A stretch of 64,000 nt of DNA from Tricholomella constricta (taxonomy: Eukaryota > Basidiomycota > Agaricomycetes > Agaricales > Lyophyllaceae): contig JAACJP010000012.1 of the NCBI GenBank assembly GCA_013368375.1, forward strand, positions 905,291 through 969,290. Direction: 5' to 3'. Shown one piece after another: positions 1 to 64,000 of this stretch; position 1 is the stretch's first letter, and the number at the start of each line of letters is the position of its first letter. Under the pieces are notes generated by a model. It did no database searches, was not told the origin of the DNA, and was given only the letters and a program-made list of their open reading frames with translations. A program made the position numbers and the translations under genes.

Positions 1-190
1 GCATTCTTCACGAGGCCCTTGCGAATAGACATGTTGCGCATCAATGTACAGATTGCGCCCACCTTCAGCTGCAGATGCTGAGCAAGGATTCCATTTTGGT
101 TGACCATTGGAAGATAATCGGGTGTCATGTGTTGGTCGTTTACAGTGGTGTCTCCAGTTTCTCTGACAACGTCGGCGCTGAAATAAGACA
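1..190 (-). pseudogene. PIF1-like helicase, C-terminal exon fragment
   Basis: Read on the minus strand from 190 to 1, after a plausible intron acceptor (TTGCACAG, 191-198), there is an open frame that contains the motif LQLKVGAICTLMRNM followed by GLVKN. This matches the C-terminal part of PIF1-family superfamily 1B helicases, where the block reads LxLKVGxxVMLLRNL..GLxNGTRL. In Agaricomycetes such genes are often the helicase half of Helitron transposons. Upstream of this exon (plus-strand 191-243) is intron-like sequence, then a gypsy LTR starts at 244, so the gene is either interrupted by that LTR or was already a fragment. The frame runs off the left edge. The family call is from the motif. 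Whether it is a host PIF1 or a Helitron helicase cannot be decided here. Confidence 0.72.
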
Positions 191-243
191 CTGTGCAAGA
201 AAAAATTAGATCCTTTGAAAGATAAGTAATAGAACACCACACC

Positions 244-345
244 TGTTAGGGCAACCTTACAGTGGAGCGCTATCACACTGACAAGGGGGAATCCGAAGTT
301 ATATTATGTACAGTAAGGAATGTAGTAAAGGCAGGCCTACCTGAC
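244..345 (-). repeat. Gypsy B' LTR, piece 1 (LTR end, minus orientation)
   Basis: This starts TGTTAGGG like the intact family-B LTR at 39086. In reverse complement it matches the end of that LTR, including one of its two copies of the GGAATCCGAAG block. It stops at CTGAC (341-345), the left target-site duplication of copia-1. The rest of the same LTR continues at 17582 and 37289. Confidence 0.8.
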
Positions 346-612
346 TGATGGCCAGATATGATCTAGAGTACGGAATCCTCAGTGTTCCGAGAAGGTAAGA
401 ACAGCTTTAGATTAATCAATATACCTAGAGTACGGACTAGGGATATTGGGTAAATAGAAGAAGGGCTAGAGAACGGAAAGATACGTACATCCTCAGTGTT
501 CCGAGAAGGTAAGAACAGCTGAGGATGGCGACGCGACTGAGCGGAGGTATATGTACGGTCACGTGCCAAGCAGTACGTAAGCGATGAGAAAGAACGGGGA
601 CAAGTCCCAATA
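346..612 (-). repeat. Copia-1 3' LTR
   Basis: 267 bp, differing from 17310-17576 at one position (GTAAGCGATG here against GTAAGTGATG there, a CpG to TpG change). It lies downstream of RNase H on the minus strand, so it is the 3' LTR. Confidence 0.92.
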
Positions 613-659
613 CAACCCCATCAGAGCGAAGTAATGGAAAGAAAGAATAAATAAGGAGA

Positions 660-3398
660 TCAGAGAGGAAGAGGAACCAGACCCAAGGAGCGACAGTGAC
701 GGAGATGTAAGGGAAGAGGAAGAAGCTTCGTAAGGATATCTGCGGTCATCTCGGAGGTGGAAATCCATGAGGTAACGAACGAGCCAGAGCGAATGTGTTC
801 ACGGATAAAATGATAACGGATGTCTATATGCTTCGAGCGTGAAGAGGTGGAATCAGAGTTCGCAATTTCGATAGCGCTCTGGTTGTCACAGAGTAAGGGA
901 AAAGGATGAGGAGCTGGGAGGCCAAGAGAGCGTAGAAATTGCCGGATCTAGATAGCTTCTTTCATTGCATGGGAGATTGACATATACTCTGCTTCGGTCG
1001 ATGATAAAGCGATGGTGCGCTGTCGAATAGCGCTCCAGGAGACGAGGCTCGAATACATAAAGAATACGTATCCGGAAACGCTGCGGCGATCAGACTCGTC
1101 CGAAGCCCAGTCGGCATCCATCATTCCGCAGTCGCTAGGGACGAGGAGACGAAGAGGCGGACCAATGGGAGACTGGGAGAAGTTGTATTCCAGAGAGTAG
1201 TCAAGAGTCGAAATGAGGTAACGAAGGACTCCCTTAGCGGCAAGGAGATGGGCTCGAGACGGAGAGGCGTTGAATTGGCCGAGAGCCATAGCCGTGAACG
1301 CCAAGTCGGGACGAGTGCATAAAGCAAGGTATAGGATAGATCCCACAAGGCGTTGAAAATGGACGGTGACCTCATCGTCCGGGACCTCAGGCAATGCATT
1401 AGGAGGAGCAGGAGGGAGAGACGACAGTTTCTTATGAAGTGGAAGAGAGGCGGGTGCCGCTGAGCTAAGATTGTACTGGGCAAGGAGATCGACGACGAAT
1501 GACTTCTGGGAAAGCCAGAGTTTATTGAGGGAGCGGTCACGAGTCACGCGAATGCCCAGGTACATGGAGGCAGCACCGAGATCAACGACCTTAAAAGACT
1601 TGTTCATCTCCGAGAGGACCCAGTGATAAAGAGCAATGGAGTTCGTAGCAACGAGACCGTCATCGACGTGAACGGGGATGATGATGAGCAGAGGCTGATT
1701 GTCGGAAGGCATTGGGATGGAAGGATGGGGAGGGGCCGTGAAGCGAGCATAGAAGACTGCGTGGTCGACATCGCAGCGAACTAGGCCAATGGACTCGAGT
1801 ACGCGGCGAAGAAGAGCGTACCATTCATGGGAGGATTGCTTCAGGCCATAGATCGCACGAATGCATAGGTACACGAGAGTTTTATCGGCTTCAGGAAAAC
1901 CCGGGATTTGCTTGCAGTAAAGGAGGTGGAATAGCAGGGCATTGAGGAAGGCCGTTTTGACGTCGAATGTGAAGAGATGTAAATTATGCTTGGTGGCGAA
2001 GGCGAAAACAATGCGGATGCTGGTCAATTTAGCGACGGGGGAATACGTATCGCCATAATCTTCCGGACGCTGAGCAAAACCACGAGCAACTAGACGAGCC
2101 TTCTCAAGACCCCGTATGATGGATCCATCGGGATTGTGTTTGAAGTCGTATACCCAGCGAAGACCTATGGCTTTGTGGCCTGGAGGGAGGGTACACAGCT
2201 TAAAAACACCAAGATCCATAAGACTTTGATATTCTCGCTGCATCGCGGCAAGCCAGACGGGAGCGTCGGGACGGGAGATAGCCTCAGCGTAGCTAGCCGG
2301 AGGTTCATCAGGATTGAATGGGCGAGGAGTCTTCCAACGAAGAGCCTCGGGATGAGCGGAATAGGCCTTATAGTCGGCGATAGCTGAAGACTCCATGGAT
2401 AAGAGATCCGAGGGAATCGAAGTGAATGTGTCCGCGGAAAGAAGGGAAATGAAATCCTCGATGGCATCGTCGGAATGAAGCGGGAAGTCAACCCCAGAAA
2501 GCGCAGAGTCAGCAAACTGTCGAGCCGCCCGGTTAGCACGAAGACGAGCAAGGTTATCATCACGATTCTTAATGGACTCAGCGTATTCGCGTCCACGGTC
2601 GGTTAAGGAAGGGATTTGACGAGGACGGGGCTGGACAGGAGAATCTCCAGAAGGCGATACGGTGACGAGAGGAGGAGAGGGAAGAGAATCGGAGGACGGA
2701 GGAGAGGTCGAGGACGAAGGAGAAGGGGGGGTCACCGCAACATTGTGAGGACGAAGAGCCCCACGGACGCTTTCATTGAAGATAACGTCACGAGAAAAAG
2801 AGTATTTCCCGTTAAGATCCTGAACACGCCAGCCAATACGATGTTCTTCATACCCCACAAAAATGGCTTCAAAACGGCGTGGACCACCTTTGGAACGAAG
2901 CTCAGGGGGAATAGCGACGAAACACTGGCAACCCCAGACTCGGAGATGTGCCAAATCCGGCTTCTTTCGCTCCATAAGTTCATAAGGTGTGAGAGGAGCA
3001 TCGAGGGTAGAAGTGGGAAGTCGATTACGAAGGTATTGTGCAGTAAGAATCACATCACCGAAGAACGAAGGAGGTAAACCAGAGTCGGCGAGAAGTGTCT
3101 GGGCGGAGTCCTGAAGAGTGCGCATATAGCGTTCAGCCTTGCCGTTTTGAGAGTGTGCGTATGCGGCAGTAACTTGGTGTTCGACACCACGCGACGCGAA
3201 ATGTTCTTTGAGAACACTTCCCACAAATTCACCAGCGCCATCGGAACAGACCGCACGCACACGTTGGCCAGATTTCAGTTCCCAAGCAGCTTCAGTGTCT
3301 TTGTAATGGGAGGTCGCAGCATCCTTATGTGAGAGAAGACGGGTACTCCCAAAATTCGAATAATCATCGAGAATTGAATGAAAGAATGTATGACCTTG
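660..3398 (-). pseudogene. Copia-1 pol: integrase (distal), reverse transcriptase, RNase H
   Basis: This is the distal half of the copia-1 polyprotein. From 3398 the frame picks up the integrase core exactly where it stops at 14372 on the other side of gypsy A, with LDDYSNFG and CSDGAGEF carrying integrase aspartates. The RVT_2-type reverse transcriptase follows, with its catalytic HVDDGLVAT, then RNase H with DADWASD and SSTEAEYM. A TAG at 948-950 stands where copia RNase H normally has Trp (EAI-stop). The same frame then continues through CDNQSAI and KHIDIRYHF to a natural stop at 660-662. The element is therefore one nonsense mutation (TGG to TAG) plus one insertion away from an intact frame. 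It acts in cytoplasmic virus-like particles when functional. Confidence 0.92.
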
Positions 3399-3403
3399 TG
3401 GCG
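3399..3403 (+). repeat. Gypsy A target-site duplication, left copy (TGGCG)
   Basis: TGGCG is repeated at 14367-14371 on the other side of the element. It lies in copia-1 integrase sequence. Confidence 0.9.
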
Positions 3404-3624
3404 TGTAAGGGCGCTTACTATCTTATCGACTAAGCTGATCTAATCGTATCTTATCGACACGATTATGCTATTGTTTGGCAACACCTTCCGGTGTTGCCTA
3501 TTTAATCCTTTACATTACATAATTAAATAGTAGACCTTGTACACCTATACGTAGCAATCGACAGACTTGTCAAGCTTACGTCTAGCGTGCACAGCAAGGT
3601 CCCCAATCTTGTAACTCCGTTACA
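3404..3624 (+). repeat. Gypsy A 5' LTR
   Basis: 221 bp, TGTAAGG...GTTACA. It contains a perfect 9-bp hairpin, GGCAACACC (3477-3485) and GGTGTTGCC (3490-3498). It differs from the 3' LTR at one base (CTAAGCTG here, CTAATCTG there). Confidence 0.93.
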
Positions 3625-3825
3625 TTTTTTTAAGCTACCTTGCTTTCTATTGCTGCGTACCCACGACATTACGCAGAACCACATTCCATTTAGAACACCC
3701 ATCATCAAAAGAACCCACGAGACCCAGACCCGATGACACCAACTCCCACATCCGGAAAGAGCTGAACTCCGGTCTTCGAGGATGCGCTCGCAGCGCATCC
3801 TCCATCACAACTTCCACTGCAACCA
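3625..3825 (+). other. Gypsy A leader: non-tRNA primer region and three strong hairpins
   Basis: The LTR is followed by a T-run and TTAAGCTACC rather than a TGG-type tRNA primer site. ACCTTGCT (3637-3644) is complementary to AGCAAGGT (3593-3600) inside the LTR, which hints at self-priming as in Tf1. An in-frame ATG at 3733 is closed by TGA at 3763-3765, and the gag frame is then open from 3766. Perfect hairpins lie at 3778-3802 (11-bp arms) and 3811-3832 (9-bp arms), and a third begins at 3843. Confidence 0.6.
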
Positions 3826-6825
3826 GTGGAAGTCGGATCAGTCGCTGGTGGACAAAGTCCACCAGCGCAGAATACACTAGGATTAGAATCGGAGGAACCT
3901 TGGCCGATAGCAAGCACCAATGTGCCGGGGAGCTTGGCCGACGAATTGGCCCGGTCATATCGACCTGGCCCCACGGCAGGAAGCAGATGGCCAGACAGCC
4001 GTCTGTCAAGTAGAGCGTTCGGGGCGTCCACCCTGAGCATAGTCAAGATGGAGTCGGACGAAGACGACTTGTCCGACCCCGAGGCCAATGAAGAAGAAGC
4101 CAGCGATAGGGAATTGCTGGCGCTAAAAGTGAAGCAATTCTGGGACACCACCGATGTTGTTAGCGAACATCGACGAAGACGACTAGAGGAACGAGTGGAT
4201 AGGCTCGTTCTACGATCAACCGGAGCACAGTCCGTTGGAGAAATGGTCGTACAGGAGTATGCCGACCGATACTTGGAAGCGCTGTCCGTAGTAGTTACGG
4301 AATACAGGAAGAAGTACCCTAAGGGAACTTCGAATTCAGCAGTCAGCTCGATCGCTGGGACTCCTATACCTAAGAAAGCTCCGCTCAACAAAGGAAAAGG
4401 TCGTTGGGATGACCTTTTCACCCCGCAAGCAGTGGCCTCGGGATCGAACCAGCCTCTTGATGAGGCTGCTATGGCAGTATCTGCGCTGCATCAAGCGCGC
4501 CAGTTAGGAGAATCTGACGACGATTATCGTCGTCGGGCCGCGGCAGCGAAACGCGAAAGAATGACTCGCGAAGAGCACCTTGCGCAACCACAAGGTTCCC
4601 GATGGGCCCCTGTTAGTGAGTCTACATTAGACCCACCCACTGAGCGTAAGGACACGAATTCGCAACTAGCTGGCACTGAAAGCGTGCCAGCTATTCAAGT
4701 ACCTCCGGAGGCTAAGGATGGCCGTGTTCCATTAGCGAAAGAGTGGAACAACCGGATCGCTTACCAGCGTCTGAGAAATGCTGATCTATCACGGAGCAAG
4801 TTCACGAATTATGACGACCAAGGAGTCGTCTTTGAAGGACATATGCCTGTGGATGAGATGGCGAGGCAATGGGCCTCGCAAACTCAAGGTTCGGATGGTG
4901 GGTTAGTAACTGGATTGGAAGCCGTCGAAAAGAATAATTCGACGGCGATAGCTAACGGTCGTCGAGACATGCGGGTTCAAATAAGTGAACCCGCGGAATA
5001 TGCGCAGCCTCGAGCTCAGACTCGAGGCTATTCAATGCCTGCTCCGATCCGCCGGAGTCAATCAATTGCGGACGGAATACATGCTGCCGGAGAGCAGCAT
5101 AAAACTAAGATGCATGAGCGATTGCATCAATTAATGCACGAGCGTTTGTCGGTACGACTGTCGCTTCCGGACGGGATGAAATCTCGGCGTGCGGACTCAA
5201 AGTCCGTAGGCACTTATAGTGGAAGTGCAAAGTTCGGCGACCTTGAAGAATGGCTGTCGAGCCTCGTCGTGATGCTGGCAGTGAGCCAGTTTGGAGGAGA
5301 AGAACGCGACCAAGAGCGCGTTCTGATAACATCCGAGTTTCTCGATGGCGAAGCTCGAAAGTGGTACAATCGCCACGTTATACATGTGAACCGCGAGAAG
5401 CAGTTCTGGACGTTTGAAGACGTCGTACTTGGATTGTATGACCGGTTCGTGCTACCCTCAACCATGCAAGATGCTCGTAACGACTTTAATGCCGTTACTT
5501 ACTCGGCGAGCAAAGGAATACAAGGTTTATATGATGACCTTGTGGACCATGCCATGAATATGGCAGCAAGAACGGACGATTGGACGTTCCTGGAGAAATT
5601 CCTCAAGACACTTCCGCGTGAGATGCGGAAGGCATTATTCGATGACGGGCTATCACCCGAAATCAACACGGCCCAAGAGTTCCTAGCGGTGGGCTTAGCA
5701 CACCAAGCCACCCAGAAGACGGCTGATTACTTTGAGCGGAACATAACCGCTCAGCGAAATCAACCGAGTCAACCGCGGAAACCAGATGGGGGGCGAGTAA
5801 ACACCCCACAAAACAATTTCAACAGGACTCGACGTGTGTTTGGCGCACTTAATGAAAAACCATACGCCAAGCTAGCGTATCAGGATCAACCGGGACGTGG
5901 AGAGCAAAAGCTCCACGTCGAGAAACCAGCGATGAAGACGGGAGATCGTCCGCGTTACGATCAAACCAAAAACCACAATCATCACAACCACCCCCCGGGG
6001 GAAGTGTGCTTTAATTGTGGGAAACTAGGGCATTTTGCAAAAGATTGCAAACAGCCCAAGAAACAGCGAGCGTTCCTACGGGCCGCACGTACAGCGGCAC
6101 CTGACGCAGCAAGTGAGGCGGACGACGAAGATACTTCTACCGAGGACCCGGACGGACGAGACAATGGACGCCCTGAGACCGAGGCGGACAATGAAGACGA
6201 AGGCGATGAGTTCGTAGATATGGAGGTCTACGAAAATGAATACTATGCTCGGGACGATGAGACCGAGCGTATGTTTGCAATGACAGAAGTCATTGCGTCA
6301 GAAGAACGCAATGATAAACCACCAAGTCGTAAAGTGAAAGTGCGGACGGGTAGGGACAAGATTGCTCGTCCCGTAGTCCCGATAAAGGACAAGGAGTGCC
6401 TGGTCACCTACATTAATGTAGGTGGACATGAGGCTTGGACCCTCTGGGATTCTGGGAGTACGACTACCGGACTTACGCCGTCATTCGCTCAAGTGGCCGA
6501 TATTCGAGTGTTTCCGTTGGAGGATCCATTAATCCTCCAGCTCGGAACTAAAGGAAGTCGGGCCACAGTAAATTTTGGCACGACGGTGGAAGCCGTTCTT
6601 CCAGGGTTTAAAGGCAAGGTTTACATGGACCTTGCTAACTTTGATCGATACGACGTGATTATAGGCACGCCGTTTATGCGCGCAAACAACGTCGTGCTGG
6701 ACTTTAACCGTGACGAAGTTGTCGTCAATGGAGTCGCTACACCAGCGACTAAAGTAAAAATGGAGGATACCGCGATGGCCGAGTTAGACGCCATCGGTCA
6801 TTGGAGAAACGAAGAGAATGACTAA
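3826..6825 (+). CDS. Gypsy A Gag-protease
   Basis: The frame is open from 3766 to the TAA at 6823-6825. The true start is uncertain: the base-3826 codon is GTG, the ATG at 3733 is cut by a stop, and the first uninterrupted in-frame ATG is 4048. Counting from 3826, an acidic and charged N-terminal region is followed by a Gag capsid domain (about residues 455-650, with a helical region ending EFLAVGLAHQAT). A CCHC nucleic-acid-binding knuckle, CFNCGKLGHFAKDC, lies near residue 728, then an acidic linker, then a retropepsin with the active-site DSGST near residue 875 and the downstream VIIGTPFM flap-strand region. Gag packages the RNA and the protease matures Gag-Pol. Pol follows in the -1 frame with a 4-nt overlap. 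Confidence 0.9.
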   Translation: MEVGSVAGGQSPPAQNTLGLESEEPWPIASTNVPGSLADELARSYRPGPTAGSRWPDSRLSSRAFGASTLSIVKMESDEDDLSDPEANEEEASDRELLALKVKQFWDTTDVVSEHRRRRLEERVDRLVLRSTGAQSVGEMVVQEYADRYLEALSVVVTEYRKKYPKGTSNSAVSSIAGTPIPKKAPLNKGKGRWDDLFTPQAVASGSNQPLDEAAMAVSALHQARQLGESDDDYRRRAAAAKRERMTREEHLAQPQGSRWAPVSESTLDPPTERKDTNSQLAGTESVPAIQVPPEAKDGRVPLAKEWNNRIAYQRLRNADLSRSKFTNYDDQGVVFEGHMPVDEMARQWASQTQGSDGGLVTGLEAVEKNNSTAIANGRRDMRVQISEPAEYAQPRAQTRGYSMPAPIRRSQSIADGIHAAGEQHKTKMHERLHQLMHERLSVRLSLPDGMKSRRADSKSVGTYSGSAKFGDLEEWLSSLVVMLAVSQFGGEERDQERVLITSEFLDGEARKWYNRHVIHVNREKQFWTFEDVVLGLYDRFVLPSTMQDARNDFNAVTYSASKGIQGLYDDLVDHAMNMAARTDDWTFLEKFLKTLPREMRKALFDDGLSPEINTAQEFLAVGLAHQATQKTADYFERNITAQRNQPSQPRKPDGGRVNTPQNNFNRTRRVFGALNEKPYAKLAYQDQPGRGEQKLHVEKPAMKTGDRPRYDQTKNHNHHNHPPGEVCFNCGKLGHFAKDCKQPKKQRAFLRAARTAAPDAASEADDEDTSTEDPDGRDNGRPETEADNEDEGDEFVDMEVYENEYYARDDETERMFAMTEVIASEERNDKPPSRKVKVRTGRDKIARPVVPIKDKECLVTYINVGGHEAWTLWDSGSTTTGLTPSFAQVADIRVFPLEDPLILQLGTKGSRATVNFGTTVEAVLPGFKGKVYMDLANFDRYDVIIGTPFMRANNVVLDFNRDEVVVNGVATPATKVKMEDTAMAELDAIGHWRNEEND

Positions 6826-9800
6826 AAGTCACAGTAGAAGATGATGATGATCCTGATAACGAGGGTAGGCCGATAAACAGCCTACCAAAGGATCACCCAG
6901 CACTTCTATTATCCGATGAAGAGTTTCAAGAAACTCTTAAGGAGGGGGATAAGCCACCTCCGAAGAAGAGAAAACCCCAACGACAACAGCAGAAGGCACA
7001 AAACGAGCCTTCGAACGAACGAGCACGGACTCACGAGCCATGCGAAGAACGCCAGCGCGATAATGAAGCGCGTAAGACGAGCGGGGCCGACAAGGATACG
7101 GAATCAGAGCCGTATACGAATGCGAGTAATCGATCATTTTGGGATAGACCAAATCCACATCCACAATATGAGTGGATGTTCGACCCACGGATGCCGCAAG
7201 AATGGAACGCAGTAATAGCGTCAATGCGGGCTCACGAAGGAAGAAATGTAGGCACGCGAGGACAAGCGTACCGAAATCCACGGCCTGAGGAAGTATCGGA
7301 GCCAACGGAAATGAATTTTCCGGTGAATATACAACGGGCTAAACGGCCGTTGTATCGGTTACCAGTGAAGGATGAGAGTGACTTTGCTCTCGTAAAACTA
7401 CGAGCTAGGTTTGATGTTAAACCCAGCAATAAAGACACAGCGCACATTCGCGCTGCAAGAACGGTGAACGGAAAAGGTAAGGCACCCAATGGAGGCCTTA
7501 CCACGGAAGATTATCCACGACTTCGCCAGCAATGGCATGACGAATTCGAAGATATGGTGGGTGGTACGAAACAACAGCTACCACCCTGGCGGGAAGTCAA
7601 TCACGAAATTACTCTCGTCGACGATGAGAAACAGTACCAGTACCACGCGCCGAGGTGCCCAATGTCCCTTCGCGAGGAATTCTACGCGAAGGTCAATCGG
7701 TATACAGATTCTAAATGGTGGGAGCCTCGTTCGGTAAAGCAAGCAGCGCCGCTGCTATGCATCCCGAAAAAAGACGGCTCCCTGAGAACACCCTTGGACG
7801 CACGGCAGCGTAACGACAATACGATCAAGGATGTTACGCCCTTGCCAGACCAAGAAATCATTCGCGAGGATGTTGCCAGAGGGAAGATACGATCAAAGAT
7901 TGACTTAACGGATGCGTACGAACAAGTACGCATCCTCGAGAAGGACGTACACAAGACCGCCTTTGCAACGATAGCGGGAACGTACATTAGCAACATAATG
8001 CAGATCGGGGACTGTAACGCCCCCGCAACATTTCAACGATTAATGACGTCAATTTTTCGGGACGTCATTGGGAAGTTTATGCATGTATACTTGGACGACA
8101 TATTCATATTTTCGAACTCCATCGAAGAACATGAAGATCATCTTCGAGTAGTGTTCGAACGATTACGCGAACAGTCCCTTTATTTGAAGTGGAAGAAATG
8201 CGAACTATATTCGGATCGCGTCGATTGCCTTGGTCATATAATCGACGACCAAGGAATTCACCCCGACGCCGATAAATTGGCACGGATTCGCGATTGGAGG
8301 GTCCCACGGAATTACAACGATATACAGCGATTCGTTGGATTGGTTAATTATCTGGGTCAATTCCTCCCAGATATATCCGCGTACACTGGGCCACTAATGG
8401 CGATGACCGAGAATGGGTTGCCATTCTATTGGAGACCAATTCATCAACGATGCTTTGAAATGATAAAGCATATATGTTGCACGACGCCAATTATTCGGCC
8501 TATTCAACCGAAGACAGACGAACCAATTTGGATTATATGTGACGCCTCCAAGTCAGGCGTCGGTGCGATGTATGGTCAAGGACCTATGTGGATCCAAGCT
8601 CAGCCGGCTGGATTCATGTCCAAAAAATTCACGAATGCACAGCAGAATTACGCCGTGCATGAACTCGAAACCTTAGCTATCCTCGAAGCATTACTTAAGT
8701 GGGAGGATAAACTTGTGGGCTATAAAATCCACATCATTACCGACCACAAAGCCCTCGAATTCTTTAAGACCCAGGTGAATTTATCACCTAGGCAGCGTCG
8801 ATGGATGGAATACATGTCGCGATTTAACTTCGACATTACCTATGTGAAAGGCGAACTGAATAAAGTCGCCGACTGTCTATCGCGATATTTCGAGAGCGAT
8901 AACCATCACGATCGTTACGACGTCCACGACTTCGTAGCTGCCGATGCTAGAATCGATCCTACTGGTGAAGATTTACCAGTACCACGATACCATGAAATCG
9001 TGGAAAAAGTAGTTGAAATTCGAGCGATGAAGGACGTAGAAATACGTCGAAGCAAGCGTCTTCAAGAACGCCAGGAGGATCGAGATGTAGAAGCCCAGAT
9101 AATGGAGGCTGCGGCACCAAGTATTGCATCCGGACCATCGTCACACCTTCAAAAAAGCCAGAGGCCAACCGAACAGGAACATACGGTCGGAGATATGGTC
9201 CTCGGAAGGGACACAGTTGCCCCTCCCCCAGACAAAACGGACGAAAAGATCCGTAACGACGTTATCCTGGGATACCCAAAGGATAAACTATTTTCAGTGA
9301 TTCTCACTAACCCAACGGACTTTCGTACATTCACTACGAAAGACAATCTGATTTGGACCACGAACGCTATAAATGATAGCGTTCTATGCATACCGCGAGA
9401 ACCCGAGATCATCACGTCAATTGTTGAGCAAGCCCATAAAACTATGGGCCATTTCGGTGCCGAACGGACTACTGAATATATTCGACGATGGTATTGGTGG
9501 CCATCACTAGCCACGACTGTTCGTACGTTTTGTAAAACGTGCGAGTATTGCCAACAGATCAAGACGTCAAATCAGAAACCGTTAGGGAAACTACATTCCC
9601 TGCCAGTACCCACTAAGCCTTGGGATTCTATCGGAATGGACTTTATCGGTCCATTTCCAGAATCAAAGGGATATAACTACCTATGGGTAGTAATTTGTCG
9701 TATGACGAGTATGGTGCATATGATACCCATACATACAACGATGACGGCAGCCCAATTATCATGGGTATACCTACGGGAAATCGTCAGGTTACATGGCCTG

Positions 9801-10721
9801 CCAAGCTCGATCGTAAGCGACCGAGACTCTAAGTTTACCTCGCGCTGGTGGCGCGAACTACATAAATTATTAGGAGCTAAGCTTCTAATGTCGACATCTT
9901 TCCATCCTCAGACGGATGGACAGACGGAGCGAGCCAATCGTAGTATTGGCCAGATATTTCGCGCCGTTGTAAGGCATGACCAAAAGGATTGGGTAGATCG
10001 TATACCCATGGCCGAGTTCGCGATAAATGCGAGCGTATCGGCTACCACCAAGTTCGCTCCATTTGAGTTGAATGGTGGATACATGCCATCCATGTTGAAA
10101 GAGATACGCTCAGACAGCGTAATACCAAAGGGAATTCGGGAATACGCTGAACGCGCATTGCAGAACATAGCGGAGGCGCATGACGCTATAATCGAAACGC
10201 GCGTATTTCAAACGCGCGAGGCAAACAGGCGTCGATCCACTGGTCCGGAAATAAAGGGGGGTGACTTGTTATATTTATCTACCAAGAACTTGAACCTTCC
10301 CAAGGGACGCGCCCGGAAATTATGTCCGAAATTCGTCGGGCCCTACAAAGTATTGAAGGCCATGCCAGACACGTCGAACTATACGCTGGAATTACCTACG
10401 GCGCTTATGGAACGTCGAATACATCCAACATTTCACATATCGCTGTTGCGCCCATACTACGCAACAAACGATGCAATGTTCCCTAATAGAACTCACCCGG
10501 AACCCTATGATTTTGGGGCGCCGGACGATCACGAATGGTTTGTCGAAGAGATTTTGGGCCATAGATGGACCCAAAATAATAAAGTGGAATACCAAGTTAG
10601 GTGGAGTCTAGGTGACACCACCTGGGAATCGCACAACAATTGTAACAAGTTAGCGGCATTGGACCGCTACTTGGAATTGCAAGGGGTGGGCAGCGCATCG
10701 AGGTTGCCGCGACGAACCTAG
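6822..10721 (+). CDS. Gypsy A Pol: reverse transcriptase, RNase H, integrase, chromodomain
   Basis: The frame opens at 6822, directly after a TGA in the same frame, and overlaps the gag stop by four bases, so expression would need a -1 shift or reinitiation. The first ATG is 7176. Counting from 6822: reverse transcriptase about 300-480 with catalytic YLDD near 422; RNase H about 570-680 (CDASKSG, HELETLAIL, DHKALEFF); integrase HHCC finger about 865-905 (HKTMGHF ... CKTCEYC); core with the catalytic triad in GMDFIGP (938), VSDRDSK (997) and TDGQTERANR (1034); C-terminal chromodomain about 1237-1290 (FVEEILGHRW ... YQVRWSLGDTTWES). All key residues are present. The chromodomain is expected to steer integration to methylated-histone chromatin. 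Confidence 0.94.
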   Translation, partial: LKVTVEDDDDPDNEGRPINSLPKDHPALLLSDEEFQETLKEGDKPPPKKRKPQRQQQKAQNEPSNERARTHEPCEERQRDNEARKTSGADKDTESEPYTNASNRSFWDRPNPHPQYEWMFDPRMPQEWNAVIASMRAHEGRNVGTRGQAYRNPRPEEVSEPTEMNFPVNIQRAKRPLYRLPVKDESDFALVKLRARFDVKPSNKDTAHIRAARTVNGKGKAPNGGLTTEDYPRLRQQWHDEFEDMVGGTKQQLPPWREVNHEITLVDDEKQYQYHAPRCPMSLREEFYAKVNRYTDSKWWEPRSVKQAAPLLCIPKKDGSLRTPLDARQRNDNTIKDVTPLPDQEIIREDVARGKIRSKIDLTDAYEQVRILEKDVHKTAFATIAGTYISNIMQIGDCNAPATFQRLMTSIFRDVIGKFMHVYLDDIFIFSNSIEEHEDHLRVVFERLREQSLYLKWKKCELYSDRVDCLGHIIDDQGIHPDADKLARIRDWRVPRNYNDIQRFVGLVNYLGQFLPDISAYTGPLMAMTENGLPFYWRPIHQRCFEMIKHICCTTPIIRPIQPKTDEPIWIICDASKSGVGAMYGQGPMWIQAQPAGFMSKKFTNAQQNYAVHELETLAILEALLKWEDKLVGYKIHIITDHKALEFFKTQVNLSPRQRRWMEYMSRFNFDITYVKGELNKVADCLSRYFESDNHHDRYDVHDFVAADARIDPTGEDLPVPRYHEIVEKVVEIRAMKDVEIRRSKRLQERQEDRDVEAQIMEAAAPSIASGPSSHLQKSQRPTEQEHTVGDMVLGRDTVAPPPDKTDEKIRNDVILGYPKDKLFSVILTNPTDFRTFTTKDNLIWTTNAINDSVLCIPREPEIITSIVEQAHKTMGHFGAERTTEYIRRWYWWPSLATTVRTFCKTCEYCQQIKTSNQKPLGKLHSLPVPTKPWDSIGMDFIGPFPESKGYNYLWVVICRMTSMVHMIPIHTTMTAAQLSWVYLREIVRLHGLPSSIVSDRDSKFTSRWWRELHKLLGAKLLMSTSFHPQTDGQTERANRSIGQIFRAVVRHDQKDWVDRIPMAEFAINASVSATTKFAPFELNGGYMPSMLKEIRSDSVIPKGIREYAERALQNIAEAHDAIIETRVFQTREANRRRSTGPEIKGGDLLYLSTKNLNLPKGRARKLCPKFVGPYKVLKAMPDTSNYTLELPTALMERRIHPTFHISLLRPYYATNDAMFPNRTHPEPYDFGAPDDHEWFVEEILGHRWTQNNKVEYQVRWSLGDTTWESHNNCNKLAALDRYLELQGVGSASRLPRRT

Positions 10722-10921
10722 AATGTGGCGCGGTCATGTGATCACGGCGATCAGAAAAATTACATAACCATCAAAAGTTATGACAGAAGGTTAAATATGT
10801 TTTGGCGCTAGGACGCGCAACCAAATTTTCAACCAACAACCACAACATGTACCCAACCGCAGGAGCAAATTCAAGCAACGACGCGACTTGAGGCGGCGAC
10901 AGCCGCACCGACTATCAAAAT

Positions 10922-12196
10922 ATGGCCTCGGGATCGAGTCCAAAAGGGGAGGAGGTGCAGGGACGCGCGGAAAGCGCGCCCCCGCCCCCAACCTATATGG
11001 GCGTGCAGCCCCAAACATTTCAATACCCATCGGTTGGCCACATGAGCCAACTGCCCCACCAGGGGCAACCGCCCCATCAGGGGCAACAACTATACCCTAT
11101 GGTTGGCCACATGAGCCAACCGCCCCAGCAGGGGCAACAACCACAGACGGGTGGGTTCTACCCACCGTCGATGGCATATCAACATATGCCATCAATGCAG
11201 AGCTTCATGGGGTACCCACCACCGACGTGGTACCCCCAAATGCCCGCCCCAATCGTACCGCAAAATACGCGGTACAACGAGTCAGAGAAAATGGAGGTGG
11301 ACGACCAAAGTCGTCAAAAAACACCTACTCCACCGGCGCAAGTGGCGCGCAGCGAACCGGCGCGGCAATATGTCGCGCCATATGCAGACGAACAAAGAGG
11401 TTCGTTTGCGTCGAGTTCGCGGAGGCCGGCAGACGATTGCGCAGCGTCGTCTGCGTCAAGTTCGAGGAGACCATTTGCAGACGATGGTCTCCTTTCGTCT
11501 ATCTTGGACCGATTGGAAGACGCGGGTATTCACCGCGAGTTTTGTGATTTCTTGGACGACGGGATGGCGCAGCTGGTTGTAACCCAGCTGCTTGATGCGT
11601 ACGATGGAGTTCGCGCGGACTTGAGACGCGTGAAGGCGAGAGAGTCGGCCATGGCTGAGCAACTCAGCCTGGCAAAAAAGCGACCGGCAGTGGCGTTGCC
11701 AGATCGCGGGGAGGGACCATCGTCCCGACCCATGAAAAGACAGCAGACCGAGGTGCGGCGAGAAGAACGCACCTTATATGAACCCAGGCGTCAGGAACGA
11801 CGCCCGGAACAAGAGTATCGGCGGTTCGACCGCCATCCCGACCAAGAAGTGTGGCGTGATGAGCGCCCACTTGATTATGGTCCTCAACGAGAGGAGCGTC
11901 GCGAGGACCGAGGGACGCGCGAAGTGCGTCCCTTACCGGCTCGAGAAGTCGAGCGAAAGGGCGTCGACAGCGTCGACATCCGCGGTGCAGGCACCGCAAC
12001 AGCAACAGATAGCGGGAGCATTACTCCCACTACCGACCCCGGGAGAAAGCCGGGTACGGAACCCGGAGAGAGGTTCCCAAAAGAAGGAACCTGTTGGCAA
12101 GTATACCTTGCCGGCACCATCGCCTGCACCACCCACTACGATGGTGCAGCCCCCATCGCCTCCGCCAAAGGGCAAAGGCAAACAAAAGGCGTCTGA
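10922..12196 (+). CDS. Gypsy A ORF3a, unknown low-complexity protein
   Basis: ATG at 10922, 201 bp after the pol stop. About 424 residues if read to the stop at 12196. The N-terminal third is rich in Pro, Gln, Met and Tyr, with degenerate repeats of GHMSQ(L/P)P. The middle contains a predicted helical segment (SSILDRLEDAGIHREFCDFL). The distal part is a charged Arg/Glu-rich stretch (RREERTLYEPRRQ) and looks like real protein up to about 11940. After that the sensible reading seems to pass to the +1 frame of ORF3b. I do not recognise a family. The position between pol and the 3' LTR is where env-like or accessory ORFs occur. It is either a separate protein or the first half of a frameshifted ORF3. 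Confidence 0.6.
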   Translation: MASGSSPKGEEVQGRAESAPPPPTYMGVQPQTFQYPSVGHMSQLPHQGQPPHQGQQLYPMVGHMSQPPQQGQQPQTGGFYPPSMAYQHMPSMQSFMGYPPPTWYPQMPAPIVPQNTRYNESEKMEVDDQSRQKTPTPPAQVARSEPARQYVAPYADEQRGSFASSSRRPADDCAASSASSSRRPFADDGLLSSILDRLEDAGIHREFCDFLDDGMAQLVVTQLLDAYDGVRADLRRVKARESAMAEQLSLAKKRPAVALPDRGEGPSSRPMKRQQTEVRREERTLYEPRRQERRPEQEYRRFDRHPDQEVWRDERPLDYGPQREERREDRGTREVRPLPAREVERKGVDSVDIRGAGTATATDSGSITPTTDPGRKPGTEPGERFPKEGTCWQVYLAGTIACTTHYDGAAPIASAKGQRQTKGV

Positions 12197-13769
12197 CCCG
12201 TACGCCAAATTTATGGACGAGTCGGACTACGGCGAGTCCTCCGACGACGAGAAACCCGTCAGCAAGAAGAAGGCTGCCGGGCAAAAGCAGCATCGCGAGA
12301 ATATGGCTCGCAAAGCTCAGAAGGAGGCGCCGGGACGGATCCCTGAAGAGCTTGGGGTGGTCTTTATCAACGGCCGCCACGAGCGGGACAACCGCTTCTG
12401 GGATATGGTGTCGCGGACGGTATATGTGTCGTCCGCCCAGAATCGTGCCTTTGCGCTAGGCACAGCAGCTCGCGTCTCAGAGAGCGAGCTAGGGACGGGA
12501 CAAAACTCCCGTCCCTCAGATGGACGGCTGTATGCCGTCGCACCACGTGGGTTCCCAATGAACCCCCGTGAAGTTGATCAGCTCTATGAGCTGATCAATA
12601 ACCGACGCCATGGGGTGAGGGATGAAGAGCGGGCCGAGGCCTTTATGCTCTTCAGAGAATTCCGTCGGATTACCCTATCGGTCGCGCCTCACTTGCGCGA
12701 CCGAGCCATGGCTCGTGCAGCCATGGACAAATTCCGAAGCGTCTCACGACCGTTCAGTGAACGGTCACCCATCTGGAATGCCCCGGTCATTAGACGGCCG
12801 GGTAAAGCATTCGAATATCGGCATGACAAGCCGACACGAGGAGCTGGTCTCCCCCAACCCGGCCCAGCTCATGCATTGGATGTCGAACATTGGTGTCGAC
12901 ATATGATTCACCATGGGCGTATTGGTTCTAAGAACCAATATGGAGGTATCGTAATGGACTACCGGTTCAGCGTTCATCGTCGCGGGACCTGGGGCTACTT
13001 ACTGGCGAACGTATTGTCGCCAGTAACTCATAGTATGCGGGCATGGTTTATGCGAATTTTCGCAACCATCACCGCACGGCCATACTTCTATGCAGAAGCG
13101 GTGGCGGCCCATAACGAGGCCAACCCTGATCGGCCGTTCACGCCGATTACCGGACCCGAGGTTATTATCCCTCGGATCCAACCTACCGCTCCCGAAGGGT
13201 GGCTGACGGAACAAGGTGTCCTACAACACCTTATTAACTGTGGTATTCCAATTAGTTGGATAAACCACAGCTATACTTATGGTCTACACTATTTAGACCA
13301 TAACTACTCTACTGCAGGTCCTCATAAGGACCTGTTCCACAATGTTGACGACGATCGCGTTCGTCGACTCGATCAATTGGGCGTGCCACCCGCCATTCCG
13401 GAATGGGACGGGTTGGAGTTTCAGAACGAGGGGCTGGACTGTTTATCCAGCGTGGAATGGATGTTTGTGGGTGAAGACCCACATTTCCGAGAACTCCGTG
13501 TTCGGAGAGGGGAGTTTCCCCCTCCGGACCTGCACACTCCCGCTCCATCGGGATCGACGTCTACCAACGTCGAAATGGCGGACCCGGCGGCACTCACACC
13601 TGCCCCCGCGACACCCTCCACAGTCGTGGCAGCTCCAATAGGAGCTACCGAAACCCAAGTGGACCCCGTGTCGGCCCTCACAGGGCCTCTATCACTGGCA
13701 GTGATTACCACTAGCCAGGGTCCGGTGGAATCCAACCCCACCGACCCCGACACAGTGATGGAGTCATAG
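11778..13769 (+). CDS. Gypsy A ORF3b, unknown conserved-looking protein
   Basis: The frame is open from about 11778 (ATG) to the stop at 13769, overlapping ORF3a by 419 bp in the +1 frame. The reading looks protein-like from about 11950. A Pro/Ala/Ser-rich linker leads to a basic patch (VSKKKAAGQKQHRENMARK), then a folded-looking region of about 350 residues with many aromatics (VDQLYELINNRR, EHWCRHMIHHGRIG, TWGYLLANVLSP, ARPYFYAEAV, GVLQHLINCGIPISWI), and a disordered Pro/Thr tail. I recognise no catalytic motif, signal peptide or membrane segment, so it is not an obvious envelope. The function is unknown. The hairpin pattern continues unbroken through it, which ties it to the element rather than to captured host sequence. 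Confidence 0.65.
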   Translation: MNPGVRNDARNKSIGGSTAIPTKKCGVMSAHLIMVLNERSVARTEGRAKCVPYRLEKSSERASTASTSAVQAPQQQQIAGALLPLPTPGESRVRNPERGSQKKEPVGKYTLPAPSPAPPTTMVQPPSPPPKGKGKQKASDPYAKFMDESDYGESSDDEKPVSKKKAAGQKQHRENMARKAQKEAPGRIPEELGVVFINGRHERDNRFWDMVSRTVYVSSAQNRAFALGTAARVSESELGTGQNSRPSDGRLYAVAPRGFPMNPREVDQLYELINNRRHGVRDEERAEAFMLFREFRRITLSVAPHLRDRAMARAAMDKFRSVSRPFSERSPIWNAPVIRRPGKAFEYRHDKPTRGAGLPQPGPAHALDVEHWCRHMIHHGRIGSKNQYGGIVMDYRFSVHRRGTWGYLLANVLSPVTHSMRAWFMRIFATITARPYFYAEAVAAHNEANPDRPFTPITGPEVIIPRIQPTAPEGWLTEQGVLQHLINCGIPISWINHSYTYGLHYLDHNYSTAGPHKDLFHNVDDDRVRRLDQLGVPPAIPEWDGLEFQNEGLDCLSSVEWMFVGEDPHFRELRVRRGEFPPPDLHTPAPSGSTSTNVEMADPAALTPAPATPSTVVAAPIGATETQVDPVSALTGPLSLAVITTSQGPVESNPTDPDTVMES

Positions 13770-14145
13770 GTCGGGGAGACAACTTAATCCCCCCGTCAAC
13801 GAACCGACCTCGACACGCAGGAGGTATCGTCGGGACGACCGCCATTGTAAGGTGTAGACCACCTTACTCCCGAGGAGCAAACCGCAGGTCGCGTACTCAA
13901 ATATACGCAACACCGGATGTCCTCAATCCCAGGCCACCTCGAGCGGCACTTGGAGGCCGTTTAGTGGAACTATTGTCTCCACTATGTATTCGGTCATGAA
14001 TACGTACCAGTAATACGTATTTCTGTGCAGGCGATATTGGGTGTAGGTCGCCGGGACCTACACCCTCCCTCTTGCCTTAATGTTATTATTACTTATTGCA
14101 TTACTCCCTGGTGAAGATCGCTACTAGCGATCTTAAAGGGGGGTA
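13770..14145 (+). other. Gypsy A 3' UTR with hairpins and polypurine tract
   Basis: No ORF. It contains perfect inverted repeats, including 14039-14049 with 14055-14065 (11-bp arms, 5-nt loop) and 14114-14122 with 14126-14134 (9-bp arms, 3-nt loop). It ends in the purine-rich AAAGGGGGG (14135-14143) just before the 3' LTR, the expected plus-strand primer. Confidence 0.8.
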
Positions 14146-14366
14146 TGTAAGGGCGCTTACTATCTTATCGACTAATCTGATCTAATCGTATCTTATCGAC
14201 ACGATTATGCTATTGTTTGGCAACACCTTCCGGTGTTGCCTATTTAATCCTTTACATTACATAATTAAATAGTAGACCTTGTACACCTATACGTAGCAAT
14301 CGACAGACTTGTCAAGCTTACGTCTAGCGTGCACAGCAAGGTCCCCAATCTTGTAACTCCGTTACA
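14146..14366 (+). repeat. Gypsy A 3' LTR
   Basis: 221 bp, one mismatch to the 5' LTR. It is followed by the right TSD copy TGGCG at 14367-14371. Confidence 0.93.
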
Positions 14367-14371
14367 TGGCG

Positions 14372-17216
14372 TCTGGACAGGAAAGGGACCACAGGTGTCC
14401 ATGTGAAGAAGCTCGCAGACTCTCGATGCCCGACGAGCGAAGTGATCATAAGGACGCTGAGGTTGTTTCCCAATAAGGCAGGGAATGCAATGGGACTCCG
14501 AGAAGGCGCCAGAATATACAATGCCTGTCGCATACGGTTTGGTCAAGGTTGCTCGAGTCGCATCAGAACCCAGGTGACCAAAGCGACGATGCCAAAGATC
14601 GGGAGAGATAATGATGCGGGGAAATCGCAAGTCCGAATCCTGAAGGGCAATGGCCGGAAGGACAACGGCATCGGCGAGATCGACGGGAGTGGGAACGGAG
14701 GGAGGCCGAATGAAATCACAAGAAAGGAATGAGAGTCGTCGAATGACGGTAGCATCAAGGGTGTGACCAGAGAGGCGAGACTTGGATGCAGGGAAGTGAA
14801 TAGTTGTCGAGTTCGGTTCGAAAGTCAATCGAGTACCCAGTTCCGTCATACTACCAACCGACAGAAGGTTAATGGGGGCATCAGGAGCATGCAGGCATTC
14901 CCGAAGATGATAGATAACATTGTGTCCATCGAGAATCGTCTTGAACCGGACTTCACCCTTAGCCAGAGTCTGGAGAATCCCACAATTCGCAGTGCCGACA
15001 GAAATCGCCTGCGAGGTATCATAAGTCCAGAAAAGTTCACGATCACGGATGATATGGACAGTGCAGCCGGAGTCGAGAAGGGAGTTATAGCGGGAGGACA
15101 GTGAGAGCAAGGCGACGGAGTCGGTAGTATAGACGAACTCGGTATACGGTGGAAGTGAAGGCGGAGGAGGATCATCCGGAGGAGTCGCAGGCGTGCACAC
15201 GGTATACAAGTCAATCAAATCAATTTGAGCTTCGGCTTCGGTTTCTACGACAGGCGATAAAGGGCGAGTAGGTTCAGAGGTCGATACAAGAGCAGTGGGG
15301 CGACTAGCAGCCTTTTGAGCCAGAAAACGCTCCTTTCCACCTTCATCACCACCGCCAGGTCTCCAACAGTTCGGACATAAATGGCCGTAGGATCCGCAAT
15401 TATCACAAATGGGCCAATCCGAAGATGAAGGTGTCGCAGTAGTCGGTGGCGTAGGCTGAGCAGAGTCGGCGGAAGAGGCAGTAGCAGCAAGCGAAGCGGA
15501 CGGAATAGAACAGCATTGGGGAGGATGTGAGATCGCAAGACGACGGAGGTCCATTTCGATTTTGAGAACCTCATTGGCAAGGTAGTCGAAAGAGAGCTGA
15601 CGATCATCCTCGAGACGCTCGATGTCCAAACGAACCGAAGCACGGAGACTATCAAAGGCGGAAATGTGGGGAAGGCCGTCGACAAATTTTTGGGTGAGCT
15701 CATAATACGTGAATGGCCATCGAGTTGACTGGGTTTGCATGAACGCTTGTTGCCAGGCTGTGACGTAGTTAATGATTCCACCAATAGAATTTGCCTTGCG
15801 CGAGAGGGTGGTCGATTTGATGAGTTCGGCGGCAGCAGCGTGTCCAACCCCATACTTCTCCCGGAGAATGAGCAGAAGGCCACGAGAGGAAGAGACGCAA
15901 TGACCGTAAACGTCCCGTTTCTCAAGAGGGAGGAGTCGACGAGGAATATTGCCGAGGCGACTCGTGATGATATAAGAAACCACGTCATCTAGACGCCACC
16001 AAGCCTGATACGCCTCCAGTTCAGGAGAACCAACACCGTGGATAGCGAAGTCAACGAAAGGAGGGAAGGTAGGGATAGACGCCGGGTCCGAATAAGCGCC
16101 CGGAAGAGGATCGGGAGCGACGAATGCCCAAAGGCCTGAGTGTTCAATCGTACTCTGGACGCCTGAGTACCAGTCCGGCCAGTCTTCAGCCCGAGTAAGT
16201 AAAGGAATGTGCGTAGTAGAAGGTAGTTTGGTTTCCGTAAAGTTGTAGGTAGACGGTACAGAGGTAACAGAATGAAGCGAGGGAGCAGGAGAAGCTTGAC
16301 GAACAGGTAACGGGGAAGAAGAAGCGGCGGAAGAAAGACGAGAAGCATGGGAAACAGAAGGTGGGGGAATCGAACGTCGAGAATTATGGGAAGCGGCAGA
16401 AACAGGTGAAGGGTAGAATAAAGGCGTACGAACAGGGGGAGAGGGGGCAGGAACAGGGATGGCAAGTGGATAACGAGGTTGTGGAGCCAAAGGTGTATTA
16501 AGTCGAACATGAATGGGAGAGTGAATGGGGGTTGAAAGAGCACTAGCATGAGCACGACGTAAAGGCGAAGGAGTAATCGGGGAAAAATGAGAAGGCAAAG
16601 AAGAATGCGATGAAGAATGAACAGAAGGTGCAGGAAGTGAATTTAAACGTGAAGTAGGAGGAGGAGAAATAATCGCTAGTGAAGAGGTAGGTGCATGTTC
16701 AGGAATGGCAGAAGAATTCGCGCGAGAAGGCAAAAGAACGGGAGAAGGCTGCATATATGCAGGTGAAAAGGGTCTGGGAACGGGTGATGGGGTCGGTGGA
16801 GGGTGATAAGAAGTATTTGGTTCAACATGAGCTTCAGAAGAATCGATAATAGTACTGTAATGCTTGTGTGGGGGAGCAGGTATAAGGCGACGGGACTCAA
16901 CTGGATTTAAACGAGGTAATGTATGAGACCATGTTATCCCCGCCGCTGGGAAAGAAACAACGGCAGCTGGAGTACGTAAAGGAACAGAATTGGAATTCGG
17001 GACTGAAGACGTGGATATCCTGGACGAAGCACGAGCGCCTGATTGATGGGCCGGAGTAGATTGGGCACGGAGATGAGGGCGGCCTGAGCGGTTCGAGGAC
17101 GTAGAAGGGACACGAGATGGAGGCGGTGCAGAGCCAGTCGGAGCGAAAGGATCAGCCATACGAAGCCAAGATGTATGCGCGAGAGGGAAACAGAGACTGT
17201 AGGTGAAGACCGACAA
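14372..17216 (-). CDS. Copia-1 Gag, protease and proximal integrase
   Basis: Minus-strand frame from an ATG at 17216 (a second candidate at 17160, MADPFAPTG, is equally plausible) down to the gypsy A insertion. From 17160: about 330 residues of Pro/Ser-rich sequence, then a copia-type Gag region (EDWPDWYSGV ... LWAFVAP), a CCHC knuckle CDNCGSYGHLCPNC near residue 583, a retropepsin with LLDSGCTVHI near residue 695, the pre-integrase HHCC region (LWHRRFGHLG ... CIPCLIGKQ), and the start of the integrase core (HMDTCGPFPVQTP). The reading continues without a frame change at 3398 once gypsy A and one TSD copy are removed. The long Pro/Ser N-terminus is unusual for copia Gag but uninterrupted. Confidence 0.92.
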
Positions 17217-17299
17217 TGAACCTGATCCGTTTAATTGAGCTGCTAAGAGATAGAATTTCCGAAAACTAGGGGCGTGTCGTCGATCTTGATCTAGGCGGG

Positions 17300-17309
17300 G
17301 CCCATAACC
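17300..17309 (-). other. Copia-1 primer-binding site (initiator tRNA-Met anticodon region)
   Basis: On the minus strand the 5' LTR is followed at once by GGTTATGGGC. Its complement, GCCCATAACC, carries the CAU anticodon in an initiator-Met-like loop. This resembles Drosophila copia, which is primed by a cleaved half of initiator tRNA-Met. The same ten bases follow the LTR of copia-2 (18076-18085). Confidence 0.65.
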
Positions 17310-17576
17310 TGATGGCCAGATATGATCTAGAGTACGGAATCCTCAGTGTTCCGAGAAGGTAAGAACAGCTTTAGATTAATCAATATACCTAGAGTACGGA
17401 CTAGGGATATTGGGTAAATAGAAGAAGGGCTAGAGAACGGAAAGATACGTACATCCTCAGTGTTCCGAGAAGGTAAGAACAGCTGAGGATGGCGACGCGA
17501 CTGAGCGGAGGTATATGTACGGTCACGTGCCAAGCAGTACGTAAGTGATGAGAAAGAACGGGGACAAGTCCCAATA
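17310..17576 (-). repeat. Copia-1 5' LTR
   Basis: 267 bp, paired with 346-612. It is upstream of gag on the minus strand and followed by the TSD copy CTGAC (17577-17581). Confidence 0.92.
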
Positions 17577-17581
17577 CTGAC

Positions 17582-17763
17582 AAGGGGGAATCCGAAGAGA
17601 ATAGACTAAAGGATTCCCAGATGTCAGGGGAACGACTATATACGACGTATGTACGTGAGGGCAGGTCCTGTATGGTATACTGTACATGTAATGACAGGGA
17701 TGGTCAGCGGCGCGTGTCTGGACACGTTCCCGACGCTGTCCGATCCTCGTCGCGCAGGGTATG
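17582..17763 (-). repeat. Gypsy B' LTR, piece 2
   Basis: This continues piece 1 after removal of copia-1. It matches the family-B LTR in reverse complement, with GGCGCGTGT, GACACGTTCCCGACGCTGTC and CGATCCTCGT in order. It ends at GTATG (17759-17763), the mutated left TSD copy of copia-2. Confidence 0.8.
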
Positions 17764-18075
17764 TGTTACGATCTAGTGGGCCACCGTAAGTGCGCCCCTT
17801 TGTTTCTTTCACTCAAAGACTCTTTATATCATTGCATACAACAAAGGACCATTTACATATATATAGTACTGTACAATACTCAGACACCCTTAGTTCTAAT
17901 ACTCGGACTAAGGGTGAGCCACCTACTTATCACGATACTTATAACCTTACTAACTGTGTCGTAGCTTATATTTCCGTGTTACTTTTAGGTACGACACATA
18001 ATACAATAGTTCTAATACTCGGACTAAGGCTTATATTTCCGTGTTACTTTTAGGACTGCAAGTCAGATTCTAACA
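17764..18075 (+). repeat. Copia-2 5' LTR
   Basis: 312 bp, TGTTACG...TTCTAACA. It is followed at 18076 by GGTTATGGGC, the same initiator-tRNA-Met-like primer site as in copia-1. The rest of the leader to 18282 has no ORF. Confidence 0.92.
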
Positions 18076-18282
18076 GGTTATGGGCTACTGAGCCGTACAC
18101 CACAGTGACGAGCTCCCAAAGAGAATCCTGACCCCGTCCTGAACCACCGAGCCGATTGCTCAAATCTTATCCAAATCTTATCAGACCCCGGGCCGACTGC
18201 CCGATCTTATCAAGCGCGCGTCGAACCACGCGCCTCCACAAATTTCCTTTGTCTATTACCCCCCCAACCCCACAACATACCT

Positions 18283-19986
18283 ATGACTATCCAAATCGAC
18301 TCGGCCACGGCGGCCGAGATGCGCAGAATCGACAACTCTCCTGGATGCACTATCACCATCATCAAGTGCTCCACAGACTACAAAGGCCATCTCTTGGCCA
18401 AGGACGATGGAACTTACACCACCTGGGCTCGCGACTTCGAGAACCATCTCGTCTTGACCGGACTATGGGAATATGCTTTCGACCCCCCCCTCCGTCCCCA
18501 CGAGACACACGAACCACGCGCATTCCGCAATTGGAATATGAATGACCGCCTCACATGCGCGTTCATCGCAACTGGCGTCGCGAGCGCGGAAAGGCAGTTC
18601 ATCTTGAAGGAGGGAGCGAAAGCGTGCTGGCTCGCAATTAAAGGGCGACATGAGGGATCAGGTCCAGTACAACAGGTGCAATTACTCCAGGAAGCGCTCT
18701 CCACCAAGTGCTCGATGGAAGAGCCACTCACGGAAACCATCGACCGCATCTTTGAGAAGATAGATCGCGCGTTCGCCGTTGGCGAAGTCTCGTCCGATAC
18801 ACTCAAATGCATAGCCTGCCTCAGCTCCCTATCAGCCACTTCCTTCGCACATGCACGATCGAACATTTCACGCGACATCGCCGCATCTACCAAAGACAAA
18901 CCCTACAAATCTGGCGATATCCGTCGCTATCTGGAGAACGAGCAGACCCTCATCACCGCTGATAAAGCTGACACCAACCCTCCGGCCTCTGCATTCTCCG
19001 CCAAAGCTCAATCCAACCGAAATAACCGGACCTCTGACCTCAACTGCTCGACCTGCGCCGCCGCAGGCCGACCAGCGAAGGGACATACGACGGAGTGGTG
19101 CATCATGCCGGGTGGCGGACAGGCGGGGAAGACTATACAAGAGTCCCGCACCGCGCGCCACGCCGCCTTTGAGGCCAATCGTCGAAACAAAGGAAAGACC
19201 ACTCCCTCCAAAATCACCATCACCCCCAGCGGCGGAACAGCCTTCTCAATTGAAGGCGACACAGCAACGATCGCGGCCTACATCGCGGCCCAATCAGGAG
19301 CAAAGCCGGAATTCGCAGGACTCGCATCTGACGCCCTCCCCGATACGGAGACCGTACTTACAGATGCACTTACAAAGGCCGAGACGATGGAATTTGACAT
19401 GTGGCTCGCGATGGGAGAAGAGCCCGAGGCAAGCGTTAACTGGAACGACTGTACCACTAAAACTGTAGACGACTCAGCATTCACCAGCATCACACCACTC
19501 CAGCAGAACGGACGCACCGCCATCGCCTCTCTTGATGAACACCCCTTCTTCCTTGACTCCGGCGCCACCGTCCACATCTCGCAGAACAAATCCGACTTCT
19601 ACTCCCTCCGACCTATACCCCCCCGATCTATCAGAGGAGTAGGAGGATGGTCCATTGCCGTCGTCGGAATAGGAAAAATTCGACTGCGTATTGCCCGCGG
19701 CGCATACATTATACTGGAGGATGCACTCTATGTACCCAAGTCCACCATTCGTCTCATCTCCATAAGCTCACTATCTACCCAATCCGCCACTACGACCACA
19801 TTCGACGGCACCGGGGCTACCATCCGAGATAAGTCCACCGGCGCGATCATTGCCGCCGCCACACTCCTCCCTAAGAAGCGCCTCTATGCCCTGGACCTTC
19901 ATGCAGCCCAAGTCGAGCACACCCTCGCCGCTCAACATTCACCCGACCTTGCGACATGGCATAGACGCTTAGGCCATGCCAACTAT
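18283..19986 (+). CDS. Copia-2 Gag and protease, up to the KDZ insertion
   Basis: ATG at 18283 (MTIQIDSAT). The frame is open to the insertion after codon Tyr at 19984-19986, then runs into a stop at 20010 in KDZ sequence. From the start: copia-type Gag (about residues 30-220, with YTTWARDFENHL), a CCHC-like knuckle CSTCAAAGRPAKGHTTEWC near residue 256 (wider spacing than usual), a retropepsin with FFLDSGATVHIS near residue 423, and the pre-integrase segment ATWHRRLGHANY. The frame resumes at 34032 as QSIQAMAKAG, which restores the family's usual sequence across the junction. Confidence 0.92.
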
Positions 19987-20005
19987 CCACATACATACAC
20001 AACAC

Positions 20006-20100
20006 TGTAATGTGACCAACGCTCTAGCGGGCGTATACAGTGTACCGTAGTTGACGCATCGAGCGGGTCCTCTGTGTCGTAGCGGACGCCTTTACAGTGT
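20006..20100 (+). repeat. KDZ left terminal inverted repeat
   Basis: 95 bp matching the reverse complement of 33913-34007 with one mismatch (GGGCGTATAC against GGGCATATAC). ACAGTGTA-like octamers recur within it. Weaker similarity continues about 50 bp further inward (ACGGAGCAG, TACACTGTA). Confidence 0.93.
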
Positions 20101-20255
20101 GTTGTTTTTAACGGAGCAGCGGACGGGATACACTGTACCACCATTGACGACAATAAAGTGCTCGCTGTGGCATTCACTGCAGCCGACCGCAGATCCGGTA
20201 CCCGGATGGTGAATATTGAACCTGGAACTGCTCCCTGCAATCCGGGACAGCAGAT

Positions 20256-20545
20256 TTGACCGGTCACCAATCCGATCTTCCGTCCAGTAGGTGTAGATTC
20301 TGAATATTCCGGATGCATTTCCTACGATCCGGTGACCTGTCCGATAGGTGTATATTCATTCCGGATGTGTTTCCTACAATCCGGTCACCTGTCCGGTAGG
20401 TATATATTCATTCCGGATGCGTTTCCTACGATCCGGTCACCTGTCCGGTAGGTGTATATTCATTCCGGATGCATTTCCTACAATCCGGTCACCTGTCCGG
20501 TAGGTATATATTCATTCTGGATGTATTTCCTGCAATGCGGGTAGC
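20256..20545 (+). repeat. KDZ left subterminal tandem repeat, 52-bp period
   Basis: Starts of TCCGGATG at 20308, 20360, 20412 and 20464, and a diverged one at 20516, give an exact 52-bp period with about five units. Each unit carries ATCCGGT, ACCTGTCCGGTAGGT and TATATTCATTCCGGATG. Subterminal arrays in DNA transposons are usual transposase-binding regions. That role is inferred here. Confidence 0.9.
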
Positions 20546-20624
20546 TCCACTTCATTGTTTCTTCACGCAGATCATAGGAACATCTCAATGCATTGCAAGG
20601 ATAGCAAATTATACAACATTAGGT

Positions 20625-21253
20625 CTACTTATGTGTGACAGGATTCAACCGGTTGAGGATATTGCCGAATGCGGTCTCGGCGGCACTGTCACTCTCCAAC
20701 CTTGCAACGGCAGCATAGTAAAGCTGAATTGCCGCAGCAAAGTAGGATATTTCCTGCTGGTCCATAACTGCCAAGACCTCTGAATGCATATCCAGGATTT
20801 CCTGCTCAGTCAGCGGCTGCGGGTGTAGGATTGAGCGGATAAAACCACGGAATAGCAGAAATACTTACTGGATCGGGTTCGGATTCGACATTTGCCGCAC
20901 CAAGCAGATAGTGTTCGGATCCGCTATATTGAATAGGCTGGGTGTGATGATGATGAGATTACAGGAAACCATCCAAGCTGCTCACTCACTTCTGTGCTTT
21001 CATCGGGTGGAGGATTCTGCTTGAAGAAATCCATCAATAGTTGCAGCCTCGTTGCTGGGACAAGGTGATTTGGGATAATGAATGTGCCCTCCGGGGTGGG
21101 GAGCGGAGTAAATCCATCAGGCAGAGCCCGGGAAGACGAGACTTCGGGTCCACCGGATTGTAATACGGCGGGTGATTTGGAGTTGGACAAGGAAGATTGA
21201 GGCTTGGGTTGGGCCTCATGTTGTTTCCCGTATTGCTTGGTAGAAGGGGCCAT
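20625..21253 (-). CDS. KDZ companion gene 1, small unknown protein, three exons
   Basis: Minus strand, exons 20990-21253, 20869-20937 and 20625-20816. Both introns are 52 bp with GTGAGT/CAG and GTAAGT/CAG borders. Spliced length is 525 nt, 174 residues, frame intact (MAPSTKQYG ... NPVTHK). Exon 1 encodes a Gln/Ser/Pro-rich N-terminus and a short amphipathic segment (ATRLQLLMDFFKQNP). Exon 3 encodes a helical segment (TEQEILDMHSEVLAVM ... AAAIQLYYAAVARLE). I recognise no domain. It is divergent from companion gene 2 (start 21457), with about 200 bp between their starts that may serve both as promoter. Confidence 0.72.
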
Positions 21254-21456
21254 GATGATTGATAGTGGAAGGCTGAATTTCTAATCGTTCCGGTAAGGCG
21301 GAGAGATCCCGGACATGTGATGGGAAAAAGAAGCGCACCGGCCGATCATGTGACACATGTTGAACAAATTTTCACCTCCTGCCACACACTGTTGCTACTG
21401 ATCCGTTTACGTCTGAAGTTTCACCGCCCCATCAATCAACGCCTCATCTAGCAAGA

Positions 21457-24001
21457 ATGAACTCGCAACACCTTATCAACGGGCTCAACAACATGGACGC
21501 GGAGCTTCGGGAGTGTATCCGGTACCGGAATGCACTTGGGCTCACAGCACTTTATGATCGAGCGGTAAGTGTCTCCTAGTTCCTTGACTTGCTTGAACCA
21601 CTGACCAACTTGATTTTGAAGAGAGACTTGTGGCCGAGCTTTCACGGAGCACCGGCCGACGTCATCCAGATCCGGAAGCAGTCGCAGATTGCGCGAGCAC
21701 TCCCGGTTTTAAGATTGCTTACTGCTGGAGAGATCACATTAGATCAGGTGCTGTCCGAGCTTGCAGTACGTTTGAGACGGCCAGCATCAGTGGCCCCCCA
21801 GGTCAACACCGCCTCTCATTTGCCCCCGACAACTCTGCCCCAGCTGACGGATCCGGCTCGTCATCCCGGACCCGCTGCACCTTCCGGACCTGGACCTGCC
21901 CCATCCCCCGTGCCCGGACCTGCCCCATCTCCCATTCCTGGACCTGCCCTGTCGCCCATTGCACCAGCCCCCTCCCCTATTCCTACACCCGCCCCTCCCT
22001 CCCTTCCCGCAGCAACCCCTGCGGCTGGTCGCCCCAAGCCGCAGCCAAAGGGGAAGAAGGCAACCAAGGCCGTTGCGAAAGCAGATCCGGCCCCGAAGGT
22101 TAAGAAGGAACCGCACGGGAAGAAGCCCGCCCAGCGCCTCGCAATGATGACGGAAGCGAGTGTGCAAAGGAAGGCCCAGTTAGCTCGTGAAGCGAAGGCC
22201 CGGTCAACCCGTGTGAGCACCCCCCTGCCACCAGATCGTCCACGCAGCCCAACGCTCAGCCCATCGTTTGGGGCGCAACCCATCTCCCCTCCCCCGGCCG
22301 CCGTTCCCGGACCCAGCCGGAAACGCAAAACACCTGCGGATGCGGCCCAGCCGCATCCTACAAAAAAGGCAAAGACCTTTGCTGAGCTGGCGGCAGGGGA
22401 GGGTTCAGTGGAGCCTGCAGCGGACCCGTTCGCCCACGACCAAGATATGCAGGTCCGGGAAACACTCCCTGGGCAGGAGTACCCGACTCAGTGCCGACGA
22501 TGCACCGTCAAAAATGTCCGGTGCATCCGGCTGCGATCCGGATACGTTTGTGAGGGCTGCCAGGTGCAGAAATGCGCCTGTGAGCACTCCATCCGGATGC
22601 GCGCTCTGGGTCCGCCCAAGAAGAAGGAGAAGAGATCGGCCGTTGTGCCAGGTAAAGTCCGATGTTCTTTCCCTTTCTGTTCACAAACTAATCTTCAAAG
22701 CAGCTGCGGGTCCATCCGTCGCCACCCCGCGGGTGATCCAGCCACCACCGTCCGGACCCGCCCCCTCATCCGGACCTGAATCTGGACCTGGATCCGGACC
22801 CGGGTCCGGGAACCCCGCACCTTCCTCCGACGCAAGGACGTTGGTGCAACTAGCGCGCCGGGTTGAAGCCCTGGTAGGATCCTCAACAGAGTTGACACTG
22901 GAGGACCTGACTAAGCGGGTGGAGCGGCTCGAGCTCCAGCATCAAAAGCGGGCACAGGACATCCGGCTGATGTACGAGAACCAGAAGAAGTTCTGGGACC
23001 GGTTGGAGGATTGCCGCGAGACCGGGGACCGGCAGAATGAGGCCTTTCAGGAAATGTTTGAGGCCTGGCTCCGCAGCGAGGGATGCAGCACCGTGGAGGA
23101 GGTGCATGAAAAATTGGACAGGCGGGAACAAGAACGGGAGGAGTTCCTCCGGGAACGGGAGGAATTTGTCCAGCCCAACATGTGGGAACATGATTGGGAC
23201 ATGGACTTGTCGGCTGTGCAGGAGTCCGCAGCACAAGCTGCCATCCGTTGGGAACAAGCGGAGCTGCCATTGGCCCCCTCACCTGTTGGTGAAAGTTCCT
23301 CGGCACGCTTATCTCCCCGGAGCGCAGAGCCATCGGTTGCACCCGAATCCGGACCCGGCCCCGAGTCCGGTCCCGACCTCAGCACGATGGAATCTGCTCC
23401 ATTCACATTATCAGAGGCGGCCCCCAATGCACCGTCACCTTCCGCCTCTTTGCAACCTGCTTGCCTAGAGTCAGAAGCCATGCCCGAAGCGATGGAGATG
23501 GAGTGTGGGATGGACATTCCCGGTGAAGCGATGCGGGCTGAAGAGTACTCTGGTCCTCAACCCACTGTCATCGTGGAAACAGTGGCTGGAGTCGAGGCCC
23601 GGGGCCCCTCTGTAAAGGATGGACTGGCTGCGACGCCCGTCACCATGGATGTGGACCCGTCAGCAGCGGTTGCCTCACCCGCAGTTGCGATCCGGACGTA
23701 CGGATCCCGGACCCGGCTTCCCTCACCCCCCCCAATTGAGGCAATCCGGACATACGTCTCCTCCCCTTCATCTTCTCATGGGACGTCGACCCCGGCGGTT
23801 AACATTGTTCCCCCAACCCCTGAGCCAGTCCAAGCGGCTCCTGCTTCACTTCTTGCACCCTCCGTAGAGCGAAGCCGAAGCCGGAGCCGGAGCCGGAGCC
23901 GAAGTCCAGCTCCCCCGATGTTGAACAGCGAAGGTCAGCCCTTGCATCGGACACGGAGCACCACTCCCCACCTGACGGAAAAGCCGGATTCCGAGGCATG
24001 A
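21457..24001 (+). CDS. KDZ companion gene 2, Zn2Cys6-like coiled-coil protein, three exons
   Basis: Exons 21457-21564, 21622-22651 and 22704-24001. Introns are 57 and 52 bp with GT-AG borders, and spliced length is 2436 nt, 811 residues, frame intact. Exon 1 starts MNSQQHLING. Exon 2 is Pro/Ala/Lys-rich with degenerate GPAPSP(I/V)P repeats and a cysteine cluster CRRC-x6-C-x8-C-x2-C-x4-CAC (from about 22491). The first five cysteines have the spacing of fungal Zn2Cys6 binuclear clusters. Exon 3 has a long coiled coil rich in Glu/Arg (LEDLTKRVERLELQHQKR ... LDRREQEREEFLREREEF), then acidic and Ser/Pro-rich disorder and an Arg-Ser tail. It probably binds nucleic acid and oligomerises, a role inferred from motifs only. 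Confidence 0.75.
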
Positions 24002-24180
24002 GCGGGTTTTCTTTTTGAGCATAGGTACCATATCATGGACTCCTACTGTACATCTTTGCTGAAACACAAGTTCCGGACTCTTTTTTTTGTTACAGACATT
24101 TTTTTTAAACATTGCTGTCTGTAATTAATGCAACATGTCATATGATTGTGATAACTTGAAAGTGTAAGCAAACTATCTAT
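24002..24180 (+). other. Intergenic spacer between two convergent KDZ genes
   Basis: No ORF. It contains T-runs (TTTTTTTTGTT near 24080 and a T-rich block near 24100) and AT-rich sequence suited to 3' ends of the convergent genes 2 and 3. Confidence 0.5.
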
Positions 24181-26453
24181 TCATTTCCTGCGTGTCTTTG
24201 CAATTGGTTTCCGGTCCCGACTTTTCTGTGAGCGCGTACGCGGTGCAGCATCCTGCACACTACTCCGGGTTGTACGACGCTCGGGTTGATCGGGTTGCCC
24301 CTGGGATGGCTTCTTCACTGGTCGGGCCATGGGTAAAGCCTCCCCTTGCCTTTTACGGGTGGTACGGGTTGATTTGGGGGGCTTGGGTTCGGCTTCAGGT
24401 TCAGATCCGGACTCCAGTATTGTATTCCTCTGCCGTTTGCATGTGATGCGGGTTGATTTGTGGGGCTGGGGTTCAGGTGTATTACTCTGCTGTTTGCGCG
24501 TGATACGGGTGGATTTGTGGGGCTCGGGCTCGGACTCGGACCCGGACTGTGATGCTGGCTCAGGTTCCTGTTCAGGCTGATGCTCAGGTTGGGACTCCTG
24601 TGCAGGCTCAAGTTCGGGCCTTGAGTTGGGCCTGGGTTTGGCCCTGGATGCAAGCCCTTCAGGCCTCGGTGCAGTGCCAGGTTCAGGCCTTGGTGCTGGC
24701 TCGGGTGGAGGCCTGGGTGCGGGTGCGGGTTTGGGCCTGAGTGCGGGCCCGGGTTCGGGCCTGGGTGCGGGCCCGGGTTCGATTTGTTCAGTGGATGGCA
24801 CCTGCTCGGGTAATTCTTCTGTCACTAGCCACTCAGCTAATGAATCTACTCGTTTCCGTCTGGTTGTCTTCTTCGTGTGCTTCCGTCGTGACTTCTTCTT
24901 TGCTGCATTATCCGCTTCCTGTTCTTTGTCAATCCGTCGACCATATTCGGCCGGAACCCGATCCCGATGTTTATTCTCCACATGCGACCACCGGAAGCTT
25001 TCTTCATGACCGTATCTGGTGGCTCGTTCACGCCAGAATGCTAGCATGTCCCGCAGGGTATCAAGCCGCATGTTATGAGGATCCTTAAATTCAATCCCGA
25101 CTGGAAGATATTTGGCCGGGATGAAGGACCGGGTGTGTTCCGTCACTGCACTGAACGGTGTTTGAGTCCGTAGATATCCCGAGGCTAACTCTGCGAGTGG
25201 TATGTTAGAACCTTGCTTCCCATATGATTGTAGAAAACATACTGTAGTGCTGATTTAAAAAATTCCTGACCACGGCCTCCAACTGTTTCTTGTTTTGATC
25301 GACACCTTCCCCGGGAGGCTCGGGTAGGATCGGGAACCCGGAATCCGTGAGTCGGATTTGTAAATCCGGTCGTTGCTGTGTTGCCGTTGGCAGTGTCTTG
25401 AGGGAGTGTGGGGCCATTGACTCCTTCAATGACACTACATAGTCAATGAGCTTCCTCTTAATATCATGAACCTGGGCTTTGTAGATGTCGCCAAATCGTG
25501 GACTGACTGCACCCATATGTTCCGCAATTTGATCGTGGCTGTGGATATCATTCGCGGCCGGGCTTGTGGATCCAGAAAAAAACACTTACCACCGCAGAGT
25601 AAGCTTTCCATCATCCCCAGTAAATACAACAAATGTCAGGGACAGCATTCCCATCTCCCGCCAACGTTGTAAATCCACATCCCGAACCTTTTGAATACCA
25701 CGTTTGGCTGCAATGCTAAGAAATTATGAGTCCTAGCTCGGGAACCCACCCGGACCCGGGTCCGGGTCCGGGTCCGGCTTTGGCAACCGAAGACAGAACC
25801 GGGAAGACATACCGACACTGCTCCTCAGGTGGAAGGCCCTCTGAACTCCACTCCCTTGCCTGAGCTTCGAGATGTGCACGCCTTTCTTCTGTTAAGGCCT
25901 GCATAACACGAGCGACTGCCTTGTTGTACTGCTCAAAGGCTTTACCATGCTCCATGCCAAGGAGAATGTTGTCCAACTCCTCATTGATCTCGTCGGCCAT
26001 TGTGCGTTGTACAACATCCCACAGCATTACATTGATGGTTCCACCACATTTGTTTGCCCTCGTGTAGGGACGCCAAGTGTTGGTTACATACTGACCCAAC
26101 TTCTGTTCCTTTTGTGAGAGAATTTTCTCCGGGTGAATATGTTCAGGACTCACCCGAACTTCTTGTTTCGATTGAGCAGCATTATGTGTAATACCCTTGC
26201 TCTGTCTATAGTTGAACAAGGCAGGAAGTATTTTATTCCTCATAACTGATGCCCTTCCTTCACGGGTTGTTTGCTGACGGTATTCATGACGATACCTGTT
26301 CAAAACTTTCCGCTCGTCATCCGGGTAAGCCGGCGGATTCTTTGTTTTTTCCGCGGTAGGCAGAAGACCGGCCGGATCCGCTGACACTCCATCCGGCTCA
26401 GGCTGCTGCACCGTTGGGGCAGGCAGGTGCCCGGTCCCGCGTTGATCAGACAT
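24181..26453 (-). CDS. KDZ companion gene 3, unknown 690-residue basic protein, four exons
   Basis: Minus strand, exons 25813-26453, 25590-25715, 25243-25538 and 24181-25190. Introns are 97, 51 and 52 bp, all GT-AG and all phase-consistent, giving 2073 nt and 690 residues without a stop. The start MSDQRGTGHLP is chosen because the upstream in-frame reading lacks composition typical of the protein. The N-terminal half has long helical charged stretches (DDERKVLNRYRHEYR, GTINVMLWDVVQRTM). The centre reads AAKRGIQKVRDVDLQRW and HYKLASGYLRTQTPF. The C-terminal part is a Lys/Arg-rich patch (AAKKKSRRKHTKKTTRRKR) like a nuclear signal, then long Pro/Glu/Arg repeats. Proteins of this make-up sit beside KDZ transposases in Agaricomycetes as I recall, but the function is unknown to me. 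Confidence 0.75.
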
Positions 26454-26715
26454 GGGATGATGCAAGATGTGCTGGCATGAATAATATAAAGGCCCCCTGT
26501 GTCGCGGAACATTCCGTCTGTTGAGCACTTGTTGCATGGACCCGTGATCCGTGAATACTCCGGATCCACATTTGGCAAATCAATTGCCAAATGAGGCAAC
26601 ACATGCATCAGCAGCATGACCTGCCGCATGGCTTCACGCAGTACACCATGCGGTGAATGTCAATAATAAGAGCCACCAGGGCTGCCCTCCATTTTATTTT
26701 CTTCTCTCCACTACT

Positions 26716-29700
26716 ATGCGCAGAAGTAAGAAAAGAAGACGCGATGTCGATGAATTCCATGAGGATGACAACTTCGATGTTGTGGAGGAGGTCATTGAAG
26801 ACCGAACCACTCCAACAGGCCACCATATCCAGAGAACCCAGGTCCCTTTCCGTTGGATGACACCCGAGCCTGTGCCAGACACGTTCCCAGTCAGTGATGC
26901 TGTAGAGGTGACTGACCTCCTCAATAACGACAGTGCACATGGCATGGCTCCACATATCAATGGTCAAGGCTATCCAGATGATTCCGTTGATGAAGTCAAT
27001 GCGACCAGGCAACGTAAAGTGTGTGACAAGAATGACATTCTTTCTATGGGTTTAATTATTCCACTCAGAGGCAGCATGACTACATCATGGAATTTGTCAA
27101 CCATGCACCACAACTATTGCAAGGACTGTTAGCCCGGGAAGCCAAAAGTCCAGCAACAGCCTGTCCAATGTGCCCTGATGACTTCAAAGGTGAATGGCGC
27201 TGCCTTGATTGCATTGCGCCGAGGTTGCTATGCCGTGGCTGTATGCGCCGGAGCCATTCCGATAACCCCTTGCACCGGATTGAGTATTGGACAGGTACTT
27301 TCTTCCGTAGGGCCAGCCTCTGGGAGGTCGGAGCATATATTCTCGTCCCGCATTGCTCCAGTGAGCCATTGTGTCCAGGGCTTGTGTTCCAAAGTCAGCA
27401 ATTGGAGCGGCATCAGGAACAAAAGGACAGGGAGAGTGGTGTGTCAGTGACTGTGGCACGATCCGATGGTGATCAAGTGTGTGCATCCCAATCCGATCCT
27501 GGGCCCGGACCCGAGACCGGACTCCCCGCCCTTCTTACAAACTTATTTGACGAGGACGATGGTGACACGGGAACCTTTTGTGGCCCGGAACCCAATGACG
27601 ATGGTCGTGCAAATGAAGCTGCAGAGGAAGCTGTCATGGAACCCGTAGATCTTGCACTACCGCGGCATGACGGGATGAACAACAGTTATGTCCGGGTGGT
27701 ACACATCAATGGTGTTCACTACATTGCCTTGGTCTATTGTAAATGTACGCCAGACTCTACTCCCATGGATTTCATCCATTCCCGGCTTGTTCCAACAAGC
27801 TTTGACCGGTATCGGACTCTCTTTACGACGGCGGTACTGGATGACTATCGGCTTGCCAACCTGGAATGCAAAGCATCGGCCTTTCAGTATTGGCAGAAGC
27901 TGGGATGTGTAACTTCACTCACTGGCAACTCGGCGGATGTCGACAACTTCTACCGGGAATTGCGACGGCTTTCCCGATGCTGGCGATGGTTGAAAAAAAT
28001 CAAATGGGCCGGATACGGGCATGGGAAAGCGGACCCGATGAATCCGGCCCCGGGAGAGTTAGCCATTTTCTGTCCTACCTGTCCACAACCCAGTGTTAAT
28101 CTCCCTCCGGACTGGGAAACGGATCCAAACAAGTAAGCTTCCCACTGCTTCCGAGACAGTTTGTTTGAAATCACCACGCAGGAAAGTGTATATGCGGAAC
28201 TTTGTGGCCGACGGGAATTTCAAGGCCGACCATGTGCGCCACAAGAATCCGGCGCCAGACGTCTGGTTGTCGGAGGGTGGTGGCATGATGGCAAAGGATG
28301 CGGATTATAAGGAGTTTTTGGCGAATGCGGTGGAAAAGCCGACTGTGAGTTCATCTGTCTGCTATTCCCGAAGTGTCGATGCTGGAATCCGTGCTGGAAT
28401 TCATTCCTGACTCCGGGTTCGGATCCGGAACCCTGAATGTGGAACCCGGATTGCAGGGGCGGGCGTGGCACATCATTGTTTGTTCCTGCTACTCATTCAC
28501 GGAAATAGAAGGCGCCCTGCGAGAACCAATTTCGGGCTGTAGAACAAGTGTTGCTCACCTCAAAGGCATGCGATGTCACCGGAATTGTTGCGATTGCCTG
28601 TGCCCGCCACGGGTGCTTTGCCCCGAACAGTCTGACGAACATGGATGCCGGTGAAAAGCAAGCCGTGACCGACTGGGCATTCCTTCAGGCATTGAAAACC
28701 ACCAATATGGGGCCCATTCTGCTTGTCCTCTTCATTTACGACATTGTCTGCCAGTATATCATTCACCTCATGGCCCGGATCGGAGACAAGCTACCGCCCA
28801 GGTTGCTAATTGAACGTGCTATAGGTCTCATGCACGTCCACAGACACAAGGATGCATGTTTTTTCCGCTATGCTTCTTCCTTCATTCCCGGGGCCGCAAT
28901 TGTGGCCGGAGAGATACTGGAAAGCTTATGGTCTGTTTTGAACACGGTATCCCCGATGACCCGGACAGCAACATTAGCGCACAGGGCGGAAATATTAGAT
29001 GACCACATGAATGATTCCAACTGGAAAAAGCTCCTGGACATGCGTGAGTGGCCTTGTCCTGATTCCGCACAACCCGAATCCATTTAACCCGGTTGAATCC
29101 GGATTGCCCCAGCGGCCGCCCTTTGCAAATGCTTCACTAGGGCCACTGAAATGCGGGATGCGACCGAAACATATTACGATGAATTGGTTGGGACCATGGA
29201 TCCGGCTTCCATAGTGGTATGGGAGGCTGAAATCAAGGCTGCAGAGGATTGCCGGCTCAACGACATCGCAGCAATGGACATCCTCCGGGCCCGGATGACA
29301 GAAGTGACCGTTGGGCAGCGATCTACCCGTTCACACAATGTCTCAACAGTGGATGAGGAATGGATTCAGCTCGCATTGGATTTGGAAAAGTCAATAAGAT
29401 GCCCCGTAGTGAAAGCACTGAATTTATTGTGTCGAAGGGTTGACATCCAGGACCGGGTTAAGCGGCTTTCCATGGATCCGCGGCCGGAGGACCGGAAATC
29501 CATTGATGTTGACAGAGGCACCCTTCATAGGCAGCTGCTCTTGCTTACCACTCTGCAATCGCGTGCCGGCTATGCTGGGCATGCCACCGTAGACTCCCTT
29601 GAACCATCAGATATGGGAGACTTTGACAACCTCGACAATCCGGACGAGCCCCCCGACCGGGTCACACGGAATGACGTTCCGGAAACACCGCCTTATCCCA

Positions 29701-30459
29701 ATTTTCTGCCCGAACGGATTACCATTCCATTGCCGTCCTCTACCGGGGACACAGAATCACCCGCAGCCAAACTTGAGCTTGTACTCCGCATAACGCAGGC
29801 TGAGGAACTTCTCAATACCCTGCGGGAGCTCATTGCCGAGAAGTCATTCTTGTATTCTCAGGTGCTCCGGGTTGCGCCACGGAAAGTGGTCCGGACCCGT
29901 GTTCGTGGAACTTTGGCAATCACAAACAACAAAATTGCTGCACTCGGCCGATCATACCGGAGGTGCCGGGCTGCCTTAGTGTCCCTCGGTGCTGACCGGG
30001 AAGTTCTGCGAACATACAAGGTCATGGAGCCGCAGGATCTGCACAGCAGTACAGCAATCCGAGATCCAAATCTTGCCGGTGCATCGACCCAACGTCTCTC
30101 ATGGATCTGGCGGGTCAATGACCTTCCCGCAGATAACCCGAGGGCAGTCGTGGAGTGTATGTATTTTGTTAACCACCGTCTACATGTTTCTGAAATTCTA
30201 CTCAGTCAACCGGGTTCACTTCTTGCGGGCTCGTGCACAACGGGAGCGGTGGCGGGAAGAGTTCCAACTGCTGGGATATGAGATGAATTGGACGGTCCAA
30301 TACCTTCGCCATCAGTCAAACATCTGGAAGGAGCGCGGGATGAGACCGGAAGCCGGGCCCGCTGCATATGCCGCAAGGAAAGTGGCTGCCTATGACCTCC
30401 TGGCTGCGAGGGCAGATCAAACCTTTCTTCAAGTTAATCCGGCATACATATCTTCGTAA
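26716..30459 (+). CDS. KDZ transposase with CxC2 cysteine cluster, six exons
   Basis: Exons 26716-27018, 27069-28132, 28182-28344, 28512-29043, 29113-30156 and 30206-30459 splice to 3360 nt, 1119 residues, with no stop. All introns are GT-AG (48-69 bp except the third, 167 bp). An N-terminal basic and acidic region is followed by the CxC2-type cluster at about 132-190 (CPMCPDD ... WRCLDC ... LLCRGCMRRSH, then NPLHRIEYWTG). The RNase H-fold KDZ core comes next, with DGNFKADHV near 467, CENQFRAVEQ, DVTGIVAIACARHGCF, YDIVCQY near 585, HVHRHKDACFFRYASSF, GEILESLW near 642 and LDDHMNDSNWKKLL. The C-terminal helical region ends VHFLRARAQRERWREEF. The acidic residues in the DGNF, YDIVC and GEILE blocks are the expected metal ligands. 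It cuts and joins the element ends in the nucleus. Confidence 0.95.
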
Positions 30460-30698
30460 ATCAAAGCTACTTGTATGTGAACACCCATGATGAATGAGCC
30501 TGTGTCTACCATAAATCATGAGATAAATATCCGGGATCGGACAAACGTTCCTGAATGCGAATCCGGTCACGGATCCGGTCTCTTTTCATTCCGCAGCGAA
30601 CCCAAATATGGGTAATCAAGCAGTGTCACATGTGTCACACAGACCGTTATCTGCCACAATCTGATCTTCAACAATCCGATCTTTTTCAAGCTACACTC

Positions 30699-32990
30699 AT
30701 GTCCGGACTCTACCCGACAACGCCACTTGACTTACAGTTGGGTAACCATGCTGAGAATGCAAGATTTGCTCAGGAAATCATATACTATGTTGAATCTCGT
30801 CTCCGCTGTGCATTTGCAAGTGTAATAAGTACACCTGACCTAACCGATGCACAAAAATCACTCGCAGTGCAAAACATTTCGGCCGAACTGGTAACCAATT
30901 CCGTGATCCGCGTGTACGTCCTGCTGACCGCTGCTTAGGATTTTGTCCTGGCACACATCGGTGCAGCTGCAGTCCTTGGACATGCTTGCGATGTACCCCC
31001 GCTTATCCGAATTCTCACAAACAACCTCTTCTACCGTCCGCGATGGACACTAACTCGGCTTTTGTCACCCGAAATCCGGGCTGTCCTCGATGTCGGGTTG
31101 CCATCCAGTCATCCTTCCCGCCGGGTTGAAATCTACGAGTGCGTTTGGTGGGCCGGATTCTCGGATTCTCCGTTACTGGACAGTGAGAACATCGCCAATG
31201 CGCTTGCTGTGCATCGGAGTCAAGCACCGGTCGCTGGCAGATTATCTGTCCCCACTGCCCCACCCCCGACAGCAAATTCATTTCTTGACATGCGGCTGCA
31301 AGCCCAAGGTGCTCACTCCGCATTCCGCACCCGCCGCTTGCAAGACCTTCGACTCTCTGCCGGATTTCATCGGCTGCACTTTATTGGTGCGCTCAAGGAG
31401 AAGCATTGGGCAGAAGCAAATGGAATGTTGGGAACGGCGGGTATCAGCGGTGGAAGACCGGATCCGGATTCACGCGGCCGGACGCCTCCCGTTCGATTAA
31501 CCCGGGCGGAGGCCATTGCAGCCTTCCAGCCTGCGGCAGTCGATGGGATGTTCTCGGATTACGAGCGAGACCTGTCTATTGGGACCCTGACAGGTGAATG
31601 GTCAGAAGCTGAGTCCATGCAGGGGACCCGGCGGCCGCGATTTGAGGAGGTCGCGGAAGACAATGCCCCCCCTCCGGTCTTGAATCCGAAGAGTTTCCCG
31701 GATTGGCACGCAGTCCCATCATACCGGCCACCGACCCCCAGGCCTCCTCCCCTCCCATTTCAGATTCTGGACCCACCCTATGTCCCATCTGACCGCCAAG
31801 GCCTAAGCTGGCCCCCTCCCATGCAAACCCCTCCCACTCGGCAGGGAAGGATGGCCAAAAAGGATAAAGTCAAGGATGTTAGGCCTCCACTGGCTTTTGC
31901 CATTCCCGTCCCCGCCCCTCGCGCTGCAAGCGAGGTGGGTGTGGACTTTGACTTTGCTGTACCATCAGGGAGTCAAGTCCCATTGGCCGTTCCCGTCCCT
32001 GCCCCTCATCCCGTCCCTCACCCCGCCGCTCGCGCTGCAAGCGAGGCGGGTTCGGACTTTGACTTCACCGTACCATCAGGGAGTCAAGTCCCGTTTGCCG
32101 TTGCCGGCCCTGCCCCTCGCGCTGCAAGCGAGGCGGGTTCGGACTTTGACTTCTCTGTATTGTCGGGCAATCCGATCCCATTTGCCATTCCTGTCGCCGC
32201 CCCTCGCCCTGCAAGCGAAGCAGGCTCAAACTTTGACTTCTCCATACCGTCAGGCAATGCCATTCCGCCAGCTCGCACACAAGCCGCACCCGATTTCGAC
32301 CTTTCTGTCATGTCAGCCGGTCAACTTTCCCCGGCTCATGCGGCAAGGACACCGGGTTCCAATGTCGAGCTTTCAAATCCAGATCGCAATCCCGGTCCTG
32401 AAAGTGAGGCGGGTTCCGACTTTGACTTTGGCCATGCTACTGTCCCCGGCCTACACCTGCCCAGTGTCAGCAGTCAGGCGGGTTCCGATTTCGATTTTGC
32501 AGTCCGGTCACCTGGCCGTTTTGTCCGCGCTGTAAGTGAGGCGCGGTCCGACTTTGACTTCACCGTCGCCCCCACATCATCCAATGCCATTGTGCAAGCC
32601 CGAAGCGCAGCGGGATCACACTTTGAATTCACCCCCCAGCCGGACCCGGTAGCCATCCCAGACGAAGCCGGATCCGATTTTGACTTCGACATCTCTGACC
32701 GAATGGACATCGACAATGAGGTAAGCTTAGGCACAGGGGGCACTGATGAGCATCAATGCTCATTCAACCATCAAAGTGAAACGGACACAGAAACAGACAC
32801 AGAAATAGATTGGAAGTCTGGTACGGGCTCGGAAGAGGCCTCAGAGCCAGACCCGGACTCGGATTTGGATACATGCCCGGGTCCGGATCCGGTCCACGGC
32901 CCCTACTCCGCTGACTCTTTTGCCAACTTCTCCGATGCACTTATTTTGGGTGAAGATGTAGATGAGCTGGACAACGAACGAGATAATTAG
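30699..32990 (+). CDS. KDZ companion gene 5, GSDFDF-repeat protein, frame broken once
   Basis: ATG at 30699 (MSGLYPTTPL), frame to the stop at 32990 (764 codons) with one in-frame TAG at 30936-30938. The TAG could lie in a 27-bp GT-AG 'intron' (30912-30938), but that is shorter than any other intron here, so a nonsense mutation is the simpler reading. The N-terminal 250 residues look folded (AHIGAAAVLGHACDVPPLIR, RWTLTRLLSPEIRAVLDVG, YECVWWAGFS). The C-terminal half is disordered, with about ten copies of (A/E)AGSDFDF spaced 25-35 residues apart and separated by Pro/Ala linkers, then an acidic tail. I do not recognise the protein. The spaced aromatic-acidic motif could be a repeated short docking site. 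Confidence 0.65.
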
Positions 32991-33360
32991 GATGATGTAG
33001 CAAAAGAAACATGCCATTACTATTGTTGGAATATTCATTAAATGATTGCTGTATGCTACCTATGCACTGTTATTTGCTGAGCACCTTGTACCCTATCACA
33101 ACCGATCTCCACTGGAGTGTGAGTGAATTTGGATCTAGACATTAGATATTGCTGCTTGAAAAGTGTGCAGATCCACAATGAGGGGCTACATGTGTTACCT
33201 CAACTATACGTAGATTGCAGGTCATACTGCGCTGCCCAGGTCCGGATCCGGATATTCAAATCCCGGACCCAAAGAATGCATGGACTGATATCCAGACCAA
33301 GTAGGTGCTGCCCGAATACTAACGGTAATGGACCCAATGTGCAGATTGATATAGAGGCCA
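32991..33360 (+). other. KDZ right non-coding region
   Basis: No gene seen. It holds GGTCCGGATCCGGATATT near 33239 and a diverged partial copy of the 123-bp repeat that follows. Confidence 0.5.
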
Positions 33361-33810
33361 GGTATGCACTGCCCGAATGCCAATCCGGAGAACCAATCTC
33401 GACCCGGAATACACGGATCCGGAAGAAAGGTAGGCCATGGTGCTAATGGACCCGGAACGAAGCACCAAATGCATGGATTTCAAGGTATGCACTGCCCGAA
33501 TGCCAACCCGGAGAACCAATCTCGACCCGGAATACACGGATCCGGAAGAAAGGTAGGCCATGGTGCTGATGGACCCGGAACGAAGCACCAAATGCATGGA
33601 TTTCAAGGTATGCACTGCCCGAATGCCAACCCGGAGAACCAATCTCGACCCGGAATACATGGATCCGGAAGAAAGGTAGGCCATGGTGCTAATGGACCCG
33701 GAACGAAGAACCGAATGCACAGATTACAAGGTATGCACTGCCCAGATGCCAATCCGGATAACCAATCTCGGTCCGGAATACACGGATCCGGAAGAAAACC
33801 CGGCCGCAGC
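33361..33810 (+). repeat. KDZ right subterminal tandem repeat, 123-bp period
   Basis: Units begin GGTATGCACTGCCC at 33361, 33484, 33607 and 33730 (exact 123-bp period, about 3.6 units). Each carries AATCCGGA/AACCCGGA, ACCCGGAATAC and GGATCCGGAAGAAA. The period is a multiple of three, so frames stay open across the array, but nothing else suggests coding. Confidence 0.92.
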
Positions 33811-33912
33811 AGTAATGGTTTGACCATGTGGGCTCTCTGGGCGGTGTACCGAGCCCGCTGCTGTTGTGACCTACCTACAGTGTATTAGGTCCACTGCTCC
33901 GTTCACAACGTT

Positions 33913-34007
33913 ACACTGTAAAGGCGTCCGCTACGACACAGAGGACCCGCTCGATGCGTCAACTACGGTACACTGTATATGCCCGCTAGAGCGTTGGTCA
34001 CATTACA
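33913..34007 (-). repeat. KDZ right terminal inverted repeat
   Basis: Reverse complement of 20006-20100 with one mismatch. Confidence 0.93.
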
Positions 34008-34031
34008 TTGTAGTGCCCTGCCCTGAACTAT

Positions 34032-34750
34032 CAATCAATCCAGGCCATGGCAAAGGCCGGTATGATCGAAGGTATGCCCACATCCTTTACCTCCAAACCT
34101 CCCAAATGTGAACATTGCATCCTTGGAAAGCAATCCAGGAGACCAGTTCCGAAGGTACGGGAGGAGGGGATGGGGCATAGGGCGACGCGAAAGCTAGGCA
34201 TTGTATGGATAGATCTTACTGGACAATCTGCTGTAACCTCGCGCACCGGAACGAACTATATGATGAACATTGTGGACGACTACACAAATAAGCCCTGGTC
34301 TATTCCCTTGAAGAAGAAAAGCGATGCTCTCTCCGAACTACAGGCATGGGTCGCCGCTCGCGAACTTGAAACTGGTCTCAGAGTGGGGATTATACGCACA
34401 GGGAGCGACGGAGAACTCAAGGGCACTGCAATAGACGCATGGCTCAAATCACGTGGAACACAACAACAATTCGGAGCACCTTATACCTCTGCACACATGG
34501 GACGAGTAGAAAGGATGCACCGAACACTGATGGGCAAGGCCCGAACAATGCACATTGCCGCCGGTTGCCCCCCATCCCTATGGGACGAGTTCTACCTTAC
34601 CGCAACACATCTAACTGGGAAGACCAAAACTTCGTCAATCAAGGACATTACACCTGACGAATTATGGTATGAGAAAAGACCAGACTACTCTTATATGCGC
34701 GAAATTGGCTGCCGCGCATTTGTCCTCATCCTTAACAAACATAATCCCAA
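34032..34750 (+). CDS. Copia-2 integrase region
   Basis: Resumes the copia-2 Gag-Pol frame after the KDZ element: QSIQAMAKAGMIEGM and CEHCILGKQSRR complete the HHCC finger begun before the insert. Then the integrase core follows with WIDLTGQSA, NIVDDYTNKPW, RTGSDGELKG and GRVERMHRTLMGKAR (D, D and E positions present). Near 34750 (HNPK) one base has been lost relative to the expected reading. The original frame runs to a stop at 34781, while the correct continuation (VYERSIECILIGYD) lies in the next frame from 34751. Confidence 0.9.
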
Positions 34751-36928
34751 GTCTACGAGCGGTCGATCGAGTGCATTCTAATCGGATATGACCGCCAATC
34801 AAAGTGTTACAGATGCTACGACAAGGTGACACACAAAGTCTATAGCACGTACCATGTCCGCTTCCTCGAGAGCCATGATGGACATCCCCCCCCTACAATC
34901 CCTATCTCCGCGGCCACATCTCCCGAGGACTTCCTTACTTCTACACACATCACCAGAGAGCCACTGGACGACACGATCCCTGTCGACAAAGACATGCCGC
35001 ACGACCACAGCCAACCCGAACACGTCGAACCAATAATAGCCCAAGAGGACCTACCAACTCGACGCACATCAAGCCGAATCCCAGTCCCAACGGAGAGAGT
35101 CAACCCAAGCAACCCCGCGGAAACACGTACTGAGAAGGCAGTCCGGGAATCGAAGGAAGCAGCTGAGAGGGTCAAGGCCGCCCGGGCGGAGCGAAAACAG
35201 ATCATCGAGAACCTCCGACGAACTGCCCAGGACCGACCACCGGATCAAGACAATGATGTCCAGACCGCGGACCGAGAATTTGATCGGATCCTTGAAGCCT
35301 TGGCGTCGATCGACGATCAACCGGACATTGATCCGACCTCCCTATGCCCGGATGAACCCAAGGCATGGGCGGAGGCGCAGGACTCACCGGACGCGCACCT
35401 ATGGGAAAAGGGTTACCGCGAGGAGCTCAACTCGTTAAATGAGATGGGAGTATACAGACTCATCCCACGTGATGACGTCCCCGAGGGACACAAGATTCAC
35501 AAAGGGAAACCTGTGTTCACGCTGAAGCGCGACGAAAACGGGAAGATCACTCGTCACAAAGTCCGTGTCGTACTAAAAGGATTTAACCAGGTATATGGTC
35601 AGGACTACACTAAGACCACCTCACCGACAGCGCGTATGGAATCCTGGAGAATCTTACTTCACCTAGCAGCCTCAATGGGCTGGGACGCCATCCAGATCGA
35701 CGTCAAAACGGCCTTCCTTTACGGGATCCTACCACAGGAGGAGACGATCTACATGGCGCAACCGAAGGGATTCGAAGAACCGGGGAAGGAAACCTGGGTT
35801 TGGAAGCTGGAGAGAGGATTGTACGGAATGAAACAGGCAGGAAGGATCTGGAATAAAACACTGAACGAGAACTTAATCCGGTGGGGCTTCACTCGCTTGG
35901 CATGTGAGTCATGCGTCTACTATCGGAAGACTGATACCGGCACTGTAATCACCGCAGTACATGTCGACGACCTCCTTTCCATTGCGAGCTCAAAGGCCGA
36001 GAACGAGCGTTTCAAGGCCCAACTTCGCGAAGCCTGGACTATTTCTGATCTCGGTACCCCACGCCATATCCTTGGGATCGCTATCGAATCGGACCGGCCC
36101 AACCGAACTGTCCACCTATCGCAGACCGCCCTCATCGATAAGATCATATCTCAGTTCGGCCAGACCAGCGCCCACCCCCTCTCATTGCCAATGGACCCGG
36201 GACTGAAACTTCAGCGAGTCGAACGCGAGTCCCTACCACAAGAGGAACAAAATGCCATCGCAAAAATCCCCTACCGATCCCTCGTTGGATGTCTACTGTA
36301 CCTCGCTATATCCACCCGGCCCGACATACAACACGCTGTTCAACAACTTACCCAGTACTTGGATTCTTACTCGTATCTCCACTGGAATGCCGCAATCCGT
36401 CTCGTCCGTTACTTGAAGGGAACCCGTGATCTAAAGCTTACACTGGGCGGCACGGGCGCGATCAGCCTAGTTGGATTCACCGACTCCGATTGGGCGAACT
36501 GTCTAGACACACGTCGAAGCATCGGCGGATACGCCTGGTCCCTCGGGTCGGGCCTAATATCCTGGTCCTCACGCAAGCAGAAGACGGTCGCTGCCTCATC
36601 CTGCGAAGCGGAATACATGGCGGCCTTCGACTCGGCCCAGGAGTGCATCTGGCTGCGAGCATTACTCACCGCAATCAACCACCCTCCCTCAGGCCCGACA
36701 ACAATTCTCTGCGACAACAACTCGGCGATTAACTTGTCCGAGGACCCCCTTCTACACTCCCGCGTCAAACACATAGATATCAAATACCATTTCCTCCGTG
36801 AACGCGTCGCGTCGAACGAACTCACCATCCGCTACATCAACACTAAAGACAACGTCGCGGACCTATTCACCAAGGCGCTCCCTTTCCCCCAATTCTCCCG
36901 ACTTCGAAATCACCTTGGCCTTCAATAA
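34751..36928 (+). CDS. Copia-2 reverse transcriptase and RNase H (after frameshift)
   Basis: Open frame from 34751 to the stop at 36928. It begins with the integrase C-terminal segment (VYERSIECILIGYDR, VYSTYHVRFLE), then an acidic linker, the RVT_2 reverse transcriptase (MGVYRLIPRDDVPEGHK, IQIDVKTAFLYG) with catalytic VHVDDLLSIASS, and RNase H (DSDWANCLDTRRS, SSCEAEYMAAF, CDNNSAINLSED, KHIDIKYHFLRERV). All catalytic residues are present, so a single frameshift is the only coding lesion besides the KDZ insert. A polypurine tract, GGGTGAGGAGGAG (36964-36976), directly precedes the 3' LTR. Confidence 0.93.
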   Translation, partial: VYERSIECILIGYDRQSKCYRCYDKVTHKVYSTYHVRFLESHDGHPPPTIPISAATSPEDFLTSTHITREPLDDTIPVDKDMPHDHSQPEHVEPIIAQEDLPTRRTSSRIPVPTERVNPSNPAETRTEKAVRESKEAAERVKAARAERKQIIENLRRTAQDRPPDQDNDVQTADREFDRILEALASIDDQPDIDPTSLCPDEPKAWAEAQDSPDAHLWEKGYREELNSLNEMGVYRLIPRDDVPEGHKIHKGKPVFTLKRDENGKITRHKVRVVLKGFNQVYGQDYTKTTSPTARMESWRILLHLAASMGWDAIQIDVKTAFLYGILPQEETIYMAQPKGFEEPGKETWVWKLERGLYGMKQAGRIWNKTLNENLIRWGFTRLACESCVYYRKTDTGTVITAVHVDDLLSIASSKAENERFKAQLREAWTISDLGTPRHILGIAIESDRPNRTVHLSQTALIDKIISQFGQTSAHPLSLPMDPGLKLQRVERESLPQEEQNAIAKIPYRSLVGCLLYLAISTRPDIQHAVQQLTQYLDSYSYLHWNAAIRLVRYLKGTRDLKLTLGGTGAISLVGFTDSDWANCLDTRRSIGGYAWSLGSGLISWSSRKQKTVAASSCEAEYMAAFDSAQECIWLRALLTAINHPPSGPTTILCDNNSAINLSEDPLLHSRVKHIDIKYHFLRERVASNELTIRYINTKDNVADLFTKALPFPQFSRLRNHLGLQ

Positions 36929-36976
36929 ACACCAGGATTCCACGCGAGGAGGAGCACACTTACGGGTGAGGAGGAG

Positions 36977-37288
36977 TGTTACGATCTAGTGGGCCACCGT
37001 AAGTGCGCCCCTTTGTTTCTTTCACTCAAAGACTCTTTATATCATTGCATACAACAAAGGACCATTTACATATATATAGTACTGTACAATACTCAGACAC
37101 CCTTAGTTCTAATACTCGGACTAAGGGTGAGCCACCTACTTATCACGATACTTATAACCTTACTAACTGTGTCGTAGCTTATATTTCCGTGTTACTTTTA
37201 GGTACGACACATAATACAATAGTTCTAATACTCGGACTAAGGCTTATATTTCCGTGTTACTTGTAGGACTGCAAGTCAGATTCTAACA
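36977..37288 (+). repeat. Copia-2 3' LTR
   Basis: 312 bp, one mismatch to 17764-18075. It is followed by the TSD copy GTACG (37289-37293). Confidence 0.92.
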
Positions 37289-37516
37289 GTACGGGCATGA
37301 GGTCGGGCAGCCAACGTCGGGATGTCGGGTTTGTCGGGATCGGTGTCGGTACGCGTCGGGGAAAGGATTAAATGAGTGTAGGAGTATGTAGGAGTATGTA
37401 CACGACGCTGGGGTCGGAGCGTCGGGGATGCAATCGGGATCGGGACAAGAGTGATCGTACGCAGTCGGGGGACGACCAGAGAGCGTCGGAGGGCGTGAAC
37501 GGGAGTTCCCCTGACA
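37289..37516 (-). repeat. Gypsy B' LTR, piece 3 (LTR start, minus orientation)
   Basis: Resumes the B' LTR after copia-2: GTACGGGCATGAG, CGTCGGGATGTCGGG and GGTCGGAGCGTCGGGG follow the order of the family-B LTR in reverse complement. It ends GGGAGTTCCCCTGACA, matching the LTR start TGTTAGGGGAACTCCC. It is more diverged than the two copies at 39086 and 61381. Confidence 0.78.
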
Positions 37517-37608
37517 TCACCCCCCCTTTTGAATCGCAACGACTCGGTGCGGGGTGATGCTGGCGAAGACAGCGGGGGACAACGTGAAGATTCCGCGAAT
37601 GAGCCAAG
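37517..37608 (-). pseudogene. Gypsy B' pol tail and polypurine tract
   Basis: On the minus strand this reads like 61300-61380 of gypsy B copy 2 (ATCTTCAC, TGTCCCCCGC, TGTCTTCGCCA, ACCCCGCACCGAG), then AAAAGGGGGGGTGA, the purine tract before the LTR. It is the last remnant of the B' internal region, breaking off at about 37608. Confidence 0.75.
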
Positions 37609-38136
37609 TCCCTAGAGAATAGCCTTGAAGTAGATCACTTCATCCAGCAGAACCGCGATGCCCTCCCACTTGAACTCACCCACCAGGAATCAAAGGACCT
37701 CCTTATTGGGTCAACCGATGCTGAACCGCTCGTCCTCGCGAACTCAGGAGGGGAAGGATCACGGGTAGCATGGAACATCTTCATATTCTCCCCAACGCAC
37801 GTCGTCCCGAAGCACTATGAATGGCTAAACATCCTCCGCCACCGAACGAGCTACTACAAACCCTACATGAGGTACAGGACCGTCACCACCTTTAGCTGCG
37901 GCCGATGCAAATCCATCGACCACCCATCTGGACTCTGCCCCTTCCCAAAGATACCCGGATGGCTTGGGCCCCGCGATGACCCCACTCTCGCCACCCCAAA
38001 CGGCTATCACTACGGGGCCCCAGACGTGAGAGGCGGTAGAGGCCAAAGCCGAGGAGGCCGAAGTACCAACAACACACACAGAACGAGGGGAACACCTGAT
38101 GGAGGCCCGAGAGGCCGAAACACCAACTCCACATGA
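37609..38136 (+). pseudogene. Fragment of a CCHC-knuckle protein, probable retroelement Gag/ORF1
   Basis: Open reading from about 37609 to the stop at 38136 without a convincing start. It encodes WNIFIFSPTHVVPKHYEWLN, then a perfect CX2CX4HX4C knuckle CGRCKSIDHPSGLC followed by PFPKIPGW, then a Gly/Arg/Asn-rich tail (RGGRGQSRGGRSTNN). The knuckle plus RGG tail suggest an RNA-binding Gag or non-LTR ORF1 protein. A motif of the form DHPxGLCPFP..PGW recurs, as I recall, in basidiomycete repeat proteins. It abuts the B' remnant, so it may be the sequence into which B' recombined. The element type is not resolved. Confidence 0.55.
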
Positions 38137-39085
38137 GGAAGAGGCAGAGGCCGACCCAGCAGTCGGGGAGTACGCAGCAGTTGAGGAAGCCGCGGAGGAT
38201 GGGGTGCAGACCACTACCATCAAGGCTACTACAACTAGACGAACAACGTACCATGACAACTAACCACCTGACCATATACCTATGTAACCCGCTACGAAAA
38301 TATGCCCCACACACACGCCCCATGCCTACCTACCTACGTATGACCACTAGCCTCTAAAAAACCCTAATATGCAATATCGATACGAGGGCCAAAGGTCCCC
38401 CCTTAAAATCCACCACCCACTAAAAACAAAACCACCAGCCAGAACCGCTCGCAATCTCCTCCGTAAAGACTAGCCAGACAAAAGAAACCAAGAAGACAAC
38501 CTTAGTACCCAAGCTTGCTCAGATCCGGATGAGCAACCAACCACACCGGCTGTAAGGGGACGTCCGGATGGGCAGAGGCGAGCAAGGAGCGCAAGCCGCC
38601 GCGAGCCTAGAAGGTCCTAAATACGATCAAGTCAGCAATAAGAGCGCGGAGCATGATGAGAGCGACGAGAGAGTAAGCCTGAGAGTCGATCAATGTGTAA
38701 ACCCGAAGATACTGTTATTGTTCAGGTTGGAGATATCCTATCTCCAACCCTGGGCTATATACTACATCGCCGAGCCAGTGACTAAGGCGGTATGTAAGAG
38801 CGCTGACTACTGATGAGTAAACAATTGTCCCAGTACTTTACACTCCCCCTGGTGTTCCTCATGGAGTCCATGGAGTCCGCGGAATCCCTGTGGAATCCCT
38901 GTGGATTCCCCGTGGATTCCCCGTGGATTCCGTGGAATCCATAGACTCCACACGGAACATCTAAGTCTATAAAAAATTTACAAGTCCCCTACAATATGAA
39001 GAGGAATCCCTGTGGAGTCCACATGGACTCCGCAAACCAGGACATGGGAACACTCTACCAAAGTCACAGTCATCCACCCTCTGTG
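38137..39085 (+). other. Unassigned DNA with an 11-bp minisatellite
   Basis: No gene that I can support. The first part is weakly protein-like, continuing the Gly/Arg-rich fragment in another frame. Bases about 38878-38945 are a short tandem array of GGAATCCCTGT / GGATTCCCCGT units (period 11), flanked by GGAGTCCATGGAGTCC. The right end meets the gypsy B LTR at 39086. Confidence 0.55.
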
Positions 39086-39554
39086 TGTTAGGGGAACTCC
39101 CTTTCGCGCCCTCCGACGCTCACCGATCGTCCCCCCGCTCATGCGATCGCTCCCCCGACCGTTCGCGATCCTGACCCCCGACGCTCCGACCCAAGTGTCA
39201 GTGTATATACTTACACACTTCCTGTCGTTCCCATCTCTCCCTGCGCGCGCCCGACGCCGATCCCGACCACCCGACATCCCGACGTCGGCTGTCCCAACTC
39301 GTGCCCGTACCCTGAGCCACGAGGATCGGACAGCGTCGGGAACGTGTCCATACACGCGCCGCAGACCATTCCTTGATTATTATGTACAGTACTCGTATAT
39401 AGTCGGCCCACTGGCATTGGGGATCCTTAGTCTATTCTCTTCGGATTCCCCTCTGCCAGGTAAGCCCCTCTTTACATTCCTCACTGTACTTAATATAACT
39501 TCGGATTCCCCTCTGCCAGTACGACTCAGCTCTGCTCGTAAGGTCGCCCTAACA
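39086..39554 (+). repeat. Gypsy B copy 1 5' LTR
   Basis: 469 bp, TGTTAGGG...CCCTAACA. It holds two direct copies of a 21-bp block (39439-39459 and 39499-39519). The interval 39460-39519 begins GTAAGC and ends CTGCCAG, like an intron. TATA-like GTATATAC lies near 39201. There are seven differences from the LTR at 61381, six of them CpG transitions. Confidence 0.93.
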
Positions 39555-39556
39555 GC

Positions 39557-39568
39557 AGAATAGACTAA
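39557..39568 (+). other. Gypsy B self-priming site
   Basis: Two bases after the LTR, AGAATAGACTAA is the exact complement of TTAGTCTATTCT at 39427-39438 within the LTR. No tRNA-type TGG site is present. This is the arrangement of Tf1, where the mRNA 5' end folds onto the site next to the LTR and primes reverse transcription. It implies the transcript starts near 39427. Confidence 0.72.
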
Positions 39569-39682
39569 ACCTAAGACCCGGCGAGGCCGACCGATCAAGC
39601 TTCCGCGTCGAAACACGTGTCTGCTACACGCAACCCGTCCAACACGCGCCCGCTCTGATCATCGCCCCAGCCCCGTCTCGAG

Positions 39683-40900
39683 ATGTCCGAATTCGGTGAT
39701 TTTGACACGCCATCGTCTCCCCCTGCGCTTACGCCAGAAGAGCGACTGGCGAGCCTCGAAACCACAATATCGGCTCTCTCCCACACCCAAACCTCCAACT
39801 TGGCCACCCTGGACCGCATCTCCTCTCTTTTAGATACCCTCATTTTGGGGAACCCCTCCGCTGCCTCCCCAGCAGCATCTACGACCCCCGCGACGCCGGC
39901 GCAACCCTCGCCGACGTCTCCCCCTCCGCGATCAGGATCGCACATTCGGCCGTCGCCTCCTCCCACCTACGATGGCGCACGATCGGGCGGACGTGCCTTC
40001 TGGAATGCGTGTCAGCTCTACTTCTCGCTGACCACCGGGCAATTCACCGACGACCACGCCCGAATTAGCTGGGTGTTGTCGTTCATGCAACACGGTCGCG
40101 CTGCTGACTTCGTCGGTCGCGTCTTTCAGTGCGGGTCGGTGAAGCGCGCGTTCCCGACCTGGGACGACTTCGTATCGAACTTCGAGAAGGAGTTCTTCCT
40201 GTTTGACGAGGTCGCCGACGCCGCGCTCATCCTCGAGTCGACGGCGTATTTCCAGAACGGGCGCACCATCGACGAGTACATAGACTCGTTCAAGGCCCTG
40301 TGGGTCAAGGCCGACTACCCGGATGGTCGCCACCTGGTCCTCAAGTTCCGTCGGGGCATGGACCCGAAGCTTTTGAAGCGACTCGGAAGCATCACCACGG
40401 GTCGGCCCAACGACTCCAAGATCGAGGACTGGCTAGCGATCGCCCGCTCCCAGGACTTCATCATGAGGACTGAGGAGGACTTCCACCGTCGGACACCTCC
40501 GACCATCCCGTCGGCTAGTCGCCCGACCGCCCTCGTCCCCGTGCACCCAGTCGCGCCCGCTCTCCACTGGCGACCTTCTGCGCAACCAGTTGCTCCTGCT
40601 CGTGTGTCGGCTCCGACGCATGTCGCACATGCCCCCCGAGCGCCAGCTCTTTCTCCCGGTGTCCCTATGGACATTGATCGATTCACCGGTCGCCCTGTTC
40701 GCGACGACAAGTGCCGTCGGTGCAAACAACCGGGGCACTTCTGGCGTGACTGTCCATTGCGCTTCGACGTGCGCCACATCATGCCGGAGGAACTGGATGA
40801 GCTGATCATGCAGCTACTGGCACGCAAGGATGCGATCCCGGCTGACCCGACTCCCGAGTCGGCCGACCCGACCGCCTTGGCCACGGAAGAGGATTTTTAG
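39683..40900 (+). CDS. Gypsy B Gag
   Basis: ATG at 39683 (MSEFGDFDTPSSPP), 405 residues to the TAG at 40898-40900. A short coiled coil (EERLASLETTISALSH) and a Pro/Ser linker lead to a Retrotrans_gag-type capsid (about residues 95-270, ARISWVLSFMQHGRAADF, FEKEFFLFDEVADAA, YIDSFKALWVKA). A CCHC knuckle CRRCKQPGHFWRDC lies near 343, then an acidic tail. The stop follows a run of five T (40894-40898), and the pol frame is open there in -1, so a -1 slip on the T-run would join Gag to Pol. The frame is intact. Confidence 0.92.
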   Translation: MSEFGDFDTPSSPPALTPEERLASLETTISALSHTQTSNLATLDRISSLLDTLILGNPSAASPAASTTPATPAQPSPTSPPPRSGSHIRPSPPPTYDGARSGGRAFWNACQLYFSLTTGQFTDDHARISWVLSFMQHGRAADFVGRVFQCGSVKRAFPTWDDFVSNFEKEFFLFDEVADAALILESTAYFQNGRTIDEYIDSFKALWVKADYPDGRHLVLKFRRGMDPKLLKRLGSITTGRPNDSKIEDWLAIARSQDFIMRTEEDFHRRTPPTIPSASRPTALVPVHPVAPALHWRPSAQPVAPARVSAPTHVAHAPRAPALSPGVPMDIDRFTGRPVRDDKCRRCKQPGHFWRDCPLRFDVRHIMPEELDELIMQLLARKDAIPADPTPESADPTALATEEDF

Positions 40901-43438
40901 TCGCACAACGGGTGAAAAGTACGCCCCCGTTGTCTAGTCGTAATCGGTTCGCCCCCCTATCTGTAGAGTACCCCAATATACTTAATATTGCTGCTACTTC
41001 TACGGGTGAACCAATCGACGAAGACGTACAATCCTCCCCTGACCAATCGCCATCTCCGTCGGTCGCTCCGACCAAGCCGACCGCACCGTCGCGTCGCGGA
41101 CTACCACGCTGGGAAAAACGACTACCCCGTCGCTTCGTGATCGCCGCCTCCCCCGACTCCTTATCCCTGTCGCTCAAGGTCGAGCTTGAGACCACCGACA
41201 CCCAGGAGATGCACTCGCTCTCTGCCCTCGTTGACAGCGGAGCCACTGGATGCTTCATTAACACCGCCTTTGTTGAGAAGCACAGACTGAAGACCCGACC
41301 GTTAAACCGCCCTACACTAGCCTATAACGTCGATGGAACCCCTAACCAAGCGGGCGCCATCGGATATGTTGTAGACGCGGTTCTACGCTATGACGGTCAC
41401 TCCGAACGGGTGCTGTTCGCAGTCGCAGGCATCGGGAAGCAGGATCTCATCCTCGGATTCACCTGGCTTCGAGACCACAACCCCGACATTGATTGGGCGA
41501 CGAAGAGGGTGAAAATGAGTCGGGCGCCGTCGCGTTGCGACACCTGCAAGGTTGAGGCCAAGGAAGAGCGGCGCTCGCGCACCAAACTGCGAGCTGCCAT
41601 TCGGGCCTGTCGGGCGGAAGGAATTCCGACCACAGAGCCGGATCTGCGTGCCCCGACCAGCCCCTACGTCGAGGACGACTCTGACACGGATGAATTCCTC
41701 CCCTACACCCCAGTCATGGAGGAACCCGATCCAGAGTCGGACGACTTCCTTGCGGAGACCTTCCTGAACGGCGACCGCATCTTTGCGACTGCGATCCACC
41801 CTCCTCCGACTGTGGCGCACATCCGTGCCAGTCAAACGACATCGCAGCGACTCGCGGAAGCGCATGCCGCGAACTCTGTGCCCAAGTCGTTCCGCGACGC
41901 CGTTCCGACCCACCTCCACGACTTTGAGGACGTTTTCTCCAAGGTCGCGTTTGACGAACTCCCCGATCGCAAACAGTGGGATCACGCGATTGAGTTGGAG
42001 CCGGGCGCTTCGCCGTCCGGCACCAAAGTCTACCCACTGTCGCCGGCGGAGCAAGTCGAGCTCGATGCGTTCCTCAAGGAGAACCTCGAGTCGGGTCGGA
42101 TCCGTCCGTCGAAGTCACCCATGGCTTCGCCAGTGTTCTTCATCAAGAAGAAGGATGGTGCGCTCCGGCTGGTGCAGGACTATCGGATGCTCAACGCGCT
42201 TACGGTGAAGAACCGGTACCCACTACCACTCATTAGCGAACTGGTGAACAACCTCCGCGGCGCGCGGTACTTCACCAAGCTGGACGTCCGATGGGGGTAC
42301 AACAATGTTCGGATCAAGGAAGACGACGAGTGGAAGGCAGCGTTTCGGACGAACCGCGGTCTCTTTGAGCCGCTCGTCATGTTCTTCGGCCTCACGAACA
42401 GCCCCGCCACATTCCAGACCATGATGAATGACATCTTCCGCGATCTGATCGCCGAGGGTGTTGTTTGCGTGTACCTCGACGATATCTTGATTTACACCAA
42501 GACTCTCGAGGAACACCGTCGGGTCGCGCGACTCGTACTGGACCGACTCCGCGAACATAAGTTGTTCTTAAAACCTGAGAAATGCGAGTTCGAACAGACC
42601 AAGGTCGAGTATCTTGGGCTGATCATCTCGCACGGGCAAGCGGAAATGGATCCGGTCAAGGTCGCTGGAGTGTCGGAGTGGCCGGCGCCGAGGAACAAGA
42701 AGGAGGTACAAGCGTTCTTGGGCTTCACCAATTTCTACCGACGGTTCATCCAGGACTTCTCGCACCACGCCCGACCCCTGTTCGATCTGACGGGCAAGGA
42801 CGTTGCCTGGCGCTGGGAAGCGTCGGAACAGTCGGCCTTTGACCTCCTGAAGTCTGCGATCACGTCGCGACCAGTGCTTGCATTCCCCGACGACGACTGA
42901 CCGTACCGCATCGAAGCTGATTCGTCCGACTTCGCGACGGGCGCGGTCCTGTCACAAGAGTCGCCATCTGATGGCAAGTGGCACCCGGTCGCGTTCTACT
43001 CGAAGAGCTTGAACGCAGTCGAGCGGAACTACGAGATCCACGACAAGGAGATGCTGGCGATCATCCGGTCTCTGGAGGAGTGGCGACATTTTGTGGAAGG
43101 CGCAAAGCACAAGGTAGAGATCTTGACCGACCACAAAAACCTTGAGTACTTCCTCACCGCGAAGAAACTCAATCGGCGGCAAGCCCGCTGGTCGCTCTAC
43201 CTCGCCAACTTCGACTTCACCCTCCACCACCGTCCGGGACGCAGCATGGGCAAACCCGACGCCCTGTCGCGTCGCGCTGATCACGGCGACGGAAGTGGCG
43301 ACAATGCCGACATCGTGCTCCTCAAACCCGAGTTCTTCGCGATCCGCATGACCGAGGGTCTGGTACTGGTCGGAGAAGAAGACGATGTGCTGAAGGCGAT
43401 TCGCAAGGGCAATCGCGACGGCGCACAGGAGGACGCGG
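40891..43438 (+). pseudogene. Gypsy B copy 1 Pol, truncated, one nonsense codon
   Basis: The -1 frame is open from upstream of the gag stop. From 40891: retropepsin LVDSGATGCF near residue 115, reverse transcriptase with TKLDVRWGYNNVRI and catalytic VYLDDILIYT near 527, RNase H (EADSSDFATG, HDKEMLAII, TDHKNLEYF). A TGA at 42898-42900 replaces the CGA of copy 2 (59340). The frame reopens and continues to 43438, where a family-C LTR cuts it in the RNase H to integrase linker. Integrase is therefore missing. Bases 41363-43438 are nearly identical to 57806-59880. Confidence 0.92.
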
Positions 43439-44482
43439 TGATAGAGCTAGAAGGCCTGTAGGTGCTGCGCACAACAACAAAACAACTAACAACTATGGGG
43501 GGCGAGAAATGTTAAAAGTTCCCAAACACGCGAGTGTGCAGGGCTTGTAAGGGTTGTTTGACGAAGGTAAGAGACGATCCGACTCGTAGCCAGTCGAACC
43601 GACAACAACGCGACGGGGGTGATGGTACGCGACGTTCCCGAGTGGAACGGGTCGGCGACGCGACTTTGGATGTCGGCCGTGCGACAACGAGACGAACGAG
43701 GTTAATACGGAGAACTCACGGGTTCGGGCGACGAGTACGAGGCGACAGAGACGGCAGTTACGAGATTTACGACAGTGGCGATGATTTATACGACGAGGAC
43801 GGTGCAGAGACGACAGAGACGACGGTTTCGAGCTATTCACTCTGAGTGTGAGGGAAAATACGGGCTGTAATTCACTGGGGGAGCAGGTAATACATGGGTA
43901 CGTTTTTATACTATACGACCGACTCGCCTCGCGCGAGCCGGCGAAGCAGGTGTTTTACTGGTTTATTGGGAGAAGCGCCGCCAAGCTTGGTACCGCGCGA
44001 CGCTTTTTAGAGAGTGTGGCGCTCTTTGGCTCGGCAAAGGGGGCTTTTGATCGGCTCGAGGCGTCGGGTCGGATGTATGATCGGTGGTGGCTTTGCGATC
44101 GGTAGTGGCTCTTGGGTGCGGAACTCCGTGGTACGGCCGGATCCTTCCTGCGACTGGCTGGGCAACGGCGTTTCCTAGGGTCATTTCAAATCGGGTTTGG
44201 TTGTCGCCGGGTGGAGACCTTGGCATCCGAACGTGCGCGGTCGTTGACAGGTTATACGGCGTTCCGTGCTCCGTGCGCCCAGAGAGGAGAACTGGCGTTT
44301 CAAGTTACTTTGTTTCTTGGTCGGTGCGTCGGTCGTTTGGTCGTATTGCCGGTCGGTCGGTCGTATTGTCAGTCGGTCGGTTTAGCGCTTTGGTCGCATT
44401 CGGGACCGCGTTCGTCGTGGCGCAGCGGTTGATGTCCGTATTATGGGCAGGTTCGGTGTACAGCGCGGGACGGTGCTCATCA
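43439..44482 (-). repeat. Gypsy C' 3' LTR, minus orientation (left arm of a palindrome)
   Basis: 1044 bp. Reverse complement of 44549-45592 with scattered mismatches. In its own orientation it starts TGATGAG and ends CTCTATCA. It is the 3' LTR because the bases beyond its start (44483 onward, reverse complement) are the family-C polypurine tract. Confidence 0.9.
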
Positions 44483-44548
44483 TCTCCTCCTTACTTGAAA
44501 TACCGACTGTCCCCAGTCGGTCCCGTGCATCGGTCAGGGGGTGTACGT
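44483..44548 (-). other. Gypsy C' internal remnant with polypurine tract (palindrome spacer)
   Basis: 66 bp. In reverse complement it contains CCCCCTGACCGATGCACG, a CCGACTG...CAGTCGG hairpin and AAGTAAGGAGGAGA, the same order as 56160-56221 just before the 3' LTR of gypsy C. So it is the last bit of the internal region of a second C element lying in the opposite direction. Confidence 0.85.
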
Positions 44549-45592
44549 TGATGAGCACCGTCCAACGCTGTACACGGAACCAACCCATTCTACGGATATC
44601 AACCGTTGCGCCACGACGAACACGGTCCCAATTGCGACCAAAGCGCTAAACCGACCGACCGACAATACGACCGACCGACCGACAATACGACCAAACGACC
44701 GACGCACCGACCAAGAGACAAAGTAACTTGGAACGCCAGTTCTCCTCTCTGGGCGCGCGGAGCACGGAACGCCGTAGAACCTGTCAACGACCGCGCACGT
44801 TTGTATGCCAAGGTCTCAACCCGGCAACAACCAAACCCGATTTGAAATAATCCTAGGAAACGCCGTTGCCTAGCTAGCCGCAGGAAGGATCCGGCCGTAC
44901 CACGGAGCTCCGCACCCAAGAGCCACTACCGATCGCAAAGCCACCACCGATCATACATCCGACCCGACGCCTCGAGCCGATCAAAAGCCCCCTTTGCCGA
45001 GCCAAAGAGCGCCACACTCTCTAAAAAGCGTCGCGCGGTACCAAGCTTGGCGGCGCTTCTCCCAATAAACCAGTAAAACACCTGCTTCGCCGGCTCGCGC
45101 GAGGCGAGTCGGTCGTATAGTATAAAAACGTACCCATGTATTACTTGCTCCCCCAGTGAATTACAGCCCGTATTTTCCCTCACACTCAGAGTGAATAGCT
45201 CGAAACCGTCGTCTCTGTCGTCTCTGCACCGTCCTCGTCGTATAAATCATCGCCACTGTCGTAAATCTCGTAACTGCCGTCTCTGTCGCCTCGTACTCGT
45301 CGCCCGAACCCGTGAGTTCTCCGTATTAACCTCGTTCGTCTCGTTGTCGCACGGCCGACATCCAAAGTCGCGTCGCCGACCCGTTCCACTCGGGAACGTC
45401 GCGTACCATCACCCCCGTCGCGTTGTTGTCGGTTCGACTGGCTACGAGTCGGATCGTCTCTTACCTTCGTCAAACAACCCTTACAAGCCCTGCACACTCG
45501 CGTGTTTGGGAACTTTTAACATTTCTCGCCCCCCATAGTTGTTAGTTGTTTTGTTGTTGTGCGCAGCACCTACAGGCCTTCTAGCTCTATCA
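44549..45592 (+). repeat. Gypsy C 5' LTR (right arm of the palindrome)
   Basis: 1044 bp, TGATGAGCACC...CTCTATCA. The boundary is set by the polypurine tract that precedes the same start at 56222. It forms a 1-kb inverted repeat with 43439-44482. Confidence 0.9.
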
Positions 45593-45595
45593 TTC

Positions 45596-45613
45596 TGGAG
45601 CCCACCGCGAGGG
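45596..45613 (+). other. Gypsy C primer-binding site, tRNA type
   Basis: Three bases after the LTR comes TGGAGCCCACCGCGAGGG. TGG pairs with a tRNA 3' CCA. I cannot name the tRNA with certainty. It contrasts with gypsy A and B, which lack such a site. Confidence 0.6.
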
Positions 45614-46077
45614 TTTTAAAAGCCACCGCCGGACACGCAACCTCATTCCTCTTGTTCATAAAAACCTACGACTCGTCGACCATTCCGCCCGCAACCCGAC
45701 AAGAAGCTAAAGCCCGAACCCTCCGTGCCGAAATTCGCGCTGCTCTCGGACAAGTCGACACCGACTCAGAATCGCTCTCCCCGTTCTTCCGCTCAGTAAC
45801 CCCACACCGCGCGATCCATAACAACCTCAGCCCGCTCTTCTATAGCCCTTCGTCGACACTACCGTCGCCTACCCCGACCGATCAAACACCGCTCCCTGAA
45901 CCAACCGCGCAACCCGACCTAGCTTTCGACCCCTTTGCGTCGGAACCTCCTACCACCGATCAAGGAGTTGAATTTAGACTCCCCTATCTATCGCCCGCGA
46001 CCCCAGAAATCTCAGATTCTTCTTCACCGTCGTATTCCCCCTCCCCGTCCCCTATCCCGAAACCAATACCATCTATC

Positions 46078-48381
46078 ATGGCACAACCACCAATCATTAT
46101 AAAGCCGATGCCCGCACGCGGACAAAGCTCGGCGCCGACGTTCGTACCCGAACGCGCGCGTGAACTGCGCCGATATTTTTCGGACTTAAATCATCTCTTC
46201 ATCGAGTGTAACGTCGTAGATGAGCAAGAAAAGAAAACGCACACTACGCGATACACCGACATCGATACCGCGGATCTGTGGGAGCAACTTGACAAATTCG
46301 CAGTCGGTACCACATACGACGACTGGCGAAAAGCGATAATGGCGCTTTACCCAGGCGCAAGCGAAGAAAGAAAGTATTCAATGGCCGACCTCGACTACCT
46401 GATCAGGGAACGACACCGACTCGGGATCCAGTCGAATAGTGACCTCGGGGAATATTACCGACAGTTCCTTTCTGTTACCCAGTTCCTTGTCAGCAAAAAC
46501 CGACTTTCGATAAACGAACGCGACCGCCAATTCCGTCGCGCGTTCCAGTCCGATCTATGGTCAAAGATCCATCGCAGGCTCGAGATCCTAAACCCGAACC
46601 ACCATCCCGACGACCCCTACGCCACGGAAACCGTTCGCGCTGCGGCGGAACATATCCTCCACGGAACAAACGCCGGCCAACGGCAGGAAGCGCCATCGAG
46701 CGCGCCCCCACAAATTACGATCGCGCCAAGCGGGTCGTTAACGGGCGCGACCAAGTCGCCTAACACGGGACAGCCCCTCAAGTTGGAAGAGCTCTACGAA
46801 AGAATCAACCTGTTGGAACAACATATCCAACGCTTAGGACAAGACAAAGGAGGCGACGGCGGCCGACCGAATCAGTCACCTAATGACAACTGCCACTTCT
46901 GCGGTGGTGAAGGACATTATATTCCTAACTGTCCCATACATCAAACATACGCGACCGAAGGACGCTGCCGACGAACCGACGACAACAAGATAGGCCTACC
47001 AAGCGGCGCGCGCATACCGGCGGGAACTCCAGGCCGATACATAAAGGACAAGTTAGACGAGTGGCACAGACGCAACCCCGGCCAAATGGCGACAGGACAG
47101 CTATCAGCGAACGCGAACCCGACCGAGAGCATGATGTTGGAAATACTACAGTTTAACGACGTCACCGACCATAACTTGAAAATCGAGGATCGCATGATCG
47201 TGTTAGAACGAGAACTCAACACCCTGCGCGCAAGGAAAGAGGTGTTCGACGGCGTAGAACTTATTAGCCGCGCACCGCAAAAGCGACCCGTCACGGTCGA
47301 AACCGTTCAAGACGCCGACCAACCAAGGATCGCACCAGTCAACAAATCAGCGCCCGCATCGCAGCCCGTCTCGGACGCGACGAAAAGCCAGGCCAAGGCT
47401 CCCCCGCCGCCGTCCAACATACCTCTGATCCCCAGTACCACGACCGACGCCACAGGCAATGCCCACGACCAGACTCCAGTACACCCTTTCTCTAACATTC
47501 CTGAGAACCGATACATCCCCCCTACCACGCGAAACTTAGCCGCCACGGAGAAGGCGAAAGCCGACAGCGCGTATCGCACACAAGCGCCCATTACAGATCC
47601 GACCAAATCAACGACTCTATTCGAACGCGCACTCGACGCCACCATACCGGTCACAGTTCGAGAACTCTGCGGGGTAGCGCCAGAGGTTCGCGGAAAGTTT
47701 AGGGAAGCTAATACACCGAAGCGTATCGTCGCCGGCAACCTCACAACGGTATACCAAGAAGTCCCCACGTCGGCGTTCATTGAGGAACTCGACGCACTAC
47801 CTTGCGAATCCAACAGCGACAACGCGACGCCACCGCCCGGAGCGCTAGTCACCGGCGACATCTACGACACGTATTACCAGACACTACTACCCGGCGAGCA
47901 TCCGGACCGACTGATCGTCGCAATGGAATCGCACGCACTCAGGTCGATCATGATAATGGTCGACGCGAGAGAACAGATAGAAAGCATCGTCGACAGCGGG
48001 TGCCAGATCATAGCCATGTCGGAAGAAGTTTGCCATGGACTAGGGGTCAAATACGACCCAACTATAGTGCTGCAGATGCAATCAGCGAATGGAACAACCG
48101 ACCCGTCGCTCGGTCTAGCACGAAACGTACCTTGTACGATAGGAGAGGTCACGCTCTACCTCCAAATGCACGTCATTCGCAATCCCGCATACGATATACT
48201 CCTCGGCCGCCCGTTCGACGTACTTACTTGCTCTAACGTGAAAACGAGATCCGCCGACGATACGATCATAACCATCACCGACCCGAACACTCGAGAGGTC
48301 ATCGCGATACCGACCTTCGCGCGCGGACAACGTCGCCGCCCCAAGACCGACGTAAATTTTCGTATACTCTCGAGGAAATAA
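46078..48381 (+). CDS. Gypsy C Gag-protease
   Basis: ATG 46078 (MAQPPIIIKPMP) is chosen as start, since the capsid-like sequence begins just after it. The frame is also open, and protein-like, back to about 45600, so a longer N-terminus is possible. From 46078: Gag capsid about 20-200 (RELRRYFSDLNHLFIECNVV, YRQFLSVTQFLVSKNRLS), CCHC knuckle CHFCGGEGHYIPNC near 271, a linker, and a retropepsin with SIVDSGCQIIAMS near 638 and DILLGRPFDV. The stop is at 48379-48381. Pol follows in the -1 frame, already open across the stop. Uninterrupted over 767 codons. Confidence 0.88.
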   Translation: MAQPPIIIKPMPARGQSSAPTFVPERARELRRYFSDLNHLFIECNVVDEQEKKTHTTRYTDIDTADLWEQLDKFAVGTTYDDWRKAIMALYPGASEERKYSMADLDYLIRERHRLGIQSNSDLGEYYRQFLSVTQFLVSKNRLSINERDRQFRRAFQSDLWSKIHRRLEILNPNHHPDDPYATETVRAAAEHILHGTNAGQRQEAPSSAPPQITIAPSGSLTGATKSPNTGQPLKLEELYERINLLEQHIQRLGQDKGGDGGRPNQSPNDNCHFCGGEGHYIPNCPIHQTYATEGRCRRTDDNKIGLPSGARIPAGTPGRYIKDKLDEWHRRNPGQMATGQLSANANPTESMMLEILQFNDVTDHNLKIEDRMIVLERELNTLRARKEVFDGVELISRAPQKRPVTVETVQDADQPRIAPVNKSAPASQPVSDATKSQAKAPPPPSNIPLIPSTTTDATGNAHDQTPVHPFSNIPENRYIPPTTRNLAATEKAKADSAYRTQAPITDPTKSTTLFERALDATIPVTVRELCGVAPEVRGKFREANTPKRIVAGNLTTVYQEVPTSAFIEELDALPCESNSDNATPPPGALVTGDIYDTYYQTLLPGEHPDRLIVAMESHALRSIMIMVDAREQIESIVDSGCQIIAMSEEVCHGLGVKYDPTIVLQMQSANGTTDPSLGLARNVPCTIGEVTLYLQMHVIRNPAYDILLGRPFDVLTCSNVKTRSADDTIITITDPNTREVIAIPTFARGQRRRPKTDVNFRILSRK

Positions 48382-51300
48382 GTCGAGATCACGGCGATCT
48401 TGCACTCCTCCTCGAGTACGACCCACTAAGCTATACCCCGACTGTCCTTTCTTTCTGTGAACTACCGACCGAATTTAATAGCGACGCCACCTACGACGCG
48501 CAACTAGCCTCACTCTACGTCGCGGCATCCGAACTAACCGCACCAGCAATCGCCGACCAATCCGATAATACCAACTCTAACCCTCAAAAACGAACGACCC
48601 TCTGCACTATTTTACCGCACAACGAGCGCCATAGTGGACGCCACACCCAATCCCTGACCAACGCCGCCACCGACGCCTTCGTGGTGAAAATCAAAGGCGT
48701 ACAAACCAAAAAGAAGTACAAACCAGTAGCGCAAAAAGTGCGATCGATCATAGCAAGTTGTCCCGACCACTTCCGCATCGAGCGCAAAATATTGGGCGAC
48801 CCTCTCGCCAACATGCCGACTCTGCTCCCCAACCCGCCACCTTTCCAACCCACCGGCCGCTACACTCTAGAGCGAAAAGACGACTTAGACCGTGAACACC
48901 CAGACTTCTTAACGCCCTCCGAACGAGCAATTATGCACGACCTCATGTGTAAGCAGAATCTCGCTTTCGCATGGGACGACTCCGAACGCGGTAGTTTTCG
49001 ATCGGATTTCTTTCCCCCTATCGATATCCCGGTCGTCGCACACACACCCTGGATCGAACGAAATATCCCCATACCGCCTGGCATCTACGATGAAGTTTGC
49101 GACATTATCAAAACTAAACTCGCCGCTGGCGTTTACGAACCGTCCAACTCCAGCTACCGATCGCGTTGGTTTTGCACTCTAAAGAAAAATGGCAAGTTCC
49201 GCCTCGTCCACAGCCTCGAACCGCTCAACCGAGTAACTATCCGACACTCGGGGGTCACTCCGATACCAGACCATGTCGCCGAACAATTCGCCGGTCGCAT
49301 TTGTGGCGCAATGTTGGACCTGTTTGTCGGCTACGACGAACGGCTAATCGCACCATCGTCGCGCGACCTTACCACTTTCCAAACACCTTTCGGCGCGTTA
49401 CGCCTAGTCACCTTACCTATGGGCTGGACCAACTCCGTCCCAATCTTCCACGACGACGTCACTCACATCCTACAACCGGAGATCCCGGACTATACACTAC
49501 CTTATATCGACGACGCTGCTATAAAGGGACCAGCAACTTGGTACCCCGACCCGGACACAGGATTGCCGAAAACACACCCCGACAATGCCGATGTGCGATT
49601 CGCGATCTGGGAGTTCTTCAACAACGTCAACCGAATCCTCCAGCGCATGAAGTACTGCGGCGGCACCTTCTCCGGCAAGAAGCTGATTTTATGCGCACCA
49701 CAATTTAAAGTCCTCGGACACGTCTGCACGCCCAAGGGTCGCATACCCGACGTGGACCGACTCGCTTTACTGCGTAATTGGAAGTCGTGCGCCACCCTAT
49801 CAGAGTTACGCGCGTTTTTAGGAACAGTCGGAGTACTAAGGATATTCGTCAAAAACTTTGCTCATCGCGCACACCACCTCGTAAAACTAACTCGCAAGGA
49901 CGCAGTCTTCAAATTCGGCCCCGACCAGATCGCAGCACAGCGTGACATCGTCGAGGCGATCGCAGAAGCGAAACCCCTCGTACCCATCGACTACGCCTCG
50001 GACGACCCCGTCATCCTGGCCGTCGACACTTCACACATAGCAGTCGGATTCTACCTCTGTCAAGCCGACCCCGTCGATCGGAAACGACGCAGATACAATC
50101 GGTTCGGTTCCATTACACTGAACGACCGCGAATCACGGTTCTCTCAACCAAAACTCGAATTTTACGGCCTATTTCGGGCGCTTGGCGCTTTACGCCTGTA
50201 CGTTATAGGCGTCCGCAACTTGGTCGTCGAAGTCGACGCGCGCTACATTAAAGGAATGCTCTCCAACCCCGACATCCAGCCGTCAGCTTCCATAAACAGG
50301 TGGATCGTATCTGTCCTCATGTTCCACTTCGAACTTGTCCATGTTAAAGGCACGTTCCATGGACCCGACGGTTTGTCCCGGCGCCCACGACAACCCGACG
50401 ATCCAGCCGACAACTACGACGCAGAAGAAGCCGACTTCGAAGATTGGGTCGACCGAATGCAAGGACTCATGCACATTATTCAACCGCTGCCACAGCCGCC
50501 GTCGCCATTACACATATGCCAGATCTTCGCTATGGCTCAGGTCTCAAGTAAGGAGGAGATGGGGGCAGTATACACGGACGCGGTACCACCAGACTCAACG
50601 ACTCACGAACTCGCAACCGATTCCCCACGACAACCCAGAATCCGTACCGACGACGATACAGGAATAACCGACCCAAATGCGAATTCGACCGACATGTCAT
50701 ACGACGACGTACCCAGGACCGACGCCGCTAAAGCCCAAGACCAACGCATAGATGCGGTTAGACAATGGTTGACCAACCTCGAACGGCCAGAAGGCATGTC
50801 CGACGATCAGTACGCCACCTTCATTCGATACGCCACCGGGTTCTTCCTAGACGGAACACGACTCTGGAGAAGAGATAGCCAAGGCGCACATAAACTAGTC
50901 GCCCGCCCCAATGCACGATTAGAGATTCTGCGATCCGTCCACGACAACCTCGGACATAAGCGCTTCTACGCGACACGCGCAACCTTGCTCGAACGCTTCT
51001 GGTGGCCTAATGTTCGGGCCGACGTCGTGTGGTTCGTACAGACATGTCACATATGCCAGATCCAGCAAACGACCAAGGTCCTGATCCCCCCGGTCGTTGC
51101 GACACCCGCGCCACTGTTTGCAAAAATGTACATCGACACTATGCACCTACCGCCGTCGAATGGTTTCAAATACATTGTCCAAGGTCGTTGCTCCTTGATT
51201 CACTTTCCTGAATGGCGCGCGCTCCGAAAGGAAAACAGTCGCACCCTCGGCGATTGGATGTACGAAGACATCATCTGCCGGTGGGGCGGACTGCGCGAAA

Positions 51301-52124
51301 TCGTAACCGACAACGGCCCAGCCTTCATCAAAGCCGCCGAACACCTCACAAAGAAATACCACATACACAACATTCGGATCTCAGGTTACAACTCTAGAGC
51401 CAACGGGCTAGTCGAGCGATCCCACTTCGACGTCCGGCAATCTCTTTTCAAAGCCGCCGACGGAATCGAAAATAAATGGTCGCAAGCCGCCTACTCCGTT
51501 TTCTGGGCGGAACGCGTCACAATCCGCAAACGAATGGGATGTTCCCCCTACTACGCTGCGACAGGCACGCAGCCCCTCCTGCCACTCGATATCGTCGAAG
51601 CCACGTACCTCCAACCGCCACCCGACTCAATACTGTCCTCCACCGACCTCTTGACACGACGCGCGATCGCCCTACAAAAACGAACGACCGACCTAGAGCG
51701 ACTGCATTCAGACGTATACGCGGCGCGACGACAAGCGGCGATTCGCTTTGAGCTTCAACACGCCAGAACCTTGCGCGACTATAACTTTAAACGCGGAGAC
51801 CTCATCCTCATGCGCAACACGAAAATCGAGAAGTCGCTCAACCGCAAAATGCGATCTAGATACCTAGGTCCGCTCGTTGTGATCTCACGCAACCGTGGAG
51901 GCGCCTACATCCTCTGCGAATTGGATGGCACCGTCTTACACCGGCCTGTAGCAGCGTTCCGACTCACCCCCTACTTCGCGCGAAATAATATTCTCCTACC
52001 CGATAACGCGCTGGACATAGACACCAAACGACTCCGAGAACTAGAGGCGACGACGATCACCGACAATGAAGACCGACCCGAAGTCGTAAGCGACGACTCG
52101 GAGTCGGAAGAAGAGCAGAACTGA
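48381..52124 (+). CDS. Gypsy C Pol: reverse transcriptase, RNase H, integrase
   Basis: Frame -1 to gag, open across its stop; first ATG 48681. From 48381: reverse transcriptase about 230-400 (FRLVHSLEPLNRVTIR, LPMGWTNSVPIFHDDV) with catalytic YIDD near 374 in place of YLDD/YVDD; RNase H from about 547 (AVDTSHIAVGFYLCQAD); a linker carrying a copy of the polypurine tract; integrase HHCC (HDNLGHKRF ... CHICQIQ) near 853; core residues in YIDTMHL (916), VTDNGPAF (975) and ANGLVERSH (1008). The C-terminal domain ends in an acidic tail. No chromodomain is visible. The frame is intact over more than 1200 codons. Confidence 0.93.
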   Translation, partial: SRDHGDLALLLEYDPLSYTPTVLSFCELPTEFNSDATYDAQLASLYVAASELTAPAIADQSDNTNSNPQKRTTLCTILPHNERHSGRHTQSLTNAATDAFVVKIKGVQTKKKYKPVAQKVRSIIASCPDHFRIERKILGDPLANMPTLLPNPPPFQPTGRYTLERKDDLDREHPDFLTPSERAIMHDLMCKQNLAFAWDDSERGSFRSDFFPPIDIPVVAHTPWIERNIPIPPGIYDEVCDIIKTKLAAGVYEPSNSSYRSRWFCTLKKNGKFRLVHSLEPLNRVTIRHSGVTPIPDHVAEQFAGRICGAMLDLFVGYDERLIAPSSRDLTTFQTPFGALRLVTLPMGWTNSVPIFHDDVTHILQPEIPDYTLPYIDDAAIKGPATWYPDPDTGLPKTHPDNADVRFAIWEFFNNVNRILQRMKYCGGTFSGKKLILCAPQFKVLGHVCTPKGRIPDVDRLALLRNWKSCATLSELRAFLGTVGVLRIFVKNFAHRAHHLVKLTRKDAVFKFGPDQIAAQRDIVEAIAEAKPLVPIDYASDDPVILAVDTSHIAVGFYLCQADPVDRKRRRYNRFGSITLNDRESRFSQPKLEFYGLFRALGALRLYVIGVRNLVVEVDARYIKGMLSNPDIQPSASINRWIVSVLMFHFELVHVKGTFHGPDGLSRRPRQPDDPADNYDAEEADFEDWVDRMQGLMHIIQPLPQPPSPLHICQIFAMAQVSSKEEMGAVYTDAVPPDSTTHELATDSPRQPRIRTDDDTGITDPNANSTDMSYDDVPRTDAAKAQDQRIDAVRQWLTNLERPEGMSDDQYATFIRYATGFFLDGTRLWRRDSQGAHKLVARPNARLEILRSVHDNLGHKRFYATRATLLERFWWPNVRADVVWFVQTCHICQIQQTTKVLIPPVVATPAPLFAKMYIDTMHLPPSNGFKYIVQGRCSLIHFPEWRALRKENSRTLGDWMYEDIICRWGGLREIVTDNGPAFIKAAEHLTKKYHIHNIRISGYNSRANGLVERSHFDVRQSLFKAADGIENKWSQAAYSVFWAERVTIRKRMGCSPYYAATGTQPLLPLDIVEATYLQPPPDSILSSTDLLTRRAIALQKRTTDLERLHSDVYAARRQAAIRFELQHARTLRDYNFKRGDLILMRNTKIEKSLNRKMRSRYLGPLVVISRNRGGAYILCELDGTVLHRPVAAFRLTPYFARNNILLPDNALDIDTKRLRELEATTITDNEDRPEVVSDDSESEEEQN
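50544..50561 (+). other. Candidate central polypurine tract of gypsy C
   Basis: TCAAGTAAGGAGGAGATG occurs here, between RNase H and integrase, and again at 56206-56223 at the 3' polypurine tract, 18 of 18 bases identical. Lentiviruses and yeast Ty1 have such an internal second primer copy within the integrase coding region. Confidence 0.5.
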
Positions 52125-52577
52125 TCGACATTCCGCGAAACCATATACCCTCCCTTTTAATCAGCACCCTTCTCACCGACACACACCGTTCGACCGACCG
52201 AATATACCGACGACCTATGCCTTTTTTTTCAGTACCGACCTATTACCGACCACCGATCGGGTTTCGATTCACTATCTTACAACAAAACTCCACTCAATCA
52301 CTCTTCCGACTCTGTCGCACTTTCGCCTCCAAAAAAAAAAAGAAAATCAACACCAATTATATATTGCATGGTGGTTCCATTAAGGACCACCCCAGCACCA
52401 GAACCACAACAAAAATGTACAAAGGCCGAGCGAGCGACCAAGACCCAAGCGCGCCCCGACCGACCGACACCCGACGACGCGACCACCGCCTTGCTCACCC
52501 CATTACGACGTCGCCACTCCCAATCTCGTCACCGCCCTCCGCGATTCCGTCGTCTCTCGCCGTCGCCCTCAGCATCT
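52125..52577 (+). other. Gypsy C region after pol
   Basis: No supported sense ORF. It contains an A-run near 52330 and CGACCGACC-type simple repeats. The antisense pseudogene ends at its right border. Confidence 0.5.
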
Positions 52578-54345
52578 TCATCGTCGGTGCTCACAGCGCT
52601 TCCTTCGCTGGAGCCAGACTCGCCCAGCCCGTTCCTCGAGCAACTCCGAACGACGTTCATGGAGCGCTCTCAAGGCATCCAGCGTACCGGTGACTTGCTG
52701 GTAGGACAGGCGCAGCTGCCGCCGAATCAGCTCCTGACGGGACTCCAGAACCTGCGTCTCCTGCACCAGTGTCCGAAGGAAAGAGTTGCGCGCGAAGAGG
52801 GCGCGATCCACGTCGTTAAGACCGAACTTCTCCACGATCGACGTCGCACCAAGTACCCCAGACCCTCCAAGTCCTCGTTGTAGAGCGGAGCCTCCGCGTT
52901 AGGTAACTCTCCCTGCGACAAGAAGTCCAGCCCCATACCTGCAGAACCGTCGGACTGGACCATCAGGAGGTGATGGACGGCGGCCGCTAGTTGGCGTTCG
53001 CGGGCCCGAACCTCTGCCACGGACGGAGGCGGCGGGTGGCGCACCACGAGCGAGGGTGCGACCACAGGCTTTTGCTCCTCGGCCTCCTCGACTGTGGGGC
53101 GCGACAAAGGGCGACGCCGCGACCGCGAACCTGAAGCCACTGGAACGCCGGCCGGCGCACTGTCGCGGACTGTCTCGCACTTCTTGGCATGTATCTTGCA
53201 GAGCGCGCAGATACCACCGTCCGGCTTCTGAAGGCAATCGACGCCGGCGTCCATGCAACGGTCGCACTTGGAAAGAAGTGAGTGCAAAAAAGAAAAAGAC
53301 AAGACACGATTAAAGACCTACGGGCACGTCGCGCACGAAGTGATTGGGGCACTTCTTCTTGAAGTCCTCCAGACGCGAAAGCCATTTATCGCGGTCGCGC
53401 GCCGCTTCCCCTTTGCCTTCACCGGTTCCTCCTCGAAGACGTCCCCGACCGACACTTCTCCGTCGTCCGCGACGTCGCGCTTGCGCTTGCGAACCGGAGA
53501 CGCGACCTCGTTCCCGTCGTTGGCGGCAGGCGTCGTTTCTGCCAAACTTGTTAGTGGCAGACCACTGACGGGGCTGAAAACGAGCCCCGATCGATGAGCG
53601 GACTCACGCGCGCGACGAGACCGCGGTGTCGGGAGTACAGACTGCGGAACGTTAGTGATTCAACCACGATAAACTAAGTACACAAGACCCACTTCCAAAA
53701 CACCGTCGCTAACGGCCTGCGACCCACCACCGACCGACCTACGGGGCATGTAGACGAAGGGACGAGGAGGTTTGCCTTTTCCTTTGGCCTTCGGTGCTAC
53801 GGAAACGCCGGGTAAAGACCCACCCATGACCAACGGCGGGGTCGCCCCTCGCTACCGCGCCCCCCCCCCGCACCGGCGCCGCCCCTTCGCCGCCGCAACC
53901 GGCTCGGCGGACAACCCTCCCTCAAGCCCCACAGTCACGGCCGGTGGCGCTGGCCAGCGCTTCGTGCAGCGTCCGACAGGAGGCGTCGCTCGCGACGCCG
54001 GCGGGTGTATTCGTCCTGAGGGATGACCACCACAAGTCAGTTACCCGCGCACCAACGAACAGGAACGAACACACCTCGGGCTCTAAAGCTGCAAAATTTT
54101 TCTTCCACTCCTCATCGTCCTTAATGCGCGACCATATTCAGGGTCAGCGCTTCCTGCTCCTCCCGCCATTCCACCCGTCCAGGACCCGCCCCTTGGTTGC
54201 GCAGCGCGGCCAGGCCGTCCCGGATATCTTCGAGCGCCTCAGTGCGCTGTTCGCGAGTAGCGTCGACGGGCAGTTGACACCACCGGACGTAGTCCGTGCT
54301 CAGATAACGAAGGACGCGCTTGAAGTCCGAAATGGCAGCAGTCAT
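52578..54345 (-). pseudogene. Antisense Zn2Cys6 gene of gypsy C, decayed copy
   Basis: A paralogue of the gene at 54746-56042 in the same orientation and exon order. Exon 1 from ATG 54345 (MTAAISDFKRVLRYL) suffers a one-base shift after LTLNMVAH, and the homologous sequence resumes as DDEEWKKNFAALEPE before a GTGTGT donor. Exon 2 ends EDFKKKCPNHFVRD. Exon 3 starts at 53266 with CDRC-x6-C-x8-C-x2-C-x6-C, the Zn2Cys6 spacing, then EDLEGLGY. A second shift near 52850 separates it from the coiled coil (NDVDRALFARNSFLRTLVQE). Two frameshifts make it a pseudogene, unless unusual introns hide them. Confidence 0.75.
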
Positions 54346-54745
54346 GGTGGTTGAAAAAGACAGGGAACCGAAAAAGGGAGGCGTCACTTTAAACAAGCTG
54401 GGATGCGCCATCAAAATTCAGTTGCACCGCCACCGCCGTCTCACGCCACACACGCGTCCGTTCTAGAATTCTCTCGACCGGCCTCCGGACCGACTGAGGG
54501 CAGTCGGCATTTCAAGTCAGGAGGAGACATGACCGGCAGATTGAGAGGTGGCCGACGCCAGTGACAGACACCGCCGATGATAAAAACCGACCGACACGAC
54601 GAACCGACCTGCGCCACTAAAAACACGAAAAGTTTGAACTATAAAGAACGACCCGATTTTAGGGCCCGCACGACAAAACAGGTATATACGGAATACGCGA
54701 CCGACAACGAGCGCAACCCGACCGCACAACACGCCAGACCCGGAG
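54346..54745 (+). other. Spacer between antisense genes with a second polypurine-like tract
   Basis: Near 54495-54535 the sequence CCGACTGAGGGCAGTCGG, ATTTCAAGTCAGGAGGAGA repeats the hairpin plus polypurine tract found before the 3' LTR (56188-56221), slightly diverged. This suggests that a unit of antisense gene plus 3' terminal segment was duplicated in tandem. Confidence 0.65.
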
Positions 54746-56042
54746 TCAAGACGACGAACCTTCGCCACAACCTTCGCCACCATTGTCGCGGACGCCACCG
54801 CCGACACCGCTACCCCCACTTCGCGCGTTATCCGTCGCAGACACACCGATTAACTCTGCGCGACGGGCCTGAAGCAAATCAAGGGCCGTCGACGTAGATG
54901 CGACCTGCTGGTAAAGCTGACGAGCCGACGAACGCATGATCTCTTGGCGCGATTCGAGGACTTGAGCTTCCTGGACCAAAGTGCGCAGGAAAACGGTACG
55001 CGCCGATAGCGCCCGATCTACATCCGCAAGATCGAACCGCGAAATAACCGACAACGGCTGGGTGAAGCCCAAGCCACGCAAATCTTCGTTATGGAGAAGG
55101 TCATCGAGGCGAAGCAACGGACCCTGATAAAAGAAACCCGCGTCCCGGTCCGCCGAACTCGCGGAACGAGTCGCGACAAGGCGCTGGGCGACCCTCGCCA
55201 GATCGGGCGAACGAACCTCGTCAAACAACGGAGGTGTGCACACATCGCAAGAGTGTTCCTCTACTGAGCACGACACAAACTGGTGCGGAGCCTGCAGAAA
55301 CGACCCCACCTCGTTCGTCTCACATTGCCTGGATTGGAGTTCGCAAACCGCGCAAGCGTCATTTCCGATACGCTGAACGCAGTCCAAACCGTAGCTCACG
55401 CAGCGATCGCACTAGCCAACGAATGAGCAGAAGAACGAAGCCACACGAGAACCGACGACTTACCGCTTCACTACGAGTGTAATGCTCGGGGTATTCCTTC
55501 CTAAATTCCTCGAGACGCTCCAGCCACGAATCGTGTCGCCTCCCTTGCGCCGCCAATACCGACTCCCCAGAAATCTCGACTACGGACTCTTCCTCGTCCG
55601 CGTCCCCAACAGAGGGAGCGCACGTACATTCCCGAACGACAGGCTCGGCCCCTTCTCCAACAGAGGCGGCGCGCGCAGGCTCCCGAACGACCGACCGACG
55701 ATGGGGGTAATCAGACTGTAAACCAGCACGTCAGTCACCAAAAACGACCGAACCACCAAAGGGTGAACACACATCCGGTTGCAGATCCGCAAACCGCTCG
55801 GACCATTCCGGGTCGGACGCGATCGTAGACCATATGGCGAGCAATGCCTCTCCCTCGTCGCGCCACATCCAACGCCAGGGGCTAGCTGCCGGCGACCTAA
55901 GCACTCCGACGCTGTTTGACAAGTACTGCAGCACGCGGGTGCGCGCGTAACGAGGCGAGTCGGCCGACAGCGATTGCCATTCGTCCCAGTCTCGTTCCAA
56001 GAAGCGGAGAGTACGCTGAAGATCGACAGGAGGTCTCGACAT
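54746..56042 (-). CDS. Antisense Zn2Cys6 coiled-coil protein within gypsy C, intact, three exons
   Basis: Minus strand, exons 55773-56042, 55464-55715 and 54746-55411. Introns of 57 bp (GTGTGT..ACAG) and 52 bp (GTAAGT..CTAG) are both phase 0. Spliced length is 1188 nt, 395 residues. Exon 1, MSRPPVDLQRTLRFLERDW, is helical. Exon 2 is acidic and ends with WLERLEEFRKEYPEHY. Exon 3 opens with CDRCVSYGLDC, then CAVCELQSRQC, giving CX2CX6CX8CX2CX6C, the fungal Zn2Cys6 binuclear-cluster consensus. A coiled coil follows (ADVDRALSARTVFLRTLVQE ... LDLLQARRAEL) and a Gly-rich tail. The likely activity is sequence-specific DNA binding as a dimer. It lies fully inside the retroelement, opposite to gag-pol, and its start is 180 bp from the 3' LTR, which may supply an antisense promoter. 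Confidence 0.82.
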
Positions 56043-56059
56043 AAAGATGGATAAACCAA

Positions 56060-56083
56060 ACAAAAAAAAAAAAAAAAAAAAAA
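56060..56083 (+). repeat. Poly-A run
   Basis: About 21 consecutive A between ATAAACCAAAC and CCCTGG. On the minus strand it lies just upstream of the antisense gene start as a T-run, a common fungal promoter feature. Confidence 0.7.
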
Positions 56084-56207
56084 ACCCTGGATATATATAC
56101 GTCGCCAGCACGTCGGCACCGCCACCTCCTCCTATCCCTACCCTTCTTTTCCAAGACGTACGCCCCCTGACCGATGCACGAGACCGACTGAGGACAGTCG
56201 GTATTTC

Positions 56208-56221
56208 AAGTAAGGAGGAGA
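56208..56221 (+). other. Gypsy C polypurine tract
   Basis: AAGTAAGGAGGAGA directly precedes the 3' LTR start TGATGAAC. A CCGACTG/CAGTCGG hairpin (7-bp arms, 4-nt loop) stands just upstream and is kept in two other copies (44483-44548 and about 54495-54512). Confidence 0.85.
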
Positions 56222-57256
56222 TGATGAACACCGTCCCGCGCTGTACACCGAACCTACCCATAATACGGACATCAACCGCTGCGCCACGACGAACACGGCC
56301 CCGAATACGATCAAAGCGCTAAACGGACCGACTGACAATACGACCGACCGACCGACAATACGACCAAATGACCGACGCACCGACCAAGAGACAAAGTAAC
56401 TTGAAACGCCAGTTCTCTTCTCTGGGCGCACGGAGCACGGAACGCCGTATAACCTGTCAACGACCGCGCACGTTTGTATGCCAAGGTCTCAACCCGGCGA
56501 CAACCAAACCCGATTTGAAATGATCTTAGGAAACGCCGTTGCCCAGCCAGTCGCAGGAAGGATCCGGCCGTACCACGGAGTTCCGCACCCAAGAGCCACT
56601 ACCGATCGCAAAGCCACCACCGATCATACATCCGACCCGACGCCTCGAGCCGATCAACAGCCCCTTTGCCGAGCCGAAGAGCGCCACACTCTCTAAAAAG
56701 CATCGCGCGGTACCAAGCTTGGCAGCGCTTCTCCCAATAAACCAGTAAAACACCTGCCTCGCCGGCTCGCGCGAGGCGAGTCGGTCGTATAGTATAAAAA
56801 CATACCCGTGTATTACCTACTTCGCCCAGTGAATTACAGCCCGTATTTTCCCTCACTCTCAGAGTTAATAGCTCAAAGCCGTCGTCTCTGTCGTCTCCGC
56901 ATCGTTCTCATCGTATAACCCGTCGCCACCGTCGTAAACCTCGTAACCGTCGTCTCTGTCGTCTCGTAACCGTCGCCCGAACCCGTGAGTTCTTCGTATT
57001 CGTCTCGTTCGTCTCGTTGTCGCACAACCGACACAAAGGTCGTGTTACCGACCCGTTCCGCCTGGGAACAATCGTATTCTATCGCGTCGCCGTCGGCTCG
57101 ACTAATTACGAGTCGGATCGTCTTTACTCTCATCCCACCACCACTTTCAAACCCTGCACACTCGCGTGTTTGGGAACTTTTAACATTTCTCGCCCCCCAT
57201 AGTTGTTAGTTGTTTTGTTGTTGTGCACAGCACCTACAGGCCTTCTAGCTCTATCA
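56222..57256 (+). repeat. Gypsy C 3' LTR
   Basis: 1035 bp, TGATGAACACC...CTCTATCA, homologous to 44549-45592 throughout, with many point differences and small indels. Confidence 0.9.
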
Positions 57257-57456
57257 GCGTGCATTGATAGTAGCTCCAGGCTACTTACCGCTGTTGGTCC
57301 CTCTGCTGCTGCTACACCTTGCCCGACTTCGTCCGAACGACGTTGAGGCGGCACATAGGCTATAGGAGGTCGCGGTACCGGCGGATCGACGATAGATTGT
57401 ATCGTTGGTGTGTTTTCAGAGCTGGTAGCGCTCGGTGGCGCTCGGTTTGGATCCAT
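57257..57456 (-). pseudogene. Gypsy D gag, N-terminal fragment
   Basis: ATG at 57456: MDPNRAPPSATSSENTPTIQ, then VPRPPIAYVPPQRRSDEVGQ and SLELLSMHA, where the gypsy C LTR cuts in. About 67 codons of Pro/Ser-rich Gag start. No domain is reached. Confidence 0.6.
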
Positions 57457-57570
57457 CGCAGATAGATCTTCGTTTCAGGGTTGTGGTGATGGTGATGGCG
57501 CTGATAAGCGAGTCGACGTCGACGATAGAGAGCAGTTAAGCAGATAGCAAAGCTGGGTAGCTTAAAAAAG

Positions 57571-57805
57571 TGTAACGGTTGTACGGGGTTGGGGGATCCT
57601 TGCGAGACACCAGACACGTTAAGCTAGACCAATCTGTGGGATTCTGCTAAGTACGTGTACAGGGTGAAGGTGCAAAGGATTATCTAAGCATAAACTGTAC
57701 AGGACATTTATATACGCATAACAAAGATGGTCGTGCATTACCAGAAGGTAATGCCAAACAGGTCGCTTCTCAATATAGACGTATTGTAACGCGCCGTCGT
57801 TACAG
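57571..57805 (-). repeat. Gypsy D 5' LTR
   Basis: 235 bp. It contains perfect hairpins TGTAACG/CGTTACA (57786-57792 with 57799-57805) and GCATTACC/GGTAATGC (57735-57742 with 57747-57754), the style seen all over gypsy A. Confidence 0.82.
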
Positions 57806-60800
57806 ATATGTTGTAGACGCGGTTCTACGCTATGACGGTCACTCCGAACGGGTGCTGTTCGCAGTCGCAGGCATCGGGAAGCAGGATCTCATCCTCGGAT
57901 TCACCTGGCTTCGAGACCACAACCCCGACATTGATTGGGCGACGAAGAGGGTGAAAATGAGTCGGGCGCCGTCGCGTTGCGACACCTGCAAGGTTGAGGC
58001 CAAGGAAGAGCGGCGCTCGCGCACCAAACTGCGACCTGCCATTCGGGCCTGTCGGGCGGAAGGATTTCCGACCACAGAGCCGGATCTGCGTGCCCCGACC
58101 AGCCCCTACGTCGAGGACGACTCTGACATGGATGAATTCCTCCCCTACACCCCAGTCATGGAGGAACCCGATCCAGAGTCGGACGACTTCCTTGCGGAGA
58201 CCTTCCTGAACGGCGACCGCATCTTTGCGACTGCGATCCACCCTCCTCCGACTGTGGCGCACATCCGTGCCAGTTAAACGACATCGCAGCGACTCGCGGA
58301 AGCGCATGCCGCGAACTCTGTGCCCAAGTCGTTCCGCGACGCCGTTCCGACCCACCTCCATGACTTTGAGGACGTTTTCTCCAAGGTCGCGTTTGACGAA
58401 CTCCCCGATCGCAAACAGTGGGATCACGCGATTGAGTTGGAGCCGGGCGCTTCGCCGTCCGGCACCAAAGTCTACCCACTGTCGCCGGCGGAGCAAGTCG
58501 AGCTCGATGCGTTCCTCAAGGAGAACCTCGAGTCGGGTCGGATCCGTCCGTCGAAGTCACCCATGGCTTCGCCAGTGTTCTTCATCAAGAAGAAGGATGG
58601 TGCGCTCCGGCTGGTGCAGGACTATCGGACGCTCAACGCGCTTACGGTGAAGAACCGGTACCCACTACCACTCATTAGCGAACTGGTGAACAACCTCCGC
58701 GGCGCGCGGTACTTCACCAAGCTGGACGTCCGATGGGGGTACAACAACGTTCGGATCAAGGAAGGCGACGAGTGGAAGGCAGCGTTTCGGACGAACCGCG
58801 GTCTCTTTGAGCCGCTCGTCATGTTCTTCGGCCTCACGAACAGCCCCGCCACATTCCAGACCATGATGAATGACATCTTCCGCGATCTGATCGCCGAGGG
58901 TGTTGTTTGCGTGTACCTCGACGATATCTTGATTTACACCAAGACTCTCGAGGAACACCGTCGGGTCGCGCGACTCGTACTGGACCGACTCCGCGAACAT
59001 AAGTTGTTCTTAAAACCCGAGAAATGCGAGTTCGAACAGACCAAGGTCGAGTATCTTGGGCTGATCATCTCGCACGGGCAAGCGGAAATGGATCCGGTCA
59101 AGGTCGCTGGAGTGTCGGAGTGGCCGGCGCCGAGGAACAAGAAGGAGGTGCAAGCGTTCTTGGGCTTCACCAATTTCTACCGACGGTTCATCCAGGACTT
59201 CTCGCACCACGCCCGACCCCTGTTCGATCTGACGGGCAAGGATGTTGCCTGGCGCTGGGAAGCGTCGGAACAGTCGGCCTTTGACCTCCTGAAGTCTGCG
59301 ATCACGTCGCGACCAGTGCTTGCATTCCCCGACGACGACCGACCGTACCGCATCGAAGCTGATTCGTCCGACTTTGCGACGGGCACGGTCCTGTCACAAG
59401 AGTCGCCATCTGATGGCAAGTGGCACCCGGTCGCGTTCTACTCGAAGAGCTTGAACGCAGTCGAGCGGAACTACGAGATCCATGACAAGGAGATGCTGGC
59501 GATCATCCGGTCTCTGGAGGAGTGGCGACATTTTGTGGAAGGCGCAAAGCACAAGGTAGTGATCTTGACCGACCACAAAAACCTTGAGTACTTCCTCACC
59601 GCGAAGAAACTCAATCGGCGGCAAGCCCGCTGGTCGCTCTACCTCGCCAACTTCGACTTCACCCTCCACCACCGTCCGGGACGCAGCATGGGCAAACCCG
59701 ACGCCCTGTCGCGTCGCGCTGACCACGGCGACGGAAGTGGCGACAATGCTGACATTGTGCTCCTCAAACCCGAGTTCTTCGCGATCCGCGCGACCGAAGG
59801 TCTGGTACTGGTCGGAGAAGAAGACGATGTGCTGAAGGCGATTCGCAAGGGCAATCGCGACGGCGCACAGGAGGACGCGGTCGCGAAAGCAGCGCAACTG
59901 GTCAAGGCATCCAAGACTGCCGGTCGCTCCCTACGCTTCGGCGAGTGGGGGGAGGAAGGCGGTCTGCTCACGTTCCGTGGACGGATCTATGTCCCAAACG
60001 TTCCTGACCTTCGCCGACGCATTGTGGAACAACACCACGACTCCAAGATCGCCGGTCACCCGGGTCGCTGGAAGACGTTAGAGCTGGTGTCGCGCAACTA
60101 CTGGTGGCCTCAGATGTCGCGCTTTGTCGGTTCCTACACCAGCACCTGCGACATGTGCTTGCGCACGAAACCCCGCCGCCAACTCCCCGTCGGACAGCTG
60201 CAGCCGCTCCCAATCCCCGAAGGTCGATGGAACGTCGTATCGGTGGACTTCATCACTGAGCTCCCTGAGTCCAACGGCCACGACGCGATCATGAACGTCG
60301 TGGATTCGGTCGGAAAGCGAGCGCACTTCATTGCATCGCACACAACCTGTTCGGCCTTGGGAGCTGCCAACCTCTACCGTCGTCACGTCTGGAAGCTGCA
60401 CGGTCTCCCCGACGCATTCGTCTCCGATCGAGGTCCACAGTTCGTAGCCGAGTTCACGCGCGAGCTGTACCGACTCCTGCGTATCAAGCTGTCAGCTTCG
60501 ACGGCGTACCACCCGCAGACCGACGGGCAGACTGAGCGCGTCAACCAGGAGCTGGAACAATTCCTGCGGGTCTTCTGCAACGAGCGCCAGAACAACTGGG
60601 AGGACCTGTTGCCCGACGCCGAATTCAGTTACAACAACCATGTACACTCGGCGACGCAACAGACCCCCTTCCTGCTCGACACTGGTCGGCATCCGCGCAT
60701 GGGCTTTGAGCCGCGTCAGGGCGCTTCCAAGAATGAGTCAGCCGAAGAGTTCGTGGAGCGCATGAAGGAAGCCCAGGAGGAAGCCAAGGCGGCGCTTGCA

Positions 60801-61379
60801 AAGGCAAAGGACGACATGGAGCGGTATTACAACCAGCGACACACCCCCGCGCCCGACTACCAGCCTGGCGACAAGGTGTACTTGGACGCGACCGACATTT
60901 CTACGACCCGACCATCTAAGAAGTTGTCGCATTGCTACCTCGGCCCTTTCGTCGTGCAAAGGCGAGTCGGCCCGCTCGCATATCGCCTTCTGTTGCCTCA
61001 GTCCATGAAGCGCATCCATCCGGTCTTCCACGTCGTAAAGCTTGTCCCCGCCGTCGCGGACCCCATCGAAGGTCAGCAGTCTGATCCACCGCCCGCCCCC
61101 AGATATCATCAACGACGAGCCCCACTACGAAGTCCACAAAATCCTCGACAGCCGCATCTTTCGCAAGAAACTCCAGTACAAGATCTTGTGGAAAGGCTAC
61201 GGCTACGAAGAAGCTTCGTGGGAGCCCCGGGAGAATGTCGTCGCCCCCGACCTGTTGCGCAAATTCCACCGCGACAATCCCGATGCTGCGCGCCACATCC
61301 GTGGCATCTTCACTCTGTCCCCCGCCGTCTTCGCCACCGTCACCCCGCACCGAGCCGTTGCGATTCAAGAGGGGGGGTG
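57806..61379 (+). pseudogene. Gypsy B copy 2 Pol: one nonsense codon and a late frameshift
   Basis: Frame from 57806 is stopped by TAA at 58275-58277 (CAA in copy 1), then open again to beyond 61100. It contains reverse transcriptase (VYLDDILIYT), RNase H, integrase HHCC (HHDSKIAGHPGRW ... CDMCLRTK) and the integrase core (SVDFITELP, VSDRGPQF, TDGQTERVNQELEQF). A chromodomain (YEVHKILDSRIF, QYKILWKGYGYEEASWEP) lies in another frame (61042-61380), so one base was gained or two lost near 61105. Without the shift the protein would end HRAVAIQEGG just before the LTR. The chromodomain marks it as a chromovirus. It is not functional as it stands. Confidence 0.92.
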
Positions 61380-61380
61380 A

Positions 61381-61849
61381 TGTTAGGGGAACTCCCTTTC
61401 GCGCCCTCCGACGCTCACCGATCGTCCCCCCGCTCATGCGATCACTCCCCCGACCGTTCGCGATCCCGACCCCCGACGCTCCGACCCAAGCGTCGGTGTA
61501 TATACTTACACACTTCCTGTCGTTCCCATCTCTCCCTGCACGCGCCCGACGCCGATCCCGACCACCCGACATCCCGACGTCGGCTGTCCCAACTCGTGCC
61601 CGTACCCTGAGCCATGAGGATCGGACAGCGTCGGGAACGTGTCCATACACGCGCCGCAGACCATTCCTTGATTATTATGTACAGTACTCGTATATAGTCG
61701 GCCCACTGGCATTGGGGATCCTTAGTCTATTCTCTTCGGATTCCCCTCTGCCAGGTAAGCCCCTCTTTACATTCCTCACTGTACTTAATATAACTTCGGA
61801 TTCCCCTCTGCCAGTACGACTCAGCTCTGCTCGTGAGGTCGCCCTAACA
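61381..61849 (+). repeat. Gypsy B copy 2 3' LTR
   Basis: 469 bp, preceded by AAGAGGGGGGGTGA as polypurine tract. Seven differences from 39086-39554. Confidence 0.93.
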
Positions 61850-63200
61850 GCGCCCCAGCTCCCAGCCCACCGTTTTTTCTATACCTAGTGCCGCTTGATG
61901 ATAGCATGGATTACCTACCTCAGACTATCTTGCCAACAAGTTCCATTTCTCGAATTCTGTTTTATCTTTTTTTTCGGAGTCCGCGACTGGAATTTAGAGA
62001 GACCCAAAGTTGCTTAGAGTATCGTTCAGTTTTATATACATTTTGATTTGTCTACGGAAATCGTCGCGTCCCCATACTACACGCGTTTTCTGCTGGTCGG
62101 CTGACTGTTGTCTGGATCAGGGTCCAACACCATATATAGCACCGGGTGACTGAACAATTACTTTTCCAGTTGTTCTACCTTTTGGGGTAACGGTGAGCGC
62201 GGTTCTCTTGGACGGATTACAGTCGGGAGGGAAAGGATGTGACTGATAATAGAGCAAGTAAGTCATACTGATAATCCAACATATCCGGATGGTAATGTGC
62301 AGGCGAGCAGGAACTCCGGGGAAGAGTCCGATGATCATGATGTTTGTACTACTACTATATTCATCCATCCATCCATAACAAATGTTCTCATAATTCTCTT
62401 TGTGAACTGGTTATTTCATTCTGGAAGATCGCAGTACAGTATACCAACTGAGAGGTGCAGACATCAATATCTCTTATTCCCTGAATCCAATCGGATCGTT
62501 ATTTTGATTTGTGGCGCTTTTATTTGGCAAATACCAATTTGTTTGAAGCCGAGTCACCCGATTACACTAATCCACTTCCTGGTGGCTTCCCAGCTCTCCT
62601 TCGAATGACCTGCTGACTCCCATTGCACTTACATTATCAAAAGGTTGACAAGGTCCGCAAGTTTTAATGCGACCTTGTATCGTTGCGTTTGAAAATCCTG
62701 ATGTTTGGTCCGGTGACTCTCATACGGTCAGTGACCACCTTCTGACCATCACTAATGCTGTCCAAGGTTGCGTCGAGGAGAAGAAGACATGTTTATGCAT
62801 CTCGATTGGACATCGGTTCTACTTCCGACAACTCATCACCTTAAAATGGCTTCTTGTACTACACGCTCCACACCTTCTCCACCCACCCGGATGGAAAGCG
62901 GTCTCTCACGAGCTCAAACATGGATGACATTGCAAGGCACGCAATGGATGAAACGGAAGAGCAGGGGATAAACTGCGGATATGACCGATCATACCGTGCT
63001 TCCTATGATGACCGATGATACGCTTCCTATGATGACTGATGAACCTCTTCGAGCTCCCCCAGAATATACTCTAGTGCCACAATGCTTTGAAATTATTTGC
63101 CAAGGTAAGTCTACAGCACCGTCTGCTCTTCACGTTGCTCCGTTATCCGCCTGGCGTGCCACATGCCTGAGGGGTCATCCGGACCGCCATTCTAGAGCAG
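61850..63200 (+). other. Unassigned region right of the retroelement block
   Basis: AT-richer than the elements. Short open frames exist on both strands, but none shows a domain or convincing splice pattern. A small direct repeat of ATGACCGATGATAC-like units occurs near 62980-63040. The 3' part presumably holds the promoter of the dioxygenase gene. Confidence 0.5.
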
Positions 63201-63206
63201 GATACG

Positions 63207-63214
63207 TATAAAAG
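63207..63214 (+). promoter_or_regulatory. TATA box of the dioxygenase gene
   Basis: TATAAAAG, 56 bp before the ATG at 63270. Confidence 0.65.
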
Positions 63215-63269
63215 AGGCTTACTGACGGCTCTGAAACCCAGAAAATCCAAGCAATCGCTCGCCTTAACC

Positions 63270-64000
63270 ATGCATATCTTCTCGCTTATCCCTCTCCTTG
63301 CTCTTTGCAGTGTTGTATCTGGTCAGCACTCTCCTTTTCTCTCTTGAGGTTGAAGCAAGTTCTCATGGTGATTTTTCTAGCCCTACCCTTCTGAAAAGTC
63401 GGGCGCCATCGCTGCAAGGAGCTGTCAACAGGAGGTTTGCAGCATTCAATCTTCGCAAGAAGGGAGAAACGCGGACACGTCAAAAGGACTTTCTTTCCTG
63501 TCCTGCAGAACGTAGGTTTCCTTATACATTGGCAATAACATCAAGTGAAGAGCTTACGTCTTTATAGCTTACCTGCGTTGCAGCTCCAGAGACCCCTCGA
63601 GGTAGACAACCTGTGCACACTCGAGATAGTCTTGAACTGACACGGATTTCTTAGTTGACTATCTTCCCCGGTAAAGCCCAGTCCATTCCTCTCCTTGGGG
63701 TGCCTTCTAACATTCTACAGCTTCTGCGCCAAAATGTTACTGAAGGCCAAATGTGAGTAATCTTTGCTGAATTCGGATCATGACGGTAACGGTTCTCAGC
63801 GGGGTTTCTCTTACGCTCGACATTGGCGTTTTGGATGTGACCACATGCAAGCCCCTCCCGAACGTAATGGTCGAAGTTTGGTCTAGTGCGTGCTACGCTG
63901 AATGGAAAAAGAATTGTCGTAAGAATGAATGCTGATTTATTTATATAGCCAATGCACTCGGAAAGTACGGATCTACCTTCCTTCGGGGAGCCACCACTTC
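63270..64000 (+). CDS. Secreted intradiol ring-cleavage dioxygenase-like protein, 5' part
   Basis: ATG at 63270 begins a signal-peptide-like MHIFSLIPLLALCS. Probable exons then encode SSPTLLKSRAPSLQGAVNRR, CVAAPET, LLRQNVTEGQ, GVSLTLDIGVLDVTTCKPLP, NVMVEVWS and NALGKYGSTFLRGATT, running off the right edge. VTEGQ..GV, DVTTCKPLPN, VEVW and GKYG..FLRG are the core blocks of fungal extracellular intradiol dioxygenases. The Tyr of GKYG is the first of the Tyr2His2 iron ligands; the others lie beyond the window. These enzymes open catechol-type rings from lignin-derived aromatics. Introns at about 63754-63800 (GTGAGT..CTCAG) and 63885-63947 (GTGCGT..ATAG) fit well. Two earlier junctions do not keep phase in my reading, so the 5' gene model is provisional and a frameshift cannot be excluded. 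Confidence 0.78.

Follow-up and report, generated by a model that had tools for sequence, protein, structure and literature searches.

Dense folding along a whole genome is known from some RNA viruses and phages, and genome-wide structure models of HIV-1 reportedly show a retroelement RNA that is structured over its whole length; gypsy A, the element analysed here, resembles the HIV-1 RNA in that respect. The property is best defined as GORS, which is carried by positive-strand RNA viruses, has a threshold of >3% folding energy excess (PMC3950689), has been tied to persistent infection of vertebrates as well as to the interferon response (PMC7642675, PMC3950689), reaches 23.4% as the highest folding excess among vertebrate RNA viruses and, in coronaviruses, keeps its overall level while single pairings change (PMC7642675). 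Gypsy A is a fungal LTR retrotransposon and not a GORS virus, but by analogy it appears to work like GORS. No earlier report of such a folded element was found among the listed results from the open-access literature searched, most subscription journals lying outside it.

Gypsy A lies on the + strand of the window (the whole stretch of Tricholomella constricta DNA analysed, 64,000 nucleotides) and is assigned by its sequence to the Ty3/gypsy-type LTR retrotransposons, having LTRs, a 5-bp target duplication, a gag zinc knuckle and RT-RNase H followed by integrase; the chromodomain at the C-terminal end of pol is weak (Chromo 17.7 bits, under the 25.1 cut-off). The pol domain set is common to Agaricomycetes Ty3/gypsy elements, and pol relatives occur in Phanerochaete (P. 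sordida), Trametes, Mycena (M. chlorophos) and Agrocybe (A. chaxingu) among the matches listed (120 of 1859). The 5' LTR (3404..3624, 221 bp, TGTAAG...TTACA) is 100% identical to the 3' LTR (14146..14366, located by repeat match and sequence), the target-site duplication TGGCG can be read directly at 3399..3403 on the left and at 14367..14371 on the right, and the insertion is recent. The LTR repeat match runs to 222 bases, the last being a chance match to the target duplication. The leader ahead of the gag ATG (3625..4047) carries hairpins at 3778-3802, 3810-3833 and 3843-3867 with arms of 10-11 bp; gag (4048..6825) has its zinc knuckle above cut-off and gag and protease domains under cut-off; and the pol frame (6822..10721, stop to stop, first ATG 7176) contains RT, RNase H, integrase and the weak chromodomain. 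ORF3a (10922..12196) and ORF3b (11778..13769) overlap in different frames, both without a Pfam match, and ORF3b has relatives in the named species Lyophyllum shimeji and Psilocybe cubensis. Hairpins in the 3' untranslated part (13770..14145) lie at 13847-13867, 13999-14021, 14039-14065 and 14114-14134, and a purine tract at 14135-14143 is presumably a candidate for the polypurine-tract role. Known RNA families were absent at gathering score from 3300-14500.

All 13 hairpin pairs listed in the initial annotation are exact inverted repeats at their coordinates, two of them one base pair longer than listed (3810-3833, and 14114-14134 with an arm of 10). Across 3404-14367, with the two LTRs and some hairpins in overlapping registers counted, there are 167, 100, 51, 30 and 16 perfect hairpins (loop 0-12) with arms of at least 6, 7, 8, 9 and 10 respectively, against means of 26.8, 6.7, 2.0, 0.67 and 0.13 in dinucleotide-preserving shuffles (n = 30; 26.8 ± 4.4 with a maximum of 42 for arms of at least 6). 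In the 53,036 bases of the window outside gypsy A there are 165 hairpins with arms of at least 6 and nine with arms of at least 9. When codons were preserved in the shuffles (100 per frame), the gypsy A frames still lay far over the shuffled range, with 42 hairpins vs 8.8 in gag (maximum 19), 49 vs 10.4 in pol (maximum 19), 16 vs 3.0 in ORF3a over 10922-11776 (maximum 9) and 43 vs 7.2 in ORF3b (maximum 14), whilst two copia frames of the window were without excess (4 vs 4.4 and 4 vs 5.0). The hairpin excess in gypsy A is real and large. Chance or composition as the source of the hairpins is ruled out by the dinucleotide- and codon-preserving shuffles. The wording that the element is 'built almost entirely' of hairpins was nevertheless too strong, since perfect hairpins cover 31% of gypsy A (3.4% of gypsy B and 6.2% of gypsy C). 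The excess is limited to loops of 0-20 nt and is highest at 6-8 nt (11.7-fold), with ratios of 0.86-1.32 at longer loops; the loops are A-rich (0.35 vs 0.28), and no loop motif of the kind that would mark sequence-specific packaging hairpins is prominent among them.

In 90-nt windows the folding energy of gag, pol and ORF3 is 25-35% under that of codon shuffles (sense z -11 to -14), and the control frames give z values of -2.6 (copia1), +2.4 (gypsy B) and -0.7 (gypsy C), so that the impression that the other elements lack the feature holds for the other frames tested, both in hairpins and in folding energy. The excess over dinucleotide-preserving shuffles (MFED; 350-nt fragments, eight shuffles per fragment) is 25.2% in gypsy A, with 30 of 31 fragments positive, and 1.8% elsewhere in the window (sd 8.3, 149 fragments), gypsy B and C being without dense folding. 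The edge of the folded region is sharp: values stay high in the fragments between 3501 and 14001, except at 10151 (-4%) and 8051 (8%), and the flanking fragments at 3151 and 14351 have 8% and 2%. As in GORS, many short-range stem-loops extend over the coding regions unconnected with gene borders, and the coding sequence appears to have been moulded, over its whole length, towards dense folding into small hairpins. The value of 25.2% lies over the vertebrate-virus maximum given in PMC7642675, with shuffling method and fragment step differing between the two, and perfect 8-11 bp hairpins are unusually numerous in gypsy A. Phage MS2 (NC_001417) has a similar folding excess (26.6%) and, like gypsy A, little strand contrast and no G.U pair surplus over shuffles, but few perfect hairpins (5 and 8, where 3.3 and 4.7 are expected), whereas gypsy A has many in the same comparison (42 and 49, where 8.7 and 11.3 are expected).

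Rather than marking a single odd element, dense folding characterises no fewer than three subfamilies, being common to gypsy A and two related subfamilies (A' and A'') within one 44-Mb genome. MFED in relatives is 20.1 (L042), 20.6 (L043), 20.3 (L053), 19.5 (L054), 24.1 (L057), 18.2 (L066) and 20.0 (L067). The sense folding excess is 20-22% in A' vs 24-27% in A, yet A' has far fewer perfect hairpins. Four pattern matches in viral_contigs included no true relatives. Of the copies, L015, L018, L019 and L026, which are short or in part misaligned, were left out of most A tests, L034 out of the final singleton tests and L038 (mixed orientation) out of all tests, and L001-L008 were not part of the tests. 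Antisense-strand folding excess in gypsy A nearly equals that of the sense strand. In 12 of 14 segments, with ORF3b redone as one of the 14, the sense strand has the larger excess (Stouffer -5.0 over 13 segments without ORF3b, -5.3 over 14 with ORF3b in the wrong frame; ORF3b in the right frame, z -1.4). This sense-strand bias is modest: only A' and a portion of A''1 show it clearly, it is not significant in A gag and pol alone, and 11 control frames jointly lean to sense too (Stouffer about -1.7).

Individual stems turn over. At 26.8% divergence only 5 of 67 hairpins are identical between relatives, stem pairs changed on both sides are Watson-Crick in 27 of 66 cases (both directions of one comparison; chance is one third), and strong position-wise conservation or covariation was not found among relatives. 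The paired, compensatory changes envisaged in the initial annotation are thus near chance, and single stems are neither conserved nor compensated, which had been named as counting against the idea; total folding is nevertheless conserved. Matched random change at the same divergence, a test that needs no polarity of substitutions, reduced the hairpins of L057 from 67 to 18.8 (59 in the real relative) and moved its energy from -29.6 to -22.9 (-27.5 in the real relative), and real energy lay under simulated energy in each of 13 overlapping comparisons, with z between -1.6 and -17.5. Two of the three A' comparisons show no maintenance of hairpin number (32 vs 33.2 and 28 vs 31.2), and in one the energy was maintained only weakly (z -2.5). 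As in GORS, then, the lineage keeps its level of folding while positions and pairings are poorly conserved, and simulated drift erodes the folding. In A and A'' paired sites vary less at divergences of 6% and 14%, though in A' not consistently so, an effect that is partly ascertainment; for stems common to two copies, with a third compared, stem/outside divergence ratios are 0.58 in A, 0.67, 0.81 and 0.89 in A'', and 1.38, 1.42 and 0.08 in A' (two unreliable rows with L018 and L019 were not used). When stems decay, G.U and A.C arise in similar numbers (28:27, 24:22, 38:39 and 39:34 in A''; 7:6 and 8:11 in A; 4:7, 3:3, 1:2, 5:6 and 8:4 in A'). Because MS2 too is without a G.U pair surplus, the G.U versus A.C test was given little weight against RNA-level selection.

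Substitutions were assessed excluding changes within 60 bases of piece ends, 5 of 372 singletons being without a context-matched control. CpG-transition singletons fall without regard to structure (dMFE +1.12 vs +1.15 random; 17 stems lost vs 16.6, 8 gained vs 4.8), whilst other private changes spare it (dMFE -0.02 vs +0.52 random; 16 stems lost vs 29.9, 22 gained vs 9.2) and have a dN/dS-like ratio of 0.24 vs 0.60 for CpG. In A''2, with outgroup context, stem loss was not under random (29 vs 30.8), while the energy signal persisted (+0.32 ± 0.12 vs +0.69). The first polarised test scored changes in the derived sequence only and so overstates gains and understates losses; single-copy branches tended in the same direction there, with observed and random energy changes of +0.30 and +0.78 (L054), +0.10 and +0.59 (L060) and -0.30 and +0.64 (L062), but L060 had fewer stem gains than random (5 vs 11.8). 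A single-base mutation bias, whereby RT errors or mismatch correction in cDNA hairpins favour bases complementary to a nearby arm, would fit the private non-CpG substitutions, which spare structure to much the same degree as lineage-fixed ones, and the equal perfecting of G.U and A.C mismatches (34 and 37 gains). We consider it unlikely, however: private changes are under strong protein constraint, and their dN/dS-like ratio indicates that they have already come through rounds of selection; nothing similar is seen in the remaining LTR-element frames tested in the window; and such a bias predicts no sense-strand bias.

The initial annotation had also offered template switching during reverse transcription, which would perfect imperfect palindromes and let hairpins build up without selection. 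Perfect arms, short loops, the like behaviour of G.U and A.C and the stem gains among private non-CpG changes (22 vs 9.2 expected) agree with it. One arm would, however, be copied from the other, and several differences are therefore expected in one arm; pooled over the 13 overlapping comparisons, one-arm:both-arm counts were 22:34 for two differences, 4:25 for three, 0:9 for four, 1:12 for five and 0:11 for six, so that the one-arm excess is absent from new stems (22/56, 4/29, 0/9). One-arm conversion as the main hairpin source is ruled out by this lack of signature. Template switching, which neither predicts a sense-strand bias nor accounts for an A' excess near that of A despite far fewer perfect hairpins, is in our judgement distinctly improbable. 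Selection on single-stranded DNA or cruciforms (in cDNA folding, integration or replication) instead of RNA would suit the almost equally strong antisense excess and the lack of preference for G.U over A.C, but is very improbable in view of the larger sense excess in 12 of 14 segments and of MS2, an RNA genome with equally little strand contrast.

Selection for a densely folded genomic RNA, which the initial annotation had put first, is thus the best supported reading, from folding energy, maintenance against matched change, substitutions and MFED, and we regard it as probable, with mutation bias the weaker account. Selection would act on the amount of folding and not on particular stems, so that stems would be born and lost by single substitutions while their density persists. 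Its likeliest benefit, suggested tentatively, may be that a predicted compact RNA hides its sequence from small-RNA-guided silencing or other antisense pairing, and matches to Argonaute (Piwi), RdRP and Dicer-dimer are present in the host genome; next come RNA stability or particle packing, which together are about as likely.

With many copies per genome, selection on folding would become measurable against a built-in neutral control, CpG decay, and synonymous sites of transposons are possibly non-neutral, which calls for caution in dating or comparing copies. Folding of MS2 strength in a fungal retrotransposon whose host genome carries an RNA-silencing gene set would uncouple the property from animal immunity. 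It is possible, if rather doubtful, that this lineage independently evolved whole-genome folding of RNA-virus grade as a passive counter-defence against host RNA silencing; if true, GORS would be the way in which RNA-based parasites in general respond to antisense recognition, rather than something adapted to animal immunity.

Gypsy A, a Ty3/gypsy-type LTR retrotransposon with two identical 221-bp LTRs, occupies 3404-14366 between TGGCG duplications. Copia-type frames on the opposite strand lie on both sides of it, as do repeats identical over 269 bases (345-613 and 17309-17577), so that gypsy A is an insertion nested in a copia element. Its gag carries a zinc knuckle. In pol, RT, RNase H and integrase domains score above the cut-off and a chromodomain below it. 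Two overlapping frames further 3', ORF3a (10922-12196) and ORF3b (11778-13769), gave no Pfam matches; these share 419 nt in different frames and hairpins are plentiful in both. Protein relatives, among 120 listed of 1859, carried Agaricomycetes names (e.g. Phanerochaete sordida, Trametes, Mycena chlorophos and Agrocybe chaxingu); ORF3b had three relatives, those with names being from Lyophyllum shimeji and Psilocybe cubensis. The host is therefore probably an agaricomycete. Inspection by eye revealed no tRNA-type primer site in gypsy A, and a complementary 8-mer in the LTR end (3593-3600, AGCAAGGT) and leader (3637-3644, ACCTTGCT) is predicted to pair.

The initial annotation had described perfect inverted repeats along the whole element, and all 13 pairs that it listed proved exact. 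With arms of at least 6 and loops of 0-12 nt, gypsy A contains 167 perfect hairpins, covering 31% of its length, against 26.8±4.4 expected (30 dinucleotide shuffles, maximum 42), and with arms of at least 9 it contains 30 against 0.67. The excess extends over loops of 0-20 nt and is highest at 6-8 nt. Every gene also exceeded its codon-preserving shuffles (100 per gene), with 42 hairpins versus 8.8 in gag, 49 versus 10.4 in pol, 16 versus 3.0 in ORF3a and 43 versus 7.2 in ORF3b, and the pol hairpins used all three codon registers (20, 13 and 16). In the enclosing copia element, both frames gave hairpin counts close to those of their codon shuffles.

In 90-nt windows the sense strand of gag, pol and ORF3 was 25-35% stabler than codon shuffles (z -11 to -14), with a nearly equal excess on the antisense strand, whilst sense-strand z values of other LTR elements in the window were -2.6 (copia1), +2.4 (gypsy B) and -0.7 (gypsy C), and nine other frames, two of them copia1, ranged from 10% less to 6% more folding than shuffled. 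For 350-nt fragments, the folding energy excess over dinucleotide-shuffled controls (MFED) averaged 25.2% across gypsy A and was positive in 30 of 31 fragments, the exception (-4%) being 10151-10500 in the C-terminal part of pol; the 149 fragments outside it averaged 1.8% (sd 8.3, maximum 37.6). Phage MS2, our positive control, averaged 26.6%, but its perfect hairpins barely exceeded expectation. Gypsy A is thus MS2-like in how much it folds and unusual in how perfect its stems are. The strongest folding elsewhere lies at 38851-39550 (two fragments, 38% and 32%), with a long stem of GGAATCC-like repeats at 38851-38960 adjoining a repeat copy at 39086. The window also holds an inverted repeat at 43439-45592 (1044-nt arms, 97% complementary, 66-nt spacing), with partial copies at 56156-57259, and tandem repeats at 33360-33797 (spacing 123 nt), 20254-20565 (52 nt) and 31896-32292 (87-111 nt).

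A genome-wide RT search gave at least 151 matches (150 of 755 candidates scored), and those listed fell into three main classes of RT identity, A (~92-100%), A' (84-90%) and A'' (64-71%). We sampled ~3.5-kb pieces of 30 A copies including the window's own (29 in the first alignment, fewer per test), six further A pieces, among which L060, L062 and L064 were 12-23% divergent, and 6.6-kb pieces of ten copies each of A' and A''. The pol proteins of these subfamilies share 54-65% identity with the A protein. Per 5,137 nt, A' copies had 25-32 hairpins versus 10-15 shuffled and A'' copies 40-51 versus 9-13, all 20 exceeding the mean of five shuffles; two A' pieces had MFED values of 20.1 and 20.6%, three A'' pieces ranged over 19.5-24.1%, and 3' pieces of one A' and one A'' gave 18.2 and 20.0%. 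On the simplest view, the trait is older than the split of the three subfamilies. Copies of A (L009-L037; 7862-8370 of the window) form groups ~6% apart, with intermediates, and their synonymous differences cluster within a portion of RT; lineages may have recombined here.

Individual stems turn over. At 26.8% divergence 5 of 67 hairpins kept identical extents, and base pairs changed on both sides were Watson-Crick in 27 of 66 cases versus one third by chance (two directions of one comparison); new stems arose by single changes distributed over both arms. Folding itself was set against 12 simulations per comparison, in which random substitutions kept the real number, type, position modulo three and region. 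At the same divergence, the 67 starting hairpins fell to 18.8±5.2 in simulation versus 59 in the real relative, and mean energy went from -29.6 to -22.9±0.4 versus -27.5. All 13 comparisons, which overlap, had the real relative stabler than simulated (z -1.6 to -17.5). Its hairpins outnumbered those of every simulation in 10 of 10 comparisons of A and A'' but in only one of three of A' (40 vs 33.5), the other two A' values not being above simulation (32 vs 33.2; 28 vs 31.2). Counting arms of at least 8, L062 did no better than its simulations (10 vs 9.0).

Private changes within tight copy groups allow a natural test of selection against mutation. CpG transitions, which usually betray the decay of methylated cytosines, were random with respect to structure (n=136; energy change +1.12±0.16 vs +1.15 random, stem losses 17 vs 16.6, gains 8 vs 4.8). 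Other private changes (n=231) spared it (-0.02±0.14 vs +0.52; losses 16 vs 29.9, gains 22 vs 9.2), and this accompanies protein sparing: their dN/dS-like ratio was 0.24, versus 0.60 for CpG changes and 0.14-0.31 between lineages, which implies that they had already passed through selected replication cycles. Lineage-fixed changes resemble them, with energy changes in A''2, a lineage of A'', of -0.12 vs +0.74 random (derived context) and +0.32 vs +0.69 (outgroup context, where stem loss was not below random, 29 vs 30.8), and stem losses in the L010 group of A of 7 vs 21.4 and 1 vs 10.9 (two contexts). We read this sparing as selection, with a bias in replication errors as a possible source, because the two classes are not fully separable.

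As for the level at which such selection acts, RNA is favoured, though not proven. Of 14 segments, 12 gave a negative value for sense minus antisense folding excess (Stouffer -5.3, segments of related copies not being independent), and -5.0 over 13 segments omitting ORF3b (z -1.4 in its correct frame), versus -1.2 for nine window controls and ~-1.7 with gypsy B and C. The bias was clearest in A' (z -4.5, -2.8 and -2.6; -0.8 in a short segment) and in one segment of A''1, a further lineage of A'' (z -3.0). Stems decayed about equally to G.U and A.C, a pattern that does not favour RNA, but the RNA phage MS2 lacks a G.U surplus too.

Genome-wide folded RNA is known from RNA viruses (GORS), where hundreds of stem-loops span coding regions at positions poorly conserved among related viruses, with values of about 15% in SARS-CoV-2, 7.5-10.7% in HCV and a vertebrate RNA virus maximum of 23.4% (PMC7642675). 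Element A has the same features and a folding excess above all of these values, although shuffling method and fragment step differ. Among the papers listed in searches of the open-access literature, none reported comparable structure in an LTR retrotransposon; two on Ty1 reportedly deal with its 5' region and with Gag binding, and whole-genome structure models exist for HIV-1 (PMC4666355). No motif was found in the hairpin loops of gypsy A, which counts against packaging through a repeated sequence-specific site. Candidate functions are avoidance of silencing, particle compaction and RNA stability. The host could plausibly silence by small RNAs, since its genome has matches to the domains Piwi (16 pieces), RdRP (18 pieces) and Dicer-dimer (three places). 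Stems with no more than 11 perfect base pairs fall short of what Dicer cuts and could conceal RNA from guide pairing.
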